Assembly: GCA_030694935.1 (NCBI GenBank)
Contig: JAUYUA010000032.1
Span: forward strand, 1 to 40,867
Reading direction: 5' to 3'
Source: Lutibacter sp.
Lineage (GTDB): Bacteria > Bacteroidota > Bacteroidia > Flavobacteriales > Flavobacteriaceae
Length of the DNA stretch: 40,867 bases
Positions 1 to 40,867 of the stretch are shown piece after piece. Both the position numbers and the translations under genes were made by a program. The notes below the pieces were generated by a model. It saw nothing but the letters and a program-made list of their open reading frames with translations. It did no database searches and had not been told where the DNA came from. Every line of letters starts with the position of its first letter. The first letter of the stretch is position 1.

Positions 1-519
1 TGTGATTCAATTTTGTTTGTCCCGTTAGGGACTTTATATTGGTAGCAAAATAGTAAATATAATGTTTTCTGTGCCGTTAGGTACAGCATATTATTGCATC
101 GATTTTAAAATATAACGTTCATTAAATACAAGATTGAATTATATCAATATTTCGTACCTAAAGGCACGAGAATTTAATTCGTTATTGTTTGTTGTTACCC
201 ATATTTTGTCCCTATTGGGACATAAATTTGTTTTGTTTAACACCTCCAATACAATTTAGCCAATGGCGTATTTTCGGTAGTTGCTGTTTTGCCTTGTTTA
301 AGGAGTTTTTGGCGAATGTTAGGGAAAAGTTTGATCATTGTGATTCAATTTTGTTTGTCCCGTTAGGGACTTTATATTGGTAGCAAAATAGTAAATATAA
401 TGTTTTCTGTGCCGTTAGGTACAGCATATTATTGCATCGATTTTAAAATATAACGTTCCTCAAATTCAAGATTGAATTATATCAATATCCTAAACATAAA
501 GGTACGCGAATTTAATTCG
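1..519. repeat. Direct repeat, 338-bp period, built of short stem-loops
   Basis: Bases 1-120 recur almost exactly at 339-458, and similarity continues with substitutions to about 180 and 519. Each copy carries short stem-loops with 5-bp arms and a 4-base loop: 19-32 (GTCCC/GGGAC) and 71-84 (GTGCC/GGTAC), repeated at 357-370 and 409-422. Related stem-loops lie at 153-168 and 209-222. No gene longer than a 33-codon frame is present. The pattern resembles the REP-like interspersed palindromes of Bacteroidetes; that assignment is an inference. It fills the gene-free 540 bases downstream of the MBOAT gene. Confidence 0.8.
237..338 (-). CDS. 33-residue open frame between the two repeat copies
   Basis: An ATG-to-TAA frame of 33 codons fills most of the spacer between the two repeat copies, and its ATG ends exactly where the second copy begins (339). 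The peptide is basic and ends in LAKLYWRC, with no signal peptide or membrane segment. It may be a remnant of a repeat-associated coding sequence or chance. I do not recognise the family with confidence, and no promoter is evident. Confidence 0.2.
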   Translation of the reverse strand: MIKLFPNIRQKLLKQGKTATTENTPLAKLYWRC

Positions 520-540
520 ATTTTTGGTTTTGTCTGATTG

Positions 541-1956
541 CTAAAACTGAAAATAAATAAACTGCTCACCGCTTCCTTGTGCTATTGCTATCAGCAAAAA
601 CATAAAAGCCCAAACAACTCCTAAAACCCATGGAGAGGTTTTTAAGGAAACTTCTTTTAAGGAAGAATTTCTCATAAACCAATGGCAGATAAACATTAAA
701 CCGACCACCACACAAACTTTTAAAATATCGAAGCTTTGCAATATTTTTTCGCCATCTGCATTTAAAAACAACATAGAAGTAATCATATTCCAAGCTATTT
801 TAAATTCTCTCGCCCTAAAAAATACCCAAGTGAAGTTTATACAGGTAAACGTTACCAAAGCCAAAAACATCCCATTCCACACTGTAATTTTAAACGGAAT
901 ATATCGCTTTTGAAGTTTTTCCAATATCAAATAAACTCCGTGCAAACCGCCCCAAACCATAAAAGTCCAAGCGGCGCCGTGCCATAAACCGCCTAAAAGC
1001 ATCGTAATCATAAGAGCGGCGTACATACGTGTAACGCCATATCTATTTCCACCTAAAGGAATATATAAATAATCTTTTAACCAGGAAGACAAAGAAATAT
1101 GCCATCTATTCCAAAAGTCTGAAAATCCGATAGCCGCATAAGGATACTTAAAGTTATCAATTAAACCAATTCCCAACATTAAAGAGATTCCAATGGCGCA
1201 AGTTGAATACCCCGCAAAATCAAAAAATATTTGTCCGGAAAAAGCCAAAGTACCAGACCAGGCATCCCAAAAATTCAACACCTTATCCGATCCAAAAACG
1301 GTGTCGGCAGTATCAGCCAATAAAGTATCCGCCATCACCACTTTTTGAAATAAACCAATGGTCAACAAAAATAATCCCCAAATAAATTGGTTTACAGTCG
1401 CTTTTTTTTCTTCATAAAACTGCGAAATTAAATCGCCGGCTCTTACTATCGGCCCTGCAACCAACTGCGGAAAGAAGGTTACATAAAGCGCAAAATCCAA
1501 AAAAGTTTTTGCCCGTTCGGTCTTTCTATTGTACATATCAATGGTATAAGACATAGTTTGAAAGGTATAAAATGAAATTCCCATAGGCAAAATAATATCC
1601 ATTTTTAGTGGATGGTAATAGATATCTACCGAATTTACCAATGCCGTAAAATTTTCCAATAAAAAATTTCCGTATTTGAAAAAAGCCAAAAAACCCAGAT
1701 TTACAGACATACTCAACAGCAGCCATAGATTTCTAATTTTTTGATTTTCTTCAGTGGCCAACTTATTACCGGTAATCCAATCTATCATTGTTGAAATCCA
1801 AAGTAAAATAACCAATGGCGGATTCCAAAGTCCGTAAAAAACATAACTCGCAAACAAGAGCATTCTTTTTTTGTTGGTCCAGCTGAATAGTTTTGCATAA
1901 TATAAAATCATAACAATGACTAAAAATACGACGAAGCTTAATGAGTTGAATAACAT
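541..1956 (-). CDS. MBOAT family O-acyltransferase (AlgI/PatA/DltB-like)
   Basis: This 471-residue polytopic membrane protein matches the AlgI-like membrane-bound O-acyltransferases, which pass acyl groups across the inner membrane for ester modification of polysaccharides or cell-wall polymers. Family hallmarks are visible: FFPQLVAGPI, then SDFWNRWHISLS followed by a KDYLYIPLGG loop, then GGLWHGAAW with the likely catalytic histidine near residue 326. Hydrophobic segments run along the whole length, which is normal for the family. It starts 2 bases after the stop of the SGNH-like gene, so the two are almost certainly co-transcribed and co-translated, as is usual for MBOAT/SGNH pairs. The acceptor polymer cannot be read from sequence: exopolysaccharide, peptidoglycan and lipopolysaccharide are all possible. 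Confidence 0.9.
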   Translation of the reverse strand: MLFNSLSFVVFLVIVMILYYAKLFSWTNKKRMLLFASYVFYGLWNPPLVILLWISTMIDWITGNKLATEENQKIRNLWLLLSMSVNLGFLAFFKYGNFLLENFTALVNSVDIYYHPLKMDIILPMGISFYTFQTMSYTIDMYNRKTERAKTFLDFALYVTFFPQLVAGPIVRAGDLISQFYEEKKATVNQFIWGLFLLTIGLFQKVVMADTLLADTADTVFGSDKVLNFWDAWSGTLAFSGQIFFDFAGYSTCAIGISLMLGIGLIDNFKYPYAAIGFSDFWNRWHISLSSWLKDYLYIPLGGNRYGVTRMYAALMITMLLGGLWHGAAWTFMVWGGLHGVYLILEKLQKRYIPFKITVWNGMFLALVTFTCINFTWVFFRAREFKIAWNMITSMLFLNADGEKILQSFDILKVCVVVGLMFICHWFMRNSSLKEVSLKTSPWVLGVVWAFMFLLIAIAQGSGEQFIYFQF

Positions 1957-1958
1957 AA

Positions 1959-2987
1959 TTAGTTGGTTTTATAATTGGTTAATGCACCATCTTTGATCAT
2001 TATTTTCACCAATTCCGTTGTGAAAAATTGCGCATCAGTAGCAGATAGATGGGACCATTCTGGACATTCCAAATTCTTAAATTGTTCATAATCCTCAAAA
2101 TGGTAACTTTTCACTTGCGCCTGTTTCACCAAATCGTCATAAAACTGATTTCTTGGCAATCCCATATTTTCTGCCATTCTAACGCCGCCACTTGAAGGGC
2201 ATCTAACTAAAATAACCTTTCCTCCTTTTTCTTCAAATTTCTTTAGATCGGCCAAAAAGAAATCCATCGTCGATTTTTTATCGGGTGGCGGAGCGCCTTT
2301 CCCAAAAAACATCCAAACTTTTTTGATGGAATTTGCATAAGCAGTATCGGTTACCGTAATTTCTTTCATTTTCAAATTTCTGTCTTTTGCTATTTCACCA
2401 AATGAGTGAAAAGGCGGCATTGGATCAGGAACCCTTTCCCCTACTTTAATTTTGCCGATTAATTCCTTTAATTTCAGGCCATCAACTCCTTCATCTTCGC
2501 TTAAAAAGGCGAAATTTTTCTGAAGTGGCACTGATAAAGCGTGATTTGACCGCTGTGCATAGGTTCTTTTATGATAATAATCTACCCGTGATTGCGGCCA
2601 TTCCCAAGGTTGCGCTTTTGGAAATGTGGTAGAAAAAAATAAACCTGGTGTTACGCCCACTAAAACAGTTCCCTTAAAATCTGTTTTTTCAACAATGTCG
2701 TGAAAAACCGGCAAGGGAGAAGACCCTACGCAAGCGAGCTGAATTGGGCGTTTCCCTGTTTCATTTTCCCATTCATTTAGCTGAATATCGAAGAGCACGC
2801 GTGATGATCCAATAAGCACTACATCGTGGTCAGATGCTTTTTCTAACCTCGATCGCTGTACTGACCATAGACTTTCATTGTCATCCAAAGTTGGATAAAA
2901 GCCTTGTGTGCGCCAATAAAATTCCCAACCGCCAAGGCCAATTACGCTTAATGCAAAAGCAATAATTAAGGATTGTTTTAAATACAT
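1959..2987 (-). CDS. SGNH-hydrolase-like partner of the MBOAT acyltransferase
   Basis: This 342-residue protein has one N-terminal hydrophobic anchor (about residues 5-22) and then an extracytoplasmic domain. VVLIGSSRVLFD around residues 57-67 looks like SGNH block I with a serine nucleophile near 62. A C-terminal WSHLS with His about 313 fits the His end of the catalytic set, although the usual upstream Asp is not obvious. Proteins of this type (AlgJ/AlgX, PatB, DltD) transfer or remove acyl groups delivered by MBOAT partners. The gene lies 2 bases upstream of the MBOAT gene and 30 bases after the peptidase gene. The pairing is strong evidence for the role; the substrate is unknown. Confidence 0.7.
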   Translation of the reverse strand: MYLKQSLIIAFALSVIGLGGWEFYWRTQGFYPTLDDNESLWSVQRSRLEKASDHDVVLIGSSRVLFDIQLNEWENETGKRPIQLACVGSSPLPVFHDIVEKTDFKGTVLVGVTPGLFFSTTFPKAQPWEWPQSRVDYYHKRTYAQRSNHALSVPLQKNFAFLSEDEGVDGLKLKELIGKIKVGERVPDPMPPFHSFGEIAKDRNLKMKEITVTDTAYANSIKKVWMFFGKGAPPPDKKSTMDFFLADLKKFEEKGGKVILVRCPSSGGVRMAENMGLPRNQFYDDLVKQAQVKSYHFEDYEQFKNLECPEWSHLSATDAQFFTTELVKIMIKDGALTNYKTN

Positions 2988-3017
2988 AATGATTGATTTT
3001 AGTTAGTTTTAAATCAG

Positions 3018-4058
3018 TTAAAATTTCCCTTCATTAACATCCTTAATGAATTTTATCAATCCACTGAAATAGGTTTGAGGATCGTCAAATTGTGAACAAT
3101 GGCTTCCGTTGGTGGTTACACTTCGTCCTTTTTGTACCTCAGTGGCCATCCATTGCATATATTTTGGATCCATAGTGTCGTATTTTGCACCAAGCATTAA
3201 GGTTGGGACTTTAATTTCTTTGAGTCTATTGGATACATCCCAATTTTTTAGGGAGGCATTACCCGTCATACCAAATTCACTGTGGCCTTGCATAAAAACA
3301 TAAATATTTGGGTTAAGATGCCCAAAAAGTAAGTTGATGGATTTTGGCCATTTTTCCAAAGGCATTCTCAAAATGTGTTCTGTATAATAATGATTCATTA
3401 AAAGCTCGCTATATTTCGGATTCTTAAAATCGTTATTTGCTTCCATAGCCATAATTTCCTTAAAAACTTCAGGACTCATTTGTGGCCCTAAAACCTCATT
3501 GGCATATTTGGTATATGCCGGAGCGCTCGCCATCATATTTGATATGATAAGTCCTTTTAAATTATCCTGATATTTCAAAGCATATTCCATCGCCAAAATT
3601 CCTCCCCAAGATTGTCCCAGCAAATAAAAATTGTCTTTATTCAAATTCAGCGCTTTGCGTACTTGTTCTACCTCTTCCACAAAATGCTCCGTTGTCCATA
3701 AAGTAGAATCATTAGGTTTGTCGCTATAATAGGAATCTAACTGATCGTAGTAGATGTATTCAATTTCTTCATTGGGAAGATAGCCATCAAAATTTCCAAA
3801 TTGTTCGTGGGTGCCTCCAGGTCCGCCGTGCAGCAGCAAAACACGCATTTTCGGATTGTTGCCCACACGTTTTGTGTAAACGTTAAAAGTACCTTTTGGT
3901 GTGGTGATGGGAATCATTTTAATGCCGCCTGTTAGTTGGTCATCGCTGTTGGAGTAATCGAAATAAGAAGAAACACTTTCTCTTGCTGATTTTTCTTTTT
4001 CAGCACAAGAAATAAAAAGTAATGTTAAAATAAATAGATAAAAAATGTTGTTTTTCAT
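3018..4058 (-). CDS. Alpha/beta-hydrolase lipoprotein, proline iminopeptidase-like (S33)
   Basis: The 346-residue product begins with a lipoprotein signal (lipobox LFISC, lipidated Cys18), so it should be membrane-anchored outside the cytoplasm. HGGPGG near residue 77 is the oxyanion-hole motif of proline iminopeptidases. GQSWGG places the nucleophile at Ser150; Asp294 or Asp297 and His320 (NGSHCSQFDDP) complete the triad. S33 enzymes release N-terminal proline or other residues from short peptides, but members also act as epoxide hydrolases or esterases. Spacing to the AmpG-like transporter gene upstream is 21 bases, and a dipeptidase lies beyond it, which favours peptide breakdown. Confidence 0.85.
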   Translation of the reverse strand: MKNNIFYLFILTLLFISCAEKEKSARESVSSYFDYSNSDDQLTGGIKMIPITTPKGTFNVYTKRVGNNPKMRVLLLHGGPGGTHEQFGNFDGYLPNEEIEYIYYDQLDSYYSDKPNDSTLWTTEHFVEEVEQVRKALNLNKDNFYLLGQSWGGILAMEYALKYQDNLKGLIISNMMASAPAYTKYANEVLGPQMSPEVFKEIMAMEANNDFKNPKYSELLMNHYYTEHILRMPLEKWPKSINLLFGHLNPNIYVFMQGHSEFGMTGNASLKNWDVSNRLKEIKVPTLMLGAKYDTMDPKYMQWMATEVQKGRSVTTNGSHCSQFDDPQTYFSGLIKFIKDVNEGKF

Positions 4059-4079
4059 GATGGTTGATTTTAGGTTGAT

Positions 4080-5444
4080 TTATTTGTCAATTTTCACGTT
4101 CAATAGTGCTAAATTTTCGTGGGCAATGGTAAATCCATCGATGTGATTTTTATGTTTAATAAAATTTATAAACTGAATAAAAACGAGCATTGTCAAAGGC
4201 AAAATTGCGATCCATAAGAACATTAAATCCCAAGTCAAATTTTCTTTTAAGGACCCTAAAAGTCCGGCACCCCAAGCTCTGCCCATATTGGAAAGTGCCA
4301 TAAATAAGGTGAATTGTGTTGCGGCAACCGTACTCCAGCACAGTTGCATACAAATAGCAAATACGGCAATACAAAGAAATGTATAACCCGCATAATACGC
4401 CAAAATGAAAATATAGACCATCAAATCATTATGCCACAAAGAGGGTAAAAACGCAAAACTTGTTAAGGTGAGTATCAGAAAAATAAGATAGATAGACAAC
4501 ATTCTTCTTTTTCCAAAAAAATCGACCAATGCACCACCTACAAATAAGCCAAGAAAACCACCAAATATGGTGCTTGCAGAATAAACTTCGGAATAAGAAG
4601 TATTTGTCCAGCCCAATTCCTGAATGGTAAAAACCGGTAACAAAGTGTCCATCAAACCAAACATAATTCCAATAATAAAAGTTGCAATCCCCATAATTAT
4701 GCTTGAAGGAAGCACAACCACTTTTAAAGTACTTCTTAAAATTTGGCTCCAGCTTTCCAATTGCACGGTTTTGGAAGCAATTGACGCCTCACCTTTTGTC
4801 CAGGGCATGAGTTTTTCTCCGGGCCGCTCTCTAAAACATATTGGAACCAACATAATTAGCATAACTGATATAGACAAAGAAGCTACCGCGATCGAAAATC
4901 CGATGAGATTAATTAATGTGGTGCCAACAATTAAAGACAAGGCGGTGCCAATGGTTTTTGAGCCCCACATTATACCGTTGGCCCTTGCTTGTTCACTTGG
5001 CGGGACAACATCTATGGCCATTCCGTCAGTAGCAACATCCTGAAATGCTCCAAAAAAGCTGATAAAAAATCCTGAAATCATCAATCCAGTTAAATTATTA
5101 AGCGGATCATTCACAAAGGCAATGCTTAAAAAACTTAAGATCAAACCCATCTGACCAAGAATTACCCAAGGTCTTTTTCTTCCCATCGATAAAATGGTAT
5201 AGCGATCCATCAATGGCGCCACAATTATTTTAAAACTCCAAGGAATCCCAATTACTGCAACAAAGCTGCCTATTTCCATAGGTGTTTTTCCATTCATTGC
5301 CAACCAGGCCGGAATGGCAAAATAGGTGATGCCTTCCGGAATGCCTTGCGCTATATAAAGAGCCGAAAAATTCAAATACCTTAGCACGGTGTTCTCTGTT
5401 AAAAACAGGTTGCTTTTTTCCATAAATGCTTTTGCGCGTTTCAT
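4080..5444 (-). CDS. MFS transporter, AmpG/PAT-like
   Basis: This 454-residue protein has roughly twelve hydrophobic segments. The conserved loop after the second segment, APLMDRY followed by GRKRPW, is characteristic of AmpG and related peptide/acetyl-CoA transporter (PAT) MFS members. AmpG imports anhydro-muropeptides from the periplasm; other relatives carry siderophores, acetyl-CoA or small peptides, so the cargo is not certain. It sits between a secreted peptidase gene and an exported M19 dipeptidase gene with gaps of 21 and 22 bases, which implies one transcript and a peptide or muropeptide cargo. An alternative start at Met8 is possible; the first ATG was kept because no signal decides between them. 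Confidence 0.85.
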   Translation of the reverse strand: MKRAKAFMEKSNLFLTENTVLRYLNFSALYIAQGIPEGITYFAIPAWLAMNGKTPMEIGSFVAVIGIPWSFKIIVAPLMDRYTILSMGRKRPWVILGQMGLILSFLSIAFVNDPLNNLTGLMISGFFISFFGAFQDVATDGMAIDVVPPSEQARANGIMWGSKTIGTALSLIVGTTLINLIGFSIAVASLSISVMLIMLVPICFRERPGEKLMPWTKGEASIASKTVQLESWSQILRSTLKVVVLPSSIIMGIATFIIGIMFGLMDTLLPVFTIQELGWTNTSYSEVYSASTIFGGFLGLFVGGALVDFFGKRRMLSIYLIFLILTLTSFAFLPSLWHNDLMVYIFILAYYAGYTFLCIAVFAICMQLCWSTVAATQFTLFMALSNMGRAWGAGLLGSLKENLTWDLMFLWIAILPLTMLVFIQFINFIKHKNHIDGFTIAHENLALLNVKIDK

Positions 5445-5466
5445 TGGCTTTTGGTTTTATTTGATT

Positions 5467-6648
5467 TTATTTTGATTTATTTTTTGATTCATTCGCTTTT
5501 AAAACCCTTAAAAAATTACCGCCCAAAATTTTAGTGATGTCCTTTTTACTGTAGCCTTTTTCAATCAAAGCTTTTGTAATGAGTGGATAATTAGTAACAT
5601 CATCCAGCTCTTGCGGCGGTGATTGAATTCCATCGAAGTCGGAACCAATACCAACATAATCTGCTCCAACCAATTTTATAATGTACTCAATATTGTCTAT
5701 TAATACTGATAATGGAACTCTAAATGGCTCGACTTCATTTTTATATTTATTAAATAAAAAATCTTCTGATTGGAATTCATTCATACCATCTGCAGTTAAT
5801 GATTCCTCTTCAGTGGAATGTTTCGCAAAAAAGTCAGTCACTTTTTTGATATAATTATTATCCAAAAAAGCGGAATAAAAATTCATCTGAATAACGCCGC
5901 CATTTTTAGCGATGGCTTTAATTTGTTCGTCGTTTAAATTGCGTTGGTGCTGGCACAAAGCATAAACCGCGCTGTGCGAGGCAATGATTGGTTTTGTGGT
6001 GGTATTGATCACATCCCAAAAAGTTTGTACGCCAACGTGAGAAATATCCACCATCATTCCCAATGCATTCATTTTTTGAACCACTTGTTTTCCAAAATCC
6101 GATAAACCGCTTTTTGTTATGTCATTGTTGAAGGTTTCATCATAAGCACTTGATGCCCAATCCGTTGAATTGTTCCACGTAAGCGTCATATATCTGGCAC
6201 CCCGATTGTAAAATATTTCCAATTTATCCAAATCATTTTCAATCATATGTCCGCCTTCCACCCCAAACATTGCGGCTATTTTTTTTTGATTTACGACTTT
6301 AAGCAATGCTTTGCGGTTGGCAACTTTAACAATTTTATCCGGATTTCGTTTTACCACAGCATCCAAAGAATCCATTTGTTGATTGGCATAAGCGTAAGGA
6401 TTTACCTGAGTACCGTCGCAAAACACCGAAAAGAGCTGCAAATCAACGCCTCCTTTTTTTAATCTTGATAAATCACTGTGGGTTTTTCCTGTTAAATCAG
6501 TATCTAATGCAAAGCCATTATCCACTATTTTCATCAAAATATCGTTGTGCGTATCTATCAAAATAGCTTTATCATGTAATTTCTGATAAGACTGAGCAAA
6601 GAATTGCTGTGCAAATAATATGCTGATGATTAAAATTTTTACTTTCAT
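5467..6648 (-). CDS. Exported membrane dipeptidase (peptidase M19, renal dipeptidase family)
   Basis: The 393-residue protein starts with a signal peptide ending at about FFAQS. The zinc ligands of M19 metallopeptidases are all present: His34 and Asp36 in DTHND, Glu131 in GVEGGH, His204 in DISHVG and His225 in ASHSAVY. A GIGSDFDG motif lies near the C-terminus. M19 enzymes split dipeptides and often accept a D-residue at the C-terminal position, relevant to both nutrient dipeptides and cell-wall fragments. It is 22 bases upstream of the AmpG-like transporter gene and 28 bases after the cytochrome c gene. Length and motif order are normal. Confidence 0.93.
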   Translation of the reverse strand: MKVKILIISILFAQQFFAQSYQKLHDKAILIDTHNDILMKIVDNGFALDTDLTGKTHSDLSRLKKGGVDLQLFSVFCDGTQVNPYAYANQQMDSLDAVVKRNPDKIVKVANRKALLKVVNQKKIAAMFGVEGGHMIENDLDKLEIFYNRGARYMTLTWNNSTDWASSAYDETFNNDITKSGLSDFGKQVVQKMNALGMMVDISHVGVQTFWDVINTTTKPIIASHSAVYALCQHQRNLNDEQIKAIAKNGGVIQMNFYSAFLDNNYIKKVTDFFAKHSTEEESLTADGMNEFQSEDFLFNKYKNEVEPFRVPLSVLIDNIEYIIKLVGADYVGIGSDFDGIQSPPQELDDVTNYPLITKALIEKGYSKKDITKILGGNFLRVLKANESKNKSK

Positions 6649-6676
6649 TTATGTAACTATGTAACAGGGTTATTAT

Positions 6677-7273
6677 TTACAAACCTGTTGGCGGAATAGG
6701 ATTGGGAACTATGTTTTTTATTGGCTTAACAGTTTTAAAATATTCAAACATCGCTCGTAAATCACTATCTGTTAAATTTTTAAAATTTTGCCAAGGCATT
6801 GGCGGTAATAACATCCTTTGATCTTTAATACCTTTAAATTTACCTTCTCTTAGTGCCGTTTTAAAATTATCAAAAGTCCAATTACCCATTCCTGTTTCAT
6901 CGGGTGTTAAATTTGCGGCGAATGATACACCCCAAGGCCCAACAAAAGCTGTTAAACTATTGTTCATAAAAATCCATTTGCCCGGACCAATATTATTTTT
7001 ATCTATTTTGTATAAAGTTTCATCACTTGGATGACCGCTAAAACGCCTGTCTAAATCGGGAACTGGACCTTGAGGTGTCATTTTCTTTGGAGAATGGCAG
7101 TCATCACAACCTATCGCATTGACCAAATATGAACCCCTTGCAACTAATTCTTGAAGGGTATCAATACTTTTATACTGTTCATTTTGATTTATTCCAACTG
7201 TCTTTTTGTCTTTGCAATTTGATAAAAGTATAAGAGCCACAAAACAGCAACTGTAAAAAATTATTTTTTTCAT
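6677..7273 (-). CDS. Lipoprotein c-type cytochrome, single haem
   Basis: The 198-residue product has a lipoprotein signal with lipobox LLSNC (Cys20). One haem-binding CxxCH is present at residues 56-60 (CDDCH). LPPMPWQN near residue 156 supplies the likely axial methionine (about Met159). The order GCDDCHSPK, FSGHP, LTPDE and LPPMPW is that of small monohaem cytochromes that pass electrons in periplasmic dehydrogenase chains. No dehydrogenase or oxidase is encoded beside it; the next gene downstream, 28 bases away, is the M19 dipeptidase. Its redox partner is therefore unknown, and the operon link to the peptidases is positional only. Confidence 0.9.
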   Translation of the reverse strand: MKKIIFYSCCFVALILLSNCKDKKTVGINQNEQYKSIDTLQELVARGSYLVNAIGCDDCHSPKKMTPQGPVPDLDRRFSGHPSDETLYKIDKNNIGPGKWIFMNNSLTAFVGPWGVSFAANLTPDETGMGNWTFDNFKTALREGKFKGIKDQRMLLPPMPWQNFKNLTDSDLRAMFEYFKTVKPIKNIVPNPIPPTGL

Positions 7274-7337
7274 TTTGATAAATTTTTAAGTTAATATTCA
7301 GTTTTTAATTTATTGATTTTGGTATATTTTTTTAACA

Positions 7338-7787
7338 TTATTCACCAACGCTGTTCACTTCAATCCAATAGCCGTCAGGATCCTGAAAATATATTTGTTT
7401 AATTCCGTCTGCGCGAATGCTTATTTTATTTTGGGTTCCAGGCCAATCAGAATAATTGATTTTCTTTGCTTCCAATGTTTTGATATAGGTATCGTAATTA
7501 GAAGTTGTCAATGCAAAATGCACAGCTTTATTGGTGGAAACAGGTTCTTTCAAAATGGAAACAAGGTGTAATTCTTTTCGTTCTCCAAAAGAAAACCAAC
7601 GAATACCTTCCATTTTTGTGCGATTGGTGATTTCCTTCAACTGTAACACATCTTTGTAGAAAATAGCAGATTTATCGACGTCTTTTACCGATAATGCGAT
7701 GTGATTAAAAGTTAATTGGCTAGTTTCCTGTGCTTGAAGCATTCCGAAAAAAGTAAGAAAAATAAGAAGTAATGTTGGTTTTATCAT
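7338..7787 (-). CDS. Exported VOC-superfamily (glyoxalase-like) protein
   Basis: Translation from the ATG at 7787 gives 149 residues beginning with a clean signal peptide (MIKPTLLLIFLTFFGMLQAQ). The longer frame from 7826 adds 13 residues that would spoil it, so the inner start is preferred. The body has the betaalphabetabetabeta pattern of the vicinal oxygen chelate fold: LTFNHIALSV at the start, ELHLVS in the middle and DGYWIEVN at the end, with potential metal ligands His and Glu. Most VOC enzymes are cytoplasmic, so an exported copy is notable, though exported ones occur in Bacteroidetes. Catalytic activity cannot be inferred. It lies 64 bases upstream of the cytochrome gene. Confidence 0.8.
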   Translation of the reverse strand: MIKPTLLLIFLTFFGMLQAQETSQLTFNHIALSVKDVDKSAIFYKDVLQLKEITNRTKMEGIRWFSFGERKELHLVSILKEPVSTNKAVHFALTTSNYDTYIKTLEAKKINYSDWPGTQNKISIRADGIKQIYFQDPDGYWIEVNSVGE

Positions 7788-7907
7788 TAGAATAATTTTA
7801 TTTACAAATAGGATTTTCCAGTTCAACAGTTCAAAATCCCTAAAATATTTAACAGCTCATTATATTAGCGGAAATTCTTTTTTAAGAAAATAAATTGCTT
7901 TTATACT

Positions 7908-7933
7908 GAGGGAGCATTTCAAAATACTCCCTC
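7908..7933 (-). terminator. Hairpin after the DUF4440 lipoprotein gene
   Basis: Arms GAGGGAG (7908-7914) and CTCCCTC (7927-7933) pair perfectly, and the stem extends inward through a G.U pair. It begins 19 bases after the stop codon at 7952. No T-run follows on the minus strand, so it could be a weak terminator or an mRNA 3'-end stabiliser. Confidence 0.45.
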
Positions 7934-7951
7934 TGGATAAAATCTTTTAAA

Positions 7952-8479
7952 CTATTTTACTATTGCGTCAGTATTGTAAATATCCCTTATGCATATATAT
8001 TTCCCGTCACGCTTTTCCCAGATAGCCATATATTTACCTGTTCTGACAACTTTGCCTGATGCATCTTTTGATATGGCGGTGCCAATCTCAGTGACTGTGT
8101 TTCCATCACCAAATACCTCAAGCGTCTCATAAGCAACGGTTTCTCCTTGGGTTCTTTTTGCAAGACTTTGTTCTGTATCCTTTTGAATAGCAGCTTTTCC
8201 CACTATCATCGGAGCATTATTGGACATGCTAATTGCATCATCCGAATAAAATGCGGCAATGGCATTTGCATTGCGGGCATTGTCAGCTGTAGCCCAGTCA
8301 TTTTCCAAGGCTTGAATCTCAGCTTTTATAGTGGCCATATCAGCTTTAGCGACTACAGGTTCTGCCGTTATAGCTGGTTCCATTTCAGTTTTTTTATCGG
8401 GTTGTGAGTTACACCCAAAAGCGAAAATGGAAATTGCAAGGCCCAGGATTGCAAGTTTAAAATTGTTCTGATTGTTCAT
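7952..8479 (-). CDS. NTF2-like lipoprotein (DUF4440/SnoaL-like)
   Basis: The 175-residue product has a lipoprotein signal with lipobox FAFGC and then a charged linker. The domain from about residue 48 reads as a DUF4440/ketosteroid-isomerase-like cone: IQALENDWATADNARNANAI, FYSDDAI, then WEKRDGKYICIRDIYN at the end. These folds bind or isomerise small hydrophobic molecules, but many secreted members have no known activity. It stands alone, with 140 bases upstream and 164 downstream, and a hairpin follows its stop. It is one of four NTF2-like exported proteins between 7952 and 11852. Confidence 0.8.
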   Translation of the reverse strand: MNNQNNFKLAILGLAISIFAFGCNSQPDKKTEMEPAITAEPVVAKADMATIKAEIQALENDWATADNARNANAIAAFYSDDAISMSNNAPMIVGKAAIQKDTEQSLAKRTQGETVAYETLEVFGDGNTVTEIGTAISKDASGKVVRTGKYMAIWEKRDGKYICIRDIYNTDAIVK

Positions 8480-8619
8480 TTTATTTTATATTAAGTTTTG
8501 CCTACTCTGTTCGGTTTTTGGCTTACCCCGTTTTTTTGTTCATTTAATTCAACCCATTCTAATTTTATTTCTTTGTTAAGGCTGAGGATTTTAAATTGTC
8601 TTTGTTCTATTTCCGTTGA

Positions 8620-9255
8620 TTATTTACCAAAGGCATCCGCAAGTTGCTTGGTATCAACGTATTGTTGAAAACTGATAACTTTACCATCTTTCAGTGTCCA
8701 AAGATGGGCAGCCTGAGTATTGTACTCTGCTCCGTTTTTCTTCAATTTGGCTTTGTATCTTAAAGTGGCGAGTACATGGTTGTTAGACATTTCATGGAGT
8801 TTTATATCGGTCAGACTAAAATATTCGTGCTCAGCGCCAATGCGGGCAAAAACACCATTTAATACCGCATCTGGCCCGATGTAAGGATTGCCATCGGCAT
8901 AATTGTTTCCTTCGGCTTCGTTCCAAACAATTTTAGCATCCATTACCCCAAGAACCGATGGAATATCGCCCACAGCGAATGCTTTGTAAGCACTATCAAT
9001 TACACTTAAATTAGAAGGTGTTTCAAAATTTACATCTGTATCTTTTGCAGGAATATCAAAAAGATAGTCTGCATCACCATCCATAAATATTCCGTGTTTG
9101 GTTATTTTATAACCTTGTCCGTACAAATAATCAGAAGTGATTTGTGTATTGTAATCAAAAGACGCATATATTATTTTTGCATTATCTTGACTTATTCCAT
9201 TGCTGGCAAAAGCAAAGAAAAACAGCATTGCGAAATAAATTTTTATAGTTTTCAT
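8620..9255 (-). CDS. Exported SnoaL-like (NTF2 fold) protein
   Basis: The 211-residue product has a standard signal peptide ending near SNGISQD. About 65 residues of unassigned N-terminal sequence precede a SnoaL-like domain with VIDSAYKAFAVGDIPSVLG, the acidic strand AKIVWNEAEG, and a final ALHLW-like strand (AAHLWTLKDGKV). SnoaL-like proteins are related to polyketide cyclases and limonene-epoxide hydrolases, but the catalytic acid and base are not assignable here. It is separated from the six-gene operon by a strong inverted-repeat terminator, so it likely has its own promoter; no clear TAnnTTTG box was seen in the 148 bases upstream. Confidence 0.8.
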   Translation of the reverse strand: MKTIKIYFAMLFFFAFASNGISQDNAKIIYASFDYNTQITSDYLYGQGYKITKHGIFMDGDADYLFDIPAKDTDVNFETPSNLSVIDSAYKAFAVGDIPSVLGVMDAKIVWNEAEGNNYADGNPYIGPDAVLNGVFARIGAEHEYFSLTDIKLHEMSNNHVLATLRYKAKLKKNGAEYNTQAAHLWTLKDGKVISFQQYVDTKQLADAFGK

Positions 9256-9318
9256 GGTGTTAAGTTTAAGTGATTTCTAATTTTTTTGATTATTTAAAAA
9301 TGATTTTATCAATTAAAA

Positions 9319-9375
9319 GAAATTCCTAAAAAAGAATTGGGGACTTGTAAATAGCATTCAATTTTTAGGAATTTC
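9319..9375 (-). terminator. 14-bp perfect inverted repeat ending the exported-fold operon
   Basis: The arms at 9319-9332 and 9362-9375 are perfect reverse complements (14 bp) around a 29-base loop. On the minus strand the stem runs directly into TTTTAATT. It begins 28 bases after the stop of the gene at 9404, which marks the probable end of the six-gene transcript. Confidence 0.7.
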
Positions 9376-9403
9376 CAGATCAACCATTTTACTTTGATAT
9401 TTT

Positions 9404-10186
9404 TTAACGCACTTTTTTCACAAGCGTGGCCATATATTTATATTTCATATCACGTGTAGTCAATCCTTCCTGAATTTTTTTGATTTGGGCTTCAGTCAAT
9501 TCTGAACCATTTACAGAACCTCCATTAAATAATTGATTGTAATCTTTGTACATATCCGCAGTGATATGAGTTGCATAAACATCACTTCCTGTTGGAAGCA
9601 TATATCGCATCAAACCCCAATTCCCTCTCATTCCCGCATCAACTTCTTTTTGGGCAATAGGTTGAAATACTGCTGTTTCAAATTTTTCATAATTTTCAAA
9701 ATTTGCGTCAGATACTTTCATTAAATTTATTCCAGCTATGGTGCCTAACGGCATTTGGAAATTATCTTTTGTGGCAGCTATTTGTTCCAGATAAATACGA
9801 TGCGCCAAGTCTCTTGATTTTGATGTGCTCATAAATTTTTTATCAAGTTCCGCTTGCGTCATTTTTGGATAGGCGGCTTTTAAGGCTTCCTCAAAATTTC
9901 CGGCGCTGCTCATCATTTTTACCGGATCATTATACAACGTTACCGTTAAATATTGAAATCCTTGCGCTTCGCCGCCAGGTTGTAAACTCCATAAATCCCA
10001 GCCGATGATATCCCCATTTTTGGTGCGTTGTTCCTGTATTTTTTCCCAAAAAGTCTCCGTTTCCATATAAGCTTGCTCTTGCTCATTGTCCACTTTCATA
10101 AATTCAAATATTAAATAAAGTTTGTCTTGAGCAACAACACTATTGCCTAACAGTATTATTGCGATTAGCATCAGTAATTTTTTCAT
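9404..10186 (-). CDS. Exported protein with two ferredoxin-like (ABM/DABB-type) repeats
   Basis: The 260-residue product begins with a signal peptide cleaved near NSVVAQD. The mature part appears to hold two halves of about 110 residues, each with a strand, an amphipathic helix and further strands as in dimeric alpha-beta barrels. The first half opens with LYLIFEFMKVDNEQEQAYM and has a FQYLTVTLYND strand; the second opens with GTIAGINLMKVSDANFENY and has a YATHITADMY strand. Single-domain relatives include antibiotic-biosynthesis monooxygenases and EthD proteins, which bind small aromatic molecules without a cofactor. The fold call is my inference from strand/helix pattern. It is last in the operon, 47 bases after the preceding gene. 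Confidence 0.65.
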   Translation of the reverse strand: MKKLLMLIAIILLGNSVVAQDKLYLIFEFMKVDNEQEQAYMETETFWEKIQEQRTKNGDIIGWDLWSLQPGGEAQGFQYLTVTLYNDPVKMMSSAGNFEEALKAAYPKMTQAELDKKFMSTSKSRDLAHRIYLEQIAATKDNFQMPLGTIAGINLMKVSDANFENYEKFETAVFQPIAQKEVDAGMRGNWGLMRYMLPTGSDVYATHITADMYKDYNQLFNGGSVNGSELTEAQIKKIQEGLTTRDMKYKYMATLVKKVR

Positions 10187-10233
10187 AATTTTTAATATTT
10201 AGTTAGTCTATTTGCTTTTTTATGATTCAAAAA

Positions 10234-10746
10234 TTATTTTGTTTCTGATTCAACAGCCATTTTTGCGGATTCAATTTCCTGAATTGCCAAAACAATGGGC
10301 GCATTGTCCCAATAACCATATTCCCTTACAATTTTTCCATCTATAAATTGGGCCGTTAAATGAACAGGTATTTCAAGCACTTTATTATTGGCCGACAAGG
10401 TGCCTTTCCAAACGCCCCAAAAGTTGACCCAGGTTTTTCCTTCATCTGTGATAGCCATTTCATATTCCTGGCCTTTTTCCACAAATCCTCTTGCTGAAAA
10501 TACAGTTTCGTTATTTTGATGATATTCCGGTATTTTCTTTGCGCTCATTGGTGTGCTGGTATTAAAAAACACATTTGCGGTGTCTGCATAACGAGTCAAC
10601 AAAGATTCCCACTTTTGATCGCTGTAATCTTTTATTCCTGCTTTGTAGCTTTCAATCTCTTTAGATTGTTGTGTGTAGCGTTCAGGTTTTGTGTCACACG
10701 CTGTAAAAAGAACTATTGCAAGTCCGAATAAAAATAGATTTTTCAT
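10234..10746 (-). CDS. NTF2-like lipoprotein, paralogue of the gene at 11331
   Basis: The 170-residue lipoprotein has lipobox LFTAC. It shares the following with the protein at 11331-11852: RYTQ near the mature N-terminus, KWESL, the TDxGxTWVNFWGxWxGxL block, EIPVH and FIDGKIV followed by GYWD. The last block is the typical C-terminal strand pair of SnoaL-like/NTF2 folds. The two paralogues flank the cupin gene, which suggests local duplication around or before cupin insertion. Gaps are 50 bases upstream and 47 downstream. Function is unknown; ligand binding at the outer surface or periplasmic face is a reasonable guess. Confidence 0.8.
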   Translation of the reverse strand: MKNLFLFGLAIVLFTACDTKPERYTQQSKEIESYKAGIKDYSDQKWESLLTRYADTANVFFNTSTPMSAKKIPEYHQNNETVFSARGFVEKGQEYEMAITDEGKTWVNFWGVWKGTLSANNKVLEIPVHLTAQFIDGKIVREYGYWDNAPIVLAIQEIESAKMAVESETK

Positions 10747-10796
10747 AAGTTTTGTTTTTTAGTTAGTAATTTGGTTTTTAATGTTTTGGTAATAAT

Positions 10797-11273
10797 TTAG
10801 TTTTTCATCTCTACCCTAATCAGGCGAATGGTAATTGTTGTACTCAAATTTTCTACAGAATGAGGCGCTTCCGGGTCTTTCCACATAGTCATCGGAAAAG
10901 TGAGAGGCGTTTTTAATTGCCTGGTATCCAATATGATTTTTCCTTTTTCATCAAAATCTATAAAATCGCCTGCTTCCTGAATATAAAGCACACTTGGCCA
11001 ACGATGGTGGTGAATTTCTTCTGTTTCACCGGGTGCAAGCGTAACTTCCAAAACCCTAACTTGATCGTTTTCCAATAAGATTTTATGGTTTTTTGGCGCT
11101 GCAATAACGGCATCTAAATTTGCTGACCAATAGTCTGGCTCGTCCCAATAATGCGGATCCACAGAATTATAGGCAAAAGACTTGTCTAAATTTTTTTCTT
11201 TTTCCTGGCTGAAAGTTGCACTGATTGAAATGGAAAAAATTAAGAGTGATACGTATGTTTTTAAATTTTTCAT
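10797..11273 (-). CDS. Exported cupin-domain protein
   Basis: The 158-residue product begins with a signal peptide ending at about SATFSQE. A single cupin domain covers roughly residues 60-155. Cupin motif 1 is visible as a histidine cluster (EEIHHHRWPSVLYI) followed by GDFIDFD; the second motif is less clear but contains PHSVENLS, giving the expected late histidine. Cupins bind a metal or a small ligand and include dioxygenases, isomerases and sugar-binding sensors; this one cannot be assigned further. It lies between two NTF2-like paralogues. A 9-bp hairpin lies in the upstream gap and ends 14 bases before its ATG. Confidence 0.85.
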   Translation of the reverse strand: MKNLKTYVSLLIFSISISATFSQEKEKNLDKSFAYNSVDPHYWDEPDYWSANLDAVIAAPKNHKILLENDQVRVLEVTLAPGETEEIHHHRWPSVLYIQEAGDFIDFDEKGKIILDTRQLKTPLTFPMTMWKDPEAPHSVENLSTTITIRLIRVEMKN

Positions 11274-11286
11274 ATATATTTTTTTA

Positions 11287-11319
11287 GCCTGTCCATTCCT
11301 AAAAGTAGTTTGGACAGGC
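11287..11319 (-). other. Intercistronic hairpin before the cupin gene
   Basis: Arms GCCTGTCCA (11287-11295) and TGGACAGGC (11311-11319) are perfect complements with a 15-base loop. On the minus strand the stem is followed by an A-run and then the cupin ATG, not by T residues, so it is not a standard terminator. RNA processing or translation control are possible roles. Confidence 0.6.
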
Positions 11320-11330
11320 AGTTGATTTAA

Positions 11331-11852
11331 TTATTCTTTTGTTTCAATTGAAGTTTCTGTTGGAGCAGATTCCTTCAGTTTCTGCAAATCCAGCGCTAAA
11401 GCTGAAATATCCCAATAGCCAACTTCTTTAACAATTTTTCCGTCAATAAATCGGCTCGTAATATGAACTGGGATTTCATACAATTGGTTATTTGCCGTTA
11501 GTCTTCCCTGCCACAATCCCCAAAAATTTACCCAGGTTTCTCCTTTATCCGTTACCACCATTTCATATTCAGATTCTTCACGGACATATTTCCAAGACGA
11601 AAAAATTGTGGCGTCTTGTTTGTTTTGAGCTATCATCTGAGCTAAGGACTGGGCATTTTTCTCGGTTACATTATTTAAAATTTTGGCAGTATCGGAATAA
11701 TGGGTTGCCAAAGATTCCCAATTGCCAATTTCATAATCCTTAATAACCTTTTTGTATATATCAATCTCGGGTGAATTTTGGGTATAGCGCACTTCGTTTT
11801 TACAGGATGTTATAAATGCAATTAGCATCGCAATAAGCAATATTTTTTTCAT
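11331..11852 (-). CDS. NTF2-like lipoprotein, paralogue of the gene at 10234
   Basis: Starting at the ATG at 11852 gives a 173-residue lipoprotein with lipobox FITSC; the longer frame from 11891 adds 13 residues without signal character and crosses a hairpin, so it is rejected. It is clearly related to the protein at 10234-10746 through RYTQ, NWESL, TDKGETWVNFWG, ANN, EIPVH and FIDGKIV. The C-terminal strands fit a SnoaL-like/NTF2 cone. It lies 57 bases upstream of the cupin gene and 77 bases downstream of the tandem ferredoxin-like gene. No catalytic residues can be named. Confidence 0.8.
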   Translation of the reverse strand: MKKILLIAMLIAFITSCKNEVRYTQNSPEIDIYKKVIKDYEIGNWESLATHYSDTAKILNNVTEKNAQSLAQMIAQNKQDATIFSSWKYVREESEYEMVVTDKGETWVNFWGLWQGRLTANNQLYEIPVHITSRFIDGKIVKEVGYWDISALALDLQKLKESAPTETSIETKE

Positions 11853-11871
11853 TCGTTTTGATTTTTTTAAA

Positions 11872-11903
11872 TCCGGGCATGACCATATCAAATCACACCC
11901 GAA
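11872..11903 (-). other. Intercistronic hairpin before the NTF2-like gene
   Basis: Arms 11872-11881 and 11894-11903 pair over 10 bases with two G.U pairs in the minus-strand RNA and a 12-base loop. Like the hairpin at 11287-11319 it is followed on the minus strand by an A-run and then an ATG (11852). Confidence 0.45.
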
Positions 11904-11929
11904 TTTGGCTTAGTTAGTAGCTAAGTTGA

Positions 11930-12694
11930 TTATTTTTTTGATGCTGAATAAGATAAATCTGGACGCATTCCACCTGATTTGCTTTCATACTTATCAACAT
12001 ATTTAAACATATCTTCAAATAATTTCTTTCCTTCTTCACCTAATAAAGCATCATTTTCATCACTTTGACGGACATAGTCTTGGGCATCTTTGGCCGATAC
12101 TACCGCTAAGAAATAATCGCCCATAGTTCCAAATCCGGCACGATAAATTCTAAAATGTTCTTTAGCGCCTTTTTTCTCATATAGCGCTTTTAGCTCTTTT
12201 ATTTTTTCTCTTAAATTTTGAACATTTTCAGGTGTAACATATAAAAAATGCCATTTACGATAGTTTTTTCCTTCAGTATTAATGGTAAGGCCATTTGGCA
12301 TATAGGAAAGTTCATTGCTTAAAACCACAATATAATCACCGTGCTTGTCGTAACATTTATTAAAGCGATCAAAAATGGCCCTAAAATTTTCATTTCCCAT
12401 TTTTTCTGCCAATGGAGCCAACGCATTTTTATCCAAATCGGCCATATTTTTTATGGGCGTTATGCTTAAATAAGTGCCATCATCTATTTGGGCAGTTGTC
12501 CAATCGGCATCTTTTAAATCGTGTTTTTTGCAAGCTGCAATAAAATCTTTGGACACTTTTTCATATTCGCCTGTCATAGACGGTTTTACTTGATCGTTAT
12601 GAATCCAAAAAGCTTGGTTTCCTTGTGCGTTTGAAATAATTGGCATCAGCAAAAGTGTTATTGCCAATAGCGATGTTGTTTTTAGTGTTTTCAT
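11930..12694 (-). CDS. Exported protein with two ferredoxin-like (ABM/DABB-type) repeats
   Basis: The 254-residue product has a signal peptide ending near IISNAQG. Two similar halves can be traced: the first from FWIHNDQVKPSMTGEYEKV with strand TYLSITPIKN, the second from YRKWHFLYVTPENVQNLREKI with strand DYFLAVVSAKD. This matches a duplicated alpha-beta barrel subunit such that one chain could form the usual dimeric barrel. Sequence identity to the other two tandem proteins in the operon is low, so the relation rests on pattern. It is second in the operon, only 14 bases after the first gene, which argues for coupled expression. Confidence 0.65.
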   Translation of the reverse strand: MKTLKTTSLLAITLLLMPIISNAQGNQAFWIHNDQVKPSMTGEYEKVSKDFIAACKKHDLKDADWTTAQIDDGTYLSITPIKNMADLDKNALAPLAEKMGNENFRAIFDRFNKCYDKHGDYIVVLSNELSYMPNGLTINTEGKNYRKWHFLYVTPENVQNLREKIKELKALYEKKGAKEHFRIYRAGFGTMGDYFLAVVSAKDAQDYVRQSDENDALLGEEGKKLFEDMFKYVDKYESKSGGMRPDLSYSASKK

Positions 12695-12708
12695 GATAAT
12701 TATATTTT

Positions 12709-13428
12709 TTAATTGCTTAATTCTTCATTTAGGGAGTATAAATATGACCAGGAATTTTCAACAGCGGATCTCACTTTTGCTCGCAACTCAACTGTTTTTT
12801 TCAACCCATGTTTATTTTCATATACTTTCCAAACCCCATCTTTTTTAATATCTAAATCTGCAAAGCCTTTATAAGGCGTTGAAACCATATAATCAGGGGA
12901 ATCAGGTCCGCCACCTACAAATGAATACCAAGTGCCACGAGGAGAACCTTCAACTGATCTAACTGTTGAGGTTATTTCTTTTATCGCTTCATTATATGCG
13001 GCATCATTAGTCACTCTAACAAACAACACCGAAACCAATTTTGTGCCTTCCGCAGGAGTTCTGCTTAATTCTGGCATTGTACGCGCAATGTTGTAATTTA
13101 CTTTTTCAACGTGCGGCATAATAAAATCAAGCACTTTCATGTGGCACTCTTTTCCTGCTGCATCTTCTTTGTCCATTTCAGCCCAATTGTCCATTAAGCC
13201 AGTTAAAACATACATTATTCCTTCACCTTGCACACGTCTCCAAACATTAAATTTGTCGGTCCCCTTTTTTTCCAAATAACATTCTTTCCACATTTTTACG
13301 CCAGCAATAAATTGTGATTCGTGGCCTGGTTTAACCGTAATCTCACTCATATTCAAAAGTTTGCTGCCGTCGTTTTGTGATAGTGCAAGCATTGGCAAAA
13401 GCATTGCCAGTAATAGTAATTTTTTCAT
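12709..13428 (-). CDS. Exported protein with two ferredoxin-like (ABM/DABB-type) repeats
   Basis: The 239-residue product has a signal peptide ending at about MLALSQN. The first half opens with NMSEITVKPGHESQFIAGV, the classic start of antibiotic-biosynthesis-monooxygenase and related barrels (strand, PGH turn, helix), followed by IMYVLTGLMDNWAEM. The second half opens with KLVSVLFVRVTNDAAYNEAI and has a strand around DYMVSTPYKGFADL. It is first in the operon, downstream of the HTCS gene; the 158-base gap holds the candidate promoter and operator. The fold is an inference from pattern; no enzyme activity is claimed. Confidence 0.7.
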   Translation of the reverse strand: MKKLLLLAMLLPMLALSQNDGSKLLNMSEITVKPGHESQFIAGVKMWKECYLEKKGTDKFNVWRRVQGEGIMYVLTGLMDNWAEMDKEDAAGKECHMKVLDFIMPHVEKVNYNIARTMPELSRTPAEGTKLVSVLFVRVTNDAAYNEAIKEITSTVRSVEGSPRGTWYSFVGGGPDSPDYMVSTPYKGFADLDIKKDGVWKVYENKHGLKKTVELRAKVRSAVENSWSYLYSLNEELSN

Positions 13429-13458
13429 AATTTTAATTATTTAATTAGTTAGATGTTC

Positions 13459-13466
13459 CAAAACTA
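13459..13466 (-). promoter_or_regulatory. Candidate -7 box for the exported-fold operon
   Basis: TAGTTTTG on the minus strand matches the Bacteroidetes -7 consensus TAnnTTTG exactly and lies 31 bases upstream of the ATG at 13428. No TTTG -33 element is present at the usual distance. That would fit an activator-dependent promoter, and a direct repeat sits just upstream (13496-13527). Confidence 0.5.
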
Positions 13467-13495
13467 AGCAGTTAACATCAAGAAAAATTGCACAA

Positions 13496-13527
13496 TTATC
13501 GCAAAAACATGGACTTTTATGGCAAAA
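13496..13527 (-). promoter_or_regulatory. Candidate HTCS operator: 11-bp direct repeat, 21-bp period
   Basis: Minus-strand TTTTGCGATAA (13506-13496) and TTTTGCCATAA (13527-13517) match at 10 of 11 positions and start exactly 21 bp apart, two helical turns. AraC-family DNA-binding domains recognise direct half-sites with about this spacing, as in araI1/araI2. The nearer copy lies 29 bp upstream of the -7 box, covering the -33 region. The gene immediately upstream encodes an HTCS with a C-terminal AraC domain. Binding is inferred. Confidence 0.45.
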
Positions 13528-13586
13528 GGGATGGTTTAAACACTTTAATTTACAAATTGTAAATTGGCGCTAGATTTTTGTTATGA

Positions 13587-16500
13587 TTAACGGGATATAT
13601 GGCTCTTTTTATAAGCGGAAGGACTGCAGCCAAACTGATTTTTGAAAGCTCTTGAAAAATAAGTTTGGTCGCTAAAACCTGTCTGAAAACAAATATCAGC
13701 CAAGGTTCCTGCATTTTTTTTGATTAAATCTGCTGCGCGTTGCAATCGAATGTTACGGATTAATTGGCCCGGCGCCTGATCGATAAGCGCTTGAAGTTTA
13801 CGGTGTAATTGCGACGGACTTAAACACATTTTATCGGCAAGTTGCTCCACACCAAAACTGGTGTTTTCAATATGGTCTTTTATGTGTTGAATGGCTTTTT
13901 CCAAAAACTGTTGGTCAACCGATGCCAACGGAATTTCATCGGCGGTAACAACAAATTTATTTTGGTATTTTTTAAGAAGCTGCTCTCTTTGCTGAATGAG
14001 ATTATTGATGATTATTTGAAGTTCTTTTACGCTAAATGGCTTTGTTAAATAAGCTTCAATACCGGTTTCCAATCCCGCAAGCCTGTCTTCTTGAGCGGCT
14101 TTTCCTGTTAAAATAACAATTGGAATGTGGCTGGTTTTTTCCTCGTTTCTTAATAAGTGCACCATAGAAATTCCATCTATTTCAGGCATCATTACATCGG
14201 TGATAATGACATCCGGAATGGCTTTTTTTGCTTGTTCAAATCCTTCTTCACCATTAGATGCTTCAATCACTTTGTAGGTTGGTTGCAATATATTTTTGAT
14301 AAAAGTTCGAATAGCCAAGTTATCTTCCACCAACACAATAATTTTTTTATCGAAGTTTATTTCAGGTATTTGAAGCTTTTTGGTTTGATGGGATTTTAAA
14401 CCAGAAGGTGTTTGGGTTTTTATTTCAATCTCCGATTCATTCATTATTTCAGAAACAGCGCCTACTGGAATTTCTATGGAAAAAGTCGTTCCTTTTTGAC
14501 CGGTTAATTTTTCATTTCTGAAAGCGTTGACAGTTCCATCGTGCAATTCCACCAATTCCTTTACCAAAGCCAGTCCAATACCGGTTCCTTCATACAAACG
14601 GGTATCTGAATTATCAACCTGATAAAACCGGTCAAAAATGTTGGAAATGGCATCCAACTCAATCCCAATGCCATTATCGCAAAGGCAAATGGACAGAAAT
14701 TCTTTATCTTTTCTTTGGATTGTTAAGGTGATTTCTCCGTTTTCGGGTGTGAATTTTAAGGCATTTGACAAAATATTCATCATAATTTTTTCCATTTTCT
14801 CCTCATCAAAAACCGCTTGAATATCGGTTTCATCTGAAACAAAATTCAAAGAAATATGCCTTTTTTCTGAAAAAGATTCTACTGAAAAAAATAGATTTTT
14901 GAGAAATAATACCATATTTTGCTGAGAAAGTTTTAAGGTCATTTTTCCTGCTTCCAATTTTGAAATATCCAGCAATTCATTGATTAGTTTTAAAAGTGTT
15001 TTCGCATTTTGATTGATGCCTTCTGCTTGTTTTTTTATATAATTTGTTGGCATTGCTTCCACTAAATTTTCGGCATAACCGCTAATTAATGTTAATGGTG
15101 TTCTAAATTCGTGGGAAATATTGGCGAAAAAACGCGATTTTAATTGGTCTAAAGCCTTCAACGTATGGTACTCTTTTTGTTCAAGTTCCAAATCGTTTTT
15201 CATTTTAATTCGCTTCATTTCATACCTTCTAATAAAATAGAGCAGCAATATAAAAAGCAATAAATAAAGGGTGATTGCCATCCAAGTTCCCGACCAATGC
15301 GGCAAAACCCTGAACGGAATTGAAATTCCCTCTTCATTCCAAACCCCGTCATTGTTGCTGCCTTTTACTTTTAAGGTGTAATTTCCGGAAGGCAAATGGG
15401 TAAACGTTGCCGTTCTTGCATTTTCTAAATAAATCCAGTTTTCATTAAAATTTTCAAGCTTGTACGCATATTTATTTTTGCTGGGTGATGAAAAATCGAG
15501 TGCCGCAAATTCAAATATGATGATTTCATCATTTGGCGTAAAAGTGATATTTTCGTTTCGATTGATGGGTATTTCTTTAATTTCTGCAATCTCATTCTTT
15601 TTTTTGCTTTGGCTATAAACTTTTATACTGGTAATGCTCATTAAAGGCTGAAACGGATTGTCATTTATTTGATCGGGAAAGAAATAATTGAGTCCGTTAA
15701 TGCCGCCAAAAAACAATTCCCCTTTTGAACTTTTAAAATTGGCACCCGTATTAAACTCATTGCTTTGCAAGCCGTCTTCCACATCAAAATTTCTGAATTT
15801 TTTTGTTTTCATATTGTATTTTGAAATTCCCTTATTGGTGCTTAGCCAAAGATTATCTTGCGAATCTGAAGAAATTCCATAAATCACATTGTTGGGCAAT
15901 CCCTCTTTTTGGGTGAAATGAGAAAATGACTGTTTACTGATATCAAATAAATTTAATCCGCCGGAAGTTCCAATCCACAAAAAAACATCAGGCTTTAAAG
16001 GATCAGGAAATATGGCATTTACCTGATTGTTGCTTAGGCTGTTTGGTATTTCAGGATTGTTTTGGTAACCGTAAAAAAGTTCTTTGTTTTTATCAAAAAC
16101 CAGCAAACCGTTTTTGGTTCCCAACCACAATTGGTTTTTGCCGTCTTCATAAATAACACAGCGATTTGTGAAATTATTCTTCGGATTGTCAGCCAACTTA
16201 TAATGTTTAAATATGCCTTTTTCCCTATCTGTCATTTTACTCAGATAGTTTTCGGAGACGATCCATATCATTTCATTTTTATCCTCAAAAACTGCTGAAA
16301 CTCCTTTACGCTGAATTTCATCAGGTTTTTTTTGATCATTTTTAAATTGTTTTGATATTTCTGTTTTTGGATTGTAAACAAACAATCCTTCTGTTGAGGC
16401 AAACCATAATTTACCATCTTTCGATTTAATCATTGACCAAACGCTTGTATTGCCAAAAGCGTTCAAATTTGTTGAGCTTGTTTCAAAACTCTTAAGATCA

Positions 16501-17717
16501 ACGGTTTTTCGATCCCAACGATAAAGCACATCTGCACTAATCCAGACATACCGTTCACTTTCTTCTAAAACCGATCGAACACTGAAACCTGTGACTCTTG
16601 AATTTGTTGCTATTTTTCGCTTTAACATTCCAAACCTATTGGCTTTTGGATCGTAATAATCGATTCCCATGCCGCTTGTGCCAATCCACAAAATATTTGT
16701 CCGGTCTATAAACAAGCTTGAAAGGCTGTTATAACTAATTGATTCCGGTTTTAAAGGGTCGTTTTTAACCGACTCATAATTCAAGGTTTTTGTGTTAAAT
16801 CGCATTAATTCTCCGGGTGTTGCAAGCCATAAAACACCTTGCTTGTCTTGGGCAATTTCATTAATTTCTCCCCAACCATATCTAAAAATGTTTAAATGAT
16901 GCGGAAAAAATTTAAAAGAATTGTCAATGGTATTAAAATCAACCAAACCACTTCGTGTACCAAGCCAAAGATTATTATTGTCTCCTTTGCTGATGGCAGA
17001 AATTGAAAAGTCACTGTCGCTTCCCGGAGCATTTGGATGTTTGATGTCAAAATAGATAGACATAATCAATTCGGATTTTGGATCCATTCTGTTTAAACCT
17101 TTGTCGGTTCCAATCCAAATAATGCCATCATCATCAATCAATATTTTTTTTATAATGTTGCTGCAGAGCGGATATTTTCCTGATTTATCTAGGTGATATT
17201 GTTTAATTTCATTGGCCTTGTACGTTTGATTTAAAAAAGGGATTCTAAAAACACCGTTGCCAATTGTTCCAATCCAAATATTGCCGGCTTTATCTTGGGC
17301 TATCGAACTAATAGCTTCAGAATTTTTACTTTTTGTTTTGGTTATGGAAAGCTTAATTCTTTGGAATGATTGGGTTTCCGCATTGTAAATATTCACAATT
17401 CCGTCTTCAGTACCAATCCATAATTTTCCATTCTTGTCTGTGAACAATTCGGAAATATAATTGGATGAAATAGAATTTGGATTGTTGGGTTCGTTTTGAA
17501 AAACAATGAATCGGTATCCGTCGTATTTATTTAACCCGTCTTTGGTTCCAAACCACATAAAACCTTCCTGGTCTTGGGTTATTGATAATACAAGATTTTG
17601 AGACAACCCATTGTTGTTGGTCAGGTGTTTAAATCTAATATCTTGGGCAAGGCTTTTTAAAGGAAAAACATTCCAAATAATTAAAATTACGGCAATTTTT
17701 TTAATCAATTGATTCAT
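13587..17717 (-). CDS. Hybrid two-component system regulator (HTCS), one-protein sensor to AraC output
   Basis: This protein of about 1376 residues contains a full signalling chain. Residues 1-25 form a signal/anchor. Residues about 30-720 hold beta-propeller repeats of the Reg_prop type (recurring WIGT, WFGT and WLGT motifs), then a Y_Y_Y domain near 740-815 and a membrane helix at about 825-845. The kinase has its phospho-His near 870 (HEFRTPLTLISG), an N box (NILSNALKFT) and G boxes (DNGIGIEL, GTGIGLAL). The receiver carries VEDN and phospho-Asp about 1175 (ITDVMMPEIDG). An AraC helix-turn-helix fills 1270-1375. HTCS proteins bind a periplasmic ligand, usually an oligosaccharide, and activate nearby genes. 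No SusC/D genes are adjacent; the likely target is the downstream six-gene operon. ATG at 17717 is preferred over GTG at 17720. Confidence 0.95.
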   Translation of the reverse strand: MNQLIKKIAVILIIWNVFPLKSLAQDIRFKHLTNNNGLSQNLVLSITQDQEGFMWFGTKDGLNKYDGYRFIVFQNEPNNPNSISSNYISELFTDKNGKLWIGTEDGIVNIYNAETQSFQRIKLSITKTKSKNSEAISSIAQDKAGNIWIGTIGNGVFRIPFLNQTYKANEIKQYHLDKSGKYPLCSNIIKKILIDDDGIIWIGTDKGLNRMDPKSELIMSIYFDIKHPNAPGSDSDFSISAISKGDNNNLWLGTRSGLVDFNTIDNSFKFFPHHLNIFRYGWGEINEIAQDKQGVLWLATPGELMRFNTKTLNYESVKNDPLKPESISYNSLSSLFIDRTNILWIGTSGMGIDYYDPKANRFGMLKRKIATNSRVTGFSVRSVLEESERYVWISADVLYRWDRKTVDLKSFETSSTNLNAFGNTSVWSMIKSKDGKLWFASTEGLFVYNPKTEISKQFKNDQKKPDEIQRKGVSAVFEDKNEMIWIVSENYLSKMTDREKGIFKHYKLADNPKNNFTNRCVIYEDGKNQLWLGTKNGLLVFDKNKELFYGYQNNPEIPNSLSNNQVNAIFPDPLKPDVFLWIGTSGGLNLFDISKQSFSHFTQKEGLPNNVIYGISSDSQDNLWLSTNKGISKYNMKTKKFRNFDVEDGLQSNEFNTGANFKSSKGELFFGGINGLNYFFPDQINDNPFQPLMSITSIKVYSQSKKKNEIAEIKEIPINRNENITFTPNDEIIIFEFAALDFSSPSKNKYAYKLENFNENWIYLENARTATFTHLPSGNYTLKVKGSNNDGVWNEEGISIPFRVLPHWSGTWMAITLYLLLFILLLYFIRRYEMKRIKMKNDLELEQKEYHTLKALDQLKSRFFANISHEFRTPLTLISGYAENLVEAMPTNYIKKQAEGINQNAKTLLKLINELLDISKLEAGKMTLKLSQQNMVLFLKNLFFSVESFSEKRHISLNFVSDETDIQAVFDEEKMEKIMMNILSNALKFTPENGEITLTIQRKDKEFLSICLCDNGIGIELDAISNIFDRFYQVDNSDTRLYEGTGIGLALVKELVELHDGTVNAFRNEKLTGQKGTTFSIEIPVGAVSEIMNESEIEIKTQTPSGLKSHQTKKLQIPEINFDKKIIVLVEDNLAIRTFIKNILQPTYKVIEASNGEEGFEQAKKAIPDVIITDVMMPEIDGISMVHLLRNEEKTSHIPIVILTGKAAQEDRLAGLETGIEAYLTKPFSVKELQIIINNLIQQREQLLKKYQNKFVVTADEIPLASVDQQFLEKAIQHIKDHIENTSFGVEQLADKMCLSPSQLHRKLQALIDQAPGQLIRNIRLQRAADLIKKNAGTLADICFQTGFSDQTYFSRAFKNQFGCSPSAYKKSHISR

Positions 17718-17720
17718 CAC

Positions 17721-18096
17721 TACTGTTTGAATTTTTCACAGATATGAATAATATGAATCGATTTGAGGTAGTAATTATTAAATAATTACATCATTCATTA
17801 TTAATTTAAACACGATTTTAACAGATGACACTAAAATATATGAATGTTTGTTAAAGGGGTTACAATTTATAAATACACCAAAAATTAGCGTTTAATATAG
17901 CCAAATGTATAAAATTTAATGATATGAATTACAGAAATGCTAATTTTATAATTTTCTGCATAATAAGTTTGATTGTCTTTTTTGATTGAACATAATTCCT
18001 GAAGTTCGGTAATTTCAAATTAAGAATATCGGTGATGTTTGTGCCCATTTTTTGCAGTTTAAAAGCTATTTTTTTACAAATCTTTAACTTATCTTT
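17721..18096. other. Divergent intergenic region, HTCS / carboxypeptidase-like gene
   Basis: These 376 AT-rich bases separate the HTCS gene from the plus-strand gene at 18097. No repeat or terminator was found, and no convincing -33/-7 pair for the HTCS. On the plus strand TATCTTTA at 18090-18097 is one base from the -7 consensus. A 21-codon hydrophobic frame (17924-17989) is noted under findings. Confidence 0.5.
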
Positions 18097-18936
18097 ATGT
18101 ATAAAAGAGTATTATTGCATATGCGAAATAAAATATTATATACGGTTTTATTTTTACTTTCAATTCAAGGTTTTTCCCAAGAAATTAAAAGTAAAGATAC
18201 CCTGAAACAGCGTTCGATTTTGGTAACATTAAGAGGCCAGATTATTGATAATTCCAGTAAATTACCTCTAGTTGGCGCCCATTTATTCAATTTAAACTCA
18301 GTTATTGGAACAATTTCCAATAATAAAGGAATGTTTGAACTTGCAACAGCCGTAAATGATACTATTTATGTTTCTTATTTGGGATTTCAATCCATAAAAT
18401 TAAAAATCACCAACGATTTACTGAAAGGAAATGAGTTGGTGATTGAATTGTACGAAAGAACAGAAGCAATGGACGAAATTGTGGTAAGCTCCCATAAACT
18501 CATCGGTGTTTTAGAAATTGACGCCAAAAATGTTCCTAAAGATAAATATGCGCGTATACATATTAATGGTTTACCTCAAACGTATGAAGTTGGCACCAGA
18601 CAGCGCAAAGAATTTAATTCACCCATTGATGCACTTTTTAGGCCGATAGATTATGTTTACAATATGTTCGGGAAAAGTCCGGCCCAATTAAAAAAGCTAA
18701 AGAAACTTAAAGACGATGACAACCTAAGAAATATGTTGGAAGCCAAGTTTAACCGGGAATTGTTGATGGAATATTTAGGAATGACTGCCGAAGAATTGAA
18801 TGAATTGTTAAACGAATGCAACTATTCGGACTATTTTATAAAATCTGCCAGCGATTTACAGCTTATTGAAGCGGTTTTGCTTTGTTATGAAAATCACAAA
18901 GCCATTAAAAAAGGAAGCACAATTAAGGAAAAATAA
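18097..18936 (+). CDS. Exported protein with carboxypeptidase-regulatory-like (CarbopepD_reg) domain
   Basis: The frame codes for 279 residues. A second ATG at 18121 begins a tidy signal peptide ending in QGFSQE, and a -7-like TATCTTTA overlaps the first ATG, so the shorter 271-residue form is at least as likely. Residues about 45-110 form a CarbopepD_reg-like beta sandwich (LRGQIIDNSSKLPLVGAHLF, then GTISNNKGMFEL and VSYLGFQS), the domain that also precedes TonB-dependent receptor plugs. No plug or barrel follows. The C-terminal 120 residues are charged and helical (EYLGMTAEELNELLNE) and unassigned. Such stand-alone proteins are common in Flavobacteriaceae with unknown role. Confidence 0.8.
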   Translation: MYKRVLLHMRNKILYTVLFLLSIQGFSQEIKSKDTLKQRSILVTLRGQIIDNSSKLPLVGAHLFNLNSVIGTISNNKGMFELATAVNDTIYVSYLGFQSIKLKITNDLLKGNELVIELYERTEAMDEIVVSSHKLIGVLEIDAKNVPKDKYARIHINGLPQTYEVGTRQRKEFNSPIDALFRPIDYVYNMFGKSPAQLKKLKKLKDDDNLRNMLEAKFNRELLMEYLGMTAEELNELLNECNYSDYFIKSASDLQLIEAVLLCYENHKAIKKGSTIKEK

Positions 18937-18938
18937 AG

Positions 18939-18980
18939 CCCCCTAGCCCCTGCCTCGCCGGCAGGCAGGCCCGAAGGGGG
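18939..18980. repeat. Nested GC-rich palindrome between convergent genes
   Basis: Outer arms CCCCCT (18939-18944) and AGGGGG (18975-18980) enclose a second palindrome, CCTGCCTCGCC/GGCAGGCAGG, at 18949-18969. GC content is far above the surroundings. It starts right at the stop of the plus-strand gene and may act as a transcription terminator. Related pieces occur at 21687-21706 and 22455-22537. Confidence 0.7.
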
Positions 18981-19029
18981 AATTAATAATTAACAAATTA
19001 CAATCATCTAGACTTTAAGTAATAAAACT

Positions 19030-19063
19030 CCCTTTCTCCAGATAACTATCGGGATGGAAAGGG
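19030..19063. repeat. Second imperfect inverted repeat between convergent genes
   Basis: Arms CCCTTTC (19030-19036) and GAAAGGG (19057-19063) enclose a smaller GATA/TATC hairpin (19041-19050). It precedes the end of the thioredoxin-like gene. Like the element at 18939 it could work as a bidirectional terminator in this convergent gap. Confidence 0.5.
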
Positions 19064-19086
19064 CTGGGGATAGGATAAACAAGTTT

Positions 19087-19644
19087 CTACTTGGCCACCA
19101 ACTCATCCAATAAATTTCTGATTTTTTTGCTGTTCCAATCGGCTGAGCCTGTTTTAGAGATTAGAATATTTCCTTCCTTATCAATTAAATAAGTTGCCGG
19201 AATGCTGTTGGTTTTGGTGAAACTATTTGGCGGAGCGCTTACGGCATTGTACACAGGTAAATCATATCCGTTTTTATTAAAAAAACCCTCAACAATTGGC
19301 CAATCTTCATTGGTTACAAACACAAAAGCAACTTTGTCTTTATAATCGGCATATAATTTTTGAATCATGGGCATTTCTGCTCGGCATGGCGGACACCAAG
19401 TAGCCCAAAAATTCACAAAAATTACTTTATTCTCTAATTCTTTAAAATTGATGCTTTCAGCGTTTAATCCTTTTAAATCCCAATCATAAGAACTTAATTT
19501 TTCACTTTTTTCCACTTCTTTTACGGAAGGCGAAAAAGCAATCTGGCGCATAAACCATTCTCTTGAAGGCGGATATAACAATACCCCAATGGCAATTACG
19601 AAAACAATGTTTGAAATGGATTTTTTATTTAGTTTGAAATTCAT
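19087..19644 (-). CDS. TlpA/ResA-like membrane-anchored thioredoxin
   Basis: From the ATG at 19644 the product has 185 residues; the longer frame begins with GTG and adds ten residues before a better start, so it is rejected. An N-terminal membrane anchor spans about residues 11-25. The thioredoxin fold follows, with FVNFWATWCPPCRAEMP placing the redox pair at Cys84 and Cys87, and the cis-proline region at NSIPATYLID. TlpA and ResA proteins reduce apo-cytochrome c or other disulphides outside the cytoplasm. The gene is monocistronic: it converges with the plus-strand gene and is separated from sucD by a strong terminator. Confidence 0.9.
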   Translation of the reverse strand: MNFKLNKKSISNIVFVIAIGVLLYPPSREWFMRQIAFSPSVKEVEKSEKLSSYDWDLKGLNAESINFKELENKVIFVNFWATWCPPCRAEMPMIQKLYADYKDKVAFVFVTNEDWPIVEGFFNKNGYDLPVYNAVSAPPNSFTKTNSIPATYLIDKEGNILISKTGSADWNSKKIRNLLDELVAK

Positions 19645-19700
19645 AAATTTTTGTTTTATGGTTAGTTGGAACACTTACAATAACCTTACGCTTCAACATA

Positions 19701-19729
19701 AAAAAACCTTTGAATTTCAAAGGTTTTTT
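19701..19729 (-). terminator. Intrinsic terminator of sucD
   Basis: Perfect 13-bp arms (19701-19713 and 19717-19729) with a 3-base loop; the minus-strand RNA ends in a T-run. It lies 36 bases after the sucD stop. Confidence 0.9.
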
Positions 19730-19764
19730 TATATTAAAATTGTAACTAACCTATTATTAATCGG

Positions 19765-20649
19765 TTACATTTTAAGTTTTCCCAATATTTCAGCAACTTT
19801 TTCGCCAATTTTAGCAGGAGATTCCACCACGTGAATTCCGTTTTCTCTTAAAATTTCCATTTTAGCTTGTGCGGTATCATCTTTTCCTCCAACAATAGCG
19901 CCTGCGTGACCCATTGTTCTTCCTTTTGGCGCTGTTTGACCGGCAATAAAGCCAACCACTGGTTTTTTATTTCCGTTTTCTTTTATCCAACGAGCTGCTT
20001 CAGCTTCTAACTGGCCTCCTATTTCGCCAATCATTACAATAATTTCGGTTTCAGGGTCATTCATTAACAGTTCAACCGCATCTTTTGTGGTAGTTCCAAT
20101 AATTGGATCTCCACCAATACCAATGGCTGTAGTAATTCCATAACCTTTTTTCACCACTTGATCGGCCGCTTCATAAGTTAATGTTCCAGATTTTGAAACA
20201 ATGCCCACACTTCCTTTTTTGAAAATAAAACCTGGCATAATGCCAACTTTTGCTTCGCCTGGGGTAATTACACCCGGACAATTTGGACCAACCAATCGGC
20301 AATCTTTATTGTCGATATAAGCTTTCACTTTTACCATATCGGCAACTGGGATTCCTTCGGTAATGCAAATAATTACTTTAATTCCTGCGGCTGCTGCTTC
20401 CATAATGGCATCAGCGGCAAATGCCGGTGGCACAAAAATGATAGAAGTGTCTGCTTTAACCTGATCAACTGCATCTTGAACTGTATTAAAAACAGGTTTG
20501 TCTAAGTGAGAAGTTCCTCCTTTACCGGGAGTTACGCCACCAACAACATTTGTTCCATATTCTATCATTTGGGTTGCGTGAAAAGTGCCTTCACTTCCTG
20601 TAAACCCTTGTACAATTATTTTTGAATCTTTATTGACTAAAACGCTCAT
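19765..20649 (-). CDS. sucD: Succinate-CoA ligase alpha subunit
   Basis: The 294-residue protein has full family length. The N-terminal CoA-binding Rossmann domain begins [20 protein letters not shown], and [21 protein letters not shown] is present as in all alpha subunits. The phosphorylated active-site histidine is about residue 248 in [11 protein letters not shown]. The enzyme makes ATP or GTP from succinyl-CoA in the TCA cycle; the beta subunit gene (sucC) is not in this window. A -7 box at 20686-20693 indicates its own promoter although it follows lpxD-like in the same orientation. Confidence 0.98.
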
Positions 20650-20685
20650 TGAAGTATATTTTGATTAAAGTATTTTTTTGTGTTA

Positions 20686-20693
20686 CAAAAGTA
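20686..20693 (-). promoter_or_regulatory. Candidate -7 box for sucD
   Basis: Minus-strand TACTTTTG matches TAnnTTTG exactly, 36 bases upstream of the sucD ATG. A GTTG lies 16 bases further upstream, slightly close for a -33 element. Confidence 0.55.
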
Positions 20694-20724
20694 ATTTTTT
20701 CTACACTGACAACAGGAGATTTTA

Positions 20725-21648
20725 TTACTTTTTTTGGTTTTTTATCATTTGTTTTATTTCGGCCATTTCTTTCAATTTCAATCTTGATTCTTCTACCGGT
20801 GTTCCAAAATAACTGATACCTCCTTTTATGGATTTTGTGACGCCTGTTTGCCCTAAAACAACGGCGCCTTCACCAATGGTAATGCCGCTGGTTGTGCCCA
20901 CTTGTCCCCATAAAGTGACATTGTTTTCAATGATAACGCAACCCGCAATACCGGTTTGTGAAGCAATCAAGCAATTTTCACCAATCACAGTATCGTGTCC
21001 TACCTGAACCTGATTGTCTATTTTTGTGCCTTTTTTAATGGTTGTGTTTGCAGAAACGCCACGGTCAATGGTGCAAAGTGCGCCTATATCAACATTGTCT
21101 TCAATCAGTACGCTTCCGCCCGAAATTAATTTATCGTAACCGGTTGGCCTTTTTTTATAATAAAAAGCATCAGCACCCAAAACCGTTCCGGCATGAATGG
21201 TGACATTGTTTCCCAAAATACAGTTATCGTAAATGGATACATTGGGATGAATAAGGCAATTGTTGCCAATTTTAACATTATTTCCAATAAACACATTTGG
21301 TTGTATCACTGTGTTTTCTCCAATAATCGCCGAATCGGAAATTGATGCATTAACCGCCTTAAACGGATTAAAATATTTGGTCAGTTTGTTAAAATCGGTG
21401 AACGGATCTTCTGAAATCAGCAATGCTTTTCTTTCGGGACATTCAACTTCTTTATTGATTAAAATTACAGTCGCTTTTGAGTGCAGCGCTTTATCGTAAT
21501 ATTTGGGATGATCAACAAAAACAATATCGCCTTCTTCAACAACGTGGATTTCATTAAAACCTGAAACTGGAAAATCGGAAGGCCCTACAAATTTTGCCTC
21601 AATAATATCCGCAATTTCTTTCAACTTATATATACGGGGAAGTTTCAT
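20725..21648 (-). CDS. LpxD-like UDP-3-O-acylglucosamine N-acyltransferase, second copy
   Basis: The true start is taken as the ATG at 21648 (307 residues, MKLPRIYKLKEIADII). The longer frame from 21714 would translate a GC-rich palindrome and is rejected. After an N-terminal LpxD-type domain (residues about 1-95) come hexapeptide repeats forming a left-handed beta helix, with the likely catalytic histidine in QVGHDTVIGENC and GIAGCVIIENN beyond. LpxD adds the second acyl chain during lipid A synthesis. A fuller LpxD is encoded at 24720-25757, so this one may differ in acyl or sugar specificity. Its place beside efp and sucD is typical of flavobacterial genomes. Confidence 0.85.
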   Translation of the reverse strand: MKLPRIYKLKEIADIIEAKFVGPSDFPVSGFNEIHVVEEGDIVFVDHPKYYDKALHSKATVILINKEVECPERKALLISEDPFTDFNKLTKYFNPFKAVNASISDSAIIGENTVIQPNVFIGNNVKIGNNCLIHPNVSIYDNCILGNNVTIHAGTVLGADAFYYKKRPTGYDKLISGGSVLIEDNVDIGALCTIDRGVSANTTIKKGTKIDNQVQVGHDTVIGENCLIASQTGIAGCVIIENNVTLWGQVGTTSGITIGEGAVVLGQTGVTKSIKGGISYFGTPVEESRLKLKEMAEIKQMIKNQKK

Positions 21649-21652
21649 CTGT

Positions 21653-21757
21653 TTAAATTTTATTTTTAAGCGGTAACAGATTGCTGCCTGCCTGCCGGCT
21701 GGCTGGTTCGCCAATAATTATTCCTTTGTATATCAAAATTTGTAATGCTCGTTTCAT
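21653..21757 (-). CDS. 34-residue open frame between efp and the lpxD-like gene
   Basis: An ATG frame of 34 codons begins 4 bases after the efp stop and ends 4 bases before the lpxD-like ATG. It reads through the GC-rich palindrome at 21687-21706. Its first bases (AAACAGATGAAAC) duplicate those at the lpxD-like start. It could be a translated linker or a by-product of repeat insertion; I see no family match. Confidence 0.2.
   Translation of the reverse strand: MKRALQILIYKGIIIGEPASRQAGSNLLPLKNKI
21687..21706. repeat. GC-rich palindrome CCTGCCTGCC/GGCTGGCTGG
   Basis: A 20-base near-palindrome with two T/T mismatches, the same type as the core at 18949-18969. It lies in the 113-base gap between efp and the lpxD-like gene. 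Confidence 0.65.
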
Positions 21758-21761
21758 CTGT

Positions 21762-22328
21762 TTATTCTTTAACGCGTTCTAAATAAGTTCCTTTTGCGGT
21801 ATCCACTTTAATTTTATCGCCTTCATTGATAAACAAAGGAACATTGATGGTTGCGCCAGTTTCAACAGTTGCGGGTTTGGTTGCATTTGTTGCTGTGTTT
21901 CCTTTTACGCCTTGCTCTGTGTGGGTAACTTCCAAAACTACACTCATTGGCATATCAACAGACAATGGTAAATTGTCTTCGGTATTGATAATGATGGTTA
22001 CAATTTCGCCTTCTTTTAACAATTCAGGGGCATCCAAAATATCTTTTTGCAAGGTAATCTGGTTATAATCTTCCGTATTCATAAAATGAAATGAATCACC
22101 TTCAGGGTATAAAAATTGAAATTTTTGTGTTTCAACTCTGATGTCCTCAATTTTTCTTCCAGCCGGAAATGTATTGTCCAAAACCTTCCCAGAAGATAAA
22201 CTTTTTAATTTAGTACGCACAAAAGCCGGACCTTTTCCTGGTTTTACGTGTAAAAATTCAATTACTTTAAAAATATCATTATTGTATCTAATACACAATC
22301 CGTTTCTAATATCCGATGTTGTTGCCAT
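21762..22328 (-). CDS. efp: Translation elongation factor P
   Basis: The 188-residue protein has the normal EF-P length and three beta-barrel domains. The domain I loop HVKPGKGPAFVR carries the tip lysine (Lys32) that contacts the P-site tRNA. EGDSFHFMNTEDYNQ and the C-terminal LPLFINEGDKIKVDT are standard. EF-P relieves ribosome stalling at polyproline stretches. The downstream gene is lpxD-like; upstream lies a 215-base gap with a terminator for the lpx operon, so efp likely starts a new transcript. Confidence 0.97.
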   Translation of the reverse strand: MATTSDIRNGLCIRYNNDIFKVIEFLHVKPGKGPAFVRTKLKSLSSGKVLDNTFPAGRKIEDIRVETQKFQFLYPEGDSFHFMNTEDYNQITLQKDILDAPELLKEGEIVTIIINTEDNLPLSVDMPMSVVLEVTHTEQGVKGNTATNATKPATVETGATINVPLFINEGDKIKVDTAKGTYLERVKE

Positions 22329-22454
22329 TTATTTTTATTTCGTTTAATTGTTTAACTGAACCATACAAACAAGCTCAGAGTGAATGTTTTAACTTTAATT
22401 TTTTTTCTGTTAATTTGATTTTTATTTTTTTTAAACTTTTTAGTATTCTGCTTT

Positions 22455-22537
22455 TAAAGCCCAACGCGCAGGCTGGCCCTATCACTAAAAACAGCTACTA
22501 GCTGTTTTTTTAACGCTCTGTCCCCCTTCGGGCTTTA
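22455..22537. repeat. Composite inverted element around the lpxA terminator
   Basis: TAAAGCCC (22455-22462) and GGGCTTTA (22530-22537) form an outer inverted repeat enclosing the hairpin at 22487-22509. The right side holds CCCCCTTCGGG (22522-22532), the reverse complement of CCCGAAGGGGG at 18970-18980. It fills part of the 215-base gap between lpxA and efp. Confidence 0.6.
22487..22509 (-). terminator. Intrinsic terminator after lpxA
   Basis: Perfect 10-bp arms AAAAACAGCT/AGCTGTTTTT with a 3-base loop, flanked by A and T runs so it could act on both strands. It lies 34 bases after the lpxA stop and ends the HD-lpxD-lpxC/fabZ-lpxA transcript. Confidence 0.85.
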
Positions 22538-22543
22538 GTGGGC

Positions 22544-23326
22544 CTAACTTCCTGTATATCCTTTCATAATTCCTCTTTGGGAATTTTTAATGAAAAGTAT
22601 AATTTGGTCTCTTTCTTTGGTTGCTTCCATTTCGGCCTCAATTTTTTCCAAAGCCTGTGTGGTATTGTAATTTTTTTGGTATAGAATTCTAAAAATATCC
22701 TGAATTTCCCTAATTTTTTCTGTTGAAAAGCCTCTTCTGCGCAATCCTATGGAATTGATACCAATAAAAGACAGAGGCTCTTTTCCTGCTTTAGAAAACG
22801 GAGGAACATCTTTTCGCACCAAAGAACCACCCGAAACCATCGCATGCTCTCCAATATGAATAAACTGATGCACTGCCACCAAGCCACTTAAAATGGCATA
22901 ATCGCCAATTGTTACGTGACCGGCAATAATAGAGCCATTTGCCAAAATACAATTGTTGCCAATAATGCAATCGTGTGCCACATGGGTGGTCGCCATAATT
23001 AAGCAATTGTCTCCAATTTTTGTATGTCCAAGTGCTTTTGTGCCCCTATTTACGGTAACGCATTCCCTAATTGTGGTATTGTCGCCAATAATGGCCAAAG
23101 AATCCTCTCCTTCAAATTTTAAATCTTGGGGAATCGCGGAAATAACGGCTCCGGGAAAAATTCTGCAATTTTTACCGATTCTTGCACCTTCCATAATGGT
23201 AACATTAGAACCAATCCAAGTTCCGGATCCAATAATTACATTGTTGTGAATGGTGGTAAAAGGCTCAACAACTACATTGGTTGCAATCTTTGCCTGCGGG
23301 TGTATATATGCTAAAGGCTGGTTCAT
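22544..23326 (-). CDS. lpxA: Acyl-[ACP]--UDP-N-acetylglucosamine O-acyltransferase
   Basis: The 260-residue protein is a left-handed beta-helix acyltransferase with hexapeptide repeats through about residue 190 and a helical C-terminal tail. MATTHVAHDC holds the catalytic histidine (about His118), equivalent to His125 of E. coli LpxA. It catalyses the first step of lipid A synthesis. Its ATG shares one base with the stop of the lpxC/fabZ gene, so translation is coupled. SFIGINSIGLRRRGFS is the usual LpxA C-terminal region. Confidence 0.98.
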   Translation of the reverse strand: MNQPLAYIHPQAKIATNVVVEPFTTIHNNVIIGSGTWIGSNVTIMEGARIGKNCRIFPGAVISAIPQDLKFEGEDSLAIIGDNTTIRECVTVNRGTKALGHTKIGDNCLIMATTHVAHDCIIGNNCILANGSIIAGHVTIGDYAILSGLVAVHQFIHIGEHAMVSGGSLVRKDVPPFSKAGKEPLSFIGINSIGLRRRGFSTEKIREIQDIFRILYQKNYNTTQALEKIEAEMEATKERDQIILFIKNSQRGIMKGYTGS

Positions 23327-24723
23327 TATTCTGTTGGTTTTCTGGCAATTTGTGCCATTAATACTGCCTCAACCACAAGTTTACCGTTTGCATAACCATA
23401 CGATTGCATATGACAAATTCCTCTTCTTATAGGTGAAATTAATTCGGCACTAAAAATTAAAGTGTCTCCCGGCAACACTTTTTGTTTGAACTTTACATTG
23501 TCCATTTTCATAAAATAGGTTAAGTAGTTTTCAGGATCGGGAACGGTGCTTAAAACCAAAACGCCGCCGCATTGCGCCATCGCTTCAACTTGCAAAACGC
23601 CAGGCATTACAGGTGCTCCTGGGAAATGCCCTACAAAAAAAGATTCGTTCATAGTGACATTTTTCATTCCAACCACGTGCCTGTCCGATAATTCTAAAAT
23701 TCTGTCTATCAATAAAAAAGGCGGCCTGTGAGGAAGAATACTCATAATTTTATGAATATCCATTAAAGGCGGCTGATTTAAATCGAATTTTGGAACACAA
23801 TTCCGTTTTTCTTGTTTAATAATTTTTTGAAGTTTTTTTGCAAAAACGGTATTTACCAAATGTCCCGGTTTATTTGCAATTACTTTTCCCCTGATTCTGC
23901 AGCCAACCAAGGCTAAATCACCAATTACATCCAATAATTTATGTCGGGCAGCTTCATTTGCCCAACGTAATGTCAAGTTGTCCAATATTCCGTTTGGTTT
24001 TACGGTAAGTGTTTCTTTATTGAAAGCTTTTTTTAGTTTTGTCATTGTTTCGTCAGATATTTCTTTATCTACATATACAATGGCATTGTTTAAATCGCCG
24101 CCTTTAATTAAGTTATTGTCCAGTAACATTTCCAATTCGTGAAGAAAACTGAAAGTTCTTGCATTCGCAATTTCGGTTTTAAATTCGGAAAGGGAATTCA
24201 TTGTGGCATTTTGTGTACCTAAAACTTTGGTTCCAAAATCGACCATGGCTGTTATTTGATAATTATCACAAGGCATTAAAATAATTTCACTGCCCGTTTC
24301 TTCATCTTTATATGAAATGATTTCTTTAACAATAAATTCATCCCTTTCTGCATCTTGTTCTTGAATCTCGGCTTTTTCAAGGGCTTCCACAAAATGTTTG
24401 GATGATCCGTCCATAATTGGAGGTTCGGGCGCATTGATTTCAATAATAATATTGTCAATGTCTAAAGCAACCACTGCGGCCAAAACATGTTCAGACGTAT
24501 TTACAAAAACGCCGTGTTTTTCAAGATTTGTGCCTCTTTGGGTATTAATGACATATTCTGCGCTTGCCTCAATAACGGGCTCTCCCTCTAAATCCTTTCT
24601 CACAAAAACATAGCCATAATTTATGGGCGCAGGCTTAAAAGTTAAAGTTACTTTATTGCCTGTATGCAAGCCAACACCCGAAAGTGTTACTTCACTTTTA
24701 ATTGTTTTTTGTTTATTCCTCAT
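23326..24723 (-). CDS. lpxC/fabZ: Bifunctional LpxC deacetylase / FabZ dehydratase
   Basis: The 465-residue fusion is characteristic of Bacteroidetes. Residues about 1-305 are Lpx[13 protein letters not shown] at the start, zinc ligand His79 in TSEHVLAA, and [14 protein letters not shown] with the later zinc ligands. Residues about 320-465 are Fab[15 protein letters not shown] and [18 protein letters not shown] with the catalytic histidine. LpxC commits UDP-acyl-GlcNAc to lipid A, while FabZ dehydrates 3-hydroxyacyl-ACP in fatty acid synthesis, so the fusion couples two users of the hydroxyacyl-ACP pool. The start overlaps the lpxD stop by 4 bases (ATGA). Confidence 0.98.
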
Positions 24724-25757
24724 TTTTTCTCTTTTAATGCTTTAATATCTTTTTCCAATGCATTTATAGTTGCTGCCAATTCAGGCAATTTTTTAAAATA
24801 GACATACGATTTATTAAAATCAGAATAACCCATTGCAGGTGATCCTTGTATTATTTCATCATCTTTAACATTTCTTCCTACACCTGCCTGCGCCTGTATT
24901 TTTACATTATTTCCAATGGTAATATGCCCAACAATGCCCACTTGTCCGCCAATCATGCAATTTTCGCCAATTTTTGTTGAACCAGCCACACCAGTTTGGG
25001 CAGCAATAACCGTGTTTTCGCCAATTTCAACATTGTGCGCTATCTGAATTTGGTTGTCCAATTTTACGCCTTTTCTTATAATTGTTGAGCCCAATGTTGC
25101 TCTGTCAATCGTTGTTGCGGCTCCAATATCAACATTATCTTCAATAATAACATTGCCTATTTGAGGTATTTTACTGAATATTCCTTCTGCACTTGGCGCA
25201 AAACCAAATCCATCTGAACCTACTATTACTCCGGCATGCAAGGTGCAATTGGTGCCAATTATTGTATCGGAATAAATTTTTGAACCTGCATGAATTATGA
25301 CATTATCGCCAATTTTTACGTTATCTCCAATATAAACATTCGGATAAATTTTTGCGTTAACACCAATTGAAACATTGGCGCTTATGTAGGAAAACGCGCC
25401 TAAATATAAATTTGTGCCAATATTTGCTGATTCACTGATGTAAGATGGTATTTCTATTCCCGATTTCTCCGACTTTACTTTGGCGTAAAACTCCAATAAA
25501 GTCGAAAAGGCCTGATACGCATCCGCAACTTTTATAAGGGTAGTTTCAACTGCTTTTTCAGGCACAAAGTCTTTATTCACAATCACTACGGAAGCTTTTG
25601 TTGAATAAATATAAGGGGTGTATTTTGGATTTGACAAAAATGTTAGTGATCCATCTTCTCCTTCTTCTATTTTGGAAAGGCTAAATACTTCGACATTTTT
25701 ATTCCCGAAGATTTCTCCATCTAAAATTTCTGCTATTTGAATTGCTGTAAATTTCAT
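24720..25757 (-). CDS. lpxD: UDP-3-O-(3-hydroxyacyl)glucosamine N-acyltransferase
   Basis: From the ATG at 25757 the protein has 345 residues ([16 protein letters not shown]). The longer frame starts at a TTG that overlaps a TACTTTTG -7-like box and is rejected. The N-terminal uridine-binding domain spans about residues 1-100. The left-handed beta helix follows, with [13 protein letters not shown] and the catalytic histidine in [13 protein letters not shown], then a short helical C-terminus. It N-acylates UDP-3-O-acylglucosamine in lipid A synthesis. It lies between the HD gene (34-base gap) and lpxC/fabZ (4-base overlap). Confidence 0.96.
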
Positions 25758-25791
25758 GTTATGCAAAAGTAAAAAAAAACTTCAACTCTAC

Positions 25792-27021
25792 CTATTTCTT
25801 CGGATAACAGATGTAGTACTTATAAACCGGATTCGATAATGCCTGGATATTTAAATGGTCAGATGCCTCAGTAACATCTTTTAAGCTTCCGTTTTTATAA
25901 ATTATTTGGATGTTATTTTTTGTTGAATCGTATGCTTGGTTGCATATTTCTCCGTGAAAAACAAAATAATCCAGTTCTGCATCGCTATAGTGAAACTTTT
26001 CTTTAACCTTTTGTTTTATTGCTAACAGTTGGCTATCTGTAAATGGCTCATTTTGAAGGACTACTTTGGGTAAATTTCTGTTGATTAGACTTTTAGATAA
26101 CGTTGAAAGTATTTTATCATCAAAAGAAATCCATTCTTTTATGGCGGTCAAAATATCATAATCATCCAATTTTGAAAATGTTTTTAGGTTTTCAGCAGTA
26201 AAATTATCTTCATTTATAACTTGTTTTAAAAAAATGGACAATGTTTTTGTTGCCGGCAATTCTATGCCCAATAATGAAAGTTCTTTTGCGCGTTTTAATA
26301 TTTTTTCCAATAATTTTTCTGCCACAAGCGCTGTTTTATGCAAATAAACCTGCCAATACATAATTCTGCGGGAAACAATAAAACTTTCTACACTATAAAT
26401 TCCCTTTTCTTCAACCACTAAATTGTCATTATTTACGTCGAGCATCTTTATTAATCGCTCAGAGTTTATAGTTCCTTCAGCAACACCCGTATAAAAGCTG
26501 TCCCGTTTTAAATAATCCAACCTGTCCATATCCAACTGACTGGAAATAAGCTGATGTAAAAATTTGCGGTGATAATTTCCCTTAAATATTTCAATTGCCA
26601 AGCTAAGTTGCCCTTTAAACTTATTATTTAAAGCTTCCATAAATAATAAGGAGATATTTTCGTGCGAAATACCTTTAAAAAACTGCCCTTCCAATGCGTG
26701 CGAAAATGGCCCGTGACCAATGTCGTGCAACAAAATTGCGATGTAAACTGCCGCTGCTTCTTCTTCAGAAATTTGAACGCCTTTAAATTTTAAAATTCTT
26801 ACAGCCTTTTGCATTAAATGCACACTTCCAATAGCGTGGTGAAATCGCGTATGGTGCGCACCGGGATATACCAAATACGACAATCCCATTTGAGATATCC
26901 TTCTCAGTCTCTGAAAATAAGGATGTTCTATCAAATTATAAATTAAAATATTTGGAATCGTAATAAAACCGTAAATTGGGTCGTTTAATATTTTTAGTTT
27001 GTGCGTTTTTTTCTCGTTCAA
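25792..27021 (-). CDS. HD-domain phosphohydrolase (dNTPase/SAMHD1-like)
   Basis: The HD motif is complete: TRFHHAIGSVHLM and HDIGHGPFSHALEG within the first 140 residues. This family hydrolyses (d)NTPs or other nucleotides; the exact substrate is open. The only upstream ATG (27078) lies inside porX on the other strand and ahead of a perfect -7 box (27049-27056). Transcription would begin near 27042, so a TTG start at 27021 (MNEKKTHKLKILNDP, 409 residues) is more likely. It heads the lpxD-lpxC/fabZ-lpxA transcript, as in other Flavobacteriaceae. Confidence 0.88.
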   Translation of the reverse strand: MNEKKTHKLKILNDPIYGFITIPNILIYNLIEHPYFQRLRRISQMGLSYLVYPGAHHTRFHHAIGSVHLMQKAVRILKFKGVQISEEEAAAVYIAILLHDIGHGPFSHALEGQFFKGISHENISLLFMEALNNKFKGQLSLAIEIFKGNYHRKFLHQLISSQLDMDRLDYLKRDSFYTGVAEGTINSERLIKMLDVNNDNLVVEEKGIYSVESFIVSRRIMYWQVYLHKTALVAEKLLEKILKRAKELSLLGIELPATKTLSIFLKQVINEDNFTAENLKTFSKLDDYDILTAIKEWISFDDKILSTLSKSLINRNLPKVVLQNEPFTDSQLLAIKQKVKEKFHYSDAELDYFVFHGEICNQAYDSTKNNIQIIYKNGSLKDVTEASDHLNIQALSNPVYKYYICYPKK

Positions 27022-27048
27022 AATAGTAATTTTTAATAATGATTTATG

Positions 27049-27056
27049 CAAAGATA
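27049..27056 (-). promoter_or_regulatory. -7 box for the HD-lpx operon
   Basis: Minus-strand TATCTTTG matches TAnnTTTG exactly. It lies between the divergent HD and porX starts and decides the HD start: the ATG at 27078 would be upstream of transcription. No good TTTG -33 element is seen. Confidence 0.6.
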
Positions 27057-27061
27057 ACAAT

Positions 27062-28609
27062 ATGGGCAATATAAACATTTTATGGGTTGATGATGAAATA
27101 GATCTTTTGAAACCTCACATTTTATTTCTGGAAAAAAAAGGATATGCAGTTTCTACATCTAACAATGGTGCTGATGCCATTGATATGTGCGAAGAAAATA
27201 ATTACGACATTGTTTTTTTAGACGAACATATGCCTGGGTTAAGCGGGTTGGAAACTTTGAGCCAAATAAAAAGCAAGCGTCCAAACCTGCCTATTGTAAT
27301 GATTACCAAGAGCGAAGAGGAATATATTATGGAGGAAGCCATTGGAAATAAAATTGCTGATTATTTGATAAAACCCGTCAATCCGAATCAAATATTATTG
27401 AGTTTGAAGAAAAATTTAGACCATTCTCGTTTAATTTCTGAAAAAACCACTTCAAACTATCAGCAGGAATTTAGAAAAATAGCGATGGATTTGGCGATGG
27501 TAAATTCTTATGAAGAATGGATCGACATTTATAAAAAGCTGGTTTATTGGGAATTGGAACTCGAAAATATCAGCGATACGGGAATGATTGAGATATTGGA
27601 AAGCCAAAAACAGGAGGCAAATTCGTTGTTTTTTAAATTTATAAAGAAAAATTATAAAGATTGGATGCAGGATGATGATGCGCCCATTATGTCGAATACC
27701 TTGTTCAAAAAAGTGATACTTCCTGAAATCAGCGATTCAAAAGGAACTTTGTTGGTGGTGATCGATAATTTACGCTATGACCAGTTTAATATTTTAGAGC
27801 AAACCATCAATAAATATTATAAAAAACAGGATGAAATTGCTTTTTACAGCATTTTGCCTACGGCGACACAATATGCACGAAATGCTATTTTTTCAGGCTT
27901 AATGCCTTTGGAAATGGAAAAACAATATCCCGAATATTGGAAAAATGATGTGGAAGAAGGCGGTAAAAATTTATATGAAGAAGAATTTTTAACAGCGCAA
28001 TTAAAACGGCTGAGACAAAATATTAAATTCGCCTTTTATAAAATAACCAATCTCAAATCAGGGAAACAATTGCTTGAAAATTTTAACGCAGTAAAGGAAA
28101 ACGATTTAACGGTTATTGTTTATAATTTTGTTGATATGCTTTCACATTCAAAAACTGAAATGGAAGTTATTAAAGAATTGGCCAGTGATGACAAGGCTTA
28201 CAGATCGTTAACCAACAGTTGGTTTTTAAATTCGCCTTTGTTGGAAATCATTCAAAAAGCGCAAAATTTAGGATTAAAATTGATTGTCACCACAGATCAC
28301 GGCACCATTAATTCAAAGGTTCCTTCAAAAGTGATTGGCGATAAAAACATCAGTTCCAATTTGCGCTATAAAACAGGAAGAAGCTTGTCGTATGAAGAGA
28401 AAGATGTTTACGCCGTTAAAGATCCTAAGGAAATTTTATTGCCTTCAATCTCTATAAACAGTGCCTTTATTTTTGCAAAAGAAGACTTGTTTTTTGCCTA
28501 CCCCAATAATTACAACCATTTTGTGAATTATTTTAAAAATACCTATCAGCATGGCGGAATTTCATTGCAGGAAATGATCATTCCTTGTGCTATATTTGTG
28601 CCGAAATAA
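27062..28609 (+). CDS. porX: PorX-type response regulator with PglZ domain (T9SS regulator)
   Basis: From the ATG at 27062 the protein has 515 residues; a longer frame from 26999 overlaps the HD gene and is rejected. Residues 1-120 are a receiver domain with acidic Asp10/Asp11, phospho-acceptor Asp54 (VFLDEHMPG) and Lys104 (YLIKP). The C-terminal two thirds form a PglZ/alkaline-phosphatase-like domain (VVIDNLRYDQF, YSILPTATQYARN, TTDHGTIN). PorX acts with the kinase PorY and sigma factor SigP to control type IX secretion genes in Porphyromonas gingivalis, and its PglZ domain is an oligonucleotide phosphodiesterase. It is divergent from the HD gene, the conserved flavobacterial arrangement. 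Confidence 0.96.
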   Translation: MGNINILWVDDEIDLLKPHILFLEKKGYAVSTSNNGADAIDMCEENNYDIVFLDEHMPGLSGLETLSQIKSKRPNLPIVMITKSEEEYIMEEAIGNKIADYLIKPVNPNQILLSLKKNLDHSRLISEKTTSNYQQEFRKIAMDLAMVNSYEEWIDIYKKLVYWELELENISDTGMIEILESQKQEANSLFFKFIKKNYKDWMQDDDAPIMSNTLFKKVILPEISDSKGTLLVVIDNLRYDQFNILEQTINKYYKKQDEIAFYSILPTATQYARNAIFSGLMPLEMEKQYPEYWKNDVEEGGKNLYEEEFLTAQLKRLRQNIKFAFYKITNLKSGKQLLENFNAVKENDLTVIVYNFVDMLSHSKTEMEVIKELASDDKAYRSLTNSWFLNSPLLEIIQKAQNLGLKLIVTTDHGTINSKVPSKVIGDKNISSNLRYKTGRSLSYEEKDVYAVKDPKEILLPSISINSAFIFAKEDLFFAYPNNYNHFVNYFKNTYQHGGISLQEMIIPCAIFVPK

Positions 28610-28630
28610 GTTAAAAAGGTTAAAGTAAAA

Positions 28631-28678
28631 AAACAATTACACATTTCAACAATTAAACGATTCAACGATTAAACAATA
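28631..28678. repeat. Six imperfect 8-bp tandem units (consensus MAACRATT)
   Basis: Consecutive 8-base units AAACAATT, ACACATTT, CAACAATT, AAACGATT, CAACGATT and AAACAATA fill the 73-base gap between porX and tsaE and end just before the tsaE ATG. Confidence 0.65.
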
Positions 28679-28682
28679 ATGA

Positions 28683-29099
28683 ATGATTAAAAATTACACA
28701 TTAGAAGAATTGCCTGCAATTGCAAAAGAAGTCATAAAATCGGCAAAAAACAAAGTGTTGCTTTTTTATGGTGAAATGGGCGTGGGAAAAACCACGTTGA
28801 TTAAGGAAATTGTAAAGCAATTAGGCAGTAATGATGGCGTAAGCTCTCCAACTTTTTCGTTGGTTAATGAATATCATACTGTCAATGGAGAAATAGTATA
28901 TCATTTTGATTTTTACAGAATTAACAATGAATATGAAGCCCTTGACATTGGCGTTGAAGAATATTTTTACAGCGATTGCTGGTGTTTGATAGAATGGCCT
29001 GAGAAAATAAAAAATTTAGTACCTTTAAACTCGGTAACTATTACGATAACCGCAAACAGTGATCAATTAAGAACTATAGAACTTAGAAATAATGGGTAA
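28683..29099 (+). CDS. tsaE: tRNA threonylcarbamoyladenosine synthesis ATPase
   Basis: The 138-residue protein has family length. The P-loop GEMGVGKTT is at residues 30-38; SSPTFSLVNEY and HFDFYRI follow in TsaE order, with a late EWPEKI. TsaE is the ATPase that works with TsaB and TsaD to make the t6A37 modification. The last 8 bases overlap the next gene. Only 73 bases separate it from porX, so it may be read from the porX promoter. Confidence 0.97.
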   Translation: MIKNYTLEELPAIAKEVIKSAKNKVLLFYGEMGVGKTTLIKEIVKQLGSNDGVSSPTFSLVNEYHTVNGEIVYHFDFYRINNEYEALDIGVEEYFYSDCWCLIEWPEKIKNLVPLNSVTITITANSDQLRTIELRNNG

Positions 29100-30294
29100 A
29101 AAAATTTCTTCGCCGTTTAGCACGGCTGAGTTAATTCCGCAGTCAGAAATGTTAGAGATCACAAAAAGTAAAAGTGAACTTGTTATTGGTATTCCAAAAG
29201 AAACCCATTTTCATGAAAAAAGAGTTTGTTTAACACCCGATGCAGTGGCGGCATTAACTGCCCAAGGCCATAAATTTGTGATTGAAACTGGCGCTGGTGA
29301 AGGATCAAACTTTTCGGACAAGGAATATTCTGAAGCCGGCGCGAAAATAGCTTATGATGTAAAAGAAGCTTTTGGCTGTCACATGATTTTAAAAGTTGAA
29401 CCAGCTTCATTAGATGAAATTAAACTAATCAATCCGCAAAGCATCCTTTTTTCAGCATTGCAACTAAAAACACAAACAAAAAAATATTTTGAAGCCTTGG
29501 CCAGCAAACGCATTACCGCCATTGCATTCGACTTTATAAGAGATGATCAGGGCATATTTTCTATTGTAAAATCATTAAGTGAAATTGCAGGAACCGCTTC
29601 TATCTTAATTGCCGGTGAAATAATGAGCAACAACAACGAGGGACACGGATTGTTATTGGGAAATATTGGCGGCGTTCCGCCAACGGAGGTGGTGATTTTA
29701 GGCGCTGGCACCGTAAGTGAATTTGCGGCTCGTTCGGCAATGGGTTTAGGTGCTAGCGTAAAAGTGTTCGACAATTCAATCACCAAACTGCGAAGTTTAC
29801 AACACCGTTTGGGTCATCCTATTTACACCTCAACCATACAGCCAAAAACATTGCAAAAAGCCCTAATGCGCTGTGATGTGGCGATTGGAGCTGTTAGAGG
29901 TAAATCACGTTCTCCTGTTTTAGTTACCGAAGAAATGGTGATGCGCATGAAAAATGGGGCTGTAATAATTGATGTCAGCATTGATTGCGGCGGAAACTTT
30001 GAAACCTCTGAATTAACGACCCACAAAAAATCAACCTTTCAAAAACATGGCGTTATTCACTATTGTGTTCCAAATATTCCTTCCCGATATTCCAGAACTG
30101 CCTCAGTTTCAATAAGCAATAATTTTACGCCATATTTAATGAATATTGCTGAAGACGGCGGATTTGAAAATGCTGCCCGATTTGACAAAAGTTTACAAAA
30201 AGGGATGTACTTTTACCATGGAATTTTAACCAATAAAACAGTGGCAGATTGGTTTAACTTGCCTTTTAGAGATATCAATTTATTGTTTTTATAA
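29092..30294 (+). CDS. ald: Alanine dehydrogenase (AlaDh/PNT family)
   Basis: The 400-residue protein belongs to the alanine dehydrogenase/pyridine-nucleotide-transhydrogenase family. IGIPKETHFHEKRVCLTPDAV is the family N-terminal signature, and VVILGAGTVSEFAARSAMGLGASVKVFD is the dinucleotide-binding fold. It is about 30 residues longer at the N-terminus than typical Ald. The active-site region departs from B. subtilis Ald, so the substrate may not be alanine; flavobacterial orthologues carry the same name by homology. The start overlaps tsaE by 8 bases, which is strong evidence for this ATG. Confidence 0.85.
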   Translation: MGKKISSPFSTAELIPQSEMLEITKSKSELVIGIPKETHFHEKRVCLTPDAVAALTAQGHKFVIETGAGEGSNFSDKEYSEAGAKIAYDVKEAFGCHMILKVEPASLDEIKLINPQSILFSALQLKTQTKKYFEALASKRITAIAFDFIRDDQGIFSIVKSLSEIAGTASILIAGEIMSNNNEGHGLLLGNIGGVPPTEVVILGAGTVSEFAARSAMGLGASVKVFDNSITKLRSLQHRLGHPIYTSTIQPKTLQKALMRCDVAIGAVRGKSRSPVLVTEEMVMRMKNGAVIIDVSIDCGGNFETSELTTHKKSTFQKHGVIHYCVPNIPSRYSRTASVSISNNFTPYLMNIAEDGGFENAARFDKSLQKGMYFYHGILTNKTVADWFNLPFRDINLLFL

Positions 30295-30295
30295 T

Positions 30296-30664
30296 ATGAC
30301 TTTTAAACAACGCTTACCTTATTTCTTAGTAGGTTTAACACTCGGAATTATTGCCGTATTTTTCGTTTTTGATAAAAAAGAAGCCACTTTCGATTATGGT
30401 CCGAATGCCCGTGTTTTAAAAAATATCAGCATAAAAAAGCACATTTTTTCTGAAGATGTTAAAACGGCTATCCTTTCAAAACAAGTTGATACTGCTCAAA
30501 TTTCCAAGATTTTGAAAAAAGGCAATGCCGATATTTGGAACAAAATTAAAACGGATACTTGCATTCAATACAACATTAAAGGTCGAAGAGATTTGAAAAA
30601 TATCACTTTAACGGTTAAAAATTGTGATTCAATGGCTTTTATTGAAAAAATTATGATTGAATAG
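30296..30664 (+). CDS. Small single-span membrane protein, DUF4258-like
   Basis: This 122-residue protein has one hydrophobic segment at about residues 8-25 (LPYFLVGLTLGIIAVFFVF) and then a soluble domain with ISIKKHIFSEDVKTAIL, a pattern seen in DUF4258 proteins (helix, basic turn, beta strands). It starts 1 base after the ald stop, so it is co-transcribed. Its 3' end overlaps the convergent TrmH-like gene by 14 bases. Function is unknown, and the family name is tentative. Confidence 0.75.
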   Translation: MTFKQRLPYFLVGLTLGIIAVFFVFDKKEATFDYGPNARVLKNISIKKHIFSEDVKTAILSKQVDTAQISKILKKGNADIWNKIKTDTCIQYNIKGRRDLKNITLTVKNCDSMAFIEKIMIE

Positions 30665-31334
30665 CGATTTTTGAGTAATAATTTTCCTTGATTTTTTTGA
30701 TGCTTTTGATGGATTTCTCCATCCATTCTTGGTATTTTTCGTCTTTTTCAATTTCAGTCAGTTCCCAATTTACCTCAGATTTCTTTAATTTTTCGGTCAG
30801 GTTTTGAAGAATGATGGCTGCCGCCACAGAAATATTCAGACTTTCGGTAAAACCAACCATCGGTATTTTTAAAAACCCGTCGGCATTTTCCATCACATCT
30901 TTTGAAAGTCCGGCCTTCTCCACCCCAAAAAAGAAAGCAGATTTTTCGGTAATGTCAAAATCCTGCAACAAACAAGAATCATTGTGCGGCGTTGTTGCAA
31001 TTATTTTATACCCTTTTGAGCGCAAGTCGGCAATGCAATCTAACGTATTGTTGCTGTCATTTCTTCTGTAAACAGAAAAATCCAGCCATTTTTGCGCACC
31101 TTTAGCGATATGGTTTGAAGCATAAAATTTGTATTTTGTTTCAATGATATGAACATCCTGCACCCCAAAAACATCACAACTTCTTACAACGGCACTTGCA
31201 TTTTGCGGCATAAAAATATCTTCAATGGCCACCGTAAAATGCCTTGTTCGTTCTTCCAAAACTTTTTTGAATAAATTTCTTCTTTTTTCTGACACAAATT
31301 GTTCTAAATATTCAATAAATTTATAATCTAACAT
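30651..31334 (-). CDS. TrmH/SpoU-family RNA 2'-O-methyltransferase
   Basis: The 227-residue protein matches TrmH-type tRNA ribose methyltransferases of the SPOUT superfamily. Motif 1 is NASAVVRSCDVFGVQDVHII, motif 2 FFFGVEKAGLS, and motif 3 IPMVGFTESLNISVAAAIIL, which together form the knotted AdoMet site. The likely target is the 2'-OH of G18 in tRNA, but a different RNA site cannot be excluded. It is transcribed divergently from the sirtuin gene with a shared 52-base promoter region and overlaps the small membrane protein gene at its 3' end. Confidence 0.93.
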   Translation of the reverse strand: MLDYKFIEYLEQFVSEKRRNLFKKVLEERTRHFTVAIEDIFMPQNASAVVRSCDVFGVQDVHIIETKYKFYASNHIAKGAQKWLDFSVYRRNDSNNTLDCIADLRSKGYKIIATTPHNDSCLLQDFDITEKSAFFFGVEKAGLSKDVMENADGFLKIPMVGFTESLNISVAAAIILQNLTEKLKKSEVNWELTEIEKDEKYQEWMEKSIKSIKKIKENYYSKIAIQS

Positions 31335-31352
31335 CTAAATTGGGTGTTTTTT

Positions 31353-31360
31353 CAAAGATA
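31353..31360 (-). promoter_or_regulatory. -7 box for the TrmH-like gene
   Basis: Minus-strand TATCTTTG matches TAnnTTTG exactly, 18 bases before the ATG at 31334. Together with the opposite box at 31367 it marks a compact divergent promoter. Confidence 0.6.
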
Positions 31361-31366
31361 AAATTT

Positions 31367-31374
31367 TACTTTTG
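31367..31374 (+). promoter_or_regulatory. -7 box for the sirtuin gene
   Basis: TACTTTTG matches TAnnTTTG exactly. A longer reading frame would start at the TTG inside this box, so the ATG at 31387 is the real start. TTG at 31340-31342 could be the -33 element, though 24 bases is a long spacer. Confidence 0.6.
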
Positions 31375-31386
31375 ATAAATAACGAT

Positions 31387-32073
31387 ATGAAGAAAATAGT
31401 TGTTTTAACGGGTGCCGGAATGAGTGCCGAAAGTGGCATTAATACTTTTAGAGATTCCGACGGATTGTGGGAAGGCCATGACATTATGGAAGTTGCTTCT
31501 CCAATGGGCTGGCAAAAAAATAGGGAAAAAGTGCTGGATTTTTACAACAAACGCAGGGCGCAATTGCTTGAAGTTTTTCCAAATGAAGCCCACAAAGCCT
31601 TGGTGGAATTAGAAAATAAATATCAGGTTACCATTATCACCCAAAATGTGGACGATTTGCATGAGCGTGCGGGAAGTTCTAAAGTTTTGCATTTGCACGG
31701 CGAATTGTTGAAAGTGAGAAGCACCAAAAATCCAAACTTAATTTATGACTGGAAACAAGCATTGAATTTAGGCCATCTTTGTGAAGAGAATTCGCAGTTA
31801 AGGCCGCATATTGTTTGGTTTGGGGAAAACGTGCCCTTGTTTGACGAAGCACTGGAAATCACTTCAGATGCTGATATTTTAATGATCATTGGAACTTCCA
31901 TGCAAGTGTATCCGGCAGCGCATTTGATTAATTGTGCCAAACCTGAAATCCCCATTTATTTTATTGATCCAAAACCTTTTATTCAACAAAATCAGTATTC
32001 AAATTTAACCGTTTTGGCCGAGAAAGCTTCTGTTGGCGTTGTAAAAGTGGTTAAGCAATTAATTTGCTCATAA
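31387..32073 (+). CDS. Sir2-family NAD-dependent protein deacylase (class III-like)
   Basis: The 228-residue protein has the sirtuin NAD motifs GAGMSAESGINTFRDSDGLW and TQNVDDLHERAG, and catalytic His104 in HLHGEL. FYNKRRAQ carries Tyr53 and Arg56, the YxxR pair that in SIRT5 and E. coli CobB binds the acidic acyl group of succinyl- or malonyl-lysine. The zinc-binding Cys-x-x-Cys pairs normally found after HGE are missing; only one cysteine (Cys132) lies in that stretch. Its 3' end overlaps the DUF6495-like gene by 23 bases. Confidence 0.93.
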   Translation: MKKIVVLTGAGMSAESGINTFRDSDGLWEGHDIMEVASPMGWQKNREKVLDFYNKRRAQLLEVFPNEAHKALVELENKYQVTIITQNVDDLHERAGSSKVLHLHGELLKVRSTKNPNLIYDWKQALNLGHLCEENSQLRPHIVWFGENVPLFDEALEITSDADILMIIGTSMQVYPAAHLINCAKPEIPIYFIDPKPFIQQNQYSNLTVLAEKASVGVVKVVKQLICS

Positions 32074-32521
32074 CATTAAATAATGCGCCTTTTGAAATTT
32101 GGCTGCCCATTTCAATAAGTTCAAACAATTCCTGGTTACGGTCTTTTGTATATTTTTTTTCAGCTTTAAAATATTCGAACTGCTCATTTAGCGGATTTTC
32201 CAAAAACCATTGAAAATCAGCTTCATTTAAAAAACTTTTATTTTCATCATTTAATTTGATGTAAATTCTGAAAATATCATCTAATTCGCATTTAAACAGG
32301 TTGATGTGATTTTCTGAAATGTGTTCTAAATATTCCGTTTTGCTTAGTACATCCTCCCAAACCACATCACTAAAAATATTTAATTCCTCTTCGGCCATCG
32401 AAGGATTTTCAATTTTTATTTTATGCCATTCTTTGGCGTCAATTTGTTGGGTTGCCAAAAATTCGGCAAACTCCTTGTGTAAATCGGAAAATTGTTCTTT
32501 CGTTAATTGTTGGTATTTCAT
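32051..32521 (-). CDS. DUF6495-like conserved cytoplasmic protein
   Basis: From the ATG at 32521 the protein has 156 residues (MKYQQLTKEQFSDLHKEFAEF). The longer frame from 32563 would translate the terminator of the TonB receptor gene and is rejected. The product is acidic and mostly helical (IDAKEWHKIK, DVVWEDVLSKTEYLEHIS), without signal peptide or membrane segment. It resembles a small family found in Flavobacteriia that I recall as DUF6495; the number is from memory. Function unknown. It converges on the sirtuin gene with a 23-base overlap. Confidence 0.8.
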   Translation of the reverse strand: MKYQQLTKEQFSDLHKEFAEFLATQQIDAKEWHKIKIENPSMAEEELNIFSDVVWEDVLSKTEYLEHISENHINLFKCELDDIFRIYIKLNDENKSFLNEADFQWFLENPLNEQFEYFKAEKKYTKDRNQELFELIEMGSQISKGALFNVMSKLIA

Positions 32522-32539
32522 AAAATATAAGCATAAAAA

Positions 32540-32560
32540 AACCGCCCTGATTGGGCGGTT
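32540..32560 (-). terminator. Intrinsic terminator of the TonB-dependent receptor gene
   Basis: Arms AACCGCCC (32540-32547) and GGGCGGTT (32553-32560) with a 5-base loop, followed by a T-run on the minus strand, 22 bases after the stop at 32582. Confidence 0.92.
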
Positions 32561-32581
32561 CAAAGATATTAAATTTAAAGT

Positions 32582-35500
32582 TTAGAATGAATAACGCAAT
32601 CCAAACTGCATTTGCCATCTGGACAGTAAACTGGCATCATATACAAATGATTTAGTTAAGTTTTGGTCAAATGAATAAGTTGGCGTTCCAGTACCATCTA
32701 CACTTACGCCAATTGGTTGCACAACCTGTGGTTGTTGTACTAACCCCCAATTTGAATACAATAAATTTCCAACATTTAAAATATCAACACTGAATTGAAT
32801 GGCATTGGTTTTTGAAACTTTCAATTCCTGAATAAATTTCATATCCCATTTTCCTCTCCAAGGAGCCAAAACGCCATAACGTTCCGCATATTGTCCTCTA
32901 TTGTCACTTAAATAATCATCTTGTTCAATAAAACGTTCTAAAGCTGTTTTTTGGGTAGTTTGCTGACCTGCATTACCTGAAAATTGCATTTGGTTTACTT
33001 CCGCTGAAGTAGGAATGTAAATTAAATCATTTAATGAAGAGCCATCATTATTAATATCTCCTGCATAAGTATAATTAAATCTGCCGCCTTGTGCATATTC
33101 AAAAAATGCAGAAAGTGTAGTTCCCCATTGATCGTTTGATCCATATTGCCAAGTTTTGGAAGCCACACCAATAAAACGGTGAGTGTCACCATATTTAGAA
33201 TAGGCCAATGTAGCATCATTTGCATTCCCTAAGGTTGGATTGAAGGCAAAAGCATCTCCTGTAATTTCAGCTTCAATTGAATTCACGTCTTTGGAGTTTA
33301 AATAGTTATAAGCTCCCATTACATATAAGCCATTTTCAAAAGATTTTTGCGCTTTAAAACTTGCATTAAAGGTTCTTCCTTTATCAGAATTTGTAAAAAC
33401 ATAAGCGCTGGTAGGGTCACCCCAAGGCAACAAAGTTTTATCGGAAATTGTATAGATGGATCTATTGTCAACACCTTGTAACGTGCCTGAAGGAGTTTTT
33501 AACCCCCAATTCTGAACATGGGCACCATTCAAATCTTTCGTATAAGATATATCTGTTGTTAGAACAACCCCATTTTCCAATTGGTAGTCTAAACCTAAAC
33601 TATTTCTCCATACTTGAGGAAATTTAAAGTCTGGGTCAACCACTTGATAAAAATAAAAATTCGGATTTGCTATTTGGTTTCCTAACCACACAAAAGGAAA
33701 ACGGCCTGCAAATAATCCAGATCCTCCTCTAAATTGCACTGTTTTATCACCTTTCACATCCCAGTTAAACCCTACTCTCGGCGAAATCAGGAATTGGTTA
33801 TTTGGCATTTTTGTTGAGTCAAAGAAAGCCGCTTCACCCGTATCTGGGTCGGTATATTCAAGAAAAGGGAAATAGGCACTTCCGTTATCAATAACATCTT
33901 GCGCTTTTTTACTTGAATCAAAAAACAATGGTTTGTCGAATCTAACGCCATAAGACACTTTAAAATTGGCATTTAAATTCCACTCATCTTGCACATAAAA
34001 AGCCATTTGGCCAACATTGGTTTCAGCCAAAGCCCAAGAGTTATTTGTGTTTTTTGCTTCAAAAACATTTTGGGCGTTTGCCATTGCGTCTGCCAATAAA
34101 CCATTTGAAATTGCTGTATTAAAGGCATTCATATTGGCGAAATCTCCAAAAAATGTCCCAACATACCCTCTTCCATCAGCATAATCATAAGCTCCTAAAT
34201 TAAATGAATTGTCAAATTGAAATTTTTCAAATGAAAAACCAATGGTATAATTATGGTCTCCTTTACTGATATTTAGGTTATTGGTAAGTTGAAAAACTTT
34301 TTGGTCTAATGTATTGTGAACTGAAAAAGGTTCATGGCCGGCAACGATATAATTTCCTCCACTTCCGTCTTGTATTCTGAATGAAGGCATTGGAGCAGAC
34401 ATTGAATTTCTGAAATCGTCGAAATGGGTATAGCCGATTTGTAATTTATTGGTTACATTATCTGCCAATGAGGAGTTTAGCTCAAATAAAATCGATTTTA
34501 ACTTATTATTTATTTCATATCCTGAATTTTGGAATTGCAAAATTTGGGAACTCGGCCCTCTAAACCCTAATGCTGTTGGATGTGCAGGCAACTCTCTTGA
34601 TGCATCCAAAAAGTTATAAATAACCGCCAAACGGTTATTTTCATTGATATTCCAATCTAATTTTAAAATACCTTTTGTGCTGTTGCTTTCATGCGTAAAT
34701 CCTTCATAAGCGCCAGGATCGTATCCTATACTGCGCAATTTAGTTTGCACATTCATTAAATCAGATTCCAAAACTCTTGATTCATTGATAGCGCCTGTGC
34801 CCCTATTTGGCAACCAAGTTTGACCTAAATCGGTTCTTTCATCTTTTTCAAAATTGGCAAAAACAAATAATTTGTCTTTAATAATAGGTGCTCCAAAACT
34901 GAATCCATATTGTGTTTGTTCTAATTTTGGAACAAATATATCCTCACCTTTTATTTTACTGCCTGTTAAATCCTGATTTCTGAAAAATCCATAAACAGTT
35001 CCAGACACTTTATTTGTGCCACTTTTGGTTACGGCATTAATGGAAGCTCCGGTAAAGCCAGACAGAGTTACATCATAAGGTGCTGTTGCTACTGAAATTT
35101 GTTCAATGGCATCCAATGAAACCGGCTGTGCACCAGTTTGTCCTCCTGGTGTAGCCGCATCCAATCCAAACGGATTGTTAAAAATAGAACCATCTAGGGT
35201 GAAGTTGTTGAATTGATCATTTCTGCCGCCAAATGAACCACCTGAAGCAGAAGGGTCTAAACGCGTAAAATCTGAAGACGATCTTGAAATGGTAGGCAAT
35301 TTTGTCAATTCCCTAGCACCAACACTTGTTTCGGCACCAGTTCTGCTATTATTAAAAATAGCACTTTTTCCACCAGTAATTACAACTTCTCCCAATTGCT
35401 CACTTTCACTTTCCATTTTTATATCTAAGTCAAATGCAGTACCTAAAGTTAAATACACATCCGTATATTCAACTGTTTTATAACCAATGTAACTAATAGT

Positions 35501-35737
35501 AATTGTGTAAGGCCCTCCAATACGCAAGTTTTGCAGTGAATACCTTCCGCTTTCCATTGTAATGGTACCGGAAACTGTGCCGGTTGGCAGGTGTTTTGCA
35601 ACCACGTTTGCGCCAAATAAACCTATTGAGGCTTCGTCACTCACAACTCCCTGAATTTTTGAGGTTGTAACTTGTGAAAAGACACTAACAACAGAAAATA
35701 CTGCAATTAGCATAGAAAAAAATAATTGTTTTTTCAT
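32582..35737 (-). CDS. TonB-dependent receptor, Oar-like
   Basis: The 1051-residue outer-membrane protein starts with a signal peptide ending near SVFSQVT. Residues about 25-110 are a CarbopepD_reg domain (IQGVVSDEASIGLFGANV, ISYIGYKTVEY), the plug covers about 115-240 (EVVITGGKSA, PTISRSSSDFTRLDPSASGG), and a large beta barrel follows to the terminal LRYSF, whose last aromatic residue is the barrel-insertion signal. The SSSDFTRLDP plug segment is typical of Oar/OmpA-related receptors, which in Myxococcus act in adhesion and protein export rather than a known nutrient uptake. No SusD partner is adjacent. It is monocistronic. Confidence 0.92.
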   Translation of the reverse strand: MKKQLFFSMLIAVFSVVSVFSQVTTSKIQGVVSDEASIGLFGANVVAKHLPTGTVSGTITMESGRYSLQNLRIGGPYTITISYIGYKTVEYTDVYLTLGTAFDLDIKMESESEQLGEVVITGGKSAIFNNSRTGAETSVGARELTKLPTISRSSSDFTRLDPSASGGSFGGRNDQFNNFTLDGSIFNNPFGLDAATPGGQTGAQPVSLDAIEQISVATAPYDVTLSGFTGASINAVTKSGTNKVSGTVYGFFRNQDLTGSKIKGEDIFVPKLEQTQYGFSFGAPIIKDKLFVFANFEKDERTDLGQTWLPNRGTGAINESRVLESDLMNVQTKLRSIGYDPGAYEGFTHESNSTKGILKLDWNINENNRLAVIYNFLDASRELPAHPTALGFRGPSSQILQFQNSGYEINNKLKSILFELNSSLADNVTNKLQIGYTHFDDFRNSMSAPMPSFRIQDGSGGNYIVAGHEPFSVHNTLDQKVFQLTNNLNISKGDHNYTIGFSFEKFQFDNSFNLGAYDYADGRGYVGTFFGDFANMNAFNTAISNGLLADAMANAQNVFEAKNTNNSWALAETNVGQMAFYVQDEWNLNANFKVSYGVRFDKPLFFDSSKKAQDVIDNGSAYFPFLEYTDPDTGEAAFFDSTKMPNNQFLISPRVGFNWDVKGDKTVQFRGGSGLFAGRFPFVWLGNQIANPNFYFYQVVDPDFKFPQVWRNSLGLDYQLENGVVLTTDISYTKDLNGAHVQNWGLKTPSGTLQGVDNRSIYTISDKTLLPWGDPTSAYVFTNSDKGRTFNASFKAQKSFENGLYVMGAYNYLNSKDVNSIEAEITGDAFAFNPTLGNANDATLAYSKYGDTHRFIGVASKTWQYGSNDQWGTTLSAFFEYAQGGRFNYTYAGDINNDGSSLNDLIYIPTSAEVNQMQFSGNAGQQTTQKTALERFIEQDDYLSDNRGQYAERYGVLAPWRGKWDMKFIQELKVSKTNAIQFSVDILNVGNLLYSNWGLVQQPQVVQPIGVSVDGTGTPTYSFDQNLTKSFVYDASLLSRWQMQFGLRYSF

Positions 35738-35772
35738 ATAATTAAATTTAAATTAATTTGTTTGAGTGGAAT

Positions 35773-35780
35773 CAAAAATA
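35773..35780 (-). promoter_or_regulatory. Candidate -7 box for the TonB-dependent receptor gene
   Basis: Minus-strand TATTTTTG matches TAnnTTTG, 35 bases upstream of the ATG at 35737. It lies just past the rplI terminator; no -33 element at normal spacing was found. Confidence 0.4.
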
Positions 35781-35788
35781 AAATAAAA

Positions 35789-35810
35789 AAGCCCACTAAA
35801 AAGTGGGCTT
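35789..35810 (-). terminator. Intrinsic terminator of the rpsF-rpsR-rplI operon
   Basis: Perfect 9-bp arms AAGCCCACT/AGTGGGCTT with a 4-base loop and a T-run on the minus strand, 29 bases after the rplI stop. Confidence 0.92.
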
Positions 35811-35839
35811 CAAAATTTTTATTAACTAAAAATTGTTAA

Positions 35840-36292
35840 TTACTTTGGTTCGGCAACTATTTCAATTGGCAATTCTACCACCACTGCTCTGTGCAATCTA
35901 ATTGTAGCATTGTATTTTCCAATTCTTTTAATAGTGCCACCGTCAACTTTAATGTATTTTTTCTCAATCACCTGACCTGCAGCGGCTAAAGCATCTGCAA
36001 CATCCTGGTTGTTCACTGATCCAAATAATTTAGTGTTATCGGCTGTTTTAGCAGTAATTTTAATATCCAATGCTTTAATTGCATTTGCAATTTCTGTAGC
36101 GTCTTTTATTAATTTTTCTTCTTTATAAGCACGTTGCTTTAAAGTTTCCGCCAACATTTTCTTTACTGAACTTGTTGCCAATACTGCAAATCCTTGAGGA
36201 ATCAAATAGTTACGTCCAAAACCATTTTTTACAGTAATAAGATCATCTTTAAACCCTAGGTTTTCAACGTCTTGCTTTAATATAATTTCCAT
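35840..36292 (-). CDS. rplI: 50S ribosomal protein bL9
   Basis: The 150-residue protein starts MEIILKQDVENLG and contains GFGRNYLIPQGFAVLAT, the conserved N-domain rRNA-binding motif. A long connecting helix leads to the C-domain (TKLFGSVNNQDVADAL). It is last in a three-gene ribosomal operon and is followed by a strong terminator. Confidence 0.98.
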   Translation of the reverse strand: MEIILKQDVENLGFKDDLITVKNGFGRNYLIPQGFAVLATSSVKKMLAETLKQRAYKEEKLIKDATEIANAIKALDIKITAKTADNTKLFGSVNNQDVADALAAAGQVIEKKYIKVDGGTIKRIGKYNATIRLHRAVVVELPIEIVAEPK

Positions 36293-36307
36293 AATTCCTT
36301 GCTGTTT

Positions 36308-36601
36308 TTATTTTAACATATCTGCAACGTATGGCAATAAAGCTAAGTGACGCGCTCTTTTAATGGCGACAGACACTTTACGTTGAAATTTTAATGAAGT
36401 TCCCGTTAAACGACGAGGTAAAATTTTACCTTGCTCGTTTACTAAGTATAATAAGAAATCGGCATCTTTATAATCGATATATTTGATACCATTCTTTTTA
36501 AAACGACAGTATTTTTTTACTTGTTTTGTTTCAATATCTAACGGAGTCAGGTAACGAACATCACCTTGTTTTCCTCCTTTTGCTTGTTGTTCTATAGACA
36601 T
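36308..36601 (-). CDS. rpsR: 30S ribosomal protein bS18
   Basis: The 97-residue protein contains [20 protein letters not shown] and [20 protein letters not shown], standard for bS18. It lies between rpsF (5-base gap) and rplI (15-base gap). bS18 pairs with bS6 on the platform of the small subunit. Confidence 0.98.
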
Positions 36602-36606
36602 AACGC

Positions 36607-36954
36607 TTATTTTTTAGATGCTTTACTTCCGTCTCTTAATCTTCTTTTTTCAGCCCAGGCAACAGCATGTTTATCTAACGCAACGGTTAAATAACGCATA
36701 ATACTGTCATCTCTTCTAAATTCAAGTTCAAAAGGAGCAACGTATTCTCCAGCAACTTTGTATTCGAATAAGTGATAAAATCCACTTTTTTTGTTTTGGA
36801 TGGTGTACGCTAATTTTTTTAAGCCCCAGTCCTCTTTTGATATCATTTCGGCACCTTTAGAAACAAGATAGTCCTCAAACTTCTTTACTGTTTCCTTTAC
36901 CTGAACATCAGATAAAACGGGATTCAAAATGAAAACAGTTTCGTAATGATTCAT
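36607..36954 (-). CDS. rpsF: 30S ribosomal protein bS6
   Basis: The 115-residue protein begins [16 protein letters not shown] and shows the bS6 ferredoxin-like fold motifs [20 protein letters not shown] and [17 protein letters not shown]. It heads the rpsF-rpsR-rplI operon and is preceded by the best promoter match in the window (36988-37018). Confidence 0.98.
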
Positions 36955-36987
36955 AATTAATAATTTAAGTTTTTACTTTTAAGGGTG

Positions 36988-37018
36988 CAAATATACTGTT
37001 ATTTCCTTAATTGGCAAA
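36988..37018 (-). promoter_or_regulatory. Housekeeping promoter of the rpsF operon
   Basis: On the minus strand TTTG (37018-37015) and TATATTTG (36995-36988) match both elements of the Bacteroidetes promoter (TTTG, TAnnTTTG) with a 19-base spacer. The rpsF ATG follows 33 bases after the -7 box. Confidence 0.85.
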
Positions 37019-37039
37019 TGTAAATTTAATAAAATAGCT

Positions 37040-39523
37040 TTAATAATTATCTACATCTATATTGAATTTGACAGAACGAAATTCATTGATGGACTGAAAC
37101 GCATTTTTTACCCTTTGAATTTGATTTTTACTCACCGTTAACGACTGTTTTTGGGGAATTTTCACAATGATTGTTCTGATATAATAATTTCTGATTTTGG
37201 AAATTCCCGGTGTTGACGGACCCAAAATATCGTCTTTGAAAATGGAGATTAACGATTTTCCCAACCAAATGGCGGCTTCCTCTACCCTATTAAAATCCTT
37301 GTGGCGCAAGGTGATTTTAATAATTCGGTAAAAAGGCGGATAATGGTATTGCCAGCGTTCATTCAATTGTTCTTTATACATTTCATCAAAATTGTTGGTA
37401 GAAACCTGCTGTAATATTTGATGGTGCGGATTGAAGGTTTGTATGGCGACTTTGCCTCTTTTGCTTGTGCGCCCTGCCCTGCCGGAAACTTGCACCATTA
37501 ACTGATAACTTCTTTCATGTGCTCTAAAATCGGGAAAATTCAACATATTATCGGCATTCATAATGCCAACCAACGACACATTTGCAAAATCCAATCCTTT
37601 TGAAAGCATTTGTGTTCCAACCAAAATATCTATTTCCTGCGCTTGAAATTGCCCTATAATTTTTTGATAGCCGAATTTGCCGCGCGTGGTGTCTAAATCC
37701 ATTCTTCCCACTTTGGCGTTTGGAAAAAGTTCCAGCAACTCAATTTCAATCTGCTCGGTTCCAAAACCTTTGGTATTCAATTTTTTGCTGCCGCAAGCAC
37801 CGCAATTATGTTGCATTGCCTGATGATGTCCGCAATAATGGCACCGTAATTCTTTTCTGTAATTATGATAGGTCAAGCTTACGTCGCAATTAGGACACTG
37901 AGGCGAAACACCGCAGGTTTCGCATTCCACAACCGGAGCAAAACCCCTGCGATTTTGAAATAGAATAACTTGTTCCTTATGATCCAGCGCTTCAGTAATC
38001 ATTTCAAGCAACCGGTCGGAAAAGTGGCCGGTCATGCGTTTTTTCCGATGTTTTTCTTTTACGTCCACCAATTCAATTTCAGGCAATAAAACATTGCCAA
38101 ATCTTTGATTCAATTCAACCAATCCGTATTTGCCTTGTTGCGCATTATAAAAGGTTTCTATGCTTGGTGTTGCAGAACCTAGTATTACTTTGGCATGGTG
38201 TTGATTCGCCAAAACGATGGCGGAATCCCGCGCATGGTATCTTGGCGCCGGATCATATTGTTTAAAAGAAGGCTCATGTTCTTCATCAACGATAATTAAT
38301 CCTAAATTGGAAAAAGGCAAAAACATGGAAGAACGGGCGCCTAAAATTAATTGTGCTTTTGGTTTGTTTTCCAACACATTGTTCCAGACTTCTACCCTTT
38401 CATTCATCGAATATTTTGAATGAAAAACCGACAAATATTCACCGAAATAAAGTTGCAGTCTGTCTATTAATTGGGTCGTAAGCGCAATTTCCGGAAGCAA
38501 ATAAAGCACTTGTTTTCCATCTTCAATGAGTTGTTTAATTAATTTAACATAAATCTCTGTTTTACCGCTGCTTGTGATTCCTTTTAAAAGTACAGTTTGT
38601 TTTGTTTTGAAATGCGCTTCAATGGCTAAAAATGCTTCTTCCTGATGTGTAGTCAGTTCTTTTATCTTACCCGATTTTCCTTCGAAATTAATTCGGTCTT
38701 GTTGTATAAAATAGACTTCAAAAACACCTTTATCTACCATCGATTTTAACACTCCTGAAGAGCCGTTTGAATCTTCCTGAAGCAGGCTTTGTTTTATTGG
38801 TTTTTTTGTGGCCTGTAATTGAAAATAGGTTAAAATGAGTTCACGCTGCTTTTTTGCCCTGCTTAAAGTATCGAGCAATTCGGCGAGTTTTTTATCTGAA
38901 TTCCAAGTTTCTGTTAACCGAATGTATTTTTCTAATTTAGGTTTGTATTGCTCGTAAATTTGCTCTTTAACTATAATTACATTTTTATCTAATAAAGACT
39001 TAATAATTGGAAATACCTTTTTTTTCCCAAGAATGTCAATTATTTGCTGAATAGAAAGTTGAGCCTGATGCTGCAGCGCTTCAAAAACTAAAAATTCTTC
39101 GCTTGAAAGTGCATCTTCTTGTACAAAATCCTTGACTAGTTGAACTTCTGTTTCGCTTTCCAACATAAAAGCCGAAGGCAATGCTGCCCTGTAAACTTCG
39201 CCCAAAGAGCACATATAATAACTGGAAATCCATTCCCAATGGGTAATTTGTATGTTGTTTACGACAGGAATTTCATCTAAAATTTGATATATATCCTTTG
39301 CATCATAACCAATTGGCGGCGTTTGGTGAATTTTATAAACCAAAGCAGTATATATTTTTGATTTCCCAAATTCAACAGCAACACGCATCCCTTTTTTCAA
39401 GAATGTAGCTTCAGCCTCCGTTATTTTATAGGTAAATAACTTTTGTAAAGGAATGGGTAAAATAACATCAATAAAATTGCTCAACGCTGTTGGTTTTAAA
39501 AAAGTAAAATTATTTAAAATCAT
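37040..39523 (-). CDS. priA: Primosomal replication-restart helicase PriA
   Basis: The frame codes for 827 residues. The N-terminal DNA-binding domain contains FIDVILPIPLQKLFTY. The helicase core has the Walker A motif GITSSGKTE (Lys321), the DEEH box at 413-416 and LGSATPS. Eight cysteines between 534 and 577 (CETC, CPNC, CHYC, CGAC) form the two zinc sites of PriA. PriA reloads the replisome at stalled forks. Most relatives begin just before FIDV, so a TTG at 39484 (MSNFIDV) may be the true start; the ATG frame is reported because no signal settles it. Confidence 0.97.
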   Translation of the reverse strand: MILNNFTFLKPTALSNFIDVILPIPLQKLFTYKITEAEATFLKKGMRVAVEFGKSKIYTALVYKIHQTPPIGYDAKDIYQILDEIPVVNNIQITHWEWISSYYMCSLGEVYRAALPSAFMLESETEVQLVKDFVQEDALSSEEFLVFEALQHQAQLSIQQIIDILGKKKVFPIIKSLLDKNVIIVKEQIYEQYKPKLEKYIRLTETWNSDKKLAELLDTLSRAKKQRELILTYFQLQATKKPIKQSLLQEDSNGSSGVLKSMVDKGVFEVYFIQQDRINFEGKSGKIKELTTHQEEAFLAIEAHFKTKQTVLLKGITSSGKTEIYVKLIKQLIEDGKQVLYLLPEIALTTQLIDRLQLYFGEYLSVFHSKYSMNERVEVWNNVLENKPKAQLILGARSSMFLPFSNLGLIIVDEEHEPSFKQYDPAPRYHARDSAIVLANQHHAKVILGSATPSIETFYNAQQGKYGLVELNQRFGNVLLPEIELVDVKEKHRKKRMTGHFSDRLLEMITEALDHKEQVILFQNRRGFAPVVECETCGVSPQCPNCDVSLTYHNYRKELRCHYCGHHQAMQHNCGACGSKKLNTKGFGTEQIEIELLELFPNAKVGRMDLDTTRGKFGYQKIIGQFQAQEIDILVGTQMLSKGLDFANVSLVGIMNADNMLNFPDFRAHERSYQLMVQVSGRAGRTSKRGKVAIQTFNPHHQILQQVSTNNFDEMYKEQLNERWQYHYPPFYRIIKITLRHKDFNRVEEAAIWLGKSLISIFKDDILGPSTPGISKIRNYYIRTIIVKIPQKQSLTVSKNQIQRVKNAFQSINEFRSVKFNIDVDNY

Positions 39524-39617
39524 TTTAATAATCGGCGTTTGTGAATAATTTAATTTTTTCAGAACAGGAACAATCTAAAAAGCATTATTTGTTACATTAA
39601 ATGTTTTTTTAAGTTGT

Positions 39618-39625
39618 TATTTTTG
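39618..39625 (+). promoter_or_regulatory. Possible -7 box upstream of a terminated leader
   Basis: TATTTTTG matches TAnnTTTG. TTTG at 39588-39591 could be the -33 element, but the 26-base spacer is long. A transcript from here would run into the hairpin at 39694-39726. Confidence 0.3.
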
Positions 39626-39693
39626 CCACGAAATTGAAAAAATCCTGAAAATATTGGTAACGAATAATTTCAATTTTTTGATTTTAAATAGGT

Positions 39694-39726
39694 AATATGT
39701 CCAATTTTATTGGGCATATTTTTTTT
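39694..39726 (+). terminator. Hairpin plus T-run in the priA / repeat-protein divergent gap
   Basis: Arms AATATGTCCAA (39694-39704) and TTGGGCATATT (39710-39720) pair over 11 bases with one G.U, followed by a run of T to 39726. No T-run follows on the minus strand, so it acts on plus-strand transcription although no plus-strand gene ends nearby. Confidence 0.7.
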
Positions 39727-39741
39727 GGCACGTTGTTTGTA
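39725..39741 (+). promoter_or_regulatory. Sigma-54 (RpoN)-type promoter
   Basis: TTGGCACG-TTGT-TTGTA matches the sigma-54 consensus TTGGCACG-N4-TTGCA with one change (C to T in the -12 element). The GG and GT dinucleotides are exactly 10 bases apart, as required. A start near 39752 would leave a leader of about 48 bases before the ATG at 39800. Confidence 0.6.
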
Positions 39742-39799
39742 TTTGTGAAAAGGAATGCTGCTAACCGGCAAATTTAGTTTAACCTTTAAATATTTTATC

Positions 39800-40867
39800 A
39801 TGAAAACAAAATTATTACTTATTGCAACGTTTTTATTTGTTGGGTTTGGCGTGCAGGCTTCAGCTTTTAAAGCAGATAATTCTTCAAAAAATAATTATTA
39901 TGACGATTATGGTGATTCATTCACTTTTGTTGAAAGAGATGTAACATTTGCTATTTTTCAAAATGGTGAATTCGATTTTTACATCAACCAAAGAAACCAA
40001 AGAGGTGGTTTGGATGTTAATTATCAAGGCAATGGCGTTAACATTAGCTTTAACTCAGGTTATGATTATGGTCCTTATGTTCAATATGATGATTATGGCG
40101 CTATTATCCAAATTGAAAATATTCCTATTTATTATGACTATTATGGTCGCGTAAACAGGATTGGAAATACACATATTTCTTATGATTCTGGCAGATTGGT
40201 TCGCGTTGGCGGATTGCATGTGTACTATGACAGACAAGGTTATTATAGCCATTATTCAGGATACATTAACAATTACAACCGTGGCTATGTGTTTCACCCA
40301 TATCACAATTATTTTGCCAGACCGTTATTTGATTTTAGAATTGTAAGTTACAATCCTTACAGAAGTCATTATCATCCAACTCGTTACACCTATTATAATG
40401 ACCATTCAAGAAATACATATTACGACAAACATTATAAGAGAAATGGGCAAGACACCAGACGTGTAGCTGCCAAAAGTGTTCCTAACAGGTATAATGATAA
40501 TAGCAGATCTGAGCAAATGGATAGAAGAAATTCTAATGACAGACAAGGTCAGAATGATCGTAATTACGACACAGTAAATAACAACGACAGAAGGTCAAAT
40601 ACAGTTCAAAGACCTACTTCTAACGAAAGAACAAGTCAGGCCGGTAACAATACGGAACGCAGATCAAATACCGTTCAAAGACCAACGTCTAACGAAAGAA
40701 CAAGTCAGGCCGATAACAATACGGAACGTAGAGCTAATACAGTTCAAAGACCTACTTCTAACGAAAGAACAAGTCAGGCCGGTAACAATACGGAACGCAG
40801 ATCAAATACCGTTCAAAGACCAACGTCTAACGAAAGAACAAGTCAGGTCGGTAACAATACAGAACGC
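39800..40867 (+). CDS. Exported Tyr/Asn-rich protein with 23-residue tandem repeats (partial, 3' end missing)
   Basis: The frame opens at ATG 39800 and is still open at the window end after 356 codons. A signal peptide ends near GFGVQASA. Residues about 45-200 are tyrosine-rich beta-type sequence (DVTFAIFQNGEFDFYINQ, VNISFNSGYDYG, YVQYDDYGAIIQIENIPIY) of a kind I recognise from hypothetical proteins of many Flavobacteriaceae. From codon 264 the protein consists of 23-residue repeats containing SNTVQRPTSNERTSQ. No function is known; a surface or extracellular matrix role is a guess. A sigma-54-like promoter and a terminator lie upstream. Confidence 0.85.
   Translation, partial: MKTKLLLIATFLFVGFGVQASAFKADNSSKNNYYDDYGDSFTFVERDVTFAIFQNGEFDFYINQRNQRGGLDVNYQGNGVNISFNSGYDYGPYVQYDDYGAIIQIENIPIYYDYYGRVNRIGNTHISYDSGRLVRVGGLHVYYDRQGYYSHYSGYINNYNRGYVFHPYHNYFARPLFDFRIVSYNPYRSHYHPTRYTYYNDHSRNTYYDKHYKRNGQDTRRVAAKSVPNRYNDNSRSEQMDRRNSNDRQGQNDRNYDTVNNNDRRSNTVQRPTSNERTSQAGNNTERRSNTVQRPTSNERTSQADNNTERRANTVQRPTSNERTSQAGNNTERRSNTVQRPTSNERTSQVGNNTER
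40589..40864 (+). repeat. Four 69-bp tandem units in an AB-AB higher-order pattern
   Basis: Units begin at 40589, 40658, 40727 and 40796, each 69 bp and in frame. Units 1 and 3 share synonymous choices (ACA, CCT ACT) and units 2 and 4 share others (ACC, CCA ACG), so the 138-bp pair was itself duplicated. The array runs off the window. Confidence 0.95.

Follow-up and report, generated by a model that had tools for sequence, protein, structure and literature searches.

A locus of Lutibacter sp. is probably a one-target HTCS regulon, in which the regulator appears to have been swapped and the products are apparently exported proteins predicted to bind small molecules. The window, the whole stretch of DNA analysed here, comprises 40,867 nt of contig JAUYUA010000032.1 (GCA_030694935.1, positions 1 to 40,867). 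In it an HTCS gene is followed by six co-directional genes, as the first-pass annotation had described; their order is F1, F2, N1, CUP, N2, F3, and all seven lie on the minus strand. Direct HTCS control of the F1-headed operon is likely from sequence conservation, because a repeat is conserved before F1, there is one site per genome, and F1 or F2 is the next gene at 11 of 11 loci. The features of the HTCS and its candidate unit are:

13587..17720, minus strand: HTCS, with signal peptide, two-component propeller, Y_Y_Y, histidine kinase, receiver and AraC-type DNA-binding domain
13489..13525, minus strand: predicted HTCS operator, a direct repeat with 21-bp period, from conservation in nine distinct HTCS-F1/HTCS-F2 spacers
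13459..13466, minus strand: TAGTTTTG, -7-like promoter box of Bacteroidota type, conserved in the compared HTCS-F1/F2 spacers
12709..13428, minus strand: F1, exported (signal peptide by eye), F2 homologue (hhalign F1-F2 probability 95.7)
11930..12694, minus strand: F2, exported tandem ferredoxin-like protein (AlphaFold2 pLDDT 92.5; structure matches)
11331..11852, minus strand: N1, NTF2-like lipoprotein (SnoaL E 7.3e-5, below cut-off; lipobox ITSC)
10797..11273, minus strand: CUP, exported cupin-like protein (Cupin_2 E 0.027, below cut-off)
10234..10746, minus strand: N2, NTF2-like lipoprotein (SnoaL E 0.14; lipobox FTAC)
9404..10186, minus strand: F3, exported tandem ferredoxin-like protein (AlphaFold2, Foldseek 2pgc, internal duplication)
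9319-9332/9362-9375, minus strand: 14-bp inverted repeat after F3, possible terminator (arms fully complementary, 29 nt between)
8620..9255, minus strand: N3, exported SnoaL_2 (NTF2-like) protein, to which the unit probably extends (SnoaL_2 29.7 bits, cut-off 27)
7952..8479, minus strand: N4, NTF2-like lipoprotein, to which the unit probably extends (DUF4440 E 5.7e-14; lipobox)
7899..7942, minus strand: hairpin after N4, possible terminator (21-nt arms, 86% complementary; stem retained in L203)

The listed HTCS open reading frame starts with a GTG at 17720, and its next codon is an ATG. Its Pfam domains (Reg_prop, Y_Y_Y, HisKA, HATPase_c, Response_reg and HTH_18) place a periplasmic sensor, a histidine kinase, a receiver and an AraC-type domain in a single chain, as in other HTCSs. 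HTCS proteins usually control SusC/SusD glycan loci and are commonly taken for glycan sensors. Against PDB sequences the protein matched 4a2l, which we take to be BT4663, with E 1.6e-105, and the sensor, presumably of the COG3292 type, is also related to 3v9f. The locus thus shares with Bacteroides HTCSs, among which 4a2l is the nearest solved sensor, the domain architecture, the kinship of the sensor and an operator that is a direct repeat with 21-bp period. Unlike them, it has one predicted target per genome, and Pfam matched no SusC, SusD or glycoside hydrolase in the window ORFs scanned; among these ORFs we did not find the susC/susD pair and glycan-active enzymes by the regulator that make up a polysaccharide utilization locus.

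The predicted operator sits in the HTCS-F1 gap, 60 bp before the F1 start codon. Across the spacers compared, the self-match of the repeat is 0.61-0.83 at offset 21 and does not exceed 0.5 at any other offset between 15 and 27. The pattern has one exact match in the window and none in 100 shuffles. Exactly one site was present in each of 9 of the 38 genus genomes and none in the other 29; eight of the nine operator-bearing genomes are among the nine genomes with the HTCS, a co-occurrence that is partly circular because the pattern was derived from loci that it then finds. The two exceptions are G213, at an N gap, and G230, at a contig end that truncates the HTCS. Where F1 is missing, the repeat is retained before F2. 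The -7-like box TAGTTTTG lies downstream of the repeat (we take the Bacteroidota-type -7 consensus to be TAnnTTTG), and no -33 box was detected at the usual distance from it. Scanning for TTG-N18-22-TANNTTTG gave 4 and 5 matches per strand versus 2.3 in plain base shuffles, none of them at F1, and a sigma-70-type promoter scan of the window found 57 sites versus 66.7 expected. A 9-bp palindrome at 13547-13565 was rejected, as it is not retained in most orthologous spacers. Published HTCS motifs are direct repeats that are on average 21 bp apart (PMC3878776), and the predicted operator agrees with this spacing. New here is this candidate operator, a 21-bp-period repeat in the HTCS-F1 gap in the form published for HTCS operators.

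At the 11 loci found, the gene next to the HTCS is F1 in ten cases and a broken F2 in one. The six-gene order is retained in five genomes, four of which have one extra ORF, so that the exact order occurs in the window only. The divergent CarboxypepD_reg-like neighbour of the HTCS is present in 13 of 15 HTCS rows, and the other two rows represent one genome cut at a contig end. Some genomes are shared between the family and GTDB samples (judged by content, L159/L203, L160/L208, L161/L207, L162/L205 and L293/L265), so that locus counts pooled over the two are not independent. From 116 confirmed matches the GTDB sample took the best 80 as loci, with a bias towards close relatives, and the genes of the relatives are longest-ORF calls, not annotation.

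F2 is present in 61 of 199 family genomes (Flavobacteriaceae), and both F1 and F2 occur without the HTCS in many genera. An HTCS orthologue (at least 60% identity) was found in none of the 63 F2 neighbourhoods outside the window, and we thus discarded the idea that the HTCS and the six genes form one block throughout the family. In 22 of these neighbourhoods a LytTR regulator and/or a TPR kinase is encoded within four genes of F2; in 28, F2 is located at rsmD-dnaX with NTF2-like neighbours and without a regulator; the remaining 13 have other settings. The earlier proposal that the sensor serves this gene set therefore needs a boundary: direct control is likely within the HTCS-bearing group, where the genes stay together, but across the family they scatter without the HTCS, which is no general partner of theirs.

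Elsewhere in Flavobacteriaceae the same gene families are headed by a LytTR response regulator and a TPR/HisKA_2 histidine kinase, with a predicted operator of their own that also has a 21-bp period (TTNGGACA-N13-TTCRTCCTA). This pattern occurs in 22 of 199 family genomes, all of which are among the 39 with a LytTR/TPR regulator; the other 17 of the 39 have no exact pattern match. In contrast, the window's genome has no LytTR/TPR regulator match at E 1e-60 and no match to the LytTR operator, and in the window itself none was detected at two mismatches, which places the locus outside the LytTR/TPR-kinase regulon. In the F2 tree the HTCS group is nested in the LytTR-linked clade, and therefore regulator and operator were probably exchanged once, from LytTR to HTCS, in the Lutibacter-type lineage. 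The LytTR-linked rows L273 and L274 fall outside the main clade. This tree, rooted at the midpoint after a quick search, includes 13 of the family sample's 28 rsmD-dnaX neighbourhoods and only rows of 220-300 residues, which leaves out the broken F2 of L265; L206, whose contig begins inside the HTCS, was labelled HTCS by hand.

All six proteins carry predicted export signals, as previously noted. The sites were picked by a motif script rather than a trained predictor: N1 and N2 have a lipobox, and F2, CUP and F3 have a signal-peptidase-I-like site. The signal peptides of F1, N3 and DPP were identified by eye. The folds assigned earlier fared unevenly. F2 is predicted to have the tandem ferredoxin-like fold of an ABM-type dimeric alpha/beta barrel, and so, at lower confidence, is F3, for which the fold appeared in the best of five AlphaFold2 models only (82.0, with the other four at 41.6-49.0). 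An internal duplication of F3 is also detected by profile (96.7), and the self-repeat of F1 is weak by profile (32.2); F1 is classed by profile as a homologue of F2. The nearest known folds to F2 and F3 are the ABM-type proteins 5f9p (anthrone oxidase-like), 9kdp (PenE), 2pgc and 3gn6. The residues H32, D34, Y131 and R146 are invariant and may form part of a pocket, and F2 might associate with N1. Pfam ABM matched none of F1, F2 and F3 at E 1, and its curated cut-off was not reached; F1 has no Pfam family above cut-off, and PDB sequence searches with the F2, F3 and F1 profiles returned nothing below E 0.1.

The NTF2-like and cupin-like assignments of N1, N2 and CUP have weak Pfam support, below cut-offs. 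SnoaL scores are 23.0 bits for N1 and 12.4 bits for N2 against a cut-off of 28.4, and the two align at 46% identity; the listed N1 ORF starts at a TTG at 11891, with an ATG at 11852. CUP scores 14.6 bits with Cupin_2, under the curated 27.2 cut-off, and is hence called cupin-like only; its H88 and H90 are conserved in 11 sequences. Curated NTF2-like cut-offs are reached by N3 (SnoaL_2) and N4 (DUF4440 and SnoaL_2). None of the six genes reached an NCBIfam cut-off that would give it a name, and searching the window for Rfam families (at gathering threshold) and for tRNAs yielded no match.

The 14-bp inverted repeat reported to close the six genes is present and is nearly unchanged in L203, L207 and L208. 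We rejected it as a certain unit end given the longer-armed hairpin after N4, and the unit may therefore reach N4. A simple terminator scan listed neither hairpin (16 sites found versus 13.7 expected). Pfam confirmed the further exported folds (a VOC and two NTF2-like proteins) and the cytochrome c that had been recognized behind the six genes. The flanking genes are:

7338..7787, minus strand: VOC (glyoxalase-fold) protein, exported (Glyoxalase E 2.7e-11)
6677..7273, minus strand: cytochrome c lipoprotein (Cytochrom_C E 3.7e-6)
5467..6648, minus strand: M19 membrane dipeptidase (Peptidase_M19 E 2.1e-108)
4080..5444, minus strand: MFS transporter, AmpG-like (MFS_1 E 4.5e-28; TIGR00901 E 6.8e-39, below cut-off)
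3018..4058, minus strand: proline-iminopeptidase-family alpha/beta hydrolase, lipoprotein (TIGR01250 316.8 bits, cut-off 167.65)
1959..2987, minus strand: protein labelled SGN, no Pfam match, presumably SGNH-like from its position and recall
541..1956, minus strand: MBOAT acyltransferase (MBOAT E 1.6e-28)
18097..18936, plus strand: CarboxypepD_reg-like exported protein, divergent, flanking the HTCS (CarbopepD_reg_2 E 6.6e-14)

The first-pass annotation had found no transporter or cytosolic enzyme in the unit, which holds for the six genes but not for the wider cassette, where MFS, SDR and acyltransferase genes recur. An SDR is encoded inside the unit in G228 (L161/L207) and behind N1 in G212 (L294), MFS transporter homologues are present at 7 of the 17 loci L170-L186, and MFS, MBOAT and HGSNAT-like genes are recurrent near F1 and F2 in relatives. 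MBOAT and esterase genes were found near units of this kind.

In the mechanism we propose, the sensor would detect a ligand in the periplasm and the kinase would pass phosphate to its own receiver. The AraC-type domain would then bind the repeat at 13489-13525 and activate the F1 promoter and the genes behind it, to the hairpin after F3 or perhaps to N4. The exported and lipoprotein products may act on a single class of small molecule, by binding or transforming it. In other Flavobacteriaceae a LytTR regulator, a TPR histidine kinase and a different operator would head the same families, the pair having been exchanged for the HTCS pair in the Lutibacter-type lineage. As the same families occur under either regulator, the cassette would answer an extracytoplasmic cue, with the payload, not one particular sensor, being kept.

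What the cue might be is where the alternatives differ. An oligosaccharide is possible by analogy: the HTCS could sense it as a sign of algal or plant matter while the exported proteins handle the non-sugar parts, phenolic or other, that come free with the glycan, and the genes for the glycan itself would be located elsewhere. The relationship of the sensor to 4a2l and 3v9f and the nearby MBOAT and esterase are consistent with this, and the studied HTCSs with a COG3292 (common-type) sensor bind oligosaccharides (PMC3878776), which disfavours the aromatic or polyketide-like ligand suggested earlier. However, the window ORFs scanned gave no Sus or glycoside hydrolase match, and the operator has a single site per genome, at F1; no second site was detected elsewhere in the nine genomes at up to three mismatches, and thus no distant glycan genes carry it at that level. 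We regard this full scenario as tentative.

It is rather unlikely that the cassette serves envelope protection or detoxification, with sensors that respond to a hydrophobic molecule, either toxic or a signal, and exported proteins that bind or inactivate it. The many small exported binding folds, the nearby AmpG-like MFS transporter, M19 dipeptidase and VOC protein, and the patchy distribution with swapped regulators would fit, but none of the resistance-type families scored above cut-off (the VOC protein fell far short of those for fosfomycin enzymes) and the six genes include no efflux pump of known class. Similarly speculative is an extension of the regulon account, in which a glycan-type HTCS was re-purposed to sense a small molecule other than a glycan and, its operator having been swapped too, gained control of a LytTR-run cassette that would be an exported F/NTF2-like/cupin-like pathway acting on aromatic or polyketide-like compounds outside the cytoplasm.

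Mere adjacency, with the repeat belonging to something else and the HTCS acting on distant genes, would suit the existence of F1 and F2 without the HTCS in many genera and the suggestion that distant loci may be the targets of HTCSs without susC/susD beside them, of which B. thetaiotaomicron has 11 among its 36 (PMC3878776), but it is very improbable given a repeat 60 bp before F1 that has no other match in nine genomes, is retained before F2 without F1, and occurs in no HTCS-less genome except G230 with its truncated contig.

The one-target regulon thus offers a conserved HTCS locus without Sus genes found beside it, and its one predicted target and precise predicted operator make the question of the HTCS ligand open to direct tests. 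The locus also seems a clear example of regulator replacement, with the same exported gene families headed by two dissimilar phosphorelay regulators that each have a separate operator. Placing F1, F2 and F3, which lack a Pfam assignment, in candidate regulons across the Flavobacteriaceae provides a handle on their function; among the literature matches listed, with most subscription journals outside the coverage, there was no paper on this cassette. Elsewhere in the window, a 1051-aa outer-membrane protein at 32582-35737 matches OMP_b-brl_4.

The first-pass annotation described an HTCS regulator (sensor, kinase, receiver and AraC-type parts) followed by a series of six genes, and this observation was confirmed. 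The window comprises bases 1-40867 of contig 73, in a genome of 3.2 Mb, and the regulator lies as follows:

13587-17720, minus strand, HTCS regulator heading the gene series

After it, on the minus strand, come F1 (a homologue of F2), F2 (predicted tandem ferredoxin-like), N1 (NTF2-like), CUP (cupin-like), N2 (NTF2-like) and F3 (also predicted tandem ferredoxin-like), and then N3 and N4 (NTF2-like), VOC, CYT (cytochrome c), DPP (M19 dipeptidase), MFS, ABH (hydrolase), SGN (a protein without assignment) and MBOAT. By script, N1, N2, N4, CYT and ABH carry a predicted lipobox, and F2, CUP, F3 and VOC a signal-peptidase-I-like site; export of F1, N3 and DPP was called by eye. F2 is 98% identical in Lutibacter sp. 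C10_metabat.bin.20, and the closest loci among the best 80 of 116 matches are from Lutibacter. Elsewhere in the window, 26999-28609 on the plus strand encodes a response regulator with a PglZ domain, an architecture shared with PorX, which regulates type IX secretion.

The gene following HTCS is F1 at 10 of the 11 HTCS loci found (the window, G203, G212, G213, G216, G226, G228, G230, G231 and L204) and a broken F2 at the other (G209). The adjacency in G203 joins two contigs by inference, one with the sensor and the other with the HTCS C-terminus, the operator and F1. The six-gene order is kept in five genomes, and only the window has it without an extra ORF; a 169-aa ORF precedes N2 in G231 and G213, and a 160-aa ORF precedes F3 in G216. 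An SDR is inserted ahead of CUP in G228, N1 comes straight after F1 in G203 and G212, with F2 absent between them, and the G226, G230 and L204 loci end at contig ends. The F2 behind HTCS in G209 (L293:4276-5034) and L265 has internal stops; HTCS, operator and later genes are retained. L204, L269 and L273 carry Flavobacteriaceae-like F2 loci in records titled Bacteroidales, Deltaproteobacteria and Chlorobiota, and these bins are probably mislabelled or contaminated.

Alignment of eight HTCS-F1 spacers revealed a single strongly conserved block. Its version in the window is a direct repeat, TTTTGCCATAAAAGTCCA + TTTTGCGATAATTGTGCA, 60 bp upstream of the start of F1, with a TAGTTTTG box 22 bp beyond the repeat. 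In L265/L293, which by content are the same genome, F2 comes straight after HTCS and the block precedes F2. Each of the nine distinct sequences matches itself best at an offset of 21 (0.61-0.83; ≤0.5 at other offsets from 15 to 27). According to PMC3878776, every HTCS motif predicted there is a direct repeat with sites 21 bp apart on average. The full pattern matched once in the window and never in 100 shuffles. With up to three mismatches it matched once in each of 9 of the 38 genus genomes, and the remaining 29 had no match; the reversed control gave a single match, in G205. HTCS orthologues likewise occur in 9 of the 38, together with the site in eight: G213 has HTCS and an N gap at the junction, and G230 has the site on a contig that starts inside HTCS. 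This co-occurrence (hypergeometric 1.6e-6, uncorrected for G213 and G230) is partly circular because the pattern was derived from these same loci, and the absence of a second site per genome is free of that circularity. On this comparative evidence, direct control of the operon by HTCS, as claimed earlier, is now likely.

Three groups headed by the LytTR regulator share a second conserved block, TTCGGACA-N13-TTCGTCC with a period of 21 bases, upstream of their first gene. It matched 61 times in 3.75 Mb of fetched loci (reversed control, 0), and was found at 54 of 90 regulator-bearing loci and at 3 of 63 others; none of the 33 rsmD loci or the 15 HTCS loci had it. These samples overlap and include some loci used to derive the pattern. 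Exact search of 199 whole genomes with a longer pattern gave 25 matches in 22 genomes, every one of which belongs to the 39 with a LytTR regulator match at E 1e-60 (5e-19 for this overlap); its reversed control matched in three genomes. The other 17 of the 39 lack an exact match, so either the search pattern is overly strict or not every genome uses this control. Each of the 25 sites lies 59-307 bp upstream of an ORF: F2 in five cases, F4 in three, F1 and EPI in two each, F3, N22, N2 and ABH in one each, and an unlabelled gene in nine, three of which have N1, F2 or EPI next. L351, the locus with ABH, links that regulon to one of the genes in the window's downstream group. Even with two mismatches allowed, the pattern was absent from the window. 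An F, N or EPI gene lies within four genes at 36 of 40 fetched family-sample regulator loci (G189 counted twice), many of which had been fetched for such a gene. In L344 and L346 the operator also precedes unlabelled genes for similar exported proteins of ~475 aa.

Across the family sample (199 genomes, 198 genera; own genome counted each time), F2 occurs in 61 genomes, F1 in 24 and F3 in 31 (7 strong). Outside the window, 63 F2 neighbourhoods divide into 28 between rsmD and dnaX without a regulator, 22 with the LytTR regulator and/or TPR/HisKA_2 kinase within four genes, and 13 others. The rsmD-dnaX F2 (e.g., L046, L069) occupies a fixed site, mostly with an NTF2-like neighbour. When neighbourhoods were clustered, one NTF2-like family was found in 35 of the 63. 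Within 10 genes of F2, the 22 regulator-linked neighbourhoods contain SDR (9), O-methyltransferase (6), HGSNAT-like (5), SGN (3), MFS (2) and MBOAT (2); the corresponding counts in 58 regulator-linked GTDB loci, from the best 80 of 116 matches, are 30, 16, 13, 5, 4 and 5. The window's downstream genes are therefore recurring but far from constant partners. Of the 17 loci retrieved with F1 (L170-L186), 7 contain MFS relatives (50-71%), and with MFS recurring near F1/F2 in relatives, the claim that the unit has no transporter does not fit the wider system. The first interpretation was half right: its regulatory link is now likely, but HTCS is a lineage-specific regulator, and six genes are too narrow a description of a functional unit that is broader and more of a mosaic.

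In an F2 tree of 93 rows, the seven HTCS rows group together (SH-aLRT 94) within a 66-row clade (99), whose remaining members are 56 regulator-linked and three other rows. Twenty rsmD-dnaX rows group separately (87), with regulator-linked L273 and L274 nearby. The simplest reading is that regulator and operator were exchanged once en route to the HTCS-headed cassette; its direction is a probable one, as the tree was searched quickly and rooted at its midpoint. Within the same genus, G047 (L036, L250) retains the LytTR pair with F4, F2, N1, SDR, VOC, SGN and MBOAT.

Two ferredoxin-like repeats are predicted in F2 with high confidence (pLDDT 92.5). Its nearest solved folds are sulfur oxygenase reductases, anthrone oxidase-like 5f9p, PenE 9kdp and 2pgc, at ~7-13% identity. 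The same fold is predicted for F3, confidently in only one of five models, with 2pgc and 3mcs as best matches, and profile self-comparison detects an internal duplication. F1, known here from sequence alone, is related to F2 by profile comparison (95.7). None of the three matched a Pfam family above the cut-off. Ten columns are invariant among 75 F2 sequences, including H32, D34, Y115, Y131 and R146, and would fit a shared pocket. These folds, with the O-methyltransferase and SDR of relatives, are reminiscent of aromatic polyketide tailoring, from which the window's cassette differs in that its core members are predicted to be exported. A glycan cue for HTCS is a serious rival, because kinship of the sensor suggests an oligosaccharide ligand (PMC3878776). 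We favour a cassette that answers an extracytoplasmic signal and, outside the cytoplasm, binds or transforms a small molecule; the regulatory part of this account is fairly strong from the comparison of relatives.

In other genera, F1-type units (L170-L184) often lie beside uvrB, sucC and lysA with varying cargo, as though cassettes of this kind favoured the site. Unlike those units, the HTCS cassette of the window lies near sucD.
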